In this document: positions 1 through 43,066 of the stretch, piece after piece
Position numbering within the stretch: the first letter of the stretch is position 1
Layout of the letters: each line of letters begins with the position of its first letter
Origin: an archaeon
GTDB taxonomy: Archaea; Nanobdellota; Nanobdellia; Woesearchaeales; GW2011-AR15
Length of the DNA stretch: 43,066 nucleotides
Direction: 5' to 3'
NCBI GenBank assembly: GCA_018657065.1
Contig: JABHXU010000017.1
Coordinates: 1-43,066, forward strand
Notes under the pieces: model-generated
Told to the model about the DNA's origin: nothing
Databases searched by the model: none
What the model saw: only the letters and a program-made list of their open reading frames with translations
Translations under genes and position numbers: made by a program

Positions 1-130
1 CATATTAAGACAAAGGCTTGCAAGATTAGTTAGAAAAACTTGTGCTTTTTCAAAAAATTTTGAAATGCATGAAGGAATACTTAGGTGGTTTATCCAAGAT
101 TATAATGAAAATATTTATCAGTCAAATTGA
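1..130 (+). mobile_element. IS1-family transposase, C-terminal end only (cut by window edge)
   Basis: Reading from base 2, an open frame ends at the TGA at 128-130. It contains RQRLARLVRKTCAFSKN followed by FEMHEG and a short aromatic tail. This matches the C-terminal signature of IS1 InsB-type DDE transposases (L-x-R-L-x-R-x-x-R-K-T-x-x-F-S-K-x-x-E-x-H). Only about 42 residues are inside the window, so whether the rest of the element is intact cannot be seen. No clear terminal inverted repeat was recognised after the stop. The frame overlaps the start of the SGNH-like fragment that follows, so the element, or a deletion next to it, probably cut that gene. Confidence 0.7.
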
Positions 131-290
131 TCCACCGCCTATTAACAAGAATGATAATTATTTTTCTTTAAATTGTGATGAAAACTTATCTAATGAATAT
201 AAAGTAATTCATCCACCACCACATGTTTATTCTTATTATGCAAAAGAACTGACAAAATTTATGGAAGAAGAGGGAATTATTAATGAATAA
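42..290 (+). pseudogene. truncated SGNH-hydrolase-like gene, C-terminal fragment
   Basis: The open frame begins at a GTG, but only the part from about base 117 is likely to be genuine gene; the first part is the IS1 transposase tail read in another frame. The last ~55 residues align with the C-terminus of the next gene: both have YF-x-LN, then HPP[PS]HVY[SA]YY and an acidic end. It therefore looks like the tail of a tandem paralogue whose body was removed by the IS element or a nearby deletion. The stop overlaps the next start as ATGAATAA (283-290), the same coupling seen at 21163 and 21602, so the two genes were once co-translated. Expression of the remnant is doubtful. Confidence 0.6.
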
Positions 291-1305
291 TAAAATTTGG
301 AAATATTTTTTAATATTTTTTACTATAGTTATTGTTTTAGAACTAGGAATATATGTATCAGATTATGATACCAAATTAGTTAAAAAATCTTTATTTTATT
401 TTGATTATGATTTACCTAATCACAAAATATCAGAAAATAACGAATTACTATACGAATTACAACCATATACATTTCATAGTTACGAAAATAATAGGAAAGT
501 TACAATAAATGAATTTGGGTTTAGAGATAAAAAGAGGACAAAAGAAAAACCTGAAAATATAACAAGAATAATTATTGTAGGAAGTTCAAATACATATGGT
601 TTTGAAGTTAGTGATAATGAAACTTATCCATTTCAATTAGAAAACTATCTTAATGAAAATTATCAGGGAAATTATGAGGTTTGGAATGCAGGAATTTCTA
701 GTTACATGCTGTCTCAAGAACTTGAATTATCAAAAAGAGTTATAAAAAATTATAATCCAGATATTTTGATAATCCAATTAGCTAATGAAGGTAGAAGATT
801 TTTTTTAGAAGATTATGACACTACAGTTTTTTTAAATAACAACAAAGAATTGTTTCATGAAAATATTCCTTTATTAATTTCCGGAAATAATTTTTTTCGT
901 AGTATTCATCATTTTTTTATTGAATATTCTGGAATGTATAGGATAATTTCAATGAAAATTAATCAACTAATTGTTAAAATAAATTTAGAAGACAATTGTG
1001 AAAATATTACCTGCCTTAAACAAAAATATTATGTGAGATATTATTACTATGGTGATTATGTTTCTCAAAAAAAACTTAATGATTTTTTAAGTGAAGATTA
1101 TGATTTTGAAATAATCTTTTTTGATCCTGTTTTTGTCACAACTTTTAACATTGATTTAACAAAAAAAAATATTCATTATTTTTATTTGAATTCTTCAAAC
1201 AAACCTGAAGAATATATGTTATTACATCCACCTTCGCATGTTTATGCTTATTATGTAAATCAATTAGGAAATTATTTAGAAACAAATAATCTTATAGAAA
1301 AATAA
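283..1305 (+). CDS. membrane-anchored SGNH/GDSL-hydrolase family protein
   Basis: 340 residues. One membrane helix lies at about residues 8-26 with the rest predicted outside. SGNH-like blocks are visible: GSSNTYG near residues 100-106 (block I, likely nucleophile Ser102), NAGISSY (block II Gly) and QLANEGRR (block III Asn). The last block is LHPPSHVYAYY, where the His is present but the usual Asp three residues earlier is not obvious. The family includes esterases and acetyl-hydrolases acting on glycans or lipids; the substrate here is unknown. The gene overlaps the truncated paralogue upstream by eight bases and ends four bases before the convergent CcdA gene. Confidence 0.7.
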   Translation: MNNKIWKYFLIFFTIVIVLELGIYVSDYDTKLVKKSLFYFDYDLPNHKISENNELLYELQPYTFHSYENNRKVTINEFGFRDKKRTKEKPENITRIIIVGSSNTYGFEVSDNETYPFQLENYLNENYQGNYEVWNAGISSYMLSQELELSKRVIKNYNPDILIIQLANEGRRFFLEDYDTTVFLNNNKELFHENIPLLISGNNFFRSIHHFFIEYSGMYRIISMKINQLIVKINLEDNCENITCLKQKYYVRYYYYGDYVSQKKLNDFLSEDYDFEIIFFDPVFVTTFNIDLTKKNIHYFYLNSSNKPEEYMLLHPPSHVYAYYVNQLGNYLETNNLIEK

Positions 1306-1308
1306 ATT

Positions 1309-2211
1309 TCACTTCTTTTTTTTAATTAATGAAAAACCAAATATCGTAGCAATACCTAAAACTACAGCAGATCCAAAAATAATCAAACACCTATTACAAA
1401 CGTCGCAACTTTGATCAATGCTACAAGTCATCATTGTTGGGTCTCCAAAATTAAGAATACTGTGGTTACATTGAACAATTGTTGCAGTTAGAATTAAAAT
1501 TAGTGAAATAAATAAAATAATATTTTTAATCTTAAATAGATCTTTTTTTGTATTAACAATAAAAAACGATTTTAATAAAATTATAAACATTAAACCTAAA
1601 AATATAACAGAAACAATTAAATCTTGATGATGAAATGACATTATGGAAGTTGCAAGGTATATTCCTGTTCCAATTAAAATTAGGCTCATTAATTTATTAA
1701 TATTATGAAATATTTTTCCAGTTTTTTTTGCAAAATTTAAAATCTTTCCTGAAAAAAAAGCGAATAAAATTGATGGACTAATGATACCAATTCCAAAAAA
1801 AACTATATCAATAAAAATACCTTTTGAAGTAGCTATCATTAAACTTAAATAAGGAAGTGTACAAGGACTAAAGCTTAACATCAAAGCAAAACTACTTCCT
1901 AGAAGAAATGAATTTTTAATTAATGGAAAATTAAGTGGATTAATTCTGTTAAACAAAGCTAATATTCCTAGAATACTAAAGAGTACTCCCATTCCAACTT
2001 TAATTCCATTTGCAATTGATGATGAAAAAAGACCAAATAATAAATAACCAAATAATACAAATGCAATAATAAAACCTAATATGAATTTACCATAATCAAG
2101 AAAATGTTTTTCTTTATTAAAAAATCTATATAGAACTATAGGAAATAAAACAATTACACAAGGAGTAAATGCTGCAATTATTCCTGAAGCAAGTGATAAA
2201 ATTATGTTCAT
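1309..2211 (-). CDS. ccdA: CcdA/DsbD-type transmembrane thiol-disulfide transporter
   Basis: 300 residues, about seven or eight hydrophobic helices. The two hallmark Cys-Pro regions of the CcdA/DsbD-beta family are present: FTPCVIVLFP in helix 1 (Cys18) and LSFSPCTLPY near residues 113-121 (Cys117). These Cys carry electrons from cytoplasmic thioredoxin across the membrane. A loop between the last two helices holds six further Cys (CNHS, then CSIDQSCDVCNRC), which is unusual for the family and could act as an outward thiol module. A TATA box 26 bases before the ATG implies a leaderless mRNA. Many nearby exported proteins are Cys-rich, so a role in their disulfide handling is plausible but inferred. 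Confidence 0.8.
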   Translation of the reverse strand: MNIILSLASGIIAAFTPCVIVLFPIVLYRFFNKEKHFLDYGKFILGFIIAFVLFGYLLFGLFSSSIANGIKVGMGVLFSILGILALFNRINPLNFPLIKNSFLLGSSFALMLSFSPCTLPYLSLMIATSKGIFIDIVFFGIGIISPSILFAFFSGKILNFAKKTGKIFHNINKLMSLILIGTGIYLATSIMSFHHQDLIVSVIFLGLMFIILLKSFFIVNTKKDLFKIKNIILFISLILILTATIVQCNHSILNFGDPTMMTCSIDQSCDVCNRCLIIFGSAVVLGIATIFGFSLIKKKK

Positions 2212-2233
2212 AAAGAAAAGGTACTAAGAACTT

Positions 2234-2243
2234 CTATATATTA
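2234..2243 (-). promoter_or_regulatory. TATA box for the CcdA gene
   Basis: A TATATA-type element is centred about 26 bases upstream of the ATG at 2211 on the minus strand. This spacing puts transcription start at or next to the start codon, typical of archaeal leaderless genes. Confidence 0.5.
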
Positions 2244-2267
2244 TTTTGTTTGAACCCTTAAACATTC

Positions 2268-2741
2268 TTAAGGTTTACAGATCCCTAAAGAAACTACAAT
2301 GTTATTCGGTTCATCACTAATAATTGATGTAGCAAGGTATGCTTTTTCTTTGAAATCAGTACAACCACCATAACTAAATTCAATTTTTTTATCACTACTT
2401 TTTTTCGCATAAAAAATATAGGGTTTTTGCCATTTATCTAAAGTTTCACTAAATATTTTTTTAATTTCAAAAGTAGCATAATCGCAGGAATTTGAACCTG
2501 GACATTTACTATTATCATTAAAACAATCTTGAATAATTACTGAAAAATCAGGACCACATTGAGTATCCGTTCTCATTAGAATATTTAATACAGATTGAGA
2601 AAGTTGTGAATCAATAATGTCATTTTTATTATCAATATTTTTATTTGAAAATAGTATAAAAAATATTATTATTACTAAAAGAATTACAACTAATACAAGT
2701 CCAATTATTTCTGCTTGTCCCTTATTAGCTGTAGATTTCAA
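2268..2741 (-). CDS. pilin-like protein, cassette family C (minus-strand copy)
   Basis: 157 residues starting at a TTG. The N-terminus has NKGQAEIIG followed by a hydrophobic helix of about 20 residues, the class III (pilin-like) signal layout. The exported part has the pattern QSVLN-ILMRT then an I-I-x-DC motif and several Cys, ending in GICKP. It is homologous to the protein at 13383-13880 (QSFLN-TLMNT, IIKDCYS, ending MICDV), including a shared stretch around LDxWQKxYxxxxxK. The gene overlaps the upstream family B gene by 17 bases, so the three minus-strand genes form one transcription unit. Function is not known; a minor pilin or surface subunit is inferred. Confidence 0.65.
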   Translation of the reverse strand: MKSTANKGQAEIIGLVLVVILLVIIIFFILFSNKNIDNKNDIIDSQLSQSVLNILMRTDTQCGPDFSVIIQDCFNDNSKCPGSNSCDYATFEIKKIFSETLDKWQKPYIFYAKKSSDKKIEFSYGGCTDFKEKAYLATSIISDEPNNIVVSLGICKP

Positions 2742-3216
2742 TTTCTATCACTCCAAAATTTTTCTTTGCTTCAAGAGCATTATATACAATTACAGGATTA
2801 AAAAAGGTTTGAGTAGAAGTAAGGTCCTCAGGAACATTATTGTAAATTTCAGTTGTTTGCCAATCAGTTTCATATTCATTAATTGTAATTTTTGCGTGTC
2901 CAAATAATTGATTATAATATAACTGATTTTTTGAAACAGTATTAGCAAAAGAATCAATTGCTAGTTTATCATAACAATCTTTTAGAATTACATTTTCAAA
3001 ACTACATCTTAACTCAGGTAAATAATCCATTATTTGTGCTTTTTTATATTCAGTTAATAAAACAAGTTGTTCAATTTGTGTTCTTGCGTTTGCTTTATCT
3101 TTTGCTACAACAACAACAAGTACAAAAAATAAACTTATGAATAAAAATAATACTATGAAAACAGTTTGCATTGTTTCTAGTTGTGCTTTCTTTGATTGTA
3201 TTTTTTGTAGTTTCAT
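2725..3216 (-). CDS. pilin-like protein, cassette family B (minus-strand copy)
   Basis: 163 residues. The basic N-terminus has SKKAQLETMQ before a hydrophobic helix at about residues 16-38. The exported part contains YKKAQIMDYLPELRCS and a D-C-Y motif. The same layout (KKSQVLNFLPEMQCS, DPDCYD) occurs in the 167-residue protein at 12877-13380, and both end in a GVIEIEIYS / GIIYLKIYK type strand. It lies one base after the family A gene and overlaps family C. A pilin-like or pseudopilin-like membrane-anchored subunit is the best description; no enzymatic motif is visible. Confidence 0.65.
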   Translation of the reverse strand: MKLQKIQSKKAQLETMQTVFIVLFLFISLFFVLVVVVAKDKANARTQIEQLVLLTEYKKAQIMDYLPELRCSFENVILKDCYDKLAIDSFANTVSKNQLYYNQLFGHAKITINEYETDWQTTEIYNNVPEDLTSTQTFFNPVIVYNALEAKKNFGVIEIEIYS

Positions 3217-3217
3217 T

Positions 3218-4273
3218 TTAATATACAGGTGGACAGCTTAATTTTACAAGCACTTTATTATCCTTAACTAAAACTATTGCATAATTATACAACTCATTAT
3301 AATGTGCTTTTGTGTGTTTAATATCTGTTGTTAATCTAATTATTTCATTTAATCTTACTTTTGCATTGGAGTAAGGGCATTGTTGAAGAGAAGACAATTT
3401 TTCAACTCTATCTAATCTAGTTTCTGCTACTTTTTTAAGTTTTTCAAATGCTCTTTTCATTCCACATTTATATCTAGTTGGATCTTCTGAATAAATTGCT
3501 GCAATTAATGAAGCTTCATCAACATAATACACATCCCCAATAGGGACAAAATTATTTCCTTGTTTAATATAATAAGTAACTCTTCCAAAATCATAAATTC
3601 TATATTCATTTTTAAAACGGCTCTCAAATAAATCACCGTTTGAAAAACTACTAAATCCTGGGTCAATAGGTGTAATTTGAACTAAACTTACATCTTTATC
3701 ATCAATATTTTTTAAACTTCCAAGTTGAGATACTCTAGGATTCTCTTCAAAGGTTATATACCGAATTTTATCATAATTTTCATTATCAATTTCTCGATAA
3801 TTTCTGACTGTAGTTTTATCAATATTTGAAGGAAGACTAGTATTAAGAGCTGCCATTTCCGGTGAATCTTTTAATACATATTTAACTTGATTACTTGTAA
3901 TATAAGTAAAAAATTCAGATTTAAATGGAAGCTGAAAATACTTACTATACCCTAACATTTTTCCTGAAATCGTATCTGGAGAAAAAATTACATCTCTAAT
4001 TTCAACGTGTCCTATTTCTGATTCTTCAATAGTGTAATAACCACAGGTAAATTCAAATCTTGCTCCACCGAGTTCTACTAAATTTTCAGATTGGACATTT
4101 AATTGAGTTGTTTTTAAAATTAAATCAGTATATGTCTTAACATCAGTAACATATGATTCAGTTGCAGTTCTTTTTAATTTAGGAACTATAGAAATACCTG
4201 CTAATAGAATTATCCCTCCAATAATTAAAATATATATCCAATTAAATTGGATGCTCACCTGCCCTTTTTTCAT
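3218..4273 (-). CDS. pilin-like protein, cassette family A (minus-strand copy)
   Basis: 351 residues. The N-terminus MKKGQVSIQFNWIYI precedes a hydrophobic helix and a large exported domain. It is clearly paralogous to the protein at 11868-12875: both have the QFNWIY start, NYDKIRYITFE versus NYDRIRFFTSE, YYVDEASLIAAIYSED versus YYLDDTTLLAAIYADN, a central Cys-x-M motif and a C-terminal SCP-x-VY. The C-terminal third is predicted helical. It is first in the minus-strand unit A-B-C. A TATA-like element about 26 bases upstream of the ATG suggests leaderless transcription. Function is unknown; it is probably the largest subunit of a three-part envelope module. Confidence 0.65.
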   Translation of the reverse strand: MKKGQVSIQFNWIYILIIGGIILLAGISIVPKLKRTATESYVTDVKTYTDLILKTTQLNVQSENLVELGGARFEFTCGYYTIEESEIGHVEIRDVIFSPDTISGKMLGYSKYFQLPFKSEFFTYITSNQVKYVLKDSPEMAALNTSLPSNIDKTTVRNYREIDNENYDKIRYITFEENPRVSQLGSLKNIDDKDVSLVQITPIDPGFSSFSNGDLFESRFKNEYRIYDFGRVTYYIKQGNNFVPIGDVYYVDEASLIAAIYSEDPTRYKCGMKRAFEKLKKVAETRLDRVEKLSSLQQCPYSNAKVRLNEIIRLTTDIKHTKAHYNELYNYAIVLVKDNKVLVKLSCPPVY

Positions 4274-4366
4274 GAATGTAAAATATTGTAATAATTTAAG
4301 TTATTAAATTTTTGTGTTAGAGATTATAAAGAAAACTTAATAAACCTATTAATTTCTATTTTTTTC
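4274..4366. promoter_or_regulatory. divergent promoter region for the A-B-C unit and the 777-residue surface protein
   Basis: This 93-base intergenic stretch separates two divergent genes. TATA-like elements lie near 4292-4300 (minus strand) and 4336-4345 (plus strand, CTTAATAAAC). Each is about 26 bases before its ATG, so both transcripts are probably leaderless. The arrangement would let both arms of the surface gene region respond together. Confidence 0.45.
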
Positions 4367-6700
4367 ATGCGTAAAAAATCTCAAGTAACAATTTTTGTTA
4401 TTTTAATTATAATAATTCTAGTTGTTGCTGGATTTATGTTTTTTTCAACAAACAAAGCAAGAATTGATGAAATTAGAGTTTCTCAAGACACAAATCTAAA
4501 AGAAATAACTCCAGTTAAAATTTATATTGAAAATGTAATTAGAGATTTAATGATTGATGGACTTTTTATTTTAGGAAAACAAGGTGGAGTAATGTATGAA
4601 ACAACATGGCCTTATTGTAAACAAGAAGATCCAGTTTATACAAAAGAGCATAGAATGTGTAATCAATCAGGAACATATGATTATTTGAATTATCCTAAAT
4701 ATTTAGAAAATACTCCTTATTTGCATCAGAGAGTTGGTGTTGGAATTAATGAATCAAGATTTGATGAACCTGATATGGTAACACATGCGAGTAAAGAACC
4801 TTTGCAACAACCTTATGCTTATCCTCATTATGGACTAGAAAAAGCAAGTGGATATTTGTATGGTTCAAATACACCTTTTCCAGTTATAACAGGTATGTCT
4901 CACCCTAAATCAATTGAATATCAATTGTCAAATTTTACTGCGGTTCATTTTCCTTCAATGCTTGATTTTACAGATTTTGAAAGAAGAGGTTATGATATTG
5001 AGGTTCAACCAGGATATCCTAGAGTTACAATAAAAGTAAATGAAAATGATGTAACAGCTAGAGTTTATTATAATGTAACAGTTGATAAATCGGGAATAAG
5101 ATATGTTTATGATGAATTTTTTGTTGATATTGATTATAGTTTTAAACGACTATATTTGTTTATTCAAAAGTTAATTGAGAAAGATACAACAACTTTAGAT
5201 AATATTATGGATTATAAGATGAAAGATGATCTAGGGGAAACAATTGGTGAAGTTTATAGATTAGAAGACGCAAAAGGTCCGCCTAAATATGATTATGACA
5301 TGATTTATGTTATAGATAGATCTTTTGACTGGCAATTAATGTATAATAGAGGAGACGATTATAATCCAGAACCTGAATACTACACATTTTATTTTTTAAG
5401 AGAGAATAGACCTGCGGATGCGAGTACTGTTTATTTTGAACCTGCAAAAGTCATTGCAGGAGATCCAATAACTTGGTATTGTCCTAATTTCCAAACAATT
5501 GGGCAATTTTTTGATCCAGATGAAGATGATATGTACACACCTGATTTTCCTTTTACAAATCCACAATGGTATCAGTGGTATAGTCGAGGGGATTTGTTGA
5601 TAGTTAAAAATGTTGAAAAAAATGTAAAAAGTTTAGTTGGTGGCGATGTTTATTATGAATGCCCTGTAATTGAGGAAATAAAATTTCATAATGAACCGGA
5701 CTCAAGAGATAAGGGACCCTCTTGGACTAAAATGTTAGGTGCTTGTGGTAATAATCAATACTACAAATCTTCTGGCACAACTGAAGAAGATGTGGGAGAT
5801 GTGATTATCTTAAAAGTTGGAGATCAAATGGATTTTCCAATCGGAGCAAAATTTCCAGCTCCATTAAGATATCCTGATTCACCTATTCTTGAGCAAGGTT
5901 TTGGTAGGTTAAATGATGTTATTTCCTTTAGACCTGTTCAGTGTGAAAAAGGGTTACCTCTTTGTGGAGACTCTCGTGAAACCTGCGGAGGAGAAGATGG
6001 AGGAAATTACTGGAAATTCAACAAGCCTGCAAGTCCACCTCAATTAGAAGATCATTGTTTAAAATATTGTTATAAAAAACAAGCAGTGTACACTGGACCA
6101 GGTCCGAATGACTATAGTTGTGAACCACTGAAAGATGGCTGTATTGAGTATGCCGTTATGAAGTGGCATGTTGATCACAAAGGAGAATGTGTTCCATATT
6201 ATGATATTGAGGAAGGTCCTATAAGAATTGAGCCTGTTGGATATTGTGATAAGTCTTATCCTCTTGCAGGGTCTGGTTGTCATGATGTTGAACAAAGCAT
6301 CTGTGAATCCTTTGCTTTTGATGAACCAAGTCCCGCCGATCACTCAGCATCAACAATAGGAAAAATCGTTTGCTGCGCAAATCATGATGGAACATGTCAA
6401 GATATTTTAGAAAGTGAATGTGATCCTGAAAAAGGATGGACACTTGTTTCAGATGCTGATTTTTGTAATCAATTAGAAGAATGTCAAGTTGGTTGTTGTA
6501 GTATAAGAGGATCAAAACAAATACTTGCTAAACAAAAATGGGAATGTACTTCTTTATGTAAAGATTCTGGGCAATGTGATTGTGATACAGCAACTGTCAA
6601 AGGGTTAGATACATGTAATCCAATGGGAGATGGATGGGACTGGGACCCAAATATTGCAGCTTGTCCTCAAGCTTACAATTATATAAAAAAAGGAGATTAA
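4367..6700 (+). CDS. large Cys-rich surface protein with class III-like signal
   Basis: 777 residues. MRKKSQVTIFV plus a hydrophobic helix (about residues 8-27) gives the same N-terminal layout as the pilin-like proteins nearby. The exported region is rich in aromatic and acidic residues. From about residue 515 to the end it becomes Cys-rich, with clusters such as CEKGLPLCGD, CCANHDGTC and CQVGCCS, suggesting several small disulfide domains. No catalytic motif was recognised. The DPANN Cys-rich anchored surface-protein type is familiar, but its role is not known. Its N-terminal motif and neighbours suggest a structural or adhesive part of the envelope apparatus. Confidence 0.65.
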   Translation: MRKKSQVTIFVILIIIILVVAGFMFFSTNKARIDEIRVSQDTNLKEITPVKIYIENVIRDLMIDGLFILGKQGGVMYETTWPYCKQEDPVYTKEHRMCNQSGTYDYLNYPKYLENTPYLHQRVGVGINESRFDEPDMVTHASKEPLQQPYAYPHYGLEKASGYLYGSNTPFPVITGMSHPKSIEYQLSNFTAVHFPSMLDFTDFERRGYDIEVQPGYPRVTIKVNENDVTARVYYNVTVDKSGIRYVYDEFFVDIDYSFKRLYLFIQKLIEKDTTTLDNIMDYKMKDDLGETIGEVYRLEDAKGPPKYDYDMIYVIDRSFDWQLMYNRGDDYNPEPEYYTFYFLRENRPADASTVYFEPAKVIAGDPITWYCPNFQTIGQFFDPDEDDMYTPDFPFTNPQWYQWYSRGDLLIVKNVEKNVKSLVGGDVYYECPVIEEIKFHNEPDSRDKGPSWTKMLGACGNNQYYKSSGTTEEDVGDVIILKVGDQMDFPIGAKFPAPLRYPDSPILEQGFGRLNDVISFRPVQCEKGLPLCGDSRETCGGEDGGNYWKFNKPASPPQLEDHCLKYCYKKQAVYTGPGPNDYSCEPLKDGCIEYAVMKWHVDHKGECVPYYDIEEGPIRIEPVGYCDKSYPLAGSGCHDVEQSICESFAFDEPSPADHSASTIGKIVCCANHDGTCQDILESECDPEKGWTLVSDADFCNQLEECQVGCCSIRGSKQILAKQKWECTSLCKDSGQCDCDTATVKGLDTCNPMGDGWDWDPNIAACPQAYNYIKKGD

Positions 6701-6771
6701 ATTTTTGCACTTTTTCTAATATGTCAGAAATAAAATTCAGATCATGATCAAAAGAAGTTTGAATTGTTTTA

Positions 6772-7929
6772 TCAAACTTTTTTGACATAGAAAAATACTG
6801 AATTAAATATTAGAATAATTCCTAGCATTAATATTGCCATATAAATAGAAAACAAGTCAGCAAAATATCCCATAATAGGTAATATTACAATTTTTCCTAG
6901 TGATTTAGATAATTCTAAAATTGATCCTAAAGTAGCTCTTTGTTTAGAATGAACTAAATTATGAAATTCATTATTTGCTATTGGTGATCTAATGTTTTCA
7001 ATAATTATCACAACAAAAAATAAAATTACACCAACAATTGAAACATGACCTAAACCTAAAACAAATAATGGAATAATTCCAATTATTGACATTAAATTAA
7101 TTGTTTTAATTGTTCCAAACTTTTTTTCAATTAAATGTGAATACCTTACTACAACAGCAGCTAAACCTAAAGCAATTGAATAAATTATTCCAAACATTTC
7201 TATAGGAACTTTGGCGTCAATCATGTATGGTTGAATAAATTTACTTAGTGCAGCAACAATAGCTGCAAAGACCATTATATTTGCTGTAATTTTAAAGAGT
7301 GATTTATTTTTTGATATTTGTTTTATTGAACTTATTCCATGTTTAAAAGAACCTTTTAAATTATTTTCTTTATGAGAATGTTCTTTAATTTTTACCCAAG
7401 TTATTGAAAGAAAATAATTAAATAATGCTGGAACTGCAGCAATAAAAAAAACAATATTATATCCAAAAGATTTTGCTAAAAAACCACCAACTAATGCAGC
7501 TAAAGATTCTGAAATTCTTGCATAATATTTTTGTTTTCCTTTTACCTCAGTATATGTTGGGTTTTTTGGATTTTGTTTTAAGTAATCAAAAGCATATGCA
7601 GTTTCTGTTCCTGTTCTAAAAGAATTACCTAGTTCGTATAATAATTGTGAAAGTAAAAACATCCAAAAATTATTTGAAAAACCAAATAAAACATATGATA
7701 AAAATATACCAAATTTTGAAATAATTATACTTCTTCTTTTTCCATATAAATCCGCAAAAATTCCCGTAGGAATTTCGATAATTAAACTAAAAATAGATCC
7801 AATTGTAAATATCCAAAAAATTTCTTTAAAATTAAGATGGTGGAGTTGTAAAAATAAGATTAAAATTGGAGTAAAATATGTTTGATTTTTTAAAAAAGAA
7901 GTTAAATAAAATTTGGTAACTTGTTTCAT
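6772..7929 (-). CDS. major facilitator superfamily transporter
   Basis: 385 residues with 10-12 hydrophobic helices. The MFS motif A is visible in the loop after the second helix as GIFADLYGKRRSI, and SFRTGTETAYAFDYL matches a helix-4 region of MFS drug/metabolite exporters. The length is usual for the family. The substrate cannot be read from the sequence. It begins two bases after the stop of the EncFtn gene, so the two form an operon. An iron or metal export/import role is tempting from context but only an inference. Confidence 0.8.
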   Translation of the reverse strand: MKQVTKFYLTSFLKNQTYFTPILILFLQLHHLNFKEIFWIFTIGSIFSLIIEIPTGIFADLYGKRRSIIISKFGIFLSYVLFGFSNNFWMFLLSQLLYELGNSFRTGTETAYAFDYLKQNPKNPTYTEVKGKQKYYARISESLAALVGGFLAKSFGYNIVFFIAAVPALFNYFLSITWVKIKEHSHKENNLKGSFKHGISSIKQISKNKSLFKITANIMVFAAIVAALSKFIQPYMIDAKVPIEMFGIIYSIALGLAAVVVRYSHLIEKKFGTIKTINLMSIIGIIPLFVLGLGHVSIVGVILFFVVIIIENIRSPIANNEFHNLVHSKQRATLGSILELSKSLGKIVILPIMGYFADLFSIYMAILMLGIILIFNSVFFYVKKV

Positions 7930-7931
7930 GA

Positions 7932-8204
7932 TTAATGATTGATTTCTTTATCACTAAATAAATATTCCTTTAATTCTTTTTCAAAATCTTTATCATTTCT
8001 TCTAAGCCATTCAATTAACATTGCAGCATGTTCTTTTTCTTCGTTAGCATTATGGATCATGATTTTTTTTAATGTTTCATCTTTAGTTGCATCTGCTCTT
8101 TGATGATACAAATCAACAGCTTCAAGTTCTTCTCTTAGAGAATCAATAGCTCTTCTTTTGTTAAATGTATTTTCAGATATTTTTGAAATTTCTTCATATG
8201 TCAT
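7932..8204 (-). CDS. encapsulin-type ferritin-like protein (EncFtn)
   Basis: 90 residues from the ATG at 8204, chosen because GGTG lies six bases before it; an in-frame TTG at 8216 would add four residues. Counting from that TTG, the sequence matches encapsulated ferritins: SLREELEAVDLYHQRAD and HNANEEKEHAAMLIEWLRR. The ferroxidase residues are present with the expected 30-residue spacing (Glu30, Glu60, His63), as are the entry-site Glu29 and Glu32. The Trp usual next to the VD-x-Y motif is Leu. EncFtn oxidises Fe(II) as a ring-shaped decamer and normally sits inside an encapsulin shell. No shell gene is in the window. The MFS gene follows immediately. Confidence 0.85.
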   Translation of the reverse strand: MTYEEISKISENTFNKRRAIDSLREELEAVDLYHQRADATKDETLKKIMIHNANEEKEHAAMLIEWLRRNDKDFEKELKEYLFSDKEINH

Positions 8205-8222
8205 AATTAACACCAATTAAGT

Positions 8223-8246
8223 AAGATTGAATTTAATCTTATAAAC
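8223..8246 (-). promoter_or_regulatory. EncFtn promoter with overlapping inverted repeat
   Basis: On the minus strand a TATA element (GTTTATAAG, about 8239-8246) is followed at once by AAGATT-AAATTC-AATCTT, a perfect 6-base inverted repeat with a 6-base spacer (8223-8240), then the GGTG ribosome site. The palindrome covers the space between TATA and the expected transcription start, where an archaeal repressor would block initiation. It does not match the DtxR/MDR1 consensus. Confidence 0.4.
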
Positions 8247-8307
8247 TTTTACTTTCTAGTTTTAATCCAAATTTTTTTGAGTTGTCTATGAGAGGATATT
8301 AGGAAAA

Positions 8308-8317
8308 TTATATAAAC
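8308..8317 (+). promoter_or_regulatory. TATA box for the 950-residue surface protein gene
   Basis: TTATATAAAC lies about 47 bases before the GTG start at 8359. GGTGA at 8350-8354 is a good ribosome site 4-5 bases from that GTG, so this transcript has a short leader of about 20 bases. Confidence 0.5.
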
Positions 8318-8358
8318 TCTTAATCTTCTTTAATAACATAAAAAAAGCTGGTGAAACT

Positions 8359-11211
8359 GTGAAGAAACTGAAATTATGGAAATTTATTCTAGTTATAGTA
8401 ATTTTTTCTCTATTTTCCATACTTGTTTTTGCTGATGACTCTGATGGTGATGGACTAGAAGATTCATGGGAAGGAGCACATTTTGGAAATTTACTTCAAA
8501 CAGGAAATGGAGATCCAGACGAGGATAATTTAATTAATTCTTTAGAAGAAGATTTAGGAAGTAATCCTAATCAAGTAGACTCTGATAATGATGGTTATAG
8601 TGACGGAGTAGAACATCAGTATGGGACAAATCCAGTTGACGCAAATTCTGTTCCAACAGGAAGTTTAATTGAAATTGATTTAATTGCGCCAACATTTGGA
8701 GTGTCTGCAGCGTCCCCATTTGATTTAGTTGTTGAAACAAATAATAAGTCTTTATGTAAATACAGTACAGAATCAACAAAAACATATGAGGGGATTGATA
8801 ATTCTAATCAATTTTTAGCAACAAGTGACGGATACACACATACAAAAGATAATTTTCCTTCAGCATCGTATGTTGAAACTCCAGTTTATATTTTTTGTCA
8901 GCTTGATGATGGTTCATCTCAACCATATGCTAATGATGGTTTTCCAGCACATTTCATGTTAAGTGTTGATAATTCTGAACCTTTGATGCTAGCTGCATAT
9001 GCAGATCCTAATCCAGTTATTGAAAGTTTGGAAGTAGATTTAGTTGCAGAAACAGATGATGATACTGCGTGTAGGTTTTTACCTTATGATTCGAATATGT
9101 CTCAAATTGAAGAGATGTATGACGATATTAATGAATCTGAATTTAATAAAAAAACAATTTTAACATTAACAAAAAATACAAATCCCAAAATTGAAGATAG
9201 AAAAGACTATTTGTTTTTTGCAGCATGTATGAATAAAGCAGAAGGAAAGGTTGTAAAAGAAATTTCATTTTCAGTTGATTTATCTGTTGGTAGTGATGTT
9301 AATGAAACTTCACCTTCAGGATTTATTAATGTTGATTCAACACAAGTTAAAGTTGTAACAAATAAAGTTTCAACATGTTATTATGATAATACTTATGAAG
9401 AAGGTGTGGCACCTCAATATTTGAATAAATTTCCTCAAGAAAATCAAAAAAATCATTATATTTTAAGAAGTAATTTAACAAGTCAAACTTACAAAATTCC
9501 AGTAATGTGTAGGTTCACAGATGCTACAACAATTAATACTTTAGTTGAATTTACAGTTGATGTAACTAAACCTGTTTTTGATAAAGTTAATTTTGAAACT
9601 AAACAATGTAATAATTCTTACATAAAAACAGATTATTCTGCACAAGACACAAATAATATTGTAGAATACAAAGTTTCAGTAGTTGATGAATCAAACATTG
9701 TAAAGTTTAATACAACTACTACAGAAGAATCCTATGTAATTAATGGACTTGATTTAGATCCATTAAAAAATTATTACGTTGAAGTTAGAGCTAAAGATGG
9801 AGCTGGAAATTATGCAACTAAAAAATCAACACAAATAAAAGTAATGTCAAGTGAGGATCCAATTTGTTCAAATGAACCACCGAAAATTGATGTTAAAGCT
9901 CAACTAACTGAATTATCTGTAAACATAAATTTAGAATGCACTGATGCAGATGGTAATTGTAAACCTAAATATTATCATTTAATTAATGAATCATGCAGTA
10001 GTTGTGGAGATTGTGAATATATCAAATATTCTTTAGTACCAATCTCAATAACAAAGGATAGTACTGTTTGTTATAATATATCTGACAACAAAGGGTATAT
10101 TGTTAAAAAATCATTTGATGTTAAATTCTTAGAATGCACTGAAGGAGACAATTGTTGTAATGGAAAAAAAGCACAAGTATGTGTTGATAATTGTACAGAG
10201 GTTACAATTTTGGATTGTGATGCAAATAGAATTGATACAGATGCAGATGGTTTGTCAGATACAAAAGAAACAGCATGTGGACTTGATCCTAATGATGCAA
10301 CAGATGTTGATTTAGACAATGATAATGATGGAATAACAAATAAAGATGAATGTAATCGAGGAACAAAAATTGACAGTGATGATTCTGACGAAGATGGATA
10401 TACAGATAAAGATGAAATTGATGAAGGAACAAATCCTTTAGATGCAGAAGATTATCCTATTGATGATGATACAGATACAGATGAAGATAGAATTCCAGAT
10501 AAATATGAACTAAAATATACTTTTTTGAATCCAAAAGATCCTAGTGATGCTTCTGCTGATGAAGATGGAGATGGATTAACTAATTTACAAGAATATAGGT
10601 TAAAAACTGATTTAGATGATGAAGATTCCGATGGGGATGAGTTTACAGATTTTGAAGAATATGAAAAAGATACAGACCCAAATGATGCAGAAGATTATCC
10701 TAGAAATTTTATTTTACCAATTTTGTTCTTTTTACTAGGAATGTCTGCACTTGGAGGAGGTCTTGTTTTAATATACAAAAATCCATTTCCTAAATCCACA
10801 AAATCTCTTTTAGGTAAATCTAAAAAACCTTTTGTTAATTTTAATTCAGCTCAAAAAACAATGGAAACACAAAATAAAAATATGTCTGTTCAACCACCAG
10901 GAAGTTTGATGCAACAACCTTTAATTCAATCTCAACAAAGAGGACTATCTCAACCAGTTATCAATAAATCTAATCTAGATCATGAGATAAGAAAACAAAA
11001 AGACATGATGAAATTAAAAGAAATGTCTTCGGTATTTGATGAATTTGCAGAAGATTCTTCACACATGAAATTTGATGAAGAAAAGGCAGAAAAAAGAGTT
11101 GAAGAAAAAGAAGAACAAGAAAAGAAAAAAGCAAACAAAGTTTTTGATAGACTTGAAGATATATCTGAAGAAGATGCATTTGAAGAAATTGAGAGGTTAG
11201 GAAAAAAATGA
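8359..11211 (+). CDS. large exported protein with Ca-binding acidic repeats, TM anchor and cytoplasmic tail
   Basis: 950 residues from a GTG preceded by GGTGA. Layout: signal peptide (~1-25); acidic DSDGDGLEDSWE-type repeats (~27-100) and more at ~623-775 (TDADGLSDTKE, DSDEDGYTDKDE, DEDGDGLTNLQE), the thrombospondin type 3/Ca-binding pattern D-x-D-x-D-G; a middle of beta-rich segments including a fibronectin-III-like stretch (~434-500); a Cys cluster (~575-620); a membrane helix (~782-804); and a charged coiled-coil cytoplasmic tail to 950. Such Ca-dependent rods are common in archaeal surface proteins. The long inner tail suggests coupling to something in the cytoplasm. It overlaps the next gene by ATGA (11208-11211), so it belongs to the pilin-like operon. 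Confidence 0.7.
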   Translation: MKKLKLWKFILVIVIFSLFSILVFADDSDGDGLEDSWEGAHFGNLLQTGNGDPDEDNLINSLEEDLGSNPNQVDSDNDGYSDGVEHQYGTNPVDANSVPTGSLIEIDLIAPTFGVSAASPFDLVVETNNKSLCKYSTESTKTYEGIDNSNQFLATSDGYTHTKDNFPSASYVETPVYIFCQLDDGSSQPYANDGFPAHFMLSVDNSEPLMLAAYADPNPVIESLEVDLVAETDDDTACRFLPYDSNMSQIEEMYDDINESEFNKKTILTLTKNTNPKIEDRKDYLFFAACMNKAEGKVVKEISFSVDLSVGSDVNETSPSGFINVDSTQVKVVTNKVSTCYYDNTYEEGVAPQYLNKFPQENQKNHYILRSNLTSQTYKIPVMCRFTDATTINTLVEFTVDVTKPVFDKVNFETKQCNNSYIKTDYSAQDTNNIVEYKVSVVDESNIVKFNTTTTEESYVINGLDLDPLKNYYVEVRAKDGAGNYATKKSTQIKVMSSEDPICSNEPPKIDVKAQLTELSVNINLECTDADGNCKPKYYHLINESCSSCGDCEYIKYSLVPISITKDSTVCYNISDNKGYIVKKSFDVKFLECTEGDNCCNGKKAQVCVDNCTEVTILDCDANRIDTDADGLSDTKETACGLDPNDATDVDLDNDNDGITNKDECNRGTKIDSDDSDEDGYTDKDEIDEGTNPLDAEDYPIDDDTDTDEDRIPDKYELKYTFLNPKDPSDASADEDGDGLTNLQEYRLKTDLDDEDSDGDEFTDFEEYEKDTDPNDAEDYPRNFILPILFFLLGMSALGGGLVLIYKNPFPKSTKSLLGKSKKPFVNFNSAQKTMETQNKNMSVQPPGSLMQQPLIQSQQRGLSQPVINKSNLDHEIRKQKDMMKLKEMSSVFDEFAEDSSHMKFDEEKAEKRVEEKEEQEKKKANKVFDRLEDISEEDAFEEIERLGKK

Positions 11212-11726
11212 GGAAAAAAATTCACACTTCTAAACGCGCACAAGTTTCATCACAAGTTTTTACTTATATGATGGCTGCAATTATAATTGCAGCTATTGTA
11301 TTTGTAGGATTTAATGGTATAGCTAAAATTTTGAAAACATTTCAAGGAGCACCACTCGAAAAATTCGAGTCAGATCTAAGAAAACAAATTTCTTCAACAT
11401 CAACAAGTTATATGTCTGTAGAATTATTTGAATTTACTTTACCAAGCAAATATGACGAAATATGTTTTATCGATTCTTTAAATGTGGGTTCAATTGAATC
11501 TAGTGTAGCAGAAAACTCAGTCATAAAAAACAAAATTCAAAGTAAAGTAGAAGAAAATATCTTTTTGATTCAAGATGGAGATGTTCTTGAAGCATATTAT
11601 ATTGAAGATGTTGATGTTTTAGATGATTATGTATGTGTAGAAAATCAAGGTCGTTTAGGTATCTGGTTTCAAGGAACAGGAAAACATGCATGTTTAAAAT
11701 TAACTCAAAATGAAGCATGTGAGTAA
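11208..11726 (+). CDS. pilin-like protein
   Basis: 172 residues. SKRAQVSSQVF precedes a hydrophobic helix (about residues 18-40), the class III-like signal layout. The exported part is mostly beta-type, with Cys residues near the middle and in the C-terminal CLKLTQNEACE. The start overlaps the stop of the 950-residue gene (ATGA), indicating translational coupling. No further function can be read. It is probably a subunit of the same envelope structure. Confidence 0.6.
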   Translation: MRKKIHTSKRAQVSSQVFTYMMAAIIIAAIVFVGFNGIAKILKTFQGAPLEKFESDLRKQISSTSTSYMSVELFEFTLPSKYDEICFIDSLNVGSIESSVAENSVIKNKIQSKVEENIFLIQDGDVLEAYYIEDVDVLDDYVCVENQGRLGIWFQGTGKHACLKLTQNEACE

Positions 11727-11754
11727 ATATTTTTTAAAAATTATATTTTGAAGA

Positions 11755-11826
11755 ATGAGAAGTAGAAAAGCACAAGTACAATTTAACTGGATGAACTGGT
11801 TACGCTCGGTTCACACGCAAAATTAA
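11755..11826 (+). other. 23-codon leader ORF or vestigial duplicate of a family A start
   Basis: The ORF runs ATG to TAA and encodes MRSRKAQVQFNW followed by MNWLRSVHTQN. Its first half is nearly the same, in DNA and protein, as the start of the real family A gene at 11868 (MKSKKAQVEVQFNWIY), with a six-base deletion. After TGGAT the similarity ends and hairpin-forming DNA begins. An A/T-rich TATA-like element (about 11726-11737) is placed so that transcription would start near this ATG. It could be a broken tandem copy of the family A gene, or a leader peptide translated just before two hairpins and the downstream gene. Confidence 0.5.
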
Positions 11827-11853
11827 GGACTATTTCACAAAGTTCAATAGTCC
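11792..11853 (+). repeat. two adjacent hairpins between vestigial and real family A starts
   Basis: Hairpin 1 (11792-11813) has TGAAC/GTTCA arms extended by G-U pairs to eight base pairs around a six-base loop. Hairpin 2 (11827-11853) has perfect GGACTATT/AATAGTCC arms and an 11-base loop. Between them is CACACGCAAAATT, which resembles sequence in the hairpin sites at 35470 and 36801. The unit is less AT-biased than its surroundings and looks inserted. It could act as an RNA leader for the downstream A-B-C cassette. Confidence 0.45.
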
Positions 11854-11867
11854 GAAAAAGTATAAAA

Positions 11868-12875
11868 ATGAAGAGTAAAAAAGCACAAGTAGAAGTACAA
11901 TTTAACTGGATTTATGTAAGTATTGCAGGAGCAGTTATTCTTTCAATATTTGTAGGAATTGCTTTAAAGATGAATCAAAATTCTAAAGAACAATTAGCTT
12001 CTGAAGCAATAACTTATTTTGATGAGATATTTACAAGTGTACAAGCATCTGAAAATACAGAAAATGAAATATCGCTTCCTGGACTAGATCTTGAAATTGA
12101 ATCAGATAATCCAATATGTAATCATTATTCAATTGAGGGAACAGATCGTAGTCAAATATCAATTAGATTTCTACCGTTTTTTAGTCCTAGAATTATTAAA
12201 ACCAGAATATTATCATATGCACTAGGTTGGGATATGCCTTTTAGAGTTAGTTATTTTATTTACATGACTAGTCCAGGTGTTGCTTATGTTTCAGTAGGCA
12301 ATAATGCTATTCGAGATGAGCTTCCTGAGCATTTAACAGTATTAGAAGTTAATGATGCTAGTGATTTAGAGAATGAGAATTATGATAGAATAAGATTTTT
12401 TACTTCAGAAGATCCAAGTTCATTTAATGTAGACGACACTGTTGAGAAAAATAAATTTGTTTCAGTAATTAAGATTAATCAAGAAGCTAATGAAATCACT
12501 TATTATAAATTAAAATCTGGAGAATTTGAAGAACAAGATACAACATATTATTTAGATGATACTACATTACTTGCTGCAATTTATGCAGATAATGTTGATT
12601 CTTATAATTGTAATATGGCTAAAGCAATTGAGAGATTACATAGGTTTAGTACAATGCTAAAAAATAGAGCAAGTGAACTTAGAGGAGCTGATTTATTGTC
12701 TTTATGTTCTCCTGATGCATATAGTCAAGCAGAATCAATGTTAACACAAATGGAAGAAGCAACAGAGTCAACTAAAATGGATGCAAGTATGGTGTCCCAA
12801 TTAAAAACAATACGAGAACAATTATCAGTTTTAAATAAAGATCTAAATAAAAGATCTTGTCCAACAGTTTATTAA
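11868..12875 (+). CDS. pilin-like protein, cassette family A (plus-strand copy)
   Basis: 335 residues. SKKAQVEVQFNWIYV leads into a hydrophobic helix and a large exported domain. It is a paralogue of the 351-residue protein at 3218-4273, sharing the QFNWIY start, NYDRIRFF, the YYLDD-x-x-LLAAIYAD segment, a Cys-x-M motif and a C-terminal SCPTVY. The last third (about 235-330) is helical with a Cys in LLSLCSPDA. It is the first gene of the plus-strand A-B-C cassette and is followed one base later by family B. The exact role is unknown. Confidence 0.65.
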   Translation: MKSKKAQVEVQFNWIYVSIAGAVILSIFVGIALKMNQNSKEQLASEAITYFDEIFTSVQASENTENEISLPGLDLEIESDNPICNHYSIEGTDRSQISIRFLPFFSPRIIKTRILSYALGWDMPFRVSYFIYMTSPGVAYVSVGNNAIRDELPEHLTVLEVNDASDLENENYDRIRFFTSEDPSSFNVDDTVEKNKFVSVIKINQEANEITYYKLKSGEFEEQDTTYYLDDTTLLAAIYADNVDSYNCNMAKAIERLHRFSTMLKNRASELRGADLLSLCSPDAYSQAESMLTQMEEATESTKMDASMVSQLKTIREQLSVLNKDLNKRSCPTVY

Positions 12876-12876
12876 A

Positions 12877-13380
12877 ATGAAAATCCTAAAATCGAGAAAA
12901 GCACAGTTACAATTAATGGAAAATACCTTTGTACTACTTATACTTTTCATAGTTTTTATGATTGTGTTTTTAGTTATACTTGTAATGAACAAAGCTCAAT
13001 CACAAAATAGGTTGGCAGAAATCCAAGAAATTGAACTAATAAAAAAATCTCAAGTTTTGAATTTTTTACCAGAAATGCAATGTTCAGACAATAATAATCT
13101 AGATCCAGATTGTTATGATTTAATTAAAATCCAAAAATTTAAAGATTATGCTGTTACAGATACAGAATATTATCACAGTATGTTAGGATATATACGAATT
13201 GAAATTGAGCAATTTGATCCTAGCCCAGATGTTACAACTCCACCTGAAAAATGGGAAGTTTACGATTTTAAACCTGAAAAAGAAGCAGGTGAAAAAGCTA
13301 TCCAGTTTCCAGTATTATTACGAGATGTTGTAGATAATAGTGATTACTTTGGTATAATATATTTAAAAATTTACAAATAA
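12877..13380 (+). CDS. pilin-like protein, cassette family B (plus-strand copy)
   Basis: 167 residues. SRKAQLQLMENTF precedes a strongly hydrophobic helix (about residues 17-40). The exported part has KKSQVLNFLPEMQCS and DPDCYDLI, matching the 163-residue family B protein at 2725-3216. It starts one base after the family A stop and ends two bases before family C, so the three proteins are probably made in matched amounts. There is no enzymatic motif. Confidence 0.65.
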   Translation: MKILKSRKAQLQLMENTFVLLILFIVFMIVFLVILVMNKAQSQNRLAEIQEIELIKKSQVLNFLPEMQCSDNNNLDPDCYDLIKIQKFKDYAVTDTEYYHSMLGYIRIEIEQFDPSPDVTTPPEKWEVYDFKPEKEAGEKAIQFPVLLRDVVDNSDYFGIIYLKIYK

Positions 13381-13382
13381 AA

Positions 13383-13880
13383 ATGACAAGAAATAAAAAA
13401 GGTCAAACAGAGATAATAGGTTTAGTAATTATTGTAATAATAATAGTTATTGCTGGATCCTTTTTTTTTATTAGAGCTTTAAGACCTAGAGAATCTCATC
13501 AATCAAAATACGAAAATCCAAAGTTAGCTCAAAGTTTTTTAAATACATTAATGAATACAAAAACAGAAAAAAACGTTATTGTGTCAGATATTATTAAAGA
13601 TTGTTATAGTCCGGCAAAGAATGATTTGTGTGGTTCTTCAACAACTAGTGATTGTTGTAATTATGCATATGCAACAATATCTAATGCACTTGACCATACT
13701 TTAGGTACTTGGCAAAAAGAATATAGGTTAATAGTTAGAAAACAAGGTTATGCTGATAAAATTGAAGATTTATTTTCAAGTGAAAAATGTCATAAAGGTG
13801 CTCCTCAAGGTCAACCAGGATTTTATTATATTCCACCTTCACCACCAATTGTAGTAACTTTGATGATTTGTGATGTTTAA
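13383..13880 (+). CDS. pilin-like protein, cassette family C (plus-strand copy)
   Basis: 165 residues. NKKGQTEIIGLVIIV starts a hydrophobic helix of the class III-like type. The exported part holds QSFLNTLMNT, IIKDCYS, a CCNYAYATI segment and LGTWQKEYRL, with a C-terminal MICDV; all have counterparts in the protein at 2268-2741. It is the last gene of the plus-strand A-B-C cassette. A new TATA box follows before the next gene, so the cassette may be a sub-operon. Confidence 0.65.
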   Translation: MTRNKKGQTEIIGLVIIVIIIVIAGSFFFIRALRPRESHQSKYENPKLAQSFLNTLMNTKTEKNVIVSDIIKDCYSPAKNDLCGSSTTSDCCNYAYATISNALDHTLGTWQKEYRLIVRKQGYADKIEDLFSSEKCHKGAPQGQPGFYYIPPSPPIVVTLMICDV

Positions 13881-13892
13881 ATTAATCGTAAG

Positions 13893-13902
13893 TTTTATAT
13901 AG
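13893..13902 (+). promoter_or_regulatory. TATA box before the tandem small pilin-like genes
   Basis: TTTTATATAG lies about 29 bases before the ATG at 13927. This matches a leaderless or nearly leaderless transcript and marks an internal promoter within the surface gene run. Confidence 0.5.
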
Positions 13903-13926
13903 CAAAAATCCAAATATATTATTAAA

Positions 13927-14202
13927 ATGGAAAAAAAAGCCCAATCCTTATCTATTAATACTATTGTTGTAGCAGCAATTGCACTATTTGTAATGGTCTT
14001 ATTAATTGTTGTTGTTGTTGGAAATATGTCAAAATTTAGAAAAAACGCTGATGCTTGTGGAGCTAATGGTGGAAGATGTATGGACGATGATGATGTTGAA
14101 GAAAAATGTAGTGGAACTTATGATCGAACACGTAGGGAATATAATTGTTATGATTTTCGCGGTGAAATTGAAGAAGGAAAAGTATGTTGTGTGAGCACAT
14201 GA
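13927..14202 (+). CDS. small Cys-rich pilin-like protein (tandem copy 1)
   Basis: 91 residues. EKKAQSLSINTIV and a hydrophobic helix (about 14-31) are followed by a short exported domain with six Cys (CGANGGRC, EKCSG, YNCYDF and CCVST). It is paralogous to the next gene: the DNA for SINTIV-x-AAIAL is almost identical in the two. The small size and high share of Cys suggest a compact disulfide-bonded subunit. The stop overlaps the next start (ATGA). Confidence 0.65.
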   Translation: MEKKAQSLSINTIVVAAIALFVMVLLIVVVVGNMSKFRKNADACGANGGRCMDDDDVEEKCSGTYDRTRREYNCYDFRGEIEEGKVCCVST

Positions 14203-14495
14203 AAATAAAAAATATTATTTCAAGAAAAGGACAGTCATTATCTATTAATACTATTGTTATAGCAGCAATTGCACTAATTATTCTAGTTGTTTTAATCGCG
14301 ATTTTTGGTGGACAAATTAGGAAATTTCTTTTTGGTGCGAGTTCTTGTAGTGGAGAATGTACTGAAAGAGTAGAATGTGATATTGGTTATAATACAGTTT
14401 TATCTGGTACAAATTGCGATGATAAAAACACAGAAGGAATGGATAGACAGTATGAATATGTATGCTGTATTCCTTTAATAGATAGGATAACCTAG
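14199..14495 (+). CDS. small Cys-rich pilin-like protein (tandem copy 2)
   Basis: 98 residues from the ATG at 14199, which overlaps the preceding stop as ATGA; a start at 14184 is possible but less likely. SRKGQSLSINTIVI and the hydrophobic helix repeat those of the preceding gene. The exported part has CSGECTERVEC, then GTNCDDK and YVCCIPL, so the Cys pattern is similar but not the same. The pair arose by tandem duplication and then diverged outside the membrane segment. Confidence 0.65.
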   Translation: MKIKNIISRKGQSLSINTIVIAAIALIILVVLIAIFGGQIRKFLFGASSCSGECTERVECDIGYNTVLSGTNCDDKNTEGMDRQYEYVCCIPLIDRIT

Positions 14496-14502
14496 CGAAA
14501 AA

Positions 14503-14511
14503 CATATAAAG
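14503..14511 (+). promoter_or_regulatory. TATA box for the 36-residue membrane microprotein
   Basis: CATATAAAG is centred about 27 bases before the ATG at 14534, placing transcription start on or beside that ATG. This supports the tiny ORF being expressed. Confidence 0.45.
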
Positions 14512-14533
14512 AATTTTGACAAATATTCTATAT

Positions 14534-14644
14534 ATGGCAGATTCTGTGATAAATGATAATTTATTAGTACTAATAATGATGTTACTTTTAGTTATAGTAA
14601 TGGTATCATTTTTCATATATAATATCAAGCCAGTTTTACCATGA
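14534..14644 (+). CDS. 36-residue single-pass membrane microprotein
   Basis: The ORF is ATG to TGA: MADSVINDN, then a continuous hydrophobic segment (LLVLIMMLLLVIVMVSFF), then IYNIKPVLP. Three things support it as a gene: the TATA box at leaderless distance, the ATGA overlap of its stop with the next start at 14641, and the otherwise gene-free gap it fills. It lacks the K-x-Q motif of its neighbours. It may be a small membrane partner of the apparatus; no homologue is recognised. Confidence 0.6.
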   Translation: MADSVINDNLLVLIMMLLLVIVMVSFFIYNIKPVLP

Positions 14645-15531
14645 AAAAAGGGGTCATAGCAGTCAGCACAACAATTGGATTAATTCTACTTGTAGTTTCA
14701 CTTTTAGCATTACTAAATTTTGTAATTAGTGGTTATGATAGAGTTGATTCAAGTTATAGTAATGAATTATGTAAAGCAAGTGTTATAGCAAACTCAAAAC
14801 TTAACACACCTTTATTTGGTGAAGGTGCTTGGCCAATTCAGTGTCCAACAGTATACTATTTTTTTGGTTATGAGGGTTTTTTTATTGAATCTGGTGATGT
14901 TAAACAAGAATTTTCATATGACACTAATACAAGAACATTAAAACCAGAAAATAAAGAATTTGTTAAATGTATGAAGGATGACGCAATTAAAGATGGTGAA
15001 TTTTTAGAAAAAACAGATGTATGTAAAATTCGAAATATGAATTTTTTGATGGCACAAGCACATGCACAATGTTGGGAACAGTTTGGAAGGGGTCAACTTT
15101 CTATGTTTGATAGGCTTGATACTGAAAGACAATGTGTTGTATGCGCAGTCTATGATTTTTCAGATGAAGTACAAAAGAAATTTGGATCATATTATGTGGA
15201 AGACGTCGTTGAAGAAGAACATAGTTTTGACTATATGATGCGAACAAATGGACCACTTGGTAGAGATATTACTTATGCTGAATTAGCAAATGACCCTCTT
15301 GATCCCTATGAACCACCATATTACACTTATAGCTTTGATGAATCTTATGCATCACTATTTATTGCAAATAATGAAGACTATTTTGGACAAATAGTTGGAC
15401 AAATTGAAGAAGTTATAGGAAGTTTAGTAAAAATAAATGTTGGTGAAGAATCAAGATACTTCCTTAATACAAATGAATTTATTCCTGAAGCAGGAGTAGT
15501 TAGAGAGTGTGATTTGCTTGTTGAACAATAA
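14641..15531 (+). CDS. membrane-anchored exported protein of the pilin-like cluster
   Basis: 296 residues. MKKGVIAVSTTIG leads into a hydrophobic helix (about 10-30), similar to pilin-like starts but without the Gln. The exported domain contains paired Cys (CKASVI, IQCPTVYYFF, CWEQFG, ERQCVVCAV) and acidic/aromatic stretches; the C-terminus is beta-rich with VRECDLL. No recognised domain. It is flanked by membrane microprotein genes that overlap both of its ends, implying tight co-translation and possibly a complex. Confidence 0.6.
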   Translation: MKKGVIAVSTTIGLILLVVSLLALLNFVISGYDRVDSSYSNELCKASVIANSKLNTPLFGEGAWPIQCPTVYYFFGYEGFFIESGDVKQEFSYDTNTRTLKPENKEFVKCMKDDAIKDGEFLEKTDVCKIRNMNFLMAQAHAQCWEQFGRGQLSMFDRLDTERQCVVCAVYDFSDEVQKKFGSYYVEDVVEEEHSFDYMMRTNGPLGRDITYAELANDPLDPYEPPYYTYSFDESYASLFIANNEDYFGQIVGQIEEVIGSLVKINVGEESRYFLNTNEFIPEAGVVRECDLLVEQ

Positions 15532-15655
15532 AGGACTTGAATTTGATATGATGGGATGGGTTATACTTGGATTAGTTGCACTGGTTGTAATAATTGGTCT
15601 AATAATAATTTTCATGAACTCTTCATTTAATATAATTAATTTATTACCGTTTTAA
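15509..15655 (+). CDS. 48-residue pilin-like membrane microprotein
   Basis: The ORF starts in another frame inside the end of the preceding gene. From the GTG at 15509 it reads MICLLNNKGLEFDMMGW, then a hydrophobic run to about residue 35, then a short polar tail. KGLEFD before the helix matches the archaeal class III signal consensus (K-G-x-x-x-E/F), which argues for a start upstream of the ATG at 15548; TTG at 15518 or 15521 is also possible. It stops five bases before the 1019-residue gene. The mature product would be little more than one membrane helix, as in archaeal pilin-like microproteins. Confidence 0.6.
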   Translation: MICLLNNKGLEFDMMGWVILGLVALVVIIGLIIIFMNSSFNIINLLPF

Positions 15656-15659
15656 GAAA

Positions 15660-18600
15660 ATGCCAATGGATAATGCTGTAAAAGCAATACTTGTAATCTT
15701 AACTATAGTTGCAACTATAGGAATGTTTGCGTCTTTAACAAGCCCAGCAGTTCGTGTTTTAATGGGATTTGCTGATGAGAGTACACTGGATGATAATTCT
15801 AAGGATGAATACATTTATTCTAGACAAATGAATGAGGAAACAATTAATTCAATTAATGCTCTTTTGTTTTCAATTAATTCTATTGCGCATTATGATACAA
15901 ATCTGAAAACACAAACAGAAAAAGATGCTTTTACAGATGAAATGTTTAGTGTAGAACAAGAAAGAAAATTTGGTGCAACAACTGTTAGATATACTTTATC
16001 GAATATTGAAACAGTTTTTATTGAAGATCTTAATTCAGATGAAGGAAGAGAGACCCTAATAGACGCACTTATTAGATGCCATTACATGTTTGAAGATAAT
16101 GGGAAGAAAAAAACAAGATGTTTTGGAATTGAGTCAAAAGCTGCAAGTTTGAATTTTGGAGAGCTAAAATCTTTTGCTACAAATTTTAGAGAAACAAATA
16201 GTTGTAATGAAAATTGTAAAGAAACAATTGATACTTTATTTAATCCATTAGCATTAGCAAGCGATAAGCAAGTTGTTGAGATTGATGGATCAATAGGAAA
16301 CAATTTTGTTATTTGCGCGGAACCTAGTGCAGGGGATATTTCTCATGTTTGGACAGATAGAGTTTATTTATCTCCGAGTTTGTCACATCATTCTTGTGAT
16401 GTGGAAAGAGAAGCAAGAAACGATGATGTTTTAGGAATGAAAATCGAAGACTTTTACTTAAAGCAAGATGTTGGTCCTATTTCAACTCTTGAAAAATTTG
16501 TAAAAGGATATAAACCTAATATTTTGTATTATCAAATGGCAGATCCTGTAATTGCACAAGATTTTGAAGCAGCCATTTTTACATTTGATGTTTGGGATGT
16601 TATCAAATGGGAATTAATAGGAAGTGCATTATTTGATTTTATACCTGCAATGAAACCAGTTAGAAAATTCGCAGGAGCATGGTTAAAGTCTACAGGAAAA
16701 GAGATTGTACAAAGAGCAGTAAAAGAGGGTGCAGAGGCAACAGCTGAAGAAATAGGACAACAGTGGTTTAAAGAACTGTTCCAAGAAGTTGGGGAAAAAT
16801 TAAGTAATGCTAAAGGAATAGGTGGTGTATATAATGCACTTAAGAGTGTTATTGAAAGAGTTCAAAATGTTGTTCAAGGAATAAAAAATATACCTTCTTC
16901 TGCAATAAATAAAGCAGTTACGGGATTACTTGGAGAAACAGGAGAAACAGCAACAGATAGGGCTATTAGAGTTATGACAGTGAAAAAAGAAATTAGAAGA
17001 TCTTTGAAATTAGAAAATATGTTTCAAGGAGAGTTTGTAGACCAATATCTTAAAGCAGCAGGAAGATCCACATCGGAACTTCAAGAAGAGTTTGTTGAAA
17101 AACTATCAAAGGAAAGTTTTGACAGAATGGCAAAGGGGCAAAGTGGAGAAATTACAGAACAAGAATTTCAAGAAGCCTTTGAAGATGTATTTGGACAATA
17201 TAAAGATGAGATGGGAGAGTTTTATGAATATTATTTAAAAAATCCTCGTATTGTAACGGAGAAATATAATAAAGAGTTCATTGAGAGATTTTCTGGAGAT
17301 TTAGGAGCCCAGATGCTTAAAGAGATTAGGATTAATTCTAGAATTTGGTCAAAGTTTGAACTAAGACTTAACAGAATATTCAATACAGGAATTGGTCCTG
17401 AAGAACAATTAAAAATAGTTCGAGAACTAATGGAAGAAAGTCCGGACGAAGTTTTTGGAGAGATGTTAAGCAGTAGAAATGATATGAGAAGATTTCTGTC
17501 TAGTTTTAGTTTAGATCTTGATGCATTTACTAAAATCCCTGGTCCTGAAGGAAAAATGTTGTTGGGAGCAGGAGATATTGATACATTTATTTCAAAAGTT
17601 GATGAATTTCCACTTTCTGCTAAATATGGGGCAGCTCTTGAAACACATATGAAAGATTTAGGAATTAAAGAAATTGTGGGTAATCCTCTAAAGAAAAAAA
17701 GACACATACTTATACTTGGTTTATGGTTCTTAAGTGCAAAAGAAGTTAGTGATGAAGAAATATTTCATCCAATAGGAATTAATTCTTTTGGATATAAAAC
17801 CTCTATTAGTACTCCTGCGATTTTTGATGACTACTTGAGAAAAGACTGGGATTATAATAAAGAAAAGAAAAAAAAGGATGAAGATAACAAATATCATGAT
17901 TACTTCTTACATTATGGAGACAGTGTGATTCCAGGAGTTAATGATAAAAAAGAAGAAGAGGAAGAGGAAGAACCTAGTTATGAAGAACAAGTTTATGTAA
18001 CAGAAAAATATACAGGAACTATTCCAGCACTTAGAAATTACTTTGTTGCCTTAATTAAAGACCAAAGAAGATTCTGGTTTGATCAACCTCCAGATAGATT
18101 TTATTTAGTTGCACCATGTAAAGCAGATGTTAATGTTCAATTAACTCAAATTGAATGTTGGGGAAAACCTCAAGAAGCTAAAAAACCAACAAATTTGATT
18201 TCAAGTTTATTTGCTAAAGAAGCAAAATATGCTACAGGAACATTTAATCCATTACTTGATAAAAGAGAAGAGCATTTTGATGGAAAAAACCAAATGTTAT
18301 ATCAAGTTGATGAAAATAAAGACATAATTAAATTATGTGATAAAAAAAATCTTTGGGAAGGAATAACTTTTGATGATCCTTATACACCAATGACTATTAC
18401 TGTTGATCCTGTACTTGATAGATCTCTTGAAATGAACTATTGTTATGAAGGAATTGATGAACAAATGATGGTTGCAAATGTGTTATTAAATTATGCAATT
18501 CCAATTGCCGGTGGTTTAATTGGTGGAGCTGCTTGTGGTGGTGTTCCAATATGTTTATTTGCCTCAGGAGCAATAAGTGGAGCAATTGGTGGAACTGCTT

Positions 18601-18719
18601 ATATGGCACTTGAAACAGGTGCAGTTGATAAAGTTCCAGGTCTTTCAACATTTATGAACACAATGGGTATTCAGACAGCAGGTTATCATTGGCCATATCA
18701 TAGTTCAAGAGGTCACTAA
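15660..18719 (+). CDS. 1019-residue membrane protein of unknown function, core of the surface gene run
   Basis: Unrecognised. It has an N-terminal hydrophobic helix (about 8-30); an exported-looking first part with Cys pairs (CHYMFEDNGKKKTRC, CNENC); a long, mostly helical middle rich in Glu, Lys and Gln (about 330-680); a short hydrophobic segment ILILGLWFLS near residue 682; an acidic Glu run (about 763); and a C-terminal Gly/Ala-rich hydrophobic hairpin (about 939-985: PIAGGLIGGAACGG, then GAISGAIGGTAY). The Gly-rich end resembles glycine-zipper membrane inserts. It is the longest gene here and sits centrally, so it may be a scaffold or channel-forming part. Confidence 0.6.
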   Translation: MPMDNAVKAILVILTIVATIGMFASLTSPAVRVLMGFADESTLDDNSKDEYIYSRQMNEETINSINALLFSINSIAHYDTNLKTQTEKDAFTDEMFSVEQERKFGATTVRYTLSNIETVFIEDLNSDEGRETLIDALIRCHYMFEDNGKKKTRCFGIESKAASLNFGELKSFATNFRETNSCNENCKETIDTLFNPLALASDKQVVEIDGSIGNNFVICAEPSAGDISHVWTDRVYLSPSLSHHSCDVEREARNDDVLGMKIEDFYLKQDVGPISTLEKFVKGYKPNILYYQMADPVIAQDFEAAIFTFDVWDVIKWELIGSALFDFIPAMKPVRKFAGAWLKSTGKEIVQRAVKEGAEATAEEIGQQWFKELFQEVGEKLSNAKGIGGVYNALKSVIERVQNVVQGIKNIPSSAINKAVTGLLGETGETATDRAIRVMTVKKEIRRSLKLENMFQGEFVDQYLKAAGRSTSELQEEFVEKLSKESFDRMAKGQSGEITEQEFQEAFEDVFGQYKDEMGEFYEYYLKNPRIVTEKYNKEFIERFSGDLGAQMLKEIRINSRIWSKFELRLNRIFNTGIGPEEQLKIVRELMEESPDEVFGEMLSSRNDMRRFLSSFSLDLDAFTKIPGPEGKMLLGAGDIDTFISKVDEFPLSAKYGAALETHMKDLGIKEIVGNPLKKKRHILILGLWFLSAKEVSDEEIFHPIGINSFGYKTSISTPAIFDDYLRKDWDYNKEKKKKDEDNKYHDYFLHYGDSVIPGVNDKKEEEEEEEPSYEEQVYVTEKYTGTIPALRNYFVALIKDQRRFWFDQPPDRFYLVAPCKADVNVQLTQIECWGKPQEAKKPTNLISSLFAKEAKYATGTFNPLLDKREEHFDGKNQMLYQVDENKDIIKLCDKKNLWEGITFDDPYTPMTITVDPVLDRSLEMNYCYEGIDEQMMVANVLLNYAIPIAGGLIGGAACGGVPICLFASGAISGAIGGTAYMALETGAVDKVPGLSTFMNTMGIQTAGYHWPYHSSRGH

Positions 18720-18720
18720 A

Positions 18721-19404
18721 ATGAAAAAAAAACTATTAATAACAATTATTGCAGTTCTTGTAGTTTTACTTTTGATTTTTTCAGGATATGTTGTTTATCA
18801 AAAAATTAAACCTCGAGAAATAAAACATGATTATTATACGATTGAACCTGAACCTTGGGTAGAAGATACTCCTTTTACAGATGAAGAAAATGATGTGAAA
18901 ATTAGTGTATCTAGAGCAACCAGATCTAAGAGTAAATTTGATATTGATAAACAAGAGATTTATGATAAAGGTTTAAAGACTTTATTTAGTAATGGACTTT
19001 ACAAAGGAATGCCACTAGGAATTGCTAAAGCAATATTAAATGAATCAACAGAATTAATTATTGGTCCTGAAATGGATCCAGATGATGGGGTTGTTGAAGC
19101 ATTTATTCTTGGAAAGTATGAGGAGGATGAATTTGCATTTTACATTTTCTTAGATGAAGATTGGAAAAAACAAATACCAGATACTAATATTTTATATGCA
19201 AATGATTTAGATGAATCTACAGTTAGAAAGTATGATTTTACATCATATACAAAAGGTATTTACATTGATAAAGTGAAAGGTGATTTTGACTGGTTTTTAT
19301 CAAGTCCTAGAAAGGGAGGAGTATTTGTTGGTGAAATTAATAAAGAAACACTTGATATTGAAGATTTACGGTTAACAAATTTAACTATAATATATGTAAG
19401 GTGA
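18721..19404 (+). CDS. membrane-anchored exported protein, unknown function
   Basis: 227 residues. MKKKLLITIIAVLVVLLLI is a plain signal-anchor; no pilin motif. The exported domain has EPEPWVEDTPFTDEE and a compact fold with alternating strands, and no Cys. It starts one base after the stop of the 1019-residue gene and runs into the GGTGA ribosome site of the next gene. No family recognised. Confidence 0.55.
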   Translation: MKKKLLITIIAVLVVLLLIFSGYVVYQKIKPREIKHDYYTIEPEPWVEDTPFTDEENDVKISVSRATRSKSKFDIDKQEIYDKGLKTLFSNGLYKGMPLGIAKAILNESTELIIGPEMDPDDGVVEAFILGKYEEDEFAFYIFLDEDWKKQIPDTNILYANDLDESTVRKYDFTSYTKGIYIDKVKGDFDWFLSSPRKGGVFVGEINKETLDIEDLRLTNLTIIYVR

Positions 19405-19409
19405 AATTA

Positions 19410-19709
19410 ATGAGATCAAAAAAAGCAATGGAAATGGAAGTGATTGTAAAGGCAATTTTAGCATTATTAATATTGGCAGTCCTTGCTGGACTAATATATA
19501 TTTTTGTTGTTCAAAGGGGTGCAGGCGGAGCAGGAGTTATTGTAGATGAAACAGCAGAAACAGGTGACGGAGTTCTTTCAGATTTTATGAACTTAATAGG
19601 TAGAAAATGTGATGAAGATGCAGATCCTAGATGTGGAATGACAGGAAAACAAAGAATTTGCGAAGAAGGAAAGTGGGTAACAACAGATGATCCGTGCGAA
19701 GAAAGCTGA
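19410..19709 (+). CDS. small pilin-like protein with Cys-containing tail
   Basis: 99 residues from the ATG at 19410, chosen because GGTGA lies six bases upstream; a GTG at 19401 inside that site is less likely. RSKKAMEMEVIVKAIL leads into a hydrophobic helix, Gly-rich GAGGAGV, and a C-terminal domain with four Cys (RKCDEDADPRCG, RICEEGKWV, DPCEES). The last pattern is like small C-x-n-G-K/C-x-x-G-x-W motifs in surface proteins. It overlaps the next gene by 23 bases. Confidence 0.6.
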   Translation: MRSKKAMEMEVIVKAILALLILAVLAGLIYIFVVQRGAGGAGVIVDETAETGDGVLSDFMNLIGRKCDEDADPRCGMTGKQRICEEGKWVTTDDPCEES

Positions 19710-20154
19710 GTTAATTACTGCAAGAGTATTAGTTGAAATTATAATTTTTGTAGTTGTTTTTGTAATAATAATAAAAGGAAGTGCAACACTATGGAAATTA
19801 TATGTTACTAAACCTCAAACAGTTACAGAAAACTCTTTTGTTTTACTTCATAAACATATAAAATATTTTGATGCTGAGACATCTGATACTTTTCCACTTC
19901 AAGTAGATAATAAACATATAATTAAAGGATATGATAAAGAAGATCCTAGTAAGCCAGATTTATGTGAAGAGGGATCTTGTTTGTGCATAAATTTAGCTAA
20001 TGGTAATGTTCTTAGATGTAAGCAAATAGAAAGTAGTATTAATGAAGACATTAGATTAAGTTCAAGTTTTGAAATAAATCCAAGTGAGGATGTACAAAAC
20101 TTCTATTTGGAGAAAGATTCTAAAACAAGTCAAATAAGTATTCACAATGGATAA
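19687..20154 (+). CDS. pilin-like protein
   Basis: 155 residues. RAKKAELITARVLVE precedes a hydrophobic helix (about 16-30). The exported part has KHIKYFDAETSDTFPLQV, a Cys cluster (CEEGSCLC, then RC) and a beta-type C-terminus. The YFD-acidic motif recurs in the proteins at 20625 and 21163, suggesting one subfamily. It overlaps both neighbours by a few bases, so it is translationally coupled. Confidence 0.6.
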   Translation: MIRAKKAELITARVLVEIIIFVVVFVIIIKGSATLWKLYVTKPQTVTENSFVLLHKHIKYFDAETSDTFPLQVDNKHIIKGYDKEDPSKPDLCEEGSCLCINLANGNVLRCKQIESSINEDIRLSSSFEINPSEDVQNFYLEKDSKTSQISIHNG

Positions 20155-20623
20155 AAAAGGGGAGATTGAACTACCATTAATTTGGTTAATAGACTTAATT
20201 TTAATAGTCATTCTTATTTTTTTTGTCTTTGATCCAGCACTAGATAGGCAAGCAGAAAATGTACAATTCTATAAACGTTTTTCAGCTAAAAATTTAGCAC
20301 TTTATATTGATGCAGTTTATACAGCACCTTATCCTTTGAAGGTATATTACAATGAAAATACTCCAACATTTACCTATGTTTTTGAAGAAGATACAGTATA
20401 TGTTTTGGAAGAAACTGAAAAACTGAGAAATAGTGTGAGTTATAAATTTATTCCAGATCAAAATAAAAATTTTAGAGATAGAACAATTGAACCAAACAAT
20501 AAAATTGAAATATCAGATTTAGAAAGTGGAAAAATCATATCAAATATACCTATTGCTTTTATTTCAACTAATAATAGAATATACCCAATTTCAGTAGTTA
20601 AAACTTCAGATATAATAAAATAA
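20147..20623 (+). CDS. pilin-like protein
   Basis: 158 residues. MDKKGEIELPLIWLI starts a hydrophobic helix ending near residue 29. The exported domain has AKNLALYIDAVYTAPYPLKV and alternating beta segments; there is no Cys. The ATG overlaps the previous stop by eight bases, and the stop is one base before the next gene. No enzymatic motif is visible. It is likely a structural subunit related to its neighbours. Confidence 0.6.
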   Translation: MDKKGEIELPLIWLIDLILIVILIFFVFDPALDRQAENVQFYKRFSAKNLALYIDAVYTAPYPLKVYYNENTPTFTYVFEEDTVYVLEETEKLRNSVSYKFIPDQNKNFRDRTIEPNNKIEISDLESGKIISNIPIAFISTNNRIYPISVVKTSDIIK

Positions 20624-20624
20624 A

Positions 20625-21170
20625 ATGAACAAAAAACAAAAATCAAAAGTATTTAAATTTCGAAAAATAAGGCTTTCGAAAAAAAGCCAAGCATATAATA
20701 TTTTAGAATATTATTTAGTTAGAATTCCTTTTATTTTAGTTCTTGTAGCTCTTTTTGTATATATGGCCTCATCAATTGAATCAAATGCATTAAAATCACA
20801 TGATGTTAGAAAAGAAATAATCCAAAACAGAATTTTTTATTCACCTAATTCAATTACTTATTTTGATGAAGATTCTGGAAGAATTTATCCACATATTATT
20901 GATATGGAGAGATTTAATGAAATTCAACTTGATCAAGCATTTTTTACAAAAGAAAATAAAGTATTAACTGGAAAAATAGATCTTACAAATATTGATCTAA
21001 ACATAACAAATACATCGTATATTAATAGAGATCAATACGAACGATGGAAACACTATACAAAATTTAGTCAATTTGATAATTTTATTGAAAAAAAAGTAGT
21101 CTTAATTTTGCATGAAGGAATAATATATAGAGGAGCAATAAAACTTAATTTTGTGATACCTAATGAATAA
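20625..21170 (+). CDS. pilin-like protein with extended basic N-terminus
   Basis: 181 residues. A basic stretch of about 20 residues precedes SKKSQAYNILEYYLV and a hydrophobic helix (about 32-50). The exported part contains NSITYFDEDSGRIYPHII, the YFD motif shared with 19687 and 21163, and a C-terminal strand HEGIIYRGAIKLNFV. The stop overlaps the next start as ATGAATAA. The long basic leader would place the processing site unusually far in, if it is processed at all. Confidence 0.6.
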   Translation: MNKKQKSKVFKFRKIRLSKKSQAYNILEYYLVRIPFILVLVALFVYMASSIESNALKSHDVRKEIIQNRIFYSPNSITYFDEDSGRIYPHIIDMERFNEIQLDQAFFTKENKVLTGKIDLTNIDLNITNTSYINRDQYERWKHYTKFSQFDNFIEKKVVLILHEGIIYRGAIKLNFVIPNE

Positions 21171-21609
21171 GAGAATGAAAAAAAGAGGACAAGTAATTAG
21201 CTTTTATGATATTATGGGACTTCTTATTTTTGCTCTTGTAATGTTATTTTGGATAATGGTGTTATCTCCTCCAAAAAGACAAGCTGTTGAAATTAGAGAA
21301 CAAATTCATTATTTTGATGATGAAGACATGTTGATGGCAATTTTAAAAACACCAATAGGTGAGAACACAGTTCTAGATCATATTTTTTTAGAAGATTATG
21401 AAACAGTTAATAGAATGATTAATGAATCTTTGTATCCAGTATTTGGCCCAGCATGTTTTGAACTTATTGTTAATGGTGCAAAGTTTACAGAATTGCATTG
21501 TAAAAAAATACTCACTGAAGAATTATTAAAATCTGAGATTTACGTTCCAAAAGATAAAGAGGGATCTATACTAATTAAGTTAAATGTCCCAGGTTACACA
21601 AATGAATAA
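21163..21609 (+). CDS. pilin-like protein
   Basis: 148 residues. KKRGQVISFYDIMGLL begins a hydrophobic helix (about 15-32). The exported part has QIHYFDDEDMLMAILKTP, reminiscent of the QSFLNTLMNT segment of cassette family C, then FGPACFELIV and a second Cys (LHCKK). The resemblance suggests these families share an ancestor. It overlaps both the previous gene and the peptidase gene by ATGAATAA. Confidence 0.6.
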   Translation: MNKRMKKRGQVISFYDIMGLLIFALVMLFWIMVLSPPKRQAVEIREQIHYFDDEDMLMAILKTPIGENTVLDHIFLEDYETVNRMINESLYPVFGPACFELIVNGAKFTELHCKKILTEELLKSEIYVPKDKEGSILIKLNVPGYTNE

Positions 21610-22777
21610 AATGAAATTATTAAAAAAACAATTTCAAATATTTTATTTAAAAAAAAAATTAAATAAAAAAGCTAAAATATTTTTAATTGGAGTTAGTGTT
21701 ATTTTTGTAACCTATGTTATGTTTAGATTATATTTAACTTCTCAAAATAAAGTAAATAAATTTGAAGCACTTGTTGGTGAAGAGCAATTAAAAATTATTG
21801 AAACATATAAACGAGGAGAAAAGTTTTTATTTTTTTTAGATCTTTCTGCTCAAAAAGCATTTTATGAGTTTACAACAGGACTTATTGATGGAACCTCACT
21901 AAATTGTGAACAAAAAACTACTGAAGGATATCCAGTAATAAATAGTAATTGTAATATTAAAGAGCAAACAGAAAATAATTTTAATAAAATTATTAATGAA
22001 TATTTAAAAACCTTTTATGAAGAGGTTCCAGATCTTACTTATTCACTGTTTTTTTTTGAAGAATCTATTGTTGCTAAATCAGTTCCACTTAGAATTGGTG
22101 TAACTGGTGAAGATAGTTATAATTTCGAATTAGAAGAAATAATTTATGAAGAAACAGAAGAAAAACAAGAACCAACAACTCCAACTCAACCCTCGAATCC
22201 AGAGCAACCAACACAGCCAACTCAGCCAACTCAACCGTATAAAAGTGAGGGAAAATGTGGATTTATGGCAGATTATGCAAAACAATATGTAGGATGTCCA
22301 TATTCACTTACTGAAGTTTATATTCTTCCACCAAATGGATGTTGGAGAGGTGGGTTAACATGTGCAACTTTTGTTGGATCAGTTATTGTTTACACATTGG
22401 GATGGAATCATTATCCGTATGGTCATGGTAGAGAAAAATGTTCAAATAGTGCAGTTTATCAGTTAGGAAGAGACCCAAATATTTTGCAACCAGGTGATAT
22501 TTTTGCAACTGAATATTTAAAAAGAGATGGTGGTTATACTGCATGGGGGCATACAGGAATGTATGTAGGAAAAGGGAGATTAATAGCAGAGTCTTATGGA
22601 GGACCATTTTGTTATAGGCAATATATTCCAGATAATAATGGTGAACATATTTTTATTCATTCATATGGTTGGCAAAACATGGGACCACCTGGAGTTTGTT
22701 ATGATTCCTTTAATAATTTATTTATTAACAGTAGATTAATATTAACTAATTTTTGTAGACCAAAGGTGTGTGCATAA
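21602..22777 (+). CDS. membrane-anchored NlpC/P60-like cysteine peptidase
   Basis: 391 residues from the ATG at 21602, which overlaps the previous stop as in the gene before; an ATG at 21584 is less likely. Layout: basic leader, membrane helix (~22-42), an exported pilin-like domain, a Pro/Thr/Gln linker (~195-215), then a C-terminal catalytic domain. The NlpC/P60 pattern is visible: GGLTCATFVGSVI with Cys254, and WGHTGMYVGKGRLIAES with His317. Such enzymes cut peptide bonds in bacterial peptidoglycan stems. Archaea lack murein, so the substrate is probably outside the cell or another linkage. The next gene carries a transglycosylase domain, strengthening the cell-wall link. Confidence 0.7.
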   Translation: MNKMKLLKKQFQIFYLKKKLNKKAKIFLIGVSVIFVTYVMFRLYLTSQNKVNKFEALVGEEQLKIIETYKRGEKFLFFLDLSAQKAFYEFTTGLIDGTSLNCEQKTTEGYPVINSNCNIKEQTENNFNKIINEYLKTFYEEVPDLTYSLFFFEESIVAKSVPLRIGVTGEDSYNFELEEIIYEETEEKQEPTTPTQPSNPEQPTQPTQPTQPYKSEGKCGFMADYAKQYVGCPYSLTEVYILPPNGCWRGGLTCATFVGSVIVYTLGWNHYPYGHGREKCSNSAVYQLGRDPNILQPGDIFATEYLKRDGGYTAWGHTGMYVGKGRLIAESYGGPFCYRQYIPDNNGEHIFIHSYGWQNMGPPGVCYDSFNNLFINSRLILTNFCRPKVCA

Positions 22778-25509
22778 TGAAAAAAATAGGGATAATAATT
22801 TTGACATTAATTTTAATTAATAATGTGTATGCATATGATGTTTTAATTCAAACTAGTGAAATTGACGAGTTAGAAGTTTTATCAATTCATCCAATAACTA
22901 ATAATTTTTTTTATTCAACTTACTATGATGAATTTAGTGAAGAAACAAAATACTTGTTTAAGTTTGTTAATGATAATGATGTTTTAGAAATAAAGCCAAA
23001 TAATAAAATATACACTATAATTGAATCAGATGTTTTGACAGAATTTGAAACATTTCAAATTGTAAAAGAAGGAGAAGTTTTATCCGAACACAACCTTAAT
23101 TTTTGCAATAATAATGGTAAATGTGAGCCCTGTCAAGGTAGTTATTGTGTGCATCAAGAAAATGAAATTAGTTGTTCTGATTGTAAACAAAGTGGTAAGG
23201 ACAATTATTGTAATATATTAGATGATGAAATATGTGATTTAGATTGCACACCTTATGAATATGAAGAAGAAAATGAATATGAAACTTGTTATGAAGAATT
23301 GCTTTTTAGGGATAGTTGTTCAGATTATTTAGGAAAAACCTGTCAAGAAGATCAAATATGTAATGGAACACAAATTATTTTAGAAGGTAATAATGAATTA
23401 TGTTGTTTAGGAAAATGTGAGCAATCACAAGATATAGATATTTTTTCAAAATCATGTTCTGATTTTTTTTGGGAAGAATGTGGGACAAATGAAGTTTGTG
23501 AAGGTAATGAAATTTTTCTCCAACACGCAGATCAAACATGTTGTACAACTCAATGTATAGAAGGAGGAATTGATGATCCTAATCTTAATTTAGAGCCAAT
23601 AAAGAAGGATTACACAAGTATGGTTATTACACTTTTTTTAATTTTTATGATCTTAGTTTTAATTTGGATTATTATTGATAAAAAAATAATTAAAATAACT
23701 TTTTTGATATTTTTATTTGCAACAGGAGCAATATTTTTTTTATCAAGTAAGTCAGATAATCAAATAACTGCAAATGTTGTTTCTCAACAAGAACAAGCAA
23801 AAATGATTTGTGATGCTGCAGAAGCATATAATATTCCAGATTCATATTTACTTGCAATTGCGTATAAAGAAAGTCGTGTAAATCATTTTGATAAAAATGG
23901 AAATGCAAAAATTGCTGGAGATTGTGGAGTTGGTATAACTCAGCAGCAATTTACACCAATAGCAAATTGTGATCAACTTAGAAATGGTAAAGTTAATTTT
24001 ATTTGTGGTACAAGCAAAATTGATGGTAGACAATTGGATGCAACTAAACTTCGAGATAATATTGAATGTGGAGCAATTGAATTAATTAATAAATGCAATT
24101 ATTTAAGTTGTATTGGAAATCAAAAACAATATTATTGCGCAAATTCTGAGATTAATATCCCTCCTAAAAATGTTATGTATAATGATTGGGATATAGCTAT
24201 AAGAGCATATAATGGGTGGGGATGTGGTTCAAATTATTATAGAAATTCAATGGGAGTAAATAGTCCAGAATATTTAGATTTGTCATTTAGAATCCAAAGT
24301 TATGTTGAAAATTTTAGAGAAGTTGAAAAACAATTTCAAGGGTATTGTGATGGTGTGGATCCTAGTGAATATAATCAATTAGAACAACCCAGTATAGAGC
24401 ATAAAAGACCCTCAGCAGCTAAAGAAATAGATATTCCTGAAGAATTGCTCGAAGGAGAACAAATTGGATATTATTATTTAAACCCTTCAACTAAAATAAA
24501 AACAAATATTGATTTATCTAGTATTTCTAAAGAGCTTGCTTACGGAAATGATCTAGTAACATATGTTAGTAATTGTAAAGAGAGTGGAAGTAGTTATTCT
24601 ACATGTGTTCAAAATAAATTAAATGCAGATAGTAAAACAGGTACTTGGACCTTACTTAATATTGATACGAGCGGAGTTGGATCATTTAGTCTTAATACTG
24701 GATTTACTTATACTGATGACCTATTGCAAGAAAAACCTTTCATTATCAAATTTGGATTAAATTTGAACAAAGCAAGAGCAAGACAAATAAGCTCTTTTGA
24801 GTATGATGAAGAAGTAGGAGATGCTCCAGAAATTATTAAAACAAAAGAAAGCGAAGAGAATGAAGAATCACAAGAGGAGATCACACCTTCAGAAGAATTA
24901 GAAACTTGTTCAACTGATCCAATAACTGTTGTTTTATTTGGAGATAGTATAACTCAAGGACATTATGATTATGGAAATTATTTACAAGATTATTTTAATG
25001 AAAATTTTAATCAAGAAGTAAATGTTAAAATAATAACAGGTTTAGGAGGATTAAGAGTTGATAATGAAAAGTCTAAAGAAGAATTTAATAACCAGATTTT
25101 ACCATTGAAACCAGATTTTGTGTTAATGTGGTTTGGAATGAATAGTTTAGAAGATAATCCTAATATTCACCAAATAACATATCAAGAGATGATTGAGGAG
25201 ATGTTAAGCAAAGAGATCACACCAATTCTTTTAACAACTTCTCCAACATGTTCAGCGTTTACTAGTAGAGATTTTTCATATCTTCAAAACATTGTGCAAA
25301 TAGATAAGAATTTGGCAAATCATTATGATGGAGTCTATTTAATTGATGTGAGAGAAGAATTGAATAAGGTTATTGGGTCCAATTGTGCAAATTATTTTTC
25401 AGATGGATATCATATTAATCCTGAAGGTCATAATCAATTTGCAAATATAGTTGTTAATCAATTTACTGAATGGAAAAACAATAATGAAGGACCTTTTAGT
25501 TGCCAATAA
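22777..25509 (+). CDS. lytic transglycosylase-like and SGNH esterase fusion, membrane-anchored
   Basis: 910 residues from the ATG at 22777, overlapping the preceding stop as TAATG. Layout: signal peptide (~1-20); Cys-rich segment with two similar repeats (CSDYLGKTCQEDQIC and CSDFFWEECGTNEVC, each ending CC-x-x-x-C); two membrane helices (~282-324); a transglycosylase/lysozyme-like domain with LLAIAYKESRVN (Glu365 the likely acid), CGVGITQQQF and DIAIRAYNGWG; a linker region; and a C-terminal SGNH domain with FGDSITQG (Ser724), GLGG, FGMNSLED and DGYHINPEGH (Asp876, His879). Cleaving glycan strands and removing acyl groups would be complementary steps on peptidoglycan. Activity is inferred from motifs only. 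Confidence 0.75.
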   Translation: MKKIGIIILTLILINNVYAYDVLIQTSEIDELEVLSIHPITNNFFYSTYYDEFSEETKYLFKFVNDNDVLEIKPNNKIYTIIESDVLTEFETFQIVKEGEVLSEHNLNFCNNNGKCEPCQGSYCVHQENEISCSDCKQSGKDNYCNILDDEICDLDCTPYEYEEENEYETCYEELLFRDSCSDYLGKTCQEDQICNGTQIILEGNNELCCLGKCEQSQDIDIFSKSCSDFFWEECGTNEVCEGNEIFLQHADQTCCTTQCIEGGIDDPNLNLEPIKKDYTSMVITLFLIFMILVLIWIIIDKKIIKITFLIFLFATGAIFFLSSKSDNQITANVVSQQEQAKMICDAAEAYNIPDSYLLAIAYKESRVNHFDKNGNAKIAGDCGVGITQQQFTPIANCDQLRNGKVNFICGTSKIDGRQLDATKLRDNIECGAIELINKCNYLSCIGNQKQYYCANSEINIPPKNVMYNDWDIAIRAYNGWGCGSNYYRNSMGVNSPEYLDLSFRIQSYVENFREVEKQFQGYCDGVDPSEYNQLEQPSIEHKRPSAAKEIDIPEELLEGEQIGYYYLNPSTKIKTNIDLSSISKELAYGNDLVTYVSNCKESGSSYSTCVQNKLNADSKTGTWTLLNIDTSGVGSFSLNTGFTYTDDLLQEKPFIIKFGLNLNKARARQISSFEYDEEVGDAPEIIKTKESEENEESQEEITPSEELETCSTDPITVVLFGDSITQGHYDYGNYLQDYFNENFNQEVNVKIITGLGGLRVDNEKSKEEFNNQILPLKPDFVLMWFGMNSLEDNPNIHQITYQEMIEEMLSKEITPILLTTSPTCSAFTSRDFSYLQNIVQIDKNLANHYDGVYLIDVREELNKVIGSNCANYFSDGYHINPEGHNQFANIVVNQFTEWKNNNEGPFSCQ

Positions 25510-25510
25510 T

Positions 25511-25520
25511 CTTTATAAAT
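25511..25520 (+). promoter_or_regulatory. TATA box for the RPA gene
   Basis: CTTTATAAAT directly follows the stop of the transglycosylase gene. GGGGGTG at 25549-25555 is the likely ribosome site for the ATG at 25564, giving a short leader. Confidence 0.5.
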
Positions 25521-25563
25521 AATAATTCATTTTGAAAATTCATACATTGGGGGTGTAGAATTA

Positions 25564-27006
25564 ATGATAAAAATACCTAAAGACTTAATAATTTCTAAAA
25601 TTAAAGAAAAAACTAATCTAAGTGATGCAGAATTACAAACAAAAGTTAAAGATAAATTAGATCAACTTTCTGGTCTTATTAGTGAAGAAGGAGCACTTCA
25701 TATTATTGCTAATGAATTAGGAGTAAAAATTCTAGAAGATCCAGGAAAACTTCAAGTTAAAAATGTTTTAGCTGGAATGAGAAATGTACAAATAACAGCC
25801 AAAGTTGTAAAGATATACGAAGTTAGAGAATTTAATAAAGATAATAGAAAAGGAAAAGTTGGAAATTTTTTAATTGGAGATCAAACAGGTGTTATGAGAG
25901 TAGTTGCTTGGAATGATAAAGCAGATTTACTGTCAAAACTAAGTGAACAAGATACAATAAAAATTGAGAACGGATATGCAAGAGATAATAGAGGAAAAAC
26001 AGAAATTCATTTAGGAGATAAAACTGTTATTGATATTAATCCAAGTGGAGCAGAAAAAATTGAAGTTAAATCAATAAGTGAATCTGAAAGAAAATCTATT
26101 AAAGAATTAGGAGAAAGTGAGCAATCTGTAGAAATTTTAGGGACAATTGTTCAAGTTTTTGATCCTAGATTTTTCACTGTAGATCCTGAATCAGGAAAGA
26201 GAGCAGTTGAACGAGAAGGTAAATATTATTTAGGAGATCAAGAGATTTCAGCTATTGATTATTCATATGTAACTAACATATTTTTAGATGATGGTACCGA
26301 GAATATTAGAGTTGTTCTTTGGAAAAATCAAACTCAAAATTTATTTAATATGAGTCATGAAGATATCTTAAGTAAACAGTCAACAGGGTTTGAAGAAATT
26401 AAAAATGAGTTATTAGGAAATATTGTGAAATTAAAAGGTCGAACAAATAAAAATGAAATGTTTGACAGAATTGAATTTATTGCTCAGTTTGTTGATATTA
26501 AACCTGATCCTGATGAAGAGATTTCTAGATTAAATAAAAAACTTGAAGAAGAACCAGCAGCAAGTTCTACACCAGTAGAACCTAAACCAGTCAAAGAAGT
26601 AGTTCAAGAAGTCAAACCAGTTCAAGACAAAGCTGTTGAAACTATTGCTAGTGAAGGAATTAAAGTTCAAACTGCAGGATTTTCTCAAGAAAAAATAGAT
26701 GTTGAAGAAACACCTCTTGTTCAAGAATCTGAAAAAGTAGTAGCAGATGAACCTATTTTTGAATCTTCTGAAGTAGTTCAAGAAGTTGAGGAAGTGAAAG
26801 AAACAACATCTGAGGAAATCTTAACTAATGAAGAAATTCCAAAAACAAGTACTTCTGATGATGATTCAAAGCTTGAAAAAGTCACTGACAAAAAAGAAGA
26901 AGTTGTTCCTATTGATTTAGATGCAGCTAGTCCTAGTGAAAAACCAAGTGAAGAAATAGAAGAAATTGATGATATTGAGGAATTAACAGATATTGAGAGT
27001 ATTTAA
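25564..27006 (+). CDS. rpa: archaeal replication protein A-like OB-fold ssDNA-binding protein
   Basis: 480 residues. An N-terminal helical segment (LSDAELQTKVKDKLDQ, then EEGALHIIANELGV) matches the start of archaeal RPA large subunits. An OB fold follows at about 70-165 (NVQITAKVVKIYEVREF, GNFLIGDQTGVMRVVAWND) and a second at about 180-320 (VEILGTIVQVFDPRFF, TNIFLDDGTENIRVVLW). The second has no visible zinc-finger Cys. The last ~150 residues form a low-complexity Glu/Val/Pro/Thr tail that probably binds partners. RPA coats single-stranded DNA in replication and repair; radA lies nearby. A hairpin directly follows the stop. Confidence 0.8.
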   Translation: MIKIPKDLIISKIKEKTNLSDAELQTKVKDKLDQLSGLISEEGALHIIANELGVKILEDPGKLQVKNVLAGMRNVQITAKVVKIYEVREFNKDNRKGKVGNFLIGDQTGVMRVVAWNDKADLLSKLSEQDTIKIENGYARDNRGKTEIHLGDKTVIDINPSGAEKIEVKSISESERKSIKELGESEQSVEILGTIVQVFDPRFFTVDPESGKRAVEREGKYYLGDQEISAIDYSYVTNIFLDDGTENIRVVLWKNQTQNLFNMSHEDILSKQSTGFEEIKNELLGNIVKLKGRTNKNEMFDRIEFIAQFVDIKPDPDEEISRLNKKLEEEPAASSTPVEPKPVKEVVQEVKPVQDKAVETIASEGIKVQTAGFSQEKIDVEETPLVQESEKVVADEPIFESSEVVQEVEEVKETTSEEILTNEEIPKTSTSDDDSKLEKVTDKKEEVVPIDLDAASPSEKPSEEIEEIDDIEELTDIESI

Positions 27007-27007
27007 T

Positions 27008-27040
27008 AGTACGCGACAGAATAATTTAGTATAGCGTACT
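27008..27040 (+). terminator. perfect hairpin after the RPA stop
   Basis: AGTACGC and GCGTACT form a perfect 7-base-pair stem with a 19-base loop, starting two bases after the gene end. The GC-richer arms stand out in this AT-rich DNA. It may protect or end the transcript; a protein-binding inverted repeat is the alternative. Confidence 0.45.
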
Positions 27041-27121
27041 GATTATCTAACTATATAATATCCTACAATATAATCCTTAAAGGTTTCATTTTCAGAGAAA
27101 TTATAATTGAATTAGATATAG

Positions 27122-27742
27122 TCACAAATACTTTGCAATAAATTTTATTCTTTTTATTAACATATCATCATGCCATAAATTTAGATAATACATAGTTCCT
27201 ATAATTCCATGTGATATTCCTAGCCAAAATAAATTTCCAAATAATAAATAACATGTACCCCATAATGTTCCCATAATAAAAGTACCAACTAAGAATTCGA
27301 CACTTTTGCTTCTAGTATGAAACGTAAAGTAAAAAAGAGCACCTAAAAGAATTGAAATAATAAAATTTCCTGTTAAATTATACACTGTTTCTAAAAATAC
27401 AAAATTAAAAAAAAGTTGTTGTAAAAAACCAAAAAAAATGTACAAAGCTAGTAAAAATACTAAATATCTAAAATTATAATTAAAACCTTTTCTAAACTTT
27501 TTTATGAGTTGAATAAATATTGCTGCAAACACAGTAATAATAGTTGCGCATAAACCTGAAATCATTATTGTTGTTGGGTTATAAAATAATGTGCTTCCTC
27601 CAACACTTATGAATCTAAGGCCTAAAATTATAAATCCTATCAAAAGCATAAAAACAGTATTAATTGAATCAAAATTTTTTAAATTAAAATATATAAATAT
27701 CATAGATATTGATAAAATAAAAATTATTGCGTATATTATCAT
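27122..27742 (-). CDS. CPBP-like multipass membrane protein lacking the Glu pair
   Basis: 206 residues with about seven hydrophobic helices. It resembles CPBP (CAAX protease/bacteriocin-processing) membrane proteins: FGFLQQLFFNFVF at the position of motif 1 (normally EE-x-x-x-R), LGALFYFTFH for motif 2 (F-x-x-x-H) and LFWLGISHGIIG for motif 3 with its His. The catalytic Glu pair is replaced by Gln-Gln, so it may be inactive or use another mechanism. The last helix is followed by a basic C-terminus. The gene is divergent from the small protein-radA unit. Confidence 0.5.
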   Translation of the reverse strand: MIIYAIIFILSISMIFIYFNLKNFDSINTVFMLLIGFIILGLRFISVGGSTLFYNPTTIMISGLCATIITVFAAIFIQLIKKFRKGFNYNFRYLVFLLALYIFFGFLQQLFFNFVFLETVYNLTGNFIISILLGALFYFTFHTRSKSVEFLVGTFIMGTLWGTCYLLFGNLFWLGISHGIIGTMYYLNLWHDDMLIKRIKFIAKYL

Positions 27743-27825
27743 TCTTTTTTAAAAAAAGAGTGTATTTTTATTTTTACCGGGGTCAAAAACTAAATCACTG
27801 GACACACTGGACATTTTGGTGTGAG

Positions 27826-27950
27826 ATTTAAATAGATGAAAGGTTTTTCTATTATTAGCTTATTAACGTAAGCCCTCCCATCTCTGGGACATTTTGTCCA
27901 TAATTAAGGAGATGTTGAAATAAAACGCGAAAGCAACGGAGGTTTCTAGA
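27826..27950 (+). promoter_or_regulatory. TATA box and structured leader of the small protein-radA operon
   Basis: ATTTAAATAG (27826-27835) is the likely TATA box, giving a leader of roughly 95 bases, long for this genome. The leader contains a tight GGACA-TTT-TGTCC hairpin (27887-27899) enclosed by CATCTC (27879-27884) and GAGATG (27909-27914), which can pair. CCTCC at 27874-27878 can pair with the ribosome site GGAGG at 27938-27942. Two alternative folds, one hiding the ribosome site, are therefore possible. A second copy of GGACATTTTG lies upstream of the TATA at 27809. Confidence 0.45.
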
Positions 27951-28226
27951 ATGGAAACAAAAAAAATAATAGATAGTTCTGAAAAGAACACCCCAGAAAA
28001 AAAATTTAGAGCAGGAGCTGTTTCAGCTACAATTTGGAAAAACGAAACAATCAAAGACAATAAAGTTGTTGATTATAGAACTATTTCTTTTACAAGAAAT
28101 TATCAAGATGCTAATGGTGAATGGAATACAACTAGTTCATTGCGAATAAATGATTTACCTAAAGCTAGATTGGTTATAGATAAAGCATATGAATATTTAA
28201 TGTTAAAACAAGAAAATAATGAATAA
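27951..28226 (+). CDS. small conserved protein of unknown function, upstream of radA
   Basis: 91 residues. The core KFRAGAVSATIWKNE, then ISFTRNYQDANGEWNT and LRINDLPKARLVIDKAYEYL, is a pattern I recognise from small proteins in both bacteria and archaea without an assigned function. The predicted fold is a few beta strands and a C-terminal helix, similar in scale to single-strand DNA-binding modules. It has a strong ribosome site (GGAGG, eight bases before ATG). It is 14 bases upstream of radA and shares its promoter, which suggests a link with recombination or DNA binding; this is inference only. Confidence 0.65.
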   Translation: METKKIIDSSEKNTPEKKFRAGAVSATIWKNETIKDNKVVDYRTISFTRNYQDANGEWNTTSSLRINDLPKARLVIDKAYEYLMLKQENNE

Positions 28227-28240
28227 TCAGGGTGATACTT

Positions 28241-29224
28241 ATGAGTGAGAAAAAAGAAAAAAAAGAAGTTGAGCAAGAAGTTGAGCAAGAAAAAGAAATG
28301 ACTGTTATGGATCTACCAGGAGTAGGTCCAGCAACTGCAGATAAATTATCTGTGTCAGGTTTTGAAAGTTTAATGGCAATTGCAGTAGCAACGCCAGGGG
28401 AACTTGTTGAAGCTTCAGGAGTAGGTGAAGCAGCAGCAAAAAAAATTATTGCTGCAGCTCGAACAGCAATGAGGATGGGATTTGAATCAGGAATTGATAT
28501 TCTTAAAAAAAGAGAGAAAGTTTTGAAAATTCCCTGTGGATCTAGTAATGTTAACACATTACTGGGTGGTGGATTTGAAACTGGTGCAATTGTTGAATGT
28601 TTTGGTGAATTTGGTAGTGGTAAAACACAAATAGCACATGATTTAGCAGTTCAATGTCAAAAACAAGATCCTAAAGCAATTGCTGTATTTATTGATTCAG
28701 AAAACACTTTTAGACCTGAGAGAATAATTGAATTTAGTAGAGGTGCTGGTCTAGATCCTGAAAAAGTTTTAGGAAATATTAAAGTTGCTAGAGCTTATAA
28801 TTCAGATCATCAAATGTTGCTTGCTGAAAAAGTTAATGATTTAGTTACTAAACAAAATTTAAATGTAAAAGTAGTTATTGTTGATTCATTAACAGCGCAT
28901 TTTAGAGCAGAGTTTATTGGTCGTGGTACCTTGGCAGAAAGGCAACAAAAATTAAACAAACATATGCATGAGCTATTAAGAGTAGCAGATACGCATAATG
29001 TATTAGTTTATGTAACAAACCAAGTGATGGCTGATCCAAGTGTGTTTTTTGGAGATCCAACTAAATCAGTTGGGGGAAATATTGTTGCACATGCATCAAC
29101 ATTTAGAATCTACTTAAGGAAGGGTAAAAAAGGAAGTCGAGTAGCAAAATTAATTGATAGTCCTAATTTGCCAGATGGAGAAGCACCATTTATGGTTGAA
29201 ACTCCTTGTATTAGAGATTTCTAA
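28241..29224 (+). CDS. radA: RadA recombinase (archaeal RecA/Rad51 family)
   Basis: 327 residues from the ATG at 28241, which has GGTGA five bases upstream (28231-28235). An in-frame GTG at 28232 lies inside that site and is not used. Layout: a charged leader, helix-hairpin-helix domain (DLPGVGPATADKL, ASGVGEAAAKKII; about 20-75), Walker A GEFGSGKT (122-129), Walker B VVIVDSLT (211-218), and the L1/L2 loop region with a conserved NQVMADP segment. No intein. RadA forms filaments on single-stranded DNA and catalyses strand exchange. RPA is encoded about 1.2 kb upstream. Confidence 0.97.
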   Translation: MSEKKEKKEVEQEVEQEKEMTVMDLPGVGPATADKLSVSGFESLMAIAVATPGELVEASGVGEAAAKKIIAAARTAMRMGFESGIDILKKREKVLKIPCGSSNVNTLLGGGFETGAIVECFGEFGSGKTQIAHDLAVQCQKQDPKAIAVFIDSENTFRPERIIEFSRGAGLDPEKVLGNIKVARAYNSDHQMLLAEKVNDLVTKQNLNVKVVIVDSLTAHFRAEFIGRGTLAERQQKLNKHMHELLRVADTHNVLVYVTNQVMADPSVFFGDPTKSVGGNIVAHASTFRIYLRKGKKGSRVAKLIDSPNLPDGEAPFMVETPCIRDF

Positions 29225-29242
29225 TTTTTTTTAAATTTTTAT
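29225..29242. terminator. T-rich stretch between convergent radA and regulator genes
   Basis: A run of eight T begins right after the radA stop, followed by more A/T runs. Archaeal RNA polymerase stops at oligo-T tracts. This short 18-base gap serves both convergent genes. Confidence 0.45.
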
Positions 29243-29725
29243 TTATTTATTTAATTTTATTATATTATTTTTAGCTTGCAAATTTCTAAAATCAGGGTCT
29301 AGAACTAAAAAAGTATTGTCTTCAAAATATTTCTTTATAATAGGTATTCCTTTACTAATCATTGAACTAATTTTCTTTTTAACACTATTTTGCGTTAAGC
29401 CTAAAGCTCTGGCAATTTTTCTATAATCAAATAAATCTCCCATATTTTCATAAAGTAGCTTAAACACTTCAGCTTCTTTAGGTTTTAAATGAATATTTTT
29501 TAGTTGTGCAAAATCAGAAGATTCTCCTCTTGCTTCACTAATATTTACTGTTAAATCTTCTATTTTTTCATTTAATTTGTTGATTTTTTTCTCTAGTTCT
29601 TTTACATAATTTGACGTAGAATTAATTTCATTAGTATTTTCATTAATTGCATCAAGATGGTCGGTCATTTCCTCTTTAACCTTAGTAAAAGCAGTTTTTA
29701 TTTGCTCATCTTGATGTTTTTTCAT
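29243..29725 (-). CDS. coiled-coil and winged-helix DNA-binding protein
   Basis: 160 residues. About residues 25-70 form a coiled coil with heptads (KELEKKINKLNEKIEDL). A helix-turn-helix follows at about 78-125: LKPKEAEVFKLLYEN, YRKIARALGLTQNSVKKKI and SSMISKGIPI, resembling sigma-4/LuxR-like or MarR-like helices. It is a likely dimeric transcription regulator. It diverges from the methyltransferase gene over a 46-base gap, and may regulate itself or its neighbour. Confidence 0.6.
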   Translation of the reverse strand: MKKHQDEQIKTAFTKVKEEMTDHLDAINENTNEINSTSNYVKELEKKINKLNEKIEDLTVNISEARGESSDFAQLKNIHLKPKEAEVFKLLYENMGDLFDYRKIARALGLTQNSVKKKISSMISKGIPIIKKYFEDNTFLVLDPDFRNLQAKNNIIKLNK

Positions 29726-29771
29726 GTAAATAAGAGTAAGTATTTTATTTTTAAAGATTTTTGTTTACCTT
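29726..29771. promoter_or_regulatory. 46-base divergent promoter
   Basis: The gap between the regulator and methyltransferase genes holds a central A/T-rich block (TTTTATTTTTAAAG, about 29742-29755). Read either way, it sits about 25 bases from each ATG. Both genes are probably leaderless with TATA elements that overlap, so transcription in the two directions would compete. Confidence 0.4.
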
Positions 29772-30386
29772 ATGAATTCAAAAAAACAACTTGCAGTGGC
29801 ACTTTCAAGGCTACAAAGTTTTGAAAAACCTAGTTTTAAACTTGAACAGTATCCAACAGATTCAGAAATAGCAGCAGAAGTGCTCTGGTTTGCATCTCAA
29901 TACGGTGATTTAGATAATAAGGAAATTGCAGATTTAGGATGTGGCACAGGAATACTTGGTATAGGAGCACTGATGCTTGAATCAAAATCTTTAAATTTTG
30001 TTGATATTGACGAGAGAGCTCTACGAAAATTAAAACAAAACTTGCAATTAATGGAGTTTAAAAATTATGAAATATTTAATTTAAATGTAGAAGCATTCAA
30101 TAAAAAAGTAGATGTAGTTATTCAAAATCCACCTTTTGGAGTAAAAAGTGAGCATGCAGACAAAGTTTTTTTAAAAAAAGCATTTAAGATCTCGAATGTT
30201 ATTTATTCTTTTCATAAAACAACTTCAGAAAAATTTATCGATGCAATTTCAAAAGATAATGGTTTTAAAATTACACATTTTTTTAAATTTGATTTTCCAC
30301 TTAAACAAACAATGGATTTTCATAAAAAAAGAATTCAAAAAATTGAAGTTGGATGTTGGAGAATGGAGAAAATTGAGAAGTTATAA
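29772..30386 (+). CDS. METTL5-type N6-adenine RNA methyltransferase
   Basis: 204 residues. Rossmann methyltransferase with DLGCGTGILGIGALML (SAM motif I, about 55-70), NFVDIDERAL (acidic motif II), and the catalytic NPPFG (near 122-126) typical of N6-adenine enzymes. The N-terminal LSRLQSFEKPSFKLEQYPT, the HADKVFL segment after NPPFG and the C-terminal FDFPLKQTMDFHKKR are typical of archaeal METTL5 homologues, whose eukaryotic relative modifies a single adenine in small-subunit rRNA. The same target here is inferred. It probably has a leaderless start. Its stop overlaps the TATA of the ABC genes. Confidence 0.85.
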   Translation: MNSKKQLAVALSRLQSFEKPSFKLEQYPTDSEIAAEVLWFASQYGDLDNKEIADLGCGTGILGIGALMLESKSLNFVDIDERALRKLKQNLQLMEFKNYEIFNLNVEAFNKKVDVVIQNPPFGVKSEHADKVFLKKAFKISNVIYSFHKTTSEKFIDAISKDNGFKITHFFKFDFPLKQTMDFHKKRIQKIEVGCWRMEKIEKL

Positions 30387-30390
30387 ATAG
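30381..30390 (+). promoter_or_regulatory. TATA box for the ABC transporter genes
   Basis: TTATAAATAG overlaps the stop codon of the methyltransferase gene. It places transcription start near 30411, which is the GTG at 30412, supporting leaderless expression of the ATPase. Confidence 0.5.
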
Positions 30391-30411
30391 CAGTAATTCT
30401 CTTCTTTGTTT

Positions 30412-31140
30412 GTGGACGAGTCAAAGCTTGTTGTAAAAGGGGTGGGTATTTCTTATAAGGCATTTAGTTTGAGCCATATTAGTTTTAATTTAAACCAAGG
30501 AGAAATACTTGGACTTGTTGGAGGTTCAGGTAGTGGAAAATCTACAATCATAAAGGCTCTTGTTGGAATAAAATTACCGGATTCAGGAAGTGTGAAATTT
30601 ACAATAAAAGGTAAAGAAATGCCATTAAATGATTATTTAGGATATTCTCCACAACAAAATTCATTATTTCCGTTTTTAACAGTTGAAGAGAACATTCAAA
30701 CTTTTGCCAAATTGTACAAGGTGGATAGTTATACAGCATATAATAGGATGGATGCTCTTTTGAAAAGGTTAAATCTTAGTAATCATAGATCAAAAAGAAT
30801 TAACCAATTATCTGGAGGAATGAAAAAGAGAGTTGATTTAGCAGTTTCATTAATTCATTCACCCAAATTCATTATATTAGATGAACCATTTAATGGACTG
30901 GATATTTCTCTTCAAAAGTTTATATGGGATTTATTATTAGAATTAAAAGAAAAAGGAAAAATGATAATTGTTTCTAGCCACATGCTTTCAGATATTAGAA
31001 AATATTGTAGTAAATTTGGTTTAGTTCATAAAGGATATTTTTACAATACAGAGCAGATTGATGAATCACTTAAAACAAGTAAGCATCATAGTTTTGAATC
31101 ATTTTTAGGAAACTTATTTGAAAAATCAATGAAGAATTAA
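30412..31140 (+). CDS. ABC transporter ATP-binding protein
   Basis: 242 residues from the GTG at 30412, selected because the TATA at 30381-30390 is at leaderless distance; a TTG at 30406 would add two residues. Walker A is GGSGSGKST (near 37-45), the Q-loop YSPQQN, signature LSGGMKKR, Walker B FIILDEP, and switch His in SSHMLSD. It is of the ABC-2/drug-exporter (DrrA-like) type, 244-residue scale. It is followed one base later by the permease gene. The substrate is unknown. Confidence 0.92.
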   Translation: MDESKLVVKGVGISYKAFSLSHISFNLNQGEILGLVGGSGSGKSTIIKALVGIKLPDSGSVKFTIKGKEMPLNDYLGYSPQQNSLFPFLTVEENIQTFAKLYKVDSYTAYNRMDALLKRLNLSNHRSKRINQLSGGMKKRVDLAVSLIHSPKFIILDEPFNGLDISLQKFIWDLLLELKEKGKMIIVSSHMLSDIRKYCSKFGLVHKGYFYNTEQIDESLKTSKHHSFESFLGNLFEKSMKN

Positions 31141-31141
31141 A

Positions 31142-32863
31142 ATGAAAGCAATCCCCTTAATTTCAGCAAATTTGAAATCTTTTATGAGAAATTGGTCTTC
31201 TGTTGTTTTGCTTTTGGTTTTTCCTTTAATTTTAATTGGAACAATTTTTTTATCTTTTAGTCCTGACGGAATAACTCAGATTCCTGTTGGTGTGATTGAC
31301 CCATTAAGTCACCCAGAATCTTTGCAATTTGTAGATGCATCTTCTGATTTTTTAGATGTTAGTTGGTATAGTTCACTTGATGATTGTATAAAAGAACTTA
31401 AAACCTATAAACAGTATTGTTGTTTGGAAATAATTGGTGGAGATTCATTTATTTTAGATGTTCATTATGATAATACAAGAGAACCAATAATTTGGGAAAT
31501 TCTTGAACGAATAAAAACATCCGTTGATATTTTAGAAGCACAAAAATCTAAAGAAAAAGCAAGTGAGATTTTAGGAGAATTTGGTTCGTTAAGTGGTCAA
31601 ATATCGAAATTTGAAACTCAGGTTGATTCAGCAGATGATGTTATTGATGAATATATAACAGGAACAGATAATTCTATTAACACACTAAGAAATGCTCACA
31701 CAGAATTGGATCAAAGCCTTGATCAAATGGATCAAGATATAAATGACATAAGTTCAACAAAATATAATTTAGAGTATAAAAAAAATACATTATATTATAG
31801 TACAATTAATAGTTTAAATGTTATTGATTCGTATTTAAATTCTATGACGGTGGCAGATACAGATATTTATATGTTAAACACATTAAAACAAGAGTCGGAT
31901 GATTTAAGAGATGAAATAGAAGACTATAATGATGAAGCAGAAGATTCATTTAGTGATGTAGATAATAAAATTTCAACTTATAGAATGACTAGTCAAAAAG
32001 GTCGAACATATTTAGTTGAAATTGATGAAGGTGTGGATACTATGTATACCACAAAAAATAACCTTTATGATTATAAATTTAAACTTAGAAATTTGGGTGA
32101 TGACCTTTCTAATACTAGACATAATTTAGATAAAGTAGGAACATTAAATCCTGAACTTATAGCGTCACCAGTGAAATTGTTAACCAATCCTCAATATGTT
32201 CCTCCAGTTAAATCATCATATCTTGCTAGTGAAAATATTTTTGATGATATGATGAAAGGAATAAATCTTATTGGTCTTCAAACATTGTTTCCTAAATTAC
32301 TTTTACTTATTGTTATATTTTTATCATTATTAATTTCAACTTTTATTTGTTTAAGTGAAATTAATTCACCTGCAAATGTTAGAGTAAGTACAATTAGATG
32401 TGTTTCATTTCATGAATTTTTTGCAACATATACTTCTTCACTAATTATTATTTTCCCACCAATTTTAATTGTTTTAGTACTTGGTTACACTATTTTTGAA
32501 CTTAGTATTCCTTTTCTTTGGGTTTTTATTGCAATGTATTTGCTTTCAACAACATTCATAATGCTAGGAATGTCTCTTTCTTATTTAGTTGTCAAAGAAT
32601 CTATCACAATGCTTATTACAACATTTCTTCTTATGTTTTTATTATTTTTTTCAGGATACATTCTTCCAATTGAAAGGATGAGCACTGTTTCGAAAATAAT
32701 AGCAGAAATTTCTCCAGGAAAAATTAGTTTAGATTTATTTAACCAACTAACATTTTACCATCAATCTATTCAGACTGTTATGATTGGATTTTTGATGTTA
32801 TTTGTATGGTACATTTCTTCAATGTTAATAACTTATATTATTAAAATTCTTAGAAATTTGTAA
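31142..32863 (+). CDS. ABC-2 type permease with large coiled-coil outer domain
   Basis: 573 residues. One hydrophobic helix at about 20-40 and a block of five or so at about 380-570 are separated by a ~340-residue outer region. That region includes a small domain with paired Cys (CIKELKTYKQYCC) and long helical coiled-coil segments with many Asp and Ser (about 140-340). The layout resembles YhgE/Pip-like and MmpL-free ABC-2 exporters with a large loop between helix 1 and 2. It is coupled with the ATPase gene. The outer coiled coil may contact a partner protein. A hairpin follows the stop. Confidence 0.8.
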   Translation: MKAIPLISANLKSFMRNWSSVVLLLVFPLILIGTIFLSFSPDGITQIPVGVIDPLSHPESLQFVDASSDFLDVSWYSSLDDCIKELKTYKQYCCLEIIGGDSFILDVHYDNTREPIIWEILERIKTSVDILEAQKSKEKASEILGEFGSLSGQISKFETQVDSADDVIDEYITGTDNSINTLRNAHTELDQSLDQMDQDINDISSTKYNLEYKKNTLYYSTINSLNVIDSYLNSMTVADTDIYMLNTLKQESDDLRDEIEDYNDEAEDSFSDVDNKISTYRMTSQKGRTYLVEIDEGVDTMYTTKNNLYDYKFKLRNLGDDLSNTRHNLDKVGTLNPELIASPVKLLTNPQYVPPVKSSYLASENIFDDMMKGINLIGLQTLFPKLLLLIVIFLSLLISTFICLSEINSPANVRVSTIRCVSFHEFFATYTSSLIIIFPPILIVLVLGYTIFELSIPFLWVFIAMYLLSTTFIMLGMSLSYLVVKESITMLITTFLLMFLLFFSGYILPIERMSTVSKIIAEISPGKISLDLFNQLTFYHQSIQTVMIGFLMLFVWYISSMLITYIIKILRNL

Positions 32864-32868
32864 AAATC

Positions 32869-32891
32869 GTAAATGCGATTATTGCATTTAC
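32869..32891 (+). terminator. perfect hairpin after the ABC permease gene
   Basis: GTAAATGC and GCATTTAC form a perfect 8-base-pair stem with a 7-base loop, six bases after the stop. It is likely to mark the transcript's 3' end. No T-run follows directly, so it may protect RNA rather than stop the polymerase. Confidence 0.5.
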
Positions 32892-32966
32892 TAGTTGGTA
32901 TGCTATACTCATTTTAACTGTTGCATATCTTAAAGTAATTTGTATACTGGTTGATTAAACAATAAC

Positions 32967-32976
32967 TTTTAAATAC
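32967..32976 (+). promoter_or_regulatory. TATA box for the PEP synthase-GAPDH unit
   Basis: CTTTTAAATA lies 60 bases before the ATG at 33031. GAGAGGTG (33018-33025) is a strong ribosome site. The leader would be about 35 bases. The remainder of this intergenic region (32892-32966) shows no recognised feature. Confidence 0.5.
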
Positions 32977-33030
32977 TGCACGTCTTTTAATTTACCATAG
33001 ATTCATGATTATAAAAAGAGAGGTGTTAAC

Positions 33031-35790
33031 ATGAACAGAAAATCAGCCTATATTCTATGGTTTAATCAACTTGGTATTGAAGATGTTCCACTAGTTGGTG
33101 GAAAAAACGCGTCCTTAGGAGAAATGTATCGGATGCTAACAAAAAAAGGAGTTAATATTCCTAATGGTTTTGCAATAACTGCTCAAGCTTATTTTTACAT
33201 ATTAGAAAAAGCAGGAATTAAGCAAAAAATTCAAGATGTTTTAAAAGATTTAAACACACATGATATTAGAAATTTACAAATCAGAGGAGCAAAAGTAAGA
33301 AAATTAATTAGAGAATCTCCTATACCTTCTGATTTAGCAAAACTTATCTATGATAATTATAAAAAACTTTCAAAACAGTATAAAACAAATGCTGTTGATG
33401 TTGCTGTAAGAAGTAGTGCAACTGCTGAAGATTTGCCAGATGCTAGTTTTGCAGGACAACAAGAAACATATCTAAATATTAGAGGAGAAAAAGCTTTATT
33501 ACAATCATGTAAGGATTGTTTTGCATCACTATTTACAGATAGAGCAATCTCATATAGAGTTGATAAAGGATTTGATCATTTTTCTATTGGATTAAGTATT
33601 GCTGTTCAAAAAATGGTTAGAGCTGATAAAGCATGTTCAGGAGTTATGTTTTCAATTGATACTGAATCAGGATTTAAAAATGCAGTATTTATTACTGGAG
33701 CATATGGTTTAGGAGAAAATGTTGTTCAAGGAGCAGTTAATCCTGATGAATATTATGTGTTTAAACCAACACTAGGAAAAGCTAAAAATCCGATAATAAG
33801 TAAAACAGTAGGATCAAAAAAAGTTATGATGGTTTATACAGATAATAAATCAGTCAGACCTGTTAAAAATATTCCTGTACCTGAAAAAGATAGAATAAAA
33901 TATGTTTTAACTGATAAAGAAACGTTGTTACTTGCTAAATGGGCTTGTGTTATTGAAGATCATTATTCAAAAAAAGCAGGATACCTAAAACCAATGGATA
34001 TGGAATGGGCTAAAGATGGTCAAACTGGAAAACTTTTCATTGTTCAAGCAAGACCTGAAACAGTTCATAGTCAAAAGAAAGCACAAATGCTTGAAAGATT
34101 CGTATTAAGAGAAGAAGGAAAAGCTCTTGTTAAAGGACGAAGTGTTGGAGAAAAAATTGGACAAGGAAAAGTTCATGTCATTAAAAGTGTAAAAGATATT
34201 ACTAAGTTTAAGAAAGGAGAAATTCTTGTTACCGAAATGACTGATCCAGATTGGGAGCCAATTATGAAAATTGCTTCAGCAATTGTTACAAATAAAGGTG
34301 GAAGAACATGTCACGCCGCAATTGTATCTAGGGAACTTGGAATTCCTTGTATTGTGGGAACATTAACAGGAACATCTCTTCTTAGAGACAATATGAAAGT
34401 AACAGTTGATTGTTCACAAGGAAGCGAAGGATTTGTTTATGATGGATTTTTAAAATACGAAGTAGTTAAAACTAATCTCAAAAAAATACATAAAACAAAA
34501 ACCAAAGTTATGATGAATATTGGTAATCCTGAACAAGCATTTCAATTAAGTGATATGCCTTGTCATGGAGTTGGTTTAGCCAGAGAAGAATTTATTATTA
34601 ATTCTTTTATTAAAATTCATCCATTAGCTTTACTTCATTATGATACTTTAAGAGATAAAAAAGCTAAAAAATTGATTGCAGAGTTAACTAAAGGATACAA
34701 GGACAAAGCACAATATTTTGTTGATAAATTAGCTTATGGAGTAGCAACAATTGCAGCAGCATTTTATCCAAATGATGTTGTTGTTAGATTAAGTGACTTT
34801 AAGAGTAATGAATATGCAAATTTAATTGGTGGAAAAGAATTTGAACCTATTGAAGATAATCCAATGATTGGTTGGAGAGGAGCATCAAGATATTATGATG
34901 ATCATTACAAAGAAGCATTTGCATTAGAATGTGTAGCTATGAAAAAAGTCAGAAATGAAATGGGATTAACAAATTTAGTTGTAATGGTTCCATTTTGTAG
35001 AACTGTAGAAGAAGGTAAAAAAGTAATTAAAGTAATGGCACAAAATGGTTTAAAACAAGGTGTGAACGGTTTACGAGTTTATGCAATGTGTGAAATTCCT
35101 GCTAATGTTTTACTTGCTGAACAGTTCTTGGATGTATTTGATGGTTTCTCAATTGGAAGCAATGATTTAACACAATTAACATTAGGATTAGATAGAGATT
35201 CTGAACTTGTTGCTCATATTTATGATGAGAGAAACGATGCAGTAAAAATGTTAATTGCTAGTGTTATTAAAGTTGCTAATAAAAAGAAAAAACATATGGG
35301 TTTTTGTGGAGATGCACCTTCAAGTTTACCTGGATACGCAGAGTTTTTGGTTAAATGTGGAATTGAATCTCTTTCAGTTACACCTGATGCAGTTCTTAAA
35401 ACATTACTTCATGTTGTTGATACTGAAAAAAAAATGAAGAGAAAAACCAAAGATAAGCGGAGCTTATCTGGGCACAGAAATTCCAAAGAAATTTCTAGTG
35501 AATCTTCATCAAAAAAACCAAAAAAGAAAGCTATTAAAAAAGCAGTAAAGAAGGTTGTTAGAAAAACTGTTAGCAAACCAAAAAAAGTTGTGAAAAAAAA
35601 AGCCAGAAGAACAACACATAGATCTAAAAGTGGAAAAAAACTTTACGCAGTTAGAGGTAAAGATGGCAAAATTAAAGACATCCAGACTTATAAAAGAGCT
35701 CATGCAGCAGACATTAAAAGAAAATCAAAGGCTGAAAAAGCAGCATCTAAAAAAAATCCTGTAAAAAAAAGTTCAAAAAAGAAAAGGTGA
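33031..35790 (+). CDS. ppsA: phosphoenolpyruvate synthase with Lys-rich C-terminal extension
   Basis: 919 residues; usual PEP synthases are about 790-820. Layout: ATP-binding N-terminal domain (1-345; GGKNASLGEM, RSSATAEDLPDASFAGQQ); phospho-His domain with GGRTCHAAIVSRELGIPC (His428); C-terminal PEP/pyruvate barrel with GLAREEFI, GSNDLTQLTLG and GFCGDAPSS (Cys759). It converts pyruvate and ATP to PEP, AMP and phosphate. From about residue 805 a basic tail follows, with histone-H1-like KKAVKKVVRKTVSKPKK and then KKLYAVRGKDGKIKDIQTYK. Two hairpin-forming palindromes lie at the junction (35451-35496). GAPDH is translated from a GGTGA overlapping the stop, so the pair is a gluconeogenic operon. 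Confidence 0.93.
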   Translation: MNRKSAYILWFNQLGIEDVPLVGGKNASLGEMYRMLTKKGVNIPNGFAITAQAYFYILEKAGIKQKIQDVLKDLNTHDIRNLQIRGAKVRKLIRESPIPSDLAKLIYDNYKKLSKQYKTNAVDVAVRSSATAEDLPDASFAGQQETYLNIRGEKALLQSCKDCFASLFTDRAISYRVDKGFDHFSIGLSIAVQKMVRADKACSGVMFSIDTESGFKNAVFITGAYGLGENVVQGAVNPDEYYVFKPTLGKAKNPIISKTVGSKKVMMVYTDNKSVRPVKNIPVPEKDRIKYVLTDKETLLLAKWACVIEDHYSKKAGYLKPMDMEWAKDGQTGKLFIVQARPETVHSQKKAQMLERFVLREEGKALVKGRSVGEKIGQGKVHVIKSVKDITKFKKGEILVTEMTDPDWEPIMKIASAIVTNKGGRTCHAAIVSRELGIPCIVGTLTGTSLLRDNMKVTVDCSQGSEGFVYDGFLKYEVVKTNLKKIHKTKTKVMMNIGNPEQAFQLSDMPCHGVGLAREEFIINSFIKIHPLALLHYDTLRDKKAKKLIAELTKGYKDKAQYFVDKLAYGVATIAAAFYPNDVVVRLSDFKSNEYANLIGGKEFEPIEDNPMIGWRGASRYYDDHYKEAFALECVAMKKVRNEMGLTNLVVMVPFCRTVEEGKKVIKVMAQNGLKQGVNGLRVYAMCEIPANVLLAEQFLDVFDGFSIGSNDLTQLTLGLDRDSELVAHIYDERNDAVKMLIASVIKVANKKKKHMGFCGDAPSSLPGYAEFLVKCGIESLSVTPDAVLKTLLHVVDTEKKMKRKTKDKRSLSGHRNSKEISSESSSKKPKKKAIKKAVKKVVRKTVSKPKKVVKKKARRTTHRSKSGKKLYAVRGKDGKIKDIQTYKRAHAADIKRKSKAEKAASKKNPVKKSSKKKR
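35451..35496 (+). repeat. two in-frame palindromes inside ppsA
   Basis: AGATAAGC-GGA-GCTTATCT (35451-35469) is a perfect 8-base-pair hairpin with a 3-base loop. Six bases later AGAAATT-CCAAAGA-AATTTCT (35476-35496) is a perfect 7-base-pair hairpin. The pair sits exactly where the enzyme ends and the Lys-rich tail begins, and the reading frame is kept. It looks like a small palindromic element inserted in frame. Confidence 0.45.
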
Positions 35791-35795
35791 ATTAA

Positions 35796-36791
35796 ATGGT
35801 GAAAGTAGCAATCAACGGGTTTGGAAGGATTGGAAGACAAGTTCTTAGAATTGGTCTGAAAGAAAAAAAACTGGATTTTGTTGCTGTTAATGATTTAACT
35901 GATGTTGAAACATTAGCATACCTTTTCAAATATGATTCAGTTCATGGAACATATCCAGGAAAAGTTAAAGCATCAGGTAAAAATTTAATTATCGATGGAA
36001 AAAAAATAAAAGTTTTATCTGAAAAAGATCCTAGTGTTTTACCTTGGAAAGAATTGGGTGTTAGTTATGTTGTTGAAAGCACTGGAAGATTTAGAACTAA
36101 AGAACAAGCGTCCCTTCATTTGAAAGCAGGTGCAAAAAAAGTATTAATTAGTGCTCCAGCAAAGGGTAAATCCCCAGTAAAAACAATTGTTATAGGTGTA
36201 AATGATAAATCTTACAATAAGAAAAAAGATCATATAATTAGTAATGCCTCTTGCACAACTAATTGTTTAGCGCCAGTTGTTAAAGTGTTACATGATAAAT
36301 TTAAGATTAAACATGGATTTATGACAACTGTTCATTCATATACAAATGATCAAAAAATTCTTGATTTGCCTCATAAAGATCCGAGGCGTGGAAGAGCCGC
36401 CGCTCTAAATATTATTCCAACAACAACAGGTGCAGCAGTAGCAACAACTAATGTTATTCCATCATTAAAAGGAAAATTAGATGGTATGGCAATGAGAGTT
36501 CCTACACCTTGTGGATCAATTACTGATTTTGTTTGTGTAGTAAATAAAAAAACAACAGTAGAAGAAGTAAATAAAGTAATAAAGCAAGCAGCATCTAAAG
36601 CATTAAAAGGAGTATTAAGATATAGTGAAGAACATTTAGTAAGTTCAGATATATTAAATGATTCTTGTTCATCTATATTTGATTCATTATCAACAAAAGT
36701 TATTGATGGAAAATTATTAAAAATTGTTTCATGGTATGATAATGAATGGGGATATTCAAGTAGATGTGTTGATATGTTGAAGATTTTGTAG
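35796..36791 (+). CDS. gap: bacterial-type glyceraldehyde-3-phosphate dehydrogenase
   Basis: 331 residues. INGFGRIGRQVLR is the NAD-binding start; VNDLTD carries the Asp typical of NAD preference; the active site SNASCTTNCLAP contains Cys153; a later block is TTTGAAVATT and WYDNEWGYSSR. These are class I (bacterial/eukaryotic) GAPDH signatures. The archaeal type II enzyme is a different sequence, so this gene was probably acquired from bacteria. It links glyceraldehyde-3-phosphate and 1,3-bisphosphoglycerate. The ribosome site GGTGA overlaps the ppsA stop, so it is translationally coupled to PEP synthase. Confidence 0.95.
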   Translation: MVKVAINGFGRIGRQVLRIGLKEKKLDFVAVNDLTDVETLAYLFKYDSVHGTYPGKVKASGKNLIIDGKKIKVLSEKDPSVLPWKELGVSYVVESTGRFRTKEQASLHLKAGAKKVLISAPAKGKSPVKTIVIGVNDKSYNKKKDHIISNASCTTNCLAPVVKVLHDKFKIKHGFMTTVHSYTNDQKILDLPHKDPRRGRAAALNIIPTTTGAAVATTNVIPSLKGKLDGMAMRVPTPCGSITDFVCVVNKKTTVEEVNKVIKQAASKALKGVLRYSEEHLVSSDILNDSCSSIFDSLSTKVIDGKLLKIVSWYDNEWGYSSRCVDMLKIL

Positions 36792-36796
36792 AAATC

Positions 36797-36880
36797 TTCG
36801 ACACACGGAAATTTTTAATTTCCTTTGTGTTGAAAATAATGTAATAAACTTCTTTAACACACAAAATTATTCTTTTTTTT
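36797..36880 (+). terminator. long hairpin and T-run after GAPDH
   Basis: TTCGACACA pairs with TGTGTTGAA (one G-U) outside a perfect GGAAATT-TTT-AATTTCC stem (36797-36834), about 16 pairs in total with a small internal bulge. A run of eight T follows at 36873-36880. It probably ends the ppsA-gap transcript. CACACGGAAATT in the left arm resembles sequences at 11811 and 35473. Confidence 0.6.
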
Positions 36881-36960
36881 CCTATACTTTTTTAAATTCC
36901 ATTGAATTTTTTTATTTTATATCTTCTTAATATAGAACTAAAAATTATTACAAGAAGGAA

Positions 36961-36995
36961 CCATAAATAATCAAATACTATTTTAAGTTAGTATT
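36961..36995 (+). promoter_or_regulatory. DASS transporter promoter region with inverted repeat
   Basis: CATAAATAAT (about 36962-36971) is TATA-like. It is followed by AATACTA-N8-TAGTATT (36974-36995), a perfect 7-base inverted repeat at the expected transcription start. The ACTA/TAGT half-sites resemble those in the gdhA leader (ATAACTA/TAGTTAT), with a different spacing. Confidence 0.35.
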
Positions 36996-37023
36996 CAAAA
37001 GTAATTAGAGTATCAAAGAAAAA

Positions 37024-38655
37024 ATGTTAGACATTAAGAAAAATCCAAATAAGAAAGAATTGAGGCAATCAGCTAAAACAAAAAAGGAGATTGTAAAATA
37101 TATAAAAAATGTTGAACAAGATTTAGAAAAAGAAATAGAAGTAAGAAAAATAGACAAACCAAACTTTTCAAAAGATAGTATTCATAAATCAACAGACCTT
37201 TTTGGAAAAGGATTTAATTATTTTATTGATCTAGAAGAAAAATTTACTCAAGATTTTTTATTTGGTTATCTTCCTGAAAAAATTAAAAAATACATTAAAG
37301 TTATTATCCCATTTTTGCTTATGCTTTTTGTGTTAGTATTTCCTATGAATATTGATCCGCAGATTAGAAAAGCATTTGCGTTATTTATTTGCATTTCACT
37401 TTTATGGGCTTTAGAATCATTAAGTATGATTGTGACAGCTCTTTTAATTCCTGTTTTAGCTGTGATGCTTGGACTAATTAAGAATTCAAATCCATTTGAT
37501 TCATTTTCTAATCCAATAATATATTTATTGCTTTCAGGTTTGATTTTAGCACAAGCATTTAGAAAACATGAACTAGATAGAATGCTTTCAGTTAAAGTTG
37601 TTGCCATGTCAAACGGAAATATGAAAAAACTTTTGTTTTTTTTAATGTCAATATCAGCGTTACTTGGAATGTGGATGTCTAATACAGCTACAATAGCTCT
37701 AATGATTCCTGTTATTTTATCAATTTCATCAAAATTAAACGGTACTTCTGATAAAAATTATACTCCAATGCTTCTACTTAGCTCAGGTTTTGCAGCAGCA
37801 ATTGGTGGAGTATCTACTATTCTAGGAGCAAATCCCAATGCAATTACAGCGGCCTTTTTGAGCAATACAATAAAATTTGAATTTGTTGATTGGTCAGTAA
37901 TAGGATTTCCAATTTCATTAATTCTATTTTTGATAACTTATGTTATATTTTTAAAAATTTATAAAATAAAGAGTGAAAAAATTTCTATTGGAGAATTAAA
38001 AAAAGAAGCAAGAAAATTAAAATTAAATGATGATCAAAAAAAAATTTTAATAATTTTTATTCCTACAATTTTAGCATGGTTGTTTGGTGCAAAACTTTTT
38101 TCTTTTTTGAATCTTCCAATTGATTTTTTTAGAACAGAAGTAATAGGACTCTCTGCAGCAATTTTGTTTTTTGTTTTGAAAGTTCTAAAATGGGATGATG
38201 TTAGAGGAATTCCTTGGGAAATCTTTTTACTTGTAGGAGGTGCTTTAACTTTAGGACAAATATTAATTGATACAGGCGCGGCATCATTTTTAGCTATTAA
38301 TTTATTTGCAAAATTATCTTTTTTGCCAGATCCAGTAATAATTTTAATTATTGTAATTTTTGCAATGGTATTATCAAACTTAGTAAATAATTCTTCAACA
38401 ACTATTATTCTTGTACCAGTTTTAATACAATCTTTTTCATTTTTAGCTATTGATATAAGACTTATGGCAATGGCTGTTGCAATGGCAACAGCAGTTTCCC
38501 CATTGACTCCAATAGCAATACCTTCATTTTCATTAATTTATGGTACTGGTAAAATCAACAGAAGGGAAATGATAAAAACAGGATTTAAAGTTGCACTCAT
38601 TTGTGGTCCTGTTCTAGCAATTTTACTTTCAGTGATAAATTATTTTTTTATATAA
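37024..38655 (+). CDS. DASS/SLC13-family divalent anion:sodium symporter
   Basis: 543 residues. A hydrophilic N-terminal region of about 85 residues rich in Lys/Glu is followed by about 12 hydrophobic helices. Family signatures: MWMSNTATIALMIPV (SNT motif, near 218-232), GANPNAITAAF, and the second-half SNLVNNSSTTIILVPVL. These transporters import dicarboxylates, citrate or sulfate with sodium. The specific substrate cannot be read here. The cytosolic N-terminal extension is longer than usual. Glutamate dehydrogenase follows under its own promoter, which makes uptake of dicarboxylates or similar acids plausible. Confidence 0.88.
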   Translation: MLDIKKNPNKKELRQSAKTKKEIVKYIKNVEQDLEKEIEVRKIDKPNFSKDSIHKSTDLFGKGFNYFIDLEEKFTQDFLFGYLPEKIKKYIKVIIPFLLMLFVLVFPMNIDPQIRKAFALFICISLLWALESLSMIVTALLIPVLAVMLGLIKNSNPFDSFSNPIIYLLLSGLILAQAFRKHELDRMLSVKVVAMSNGNMKKLLFFLMSISALLGMWMSNTATIALMIPVILSISSKLNGTSDKNYTPMLLLSSGFAAAIGGVSTILGANPNAITAAFLSNTIKFEFVDWSVIGFPISLILFLITYVIFLKIYKIKSEKISIGELKKEARKLKLNDDQKKILIIFIPTILAWLFGAKLFSFLNLPIDFFRTEVIGLSAAILFFVLKVLKWDDVRGIPWEIFLLVGGALTLGQILIDTGAASFLAINLFAKLSFLPDPVIILIIVIFAMVLSNLVNNSSTTIILVPVLIQSFSFLAIDIRLMAMAVAMATAVSPLTPIAIPSFSLIYGTGKINRREMIKTGFKVALICGPVLAILLSVINYFFI

Positions 38656-38680
38656 TTTTATGAAGTTCTTAATTTACTAA

Positions 38681-38688
38681 TTTTTTTT
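38681..38688 (+). terminator. T-run after the DASS transporter gene
   Basis: Eight consecutive T lie 26 bases after the stop, fitting an archaeal oligo-T terminator. No hairpin is needed or obvious here. Confidence 0.45.
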
Positions 38689-38703
38689 CACAACACCGAG
38701 TTA

Positions 38704-38764
38704 TTTATATATAGATTAAATGTTAATTTTTAATAACTAGAATAATTATTAGTTATAAAGGTGA
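38704..38764 (+). promoter_or_regulatory. gdhA promoter and leader with inverted repeat
   Basis: TTTATATATA (38704-38713) is the TATA box. The leader contains ATAACTA-N10-TAGTTAT (38733-38756), just before the ribosome site GGTGA (38760-38764) of the ATG at 38771. The repeat could be an operator or an RNA hairpin beside the ribosome site. Confidence 0.45.
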
Positions 38765-38770
38765 TTTATT

Positions 38771-40000
38771 ATGGCAGTATTTGATAATGTAAAAAAACAA
38801 TTAGACAAAGTTCAAAAAATTACACAAATGAGTGAAAATGAAATTGATTATCTAAAAAGACCTAGAAGAGTTTTAGAAGTTAATTTTCCAGTTAAAATGG
38901 ATTCTGGAGAAATAAAATATTTCACAGGTTATAGAGTTCAATTTAATAATGCAAGAGGTCCAACAAAAGGAGGAATTAGATTTCATCCTCAAGTAGATTT
39001 ATCTGAAGTCAAATCCTTAGCATTTTGGATGGCTCTAAAAACAAGTGTTGTTGATATTCCTTATGGGGGAGGAAAAGGAGGAATAATTGTTAACCCTAAA
39101 GAATTGTCAAAAGGAGAATTGGAAAGATTATCAAGAGCATTTATTAGAGCAATTCATGAATTTGTTGGTCCGACTATTGATATTCCAGCACCAGATGTTT
39201 ATACAACTCCTCAAATAATGGCTTGGATGCTTGATGAATATGAAAAAATTAAAGGGGAACATTTACCAGGATTAATTACTGGAAAACCTCTTGAACTTGG
39301 AGGTTCTAAAGGTAGAGGAACAGCAACAGCTCAAGGTGGAGCATATTGTTTGAGAGAATATTTAGAATTACAAAATAAAAAACCAAGTCAAACAACAGTA
39401 GCAATTCAAGGATTTGGAAATGCTGGAAGTTTTATGGCAAAAATTTTAGATTCTTGGGGATATAAAATTGTTGCAGTAAGTGATTCTAAAACTGGAATTT
39501 ATAATGAATCAGGATTAGATGTTCCTAAATTATTAAAACATAAAACAGATACAAGATCTGTTAGTGGTTTTGCTAAAGAAATTAGTAATGAAGAGTTACT
39601 TAGTTTAGGTGTTGATGTTTTAGTTCCTGCTGCATTAGAAAATCAAATAACTAAAGAGAATGCATCTAGTATCAAAGCAAAAGTTATTGTTGAATTAGCA
39701 AATGGTCCGATTACTCCTGAAGCTGATACAATTTTGGAACAAAATAATCTTGTTGTTATACCTGATATTTTAGCAAATGCAGGTGGAGTAACTGTGAGTT
39801 ATTTTGAGTGGGTTCAAAATTTATATGGATATTATTGGACAGAAGAAGAAGTTTTAGAAAAACTTGAAAAAATAATGGTTAAATCTTTTAATGAAGTTTA
39901 TAAAACTTCTAAAGATCATAACACAAGTCTAAGAAATGGTGCATATATTTTAGCAATAAAAAGAATAATTGATGCAGAAAGACTTAGAGGGAATATTTAG
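38771..40000 (+). CDS. gdhA: glutamate dehydrogenase (Glu/Leu/Phe/Val dehydrogenase family)
   Basis: 409 residues, the normal length for hexameric family enzymes. Substrate domain: [18 protein letters not shown], and the catalytic PYGGGKGG with Lys102. NAD(P) domain: [11 protein letters not shown] near 220-230, then [12 protein letters not shown], whose Asp suggests NAD use. C-terminal [16 protein letters not shown] is conserved. It deaminates glutamate to 2-oxoglutarate and ammonia, or the reverse. Its last four bases overlap the convergent surface-protein gene. Confidence 0.95.
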
Positions 40001-41043
40001 ATTTTTTCAATTTCTTTTTTTAATTTTTCAAGATCATCAAATTTGTTTTTCTTTTTAATCTGTAATTTTTTAGCACTTTTTGTAATGGGTTTGGGTTTAA
40101 TTACAGGATGTGATTTTTTGTAAATAAAAATAATACTTCCAATTAAAATTAGTGAGGTTAGAATTATAACTGCTCCAAATTTAATTAAAGGTGAAATATC
40201 TTGAACTGTTAGTTTAGGTTTTTCAATAAATGCTTTAAAAGCCAGCTTAATATTATTTTTATCAATAGGCTCTGAAATATCTTGACCAATAATTCCAAAA
40301 TATCCTAAATTATCAAGTGCACTTTGAAAATAGAAGTAAGTATAATCTTCTCCAATATACACTGTTTTAATTTTTTCCCATTTGCCATTATAATTTATTA
40401 AAAATATATCTTCAAAACTGGCATCTTGGTTAAACACCCAAGTTTTAGGAACTTTAAACCATACATTTACATTAGATATATCTTCATAATTAATATTTTG
40501 AGCAGATACTTTTACATATTCAAATAGATAATTTGAAAATATTTGTTTTTCAACTTTCAAATCATTTTCAATTTTTTTAATATATAATGTGATATTATTT
40601 TTTTGATTTTTTATTTTAAGTTCTACTTTGTAAATGGCAGAATCACTATTATTAATTTCTACAAAGATTGTTTCATTTTCTTTTACATAAAAATATTTTT
40701 TTGATGCACTATCAGTAGAGTTTAAAGTTTTATTAATGTTAGAGATAACTGTAGTTGAACTACTTCCACCACTGCCACCACCACCTGAAGAACCTTGTTC
40801 TTCACAAGAATCACAAGATCCACCACAATCAATTCCAATTTCATCTTGATTCATTAAACCATCAACGCAAGATTCACAAGGATCACAAAATCCACCACAA
40901 TCAATGCTTGTTTCATCCTGATTTAAAATACCATCAAAACAAGTTGGATCTGTTAATGTTAAATTTAAAGAAAAACCTGTACTTTGTGCATGTACCAAAG
41001 AGAGGCATAAAAGTACCGTTAGAATGATTGGTTCGAGTTTCAT
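39997..41043 (-). CDS. PGF-pre-PGF domain surface protein with two Cys repeats
   Basis: 348 residues. Signal peptide (about 1-19), then two similar Cys repeats ([17 protein letters not shown] and [17 protein letters not shown], each ending C-x-x-C), a Gly/Ser linker, and a beta-rich domain with [11 protein letters not shown], then NGKWEKIKT and NLGYFGIIG: the pattern of PGF-pre-PGF domains in archaeal surface proteins. A membrane helix at about 290-312 and a Lys-rich cytoplasmic tail follow. A PGF-CTERM sorting signal is not present; anchoring is by the helix. It overlaps the preceding gene by ATGA. The likely role is surface attachment or S-layer-associated. Confidence 0.75.
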
Positions 41044-41573
41044 TTTTTTAATAATTTTTTAATAATTTGTAAATTTTTTCTAAACAATATAAATATTAAA
41101 CCTATAGTAATTAATCCTATTAATACATAACTAAAGTTAAATGTTTTTCGATTGTTTTTATTTTCTTCAAATAATGGAACTACACTTAATTTTCTATTTA
41201 ATTTTAAATTAAGTTGAACATTTCCATTACCCTCTTCTAGAGGAATTGCATAGTAACTTATTTCATATATAGATTCTTTTGTTACATTTATTGGCATAGT
41301 TATATTTAGAATAATATTTACTTTTCGAGTTTTATTTCCGACAATGTAACTTTCTTTTTTGTTAATAATTTCAACTATATCACTACTAATTACAAAATCC
41401 ATTTTTAATTCATTAGGATCATTATTTTGTAATTCAACAACATAGGTTTTTGATTCACCAGGTTTAAGCAACATAGTGTTATTAGGTAGGTAACCTGAAG
41501 CAAGTCCAAAAGCATTAACTTGAGTTAATAATAACAAGAAAAAAACATAGAAAATTAATGATTTATTTGCCAT
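41040..41573 (-). CDS. membrane-anchored surface protein with Ig-like domain
   Basis: 177 residues. Signal peptide (about 1-21, ending VNA), a single beta-sandwich-type exported domain (LKPGESKTYVVELQNND resembles Ig-like/COG1470-type repeats), and a C-terminal membrane helix (about 147-165) with a Lys-rich tail. The pattern 'pGes-x-x-y-x-v-x-l-x-N' is common in archaeal envelope proteins. It is co-transcribed with the downstream PGF-pre-PGF gene (four-base overlap). Confidence 0.65.
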   Translation of the reverse strand: MANKSLIFYVFFLLLLTQVNAFGLASGYLPNNTMLLKPGESKTYVVELQNNDPNELKMDFVISSDIVEIINKKESYIVGNKTRKVNIILNITMPINVTKESIYEISYYAIPLEEGNGNVQLNLKLNRKLSVVPLFEENKNNRKTFNFSYVLIGLITIGLIFILFRKNLQIIKKLLKK

Positions 41574-41613
41574 ATTAATTATTTAAGAATTATAGATAAT
41601 AAATTTTATGTTT

Positions 41614-43066
41614 TTAAGAGAACACTTCAAGTAGCCAGCTAGTTCCAGATGTGTAATTTTGATTACTTAATCCTGAAGAAGGAACATCTACCCAGACATA
41701 AAGTGAGGCGTTTGTGTCAATACCATTAAAGTCTCTACTTAGATTTGCGTTTTTAATAATTACTGGAGTTTCATTAACCAGTGCTTGACCTAAAGCATCG
41801 TTTGTAGCGTTAATTGTAAAACTTGAAGCACCAATATATTGATCTGCATTGTCTTCACCAACTAAATCATAAGCAGTAATATTTACAACTGTGAAATTTT
41901 GGTTTCCTGTATTATTTATAATAAAAGGATCATTTGAGGATCCAGTTTGTTGACCTAAACTAACATCACCAAAAGTAAGACCACCTACATTTGCAGTCAT
42001 AGCTTGAAGAGATCCATATGAGAATGTTTCTGAAAGATTTTCATCACTACCTGCAGATAAATCAAGTATACTTGCGTTAATTGTCCATGCACCATCAATA
42101 TCATAATATTGTAAATTAACTGTACAATTTAATTGCATAACTAATGTATCATTATTGTCAGTGTCTATGAGGTCGTTATCACCATAAAACCTATATGCAC
42201 CTCCAACAATACCGCCTGTAGATTCCCATACAGGATCATTGTAGACTGTACCATTGTTTTGGTTATAATAGTAGTCCTTTACAGTTGCAGATTCATCACC
42301 AGAATGCGCTTCAAATGGAAAATTAAGTGATATAATTGAGTTATTATTTTTGTACCAATTAGTTATATTATTTGTTGAATTAAATGCTGTAAAATTGCAG
42401 ATAAGGTCATCAGTTGTATATGTTGTAGATGGGATTATATTAGGAGTAGTTATGTTTGTTTCAGGATCTATAGCAACATCACTAACAGTCATGTTTTGAT
42501 TGCTAAATTCAAACAACAATGTTGCATATCCAGCTTTAATCATATAATTACTTAGATATCCAGTTTCATTACATTCATAATCAACAATTTTTAATTTTTC
42601 AATGTCTAATGAAGTGTTACTATTCAGGTCACTATAATTGTAAATAGTATTGTTGAAATCAATAAGTTCTAATTCACTTAACAAGAATTCTTCACCACAT
42701 TTCATTGTTAAGAATTGCATTTCATCAAATGTATTTTCATTATCAATTAAGAATTCTGACCAACCTGCGTTTGTTGAACTAATGGTTAAATTTCCTATTC
42801 CAGTTGTATTAAATGCAACTATCCAAGTTTCACCATCTCGTAAATAAGTTATTGGATTTAGAACGGTTATAGAAATCTCAAATGTTTGGTTAGATAAATG
42901 AGGAGTTATCCATTGAAGTTTATCAATTAACCCATTATTATTTGTGTCAAGATAAATAATTTCTTCAAATAATTCTTTTTTATTTTCTTTAATCCAATAA
43001 ACTTTAATTGAATCTTGTTTTGATTCAATTATATTTGTGTAAGTTAAAACATTTTCATAGTGGATA
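41614..43066 (-). CDS. large surface protein, partial (start beyond window end)
   Basis: The frame has no stop from 41614 through base 43066, so at least 484 residues are present and the true start lies beyond the window; an internal Met at 42720 is not the start. Visible in the part near the edge: LQWITPHLSNQTFEI and TYLRDGETWIVAFNTTG, a pattern I recognise from large repeated surface proteins of DPANN archaea. The C-terminal half is beta-rich with many Asn-X-Ser/Thr sites, suggesting glycosylation. It ends without a membrane helix. Function is probably adhesion or envelope structure. Confidence 0.7.
   Translation of the reverse strand, partial: IHYENVLTYTNIIESKQDSIKVYWIKENKKELFEEIIYLDTNNNGLIDKLQWITPHLSNQTFEISITVLNPITYLRDGETWIVAFNTTGIGNLTISSTNAGWSEFLIDNENTFDEMQFLTMKCGEEFLLSELELIDFNNTIYNYSDLNSNTSLDIEKLKIVDYECNETGYLSNYMIKAGYATLLFEFSNQNMTVSDVAIDPETNITTPNIIPSTTYTTDDLICNFTAFNSTNNITNWYKNNNSIISLNFPFEAHSGDESATVKDYYYNQNNGTVYNDPVWESTGGIVGGAYRFYGDNDLIDTDNNDTLVMQLNCTVNLQYYDIDGAWTINASILDLSAGSDENLSETFSYGSLQAMTANVGGLTFGDVSLGQQTGSSNDPFIINNTGNQNFTVVNITAYDLVGEDNADQYIGASSFTINATNDALGQALVNETPVIIKNANLSRDFNGIDTNASLYVWVDVPSSGLSNQNYTSGTSWLLEVFS

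Follow-up and report, generated by a model that had tools for sequence, protein, structure and literature searches.

A single gene of a woesearchaeal archaeon joins a transglycosylase-type domain of the GH23/SLT class to an SGNH hydrolase domain in one composite surface protein of 910 residues, here called P0001. The gene lies at 22777-25509 of the window, by which we mean the whole stretch of 43,066 nucleotides analysed; all coordinates given are of the forward strand. The best explanation overall, which we consider probable, is that P0001 is anchored outside the cell, acts on bacterial peptidoglycan, arose by gene fusion and occupies a slot at which hydrolases are exchanged. From the sequence relationships, we infer that the protein may be catalytic, that its substrate may be bacterial peptidoglycan and that it may be used against live bacterial partners or prey.

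The reading frame of P0001, defined by its translation, Pfam matches and relatives, is uninterrupted. Its ATG shares one base with the stop codon of the upstream gene, and the two are therefore probably translated together. The order of the parts was established by ORF analysis, Pfam, home-made HMMs and hydropathy. A predicted signal peptide (residues 1-19; 22777-22833; hydropathy and sequence) is followed by a Cys-rich module (residues 20-262; 22834-23562), a two-helix membrane hairpin (residues 277-325; 23605-23751), the GH23/SLT domain, a spacer and the SGNH domain. Hydropathy analysis yielded two transmembrane segments (first residues of the 19-residue windows: 277-298 and 302-307) on either side of a KK loop. 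These two adjacent helices agree with the two-helix anchor proposed in a first-pass annotation of the DNA. The KK loop is predicted to be cytosolic and the parts on both sides of it to be outside; together with the signal peptide, the hairpin would thus place the Cys module and the C-terminal enzymes outside the archaeal cell. The Cys-rich module, delimited by a home-made HMM and BLAST, is common to standalone Cys-TM proteins in relatives, and no relative of it was found in the PDB. The spacer ('Link', GYYYLNPS) domain (residues 548-665; 24418-24771), also defined by a home-made HMM, is conserved and occurs in most of the woesearchaeal slot proteins described below. An NCBIfam search of P0001 and its neighbours gave no match, save for TSP3-repeat families on 8359-11211.

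The GH23/SLT domain (residues 335-522; 23779-24342) was delimited from Pfam, profiles, alignments and fold. Its match to PF01464 (SLT) had an E value of 0.052 and a score of 13.6 bits, which is under the cut-off of 21.3. Since the match was sub-threshold, the assignment was examined further. Three close relatives (L042, L044 and L046) pass the PF01464 cut-off, as do SLT domains in 86 of 234 genomes of the wider class; no match over the cut-off was found in the genome of the host itself, which has one SLT domain of the P0001 kind. A profile of nine woesearchaeal relatives matched Escherichia coli MltC (5e-7) and Slt70 (1.5e-4) in the PDB and, more weakly, g-type lysozyme and MltE. In the profile alignment, Glu365 of P0001 lines up with the ES motif of MltC. 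The GH23 motifs are present as E365-S366, G386-I-T-Q389 (G-x-x-Q) and AYNGWG (477-482). Glu365-Ser366, the motif Gly and Tyr-Asn-Gly were invariant in nine of nine woesearchaeal relatives; when the alignment comprised 16 SLT sequences, Glu-Ser, the motif Gly and the Tyr-Asn of AYN were still invariant in all of them. The codon of Glu365, the predicted catalytic acid, is at 23869-23871. An AlphaFold2 model of the domain, made from a shallow alignment, was of moderate confidence (pLDDT 62, pTM 0.64). With this model, Foldseek returned GH23 chitinase, MltC, MltE, MltF, Slt and goose (g-type) lysozyme as the best PDB matches, at probabilities of up to 1.00 and a best E value of 4e-3. Profiles, conservation and the model thus support a transglycosylase fold of the lysozyme-like kind, in which Glu365 occupies the catalytic column. 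The domain observation is far above chance, and chance motif matching is ruled out by the profile matches together with the conservation.

The SGNH/GDSL hydrolase domain (residues 709-902; 24901-25482), identified by Pfam, alignment and PDB relatives, matched GDSL_2 (PF13472) with an E value of 5.7e-18 and 66.5 bits, the cut-off being 32.9. S724, N789, D876 and H879 were invariant across four SGNH homologues. The nearest solved structures are generic GDSL acylhydrolases; no PatB, OatA or Ape1 was named among the closest ones. In 242 genomes, this type of SGNH domain was nearly limited to the family of P0001, being found in G000 (the host), G005 and G007, with one weak match besides. A phage search with P0001 gave one weak match to the SGNH domain only and a plasmid search gave none, so no phage or plasmid origin was found for the fusion.

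The first-pass annotation had read Glu365 and the YNGWG segment as lysozyme-like and Ser724 with Asp876/His879 as an SGNH set. The residues are where it had put them (E365 in AYKESR, YNGWG at 478-482, S724 in FGDSITQG, and D876 and H879 in DGYH). The first reading is upheld by the MltC and Slt70 profile matches, the invariant Glu and the fold comparison, in which the moderate-confidence model matched GH23 folds rather than lacking a lysozyme fold. The second is upheld by the GDSL_2 match and the invariance of the residues in the four homologues.

Homologues of the P0001 family keep the Cys module, the anchor and the spacer, and the enzyme part varies. It consists of SLT and GH25 in G002, of 3D, SGNH and a second SLT-like domain in G007, of 3D in G003, of 3D, GH25 and NAGPA in G001, and of M23, NlpC/P60 and an SLT-like domain in G005, where the label SLT-like comes from home-made HMMs and motifs. 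Two further SGNH domains of G005 belong to prepilin-like proteins encoded at the opposite end of the cluster. At L048, L049, L086 and L115, a Cys-TM gene and an LT-spacer gene are separate, adjacent and co-oriented, and at four family loci (L033, L035, L036 and L040) the gene of the Cys protein is on its own, no LT gene following it. P0001 is therefore best read as the product of a fusion between a Cys-TM gene and the LT-spacer gene next to it, and its second transmembrane helix is then best read as the counterpart of the signal segment of the downstream gene. On this fusion reading, the hairpin anchor would follow from the joining of the two genes, which would also account for the domain combination having been unfamiliar in the first-pass annotation. 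A standalone novel domain order was set aside in favour of gene fusion, given the separate adjacent genes in four genomes.

The upstream gene (21584-22777) encodes, according to profiles, a PseN anchor (residues 30-175) and a putative C40/NlpC-P60-like domain (residues 222-394). The best PDB profile match of its product was a C40 peptidase (E value 0.0012), Pfam NlpC/P60 gave 0.1, and hhalign against a bona fide woesearchaeal NlpC gave 95%. A fold search of the PDB with its predicted structure matched neither a pilin nor an NlpC. Downstream of P0001 is the gene of an OB-fold protein, RPA (25564-27006), which, by locus comparison, bounds the slot on its downstream side throughout Woesearchaeota. 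We used RPA as the anchor of a survey of 80 named woesearchaeal loci, of which the 65 with at least 2.5 kb upstream were counted for PseN. Homologues of the PseN domain, detected with a home-made HMM, are found order-wide, and a PseN-type anchor gene was present in 57 of the 65 loci. Among 79 slot proteins, Pfam identified SLT (19), VanY (7), M15 (7), M23 (6), Amidase_2 (5), NlpC/P60 (2) and Phage_lysozyme2 (2), besides M74, VgrG3_C (VgrG3-like), DUF2272, 3D and SLT variants. Nearly all of the 17 Pfam families found are peptidoglycan-acting, fn3 and TPM excepted. Although these proteins themselves went into the HMMs of the survey, the Pfam counts did not depend on those HMMs. The class of hydrolase at the slot differs between close relatives. 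P0001 is one of the alternatives at a conserved slot where wall hydrolases are swapped, and the wider locus is more interesting than P0001 alone.

The P0001 gene sits at the end of a conserved prepilin-like cluster, between 11208-21609 and the RPA gene. The region 11208-21609, described from hydropathy and relatives, encodes two larger membrane proteins and a set of small single-TM prepilin-like proteins whose N termini are of the K[GAS]Q type; in relatives, too, the conserved cluster surrounds the slot. When the genes were screened for a class III signal peptide under a strict rule, K[GASK][QE] followed by a hydrophobic stretch, 12 qualified, all within 2268-21609, and no other gene of the window did. 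T4P ATPases, platform proteins and a prepilin peptidase are encoded in the host genome. T2SSE and T2SSF are on contigs C2 and C13, with an ATPase also on C9, and none of them is in the prepilin-like cluster; in G002, a complete relative, ≈ 160-300 kb separate the platform genes from the slot. Since ATPase and platform genes lie outside the cluster, a pilus or pseudopilus role is proposed with reserve, and the slot proteins may be coupled to such a pilus.

The host is a woesearchaeote (DPANN) of the same genus as Archaeon GW2011_AR15 (our G002; CP010425.1), and its other relatives fall among Candidatus Woesearchaeota. Contamination of the metagenome-assembled genome by a bacterial contig was ruled out by the archaeal flanking genes and the woesearchaeal synteny. 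A search for Mur ligases gave no match in the host genome (1.49 Mb, 95.65% complete), and matches in 12 of 14 control genomes. As far as its genome can tell, there is no sign that the host makes peptidoglycan of its own as a target of these enzymes, and host-made peptidoglycan was ruled out as the substrate on the ground of this search. The likely substrate of P0001 is therefore bacterial peptidoglycan. The archaeal host without detectable Mur ligase had been missed in the first-pass annotation, as had the fusion-like origin and the slot of swapped wall-hydrolases.

We propose that the SLT domain would cut MurNAc-GlcNAc bonds, Glu365 serving as its only acid/base. Ester groups, plausibly the O-acetyl groups that otherwise block such enzymes, would be stripped by the SGNH domain, and the putative C40/NlpC-P60-like peptidase of the upstream gene would cut stem peptides. 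The Cys-TM gene and the adjacent LT-spacer gene would have fused, and the SGNH domain would have been captured within the family. At the terminal slot of the prepilin-like surface locus, one wall hydrolase would be exchanged for another from species to species, as one would predict for a device that had to work on different bacterial walls. The locus suggests that this tiny-genome archaeon carries equipment for dealing with bacteria, and its likely use, we infer, lies in attacking living bacteria or attaching to them. More tentatively, Woesearchaeota may have a conserved pilin-like surface machine whose outermost proteins carry exchangeable peptidoglycan-cutting modules (GH23, GH25, M15, M23, M74, NlpC/P60 and amidase; here GH23 and SGNH) and which breaches or remodels the wall of a contacted bacterium, in episymbiosis or predation.

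The same enzymes could serve scavenging, in which the archaeon would obtain amino sugars and amino acids by digesting dead bacteria or debris of peptidoglycan and spare live cells. DPANN genomes are metabolically limited, Pacearchaeota have been proposed to draw amino acids from dead-cell peptidoglycan (PMC11537232), and an anchored multi-enzyme set fits digestion too. However, the prepilin-like surface cluster and the change of class among close relatives fit changing targets better and, without being decisive, leave scavenging unlikely in our judgement. The top Foldseek match of the SLT model was a Ralstonia GH23 chitinase and SGNH families work on many polysaccharides, as would suit a GH23 domain cutting chitin or an archaeal surface glycan that the SGNH domain deacetylates. 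But in sequence the SLT domain matches two bacterial lytic transglycosylases best, MltC and Slt70, and the slot in relatives holds cutters of peptides and amides (NlpC/P60, M15/VanY, M23, Amidase_2 and M74) with no role on chitin, which makes another glycan decidedly improbable. Least credible is an SLT domain that, as suggested for woesearchaeal LT proteins generally, merely binds peptidoglycan for attachment; the domain is divergent and under the Pfam cut-off and its GLMQ motif reads GITQ, yet binding alone needs none of the residues (Glu-Ser, the motif Gly and the Tyr-Asn of AYN) that are invariant in the 16 homologues.

Cultivated DPANN archaea live on archaeal hosts. An order-wide locus that displays nearly all classes of peptidoglycan hydrolase, although the cells apparently make no peptidoglycan, renders DPANN life on bacteria, or attack of them, directly testable, and any genome will reveal its hydrolase repertoire at the one fixed slot. 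O-acetylation blocks lytic transglycosylases, and the combination of SGNH and transglycosylase in P0001 is therefore a specific, testable case.

P0001 shares with MltC, Slt70 and MltE (GH23, PF01464) the fold class, the catalytic Glu in an ES motif, G-x-x-Q and AYN, and with MltC and MltE also the membrane anchoring; it differs from them in being archaeal, fused to SGNH, anchored by a hairpin, divergent, Cys-rich and below the Pfam cut-off. The VirB1-type transglycosylases that serve secretion and pilus machines, and MltE when it acts in T6SS assembly, are likewise lytic transglycosylases encoded with an envelope-spanning apparatus. These open the wall of the producer itself, whereas the host of P0001 has no detectable Mur ligase. 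In Gram-negative bacteria, Ape1 peptidoglycan O-acetyl esterases and lytic transglycosylases are separate proteins. P0001 would work like such pairs, de-O-acetylation opening the way for the transglycosylase, but as one fused protein whose SGNH domain has no specific sequence match to the named Ape, PatB or OatA structures.

GH23 in Woesearchaeota is already published. Castelle et al. (2021) described murein-like LT proteins (fam00969) in Pacearchaeota and Woesearchaeota and proposed bacterial hosts (PMC8204110; the paper has no text on pilin or pilus), and Vigneron et al. proposed predatory Woesearchaeota with GH23 (PMC9723730). Those proteins resemble P0001 in archaeal group, enzyme class, extracellular location and the proposed bacterial wall target. 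They carry the LT domain in large proteins, to which P0001 adds the SGNH fusion and the hydrolase-swapping slot beside RPA; in the literature covered, which was incomplete, we came across neither an SLT-SGNH protein described from DPANN nor an account of an interchangeable hydrolase slot next to RPA. Strock et al. (2025) reported that archaeal peptidoglycan hydrolases kill bacteria, as shown for Halogranum salarium (PMC12352652). There, as proposed here, murein-less archaea turn peptidoglycan hydrolases on bacteria; their enzyme is a secreted toxin, whereas P0001 is membrane-anchored, encoded at a prepilin-like locus and composed of GH23 and SGNH.

Many of these proteins carry, directly after their membrane helix or signal segment, a short xITG[YHN][AV]-type motif. 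It was noted at window 23752-23775, where it reads ITANVV, and in the relatives' loci L032, L034, L038, L039 and L048; its variants include ITGYAA, ITGYVP, ITGHAV and ITGNAT. The motif is possibly a processing or sorting signal.

The SLT (lytic-transglycosylase-type) domain was also found at a different woesearchaeal locus, at the C-terminus of a polytopic membrane protein (L041:6699-9053, L046:4388-6634 and L047:5579-7951) whose neighbours are three lipoprotein-like genes and an RFC gene. The woesearchaeal locus with RPA and the PseN anchor domain occurs in L109, a contig labelled Candidatus Aminicenantes bacterium that is probably mis-binned.

The window encodes another SGNH-like protein, the single-TM product of 283-1305 (weak GDSL_2 match, 1.2e-4). 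At L037, another relative's locus, two prepilin-like proteins in succession carry C-terminal SGNH domains (L037:3943-9753); they take the position of window gene 4367-6700, upstream of the homologue of a 950-aa window protein. This protein and a 777-aa protein are flanked in the window by two paralogous triads of prepilin-like proteins on opposite strands (2268-4273 (-) and 11868-13880 (+); members of ~350, 165 and 160 aa in each), both of which are matched by one triad of L037. The 950-aa protein (8359-11211) is a TSP3-repeat surface protein with a helix at its C-terminal end, and weakly resembles the pilus-like Amuc_1099 family.
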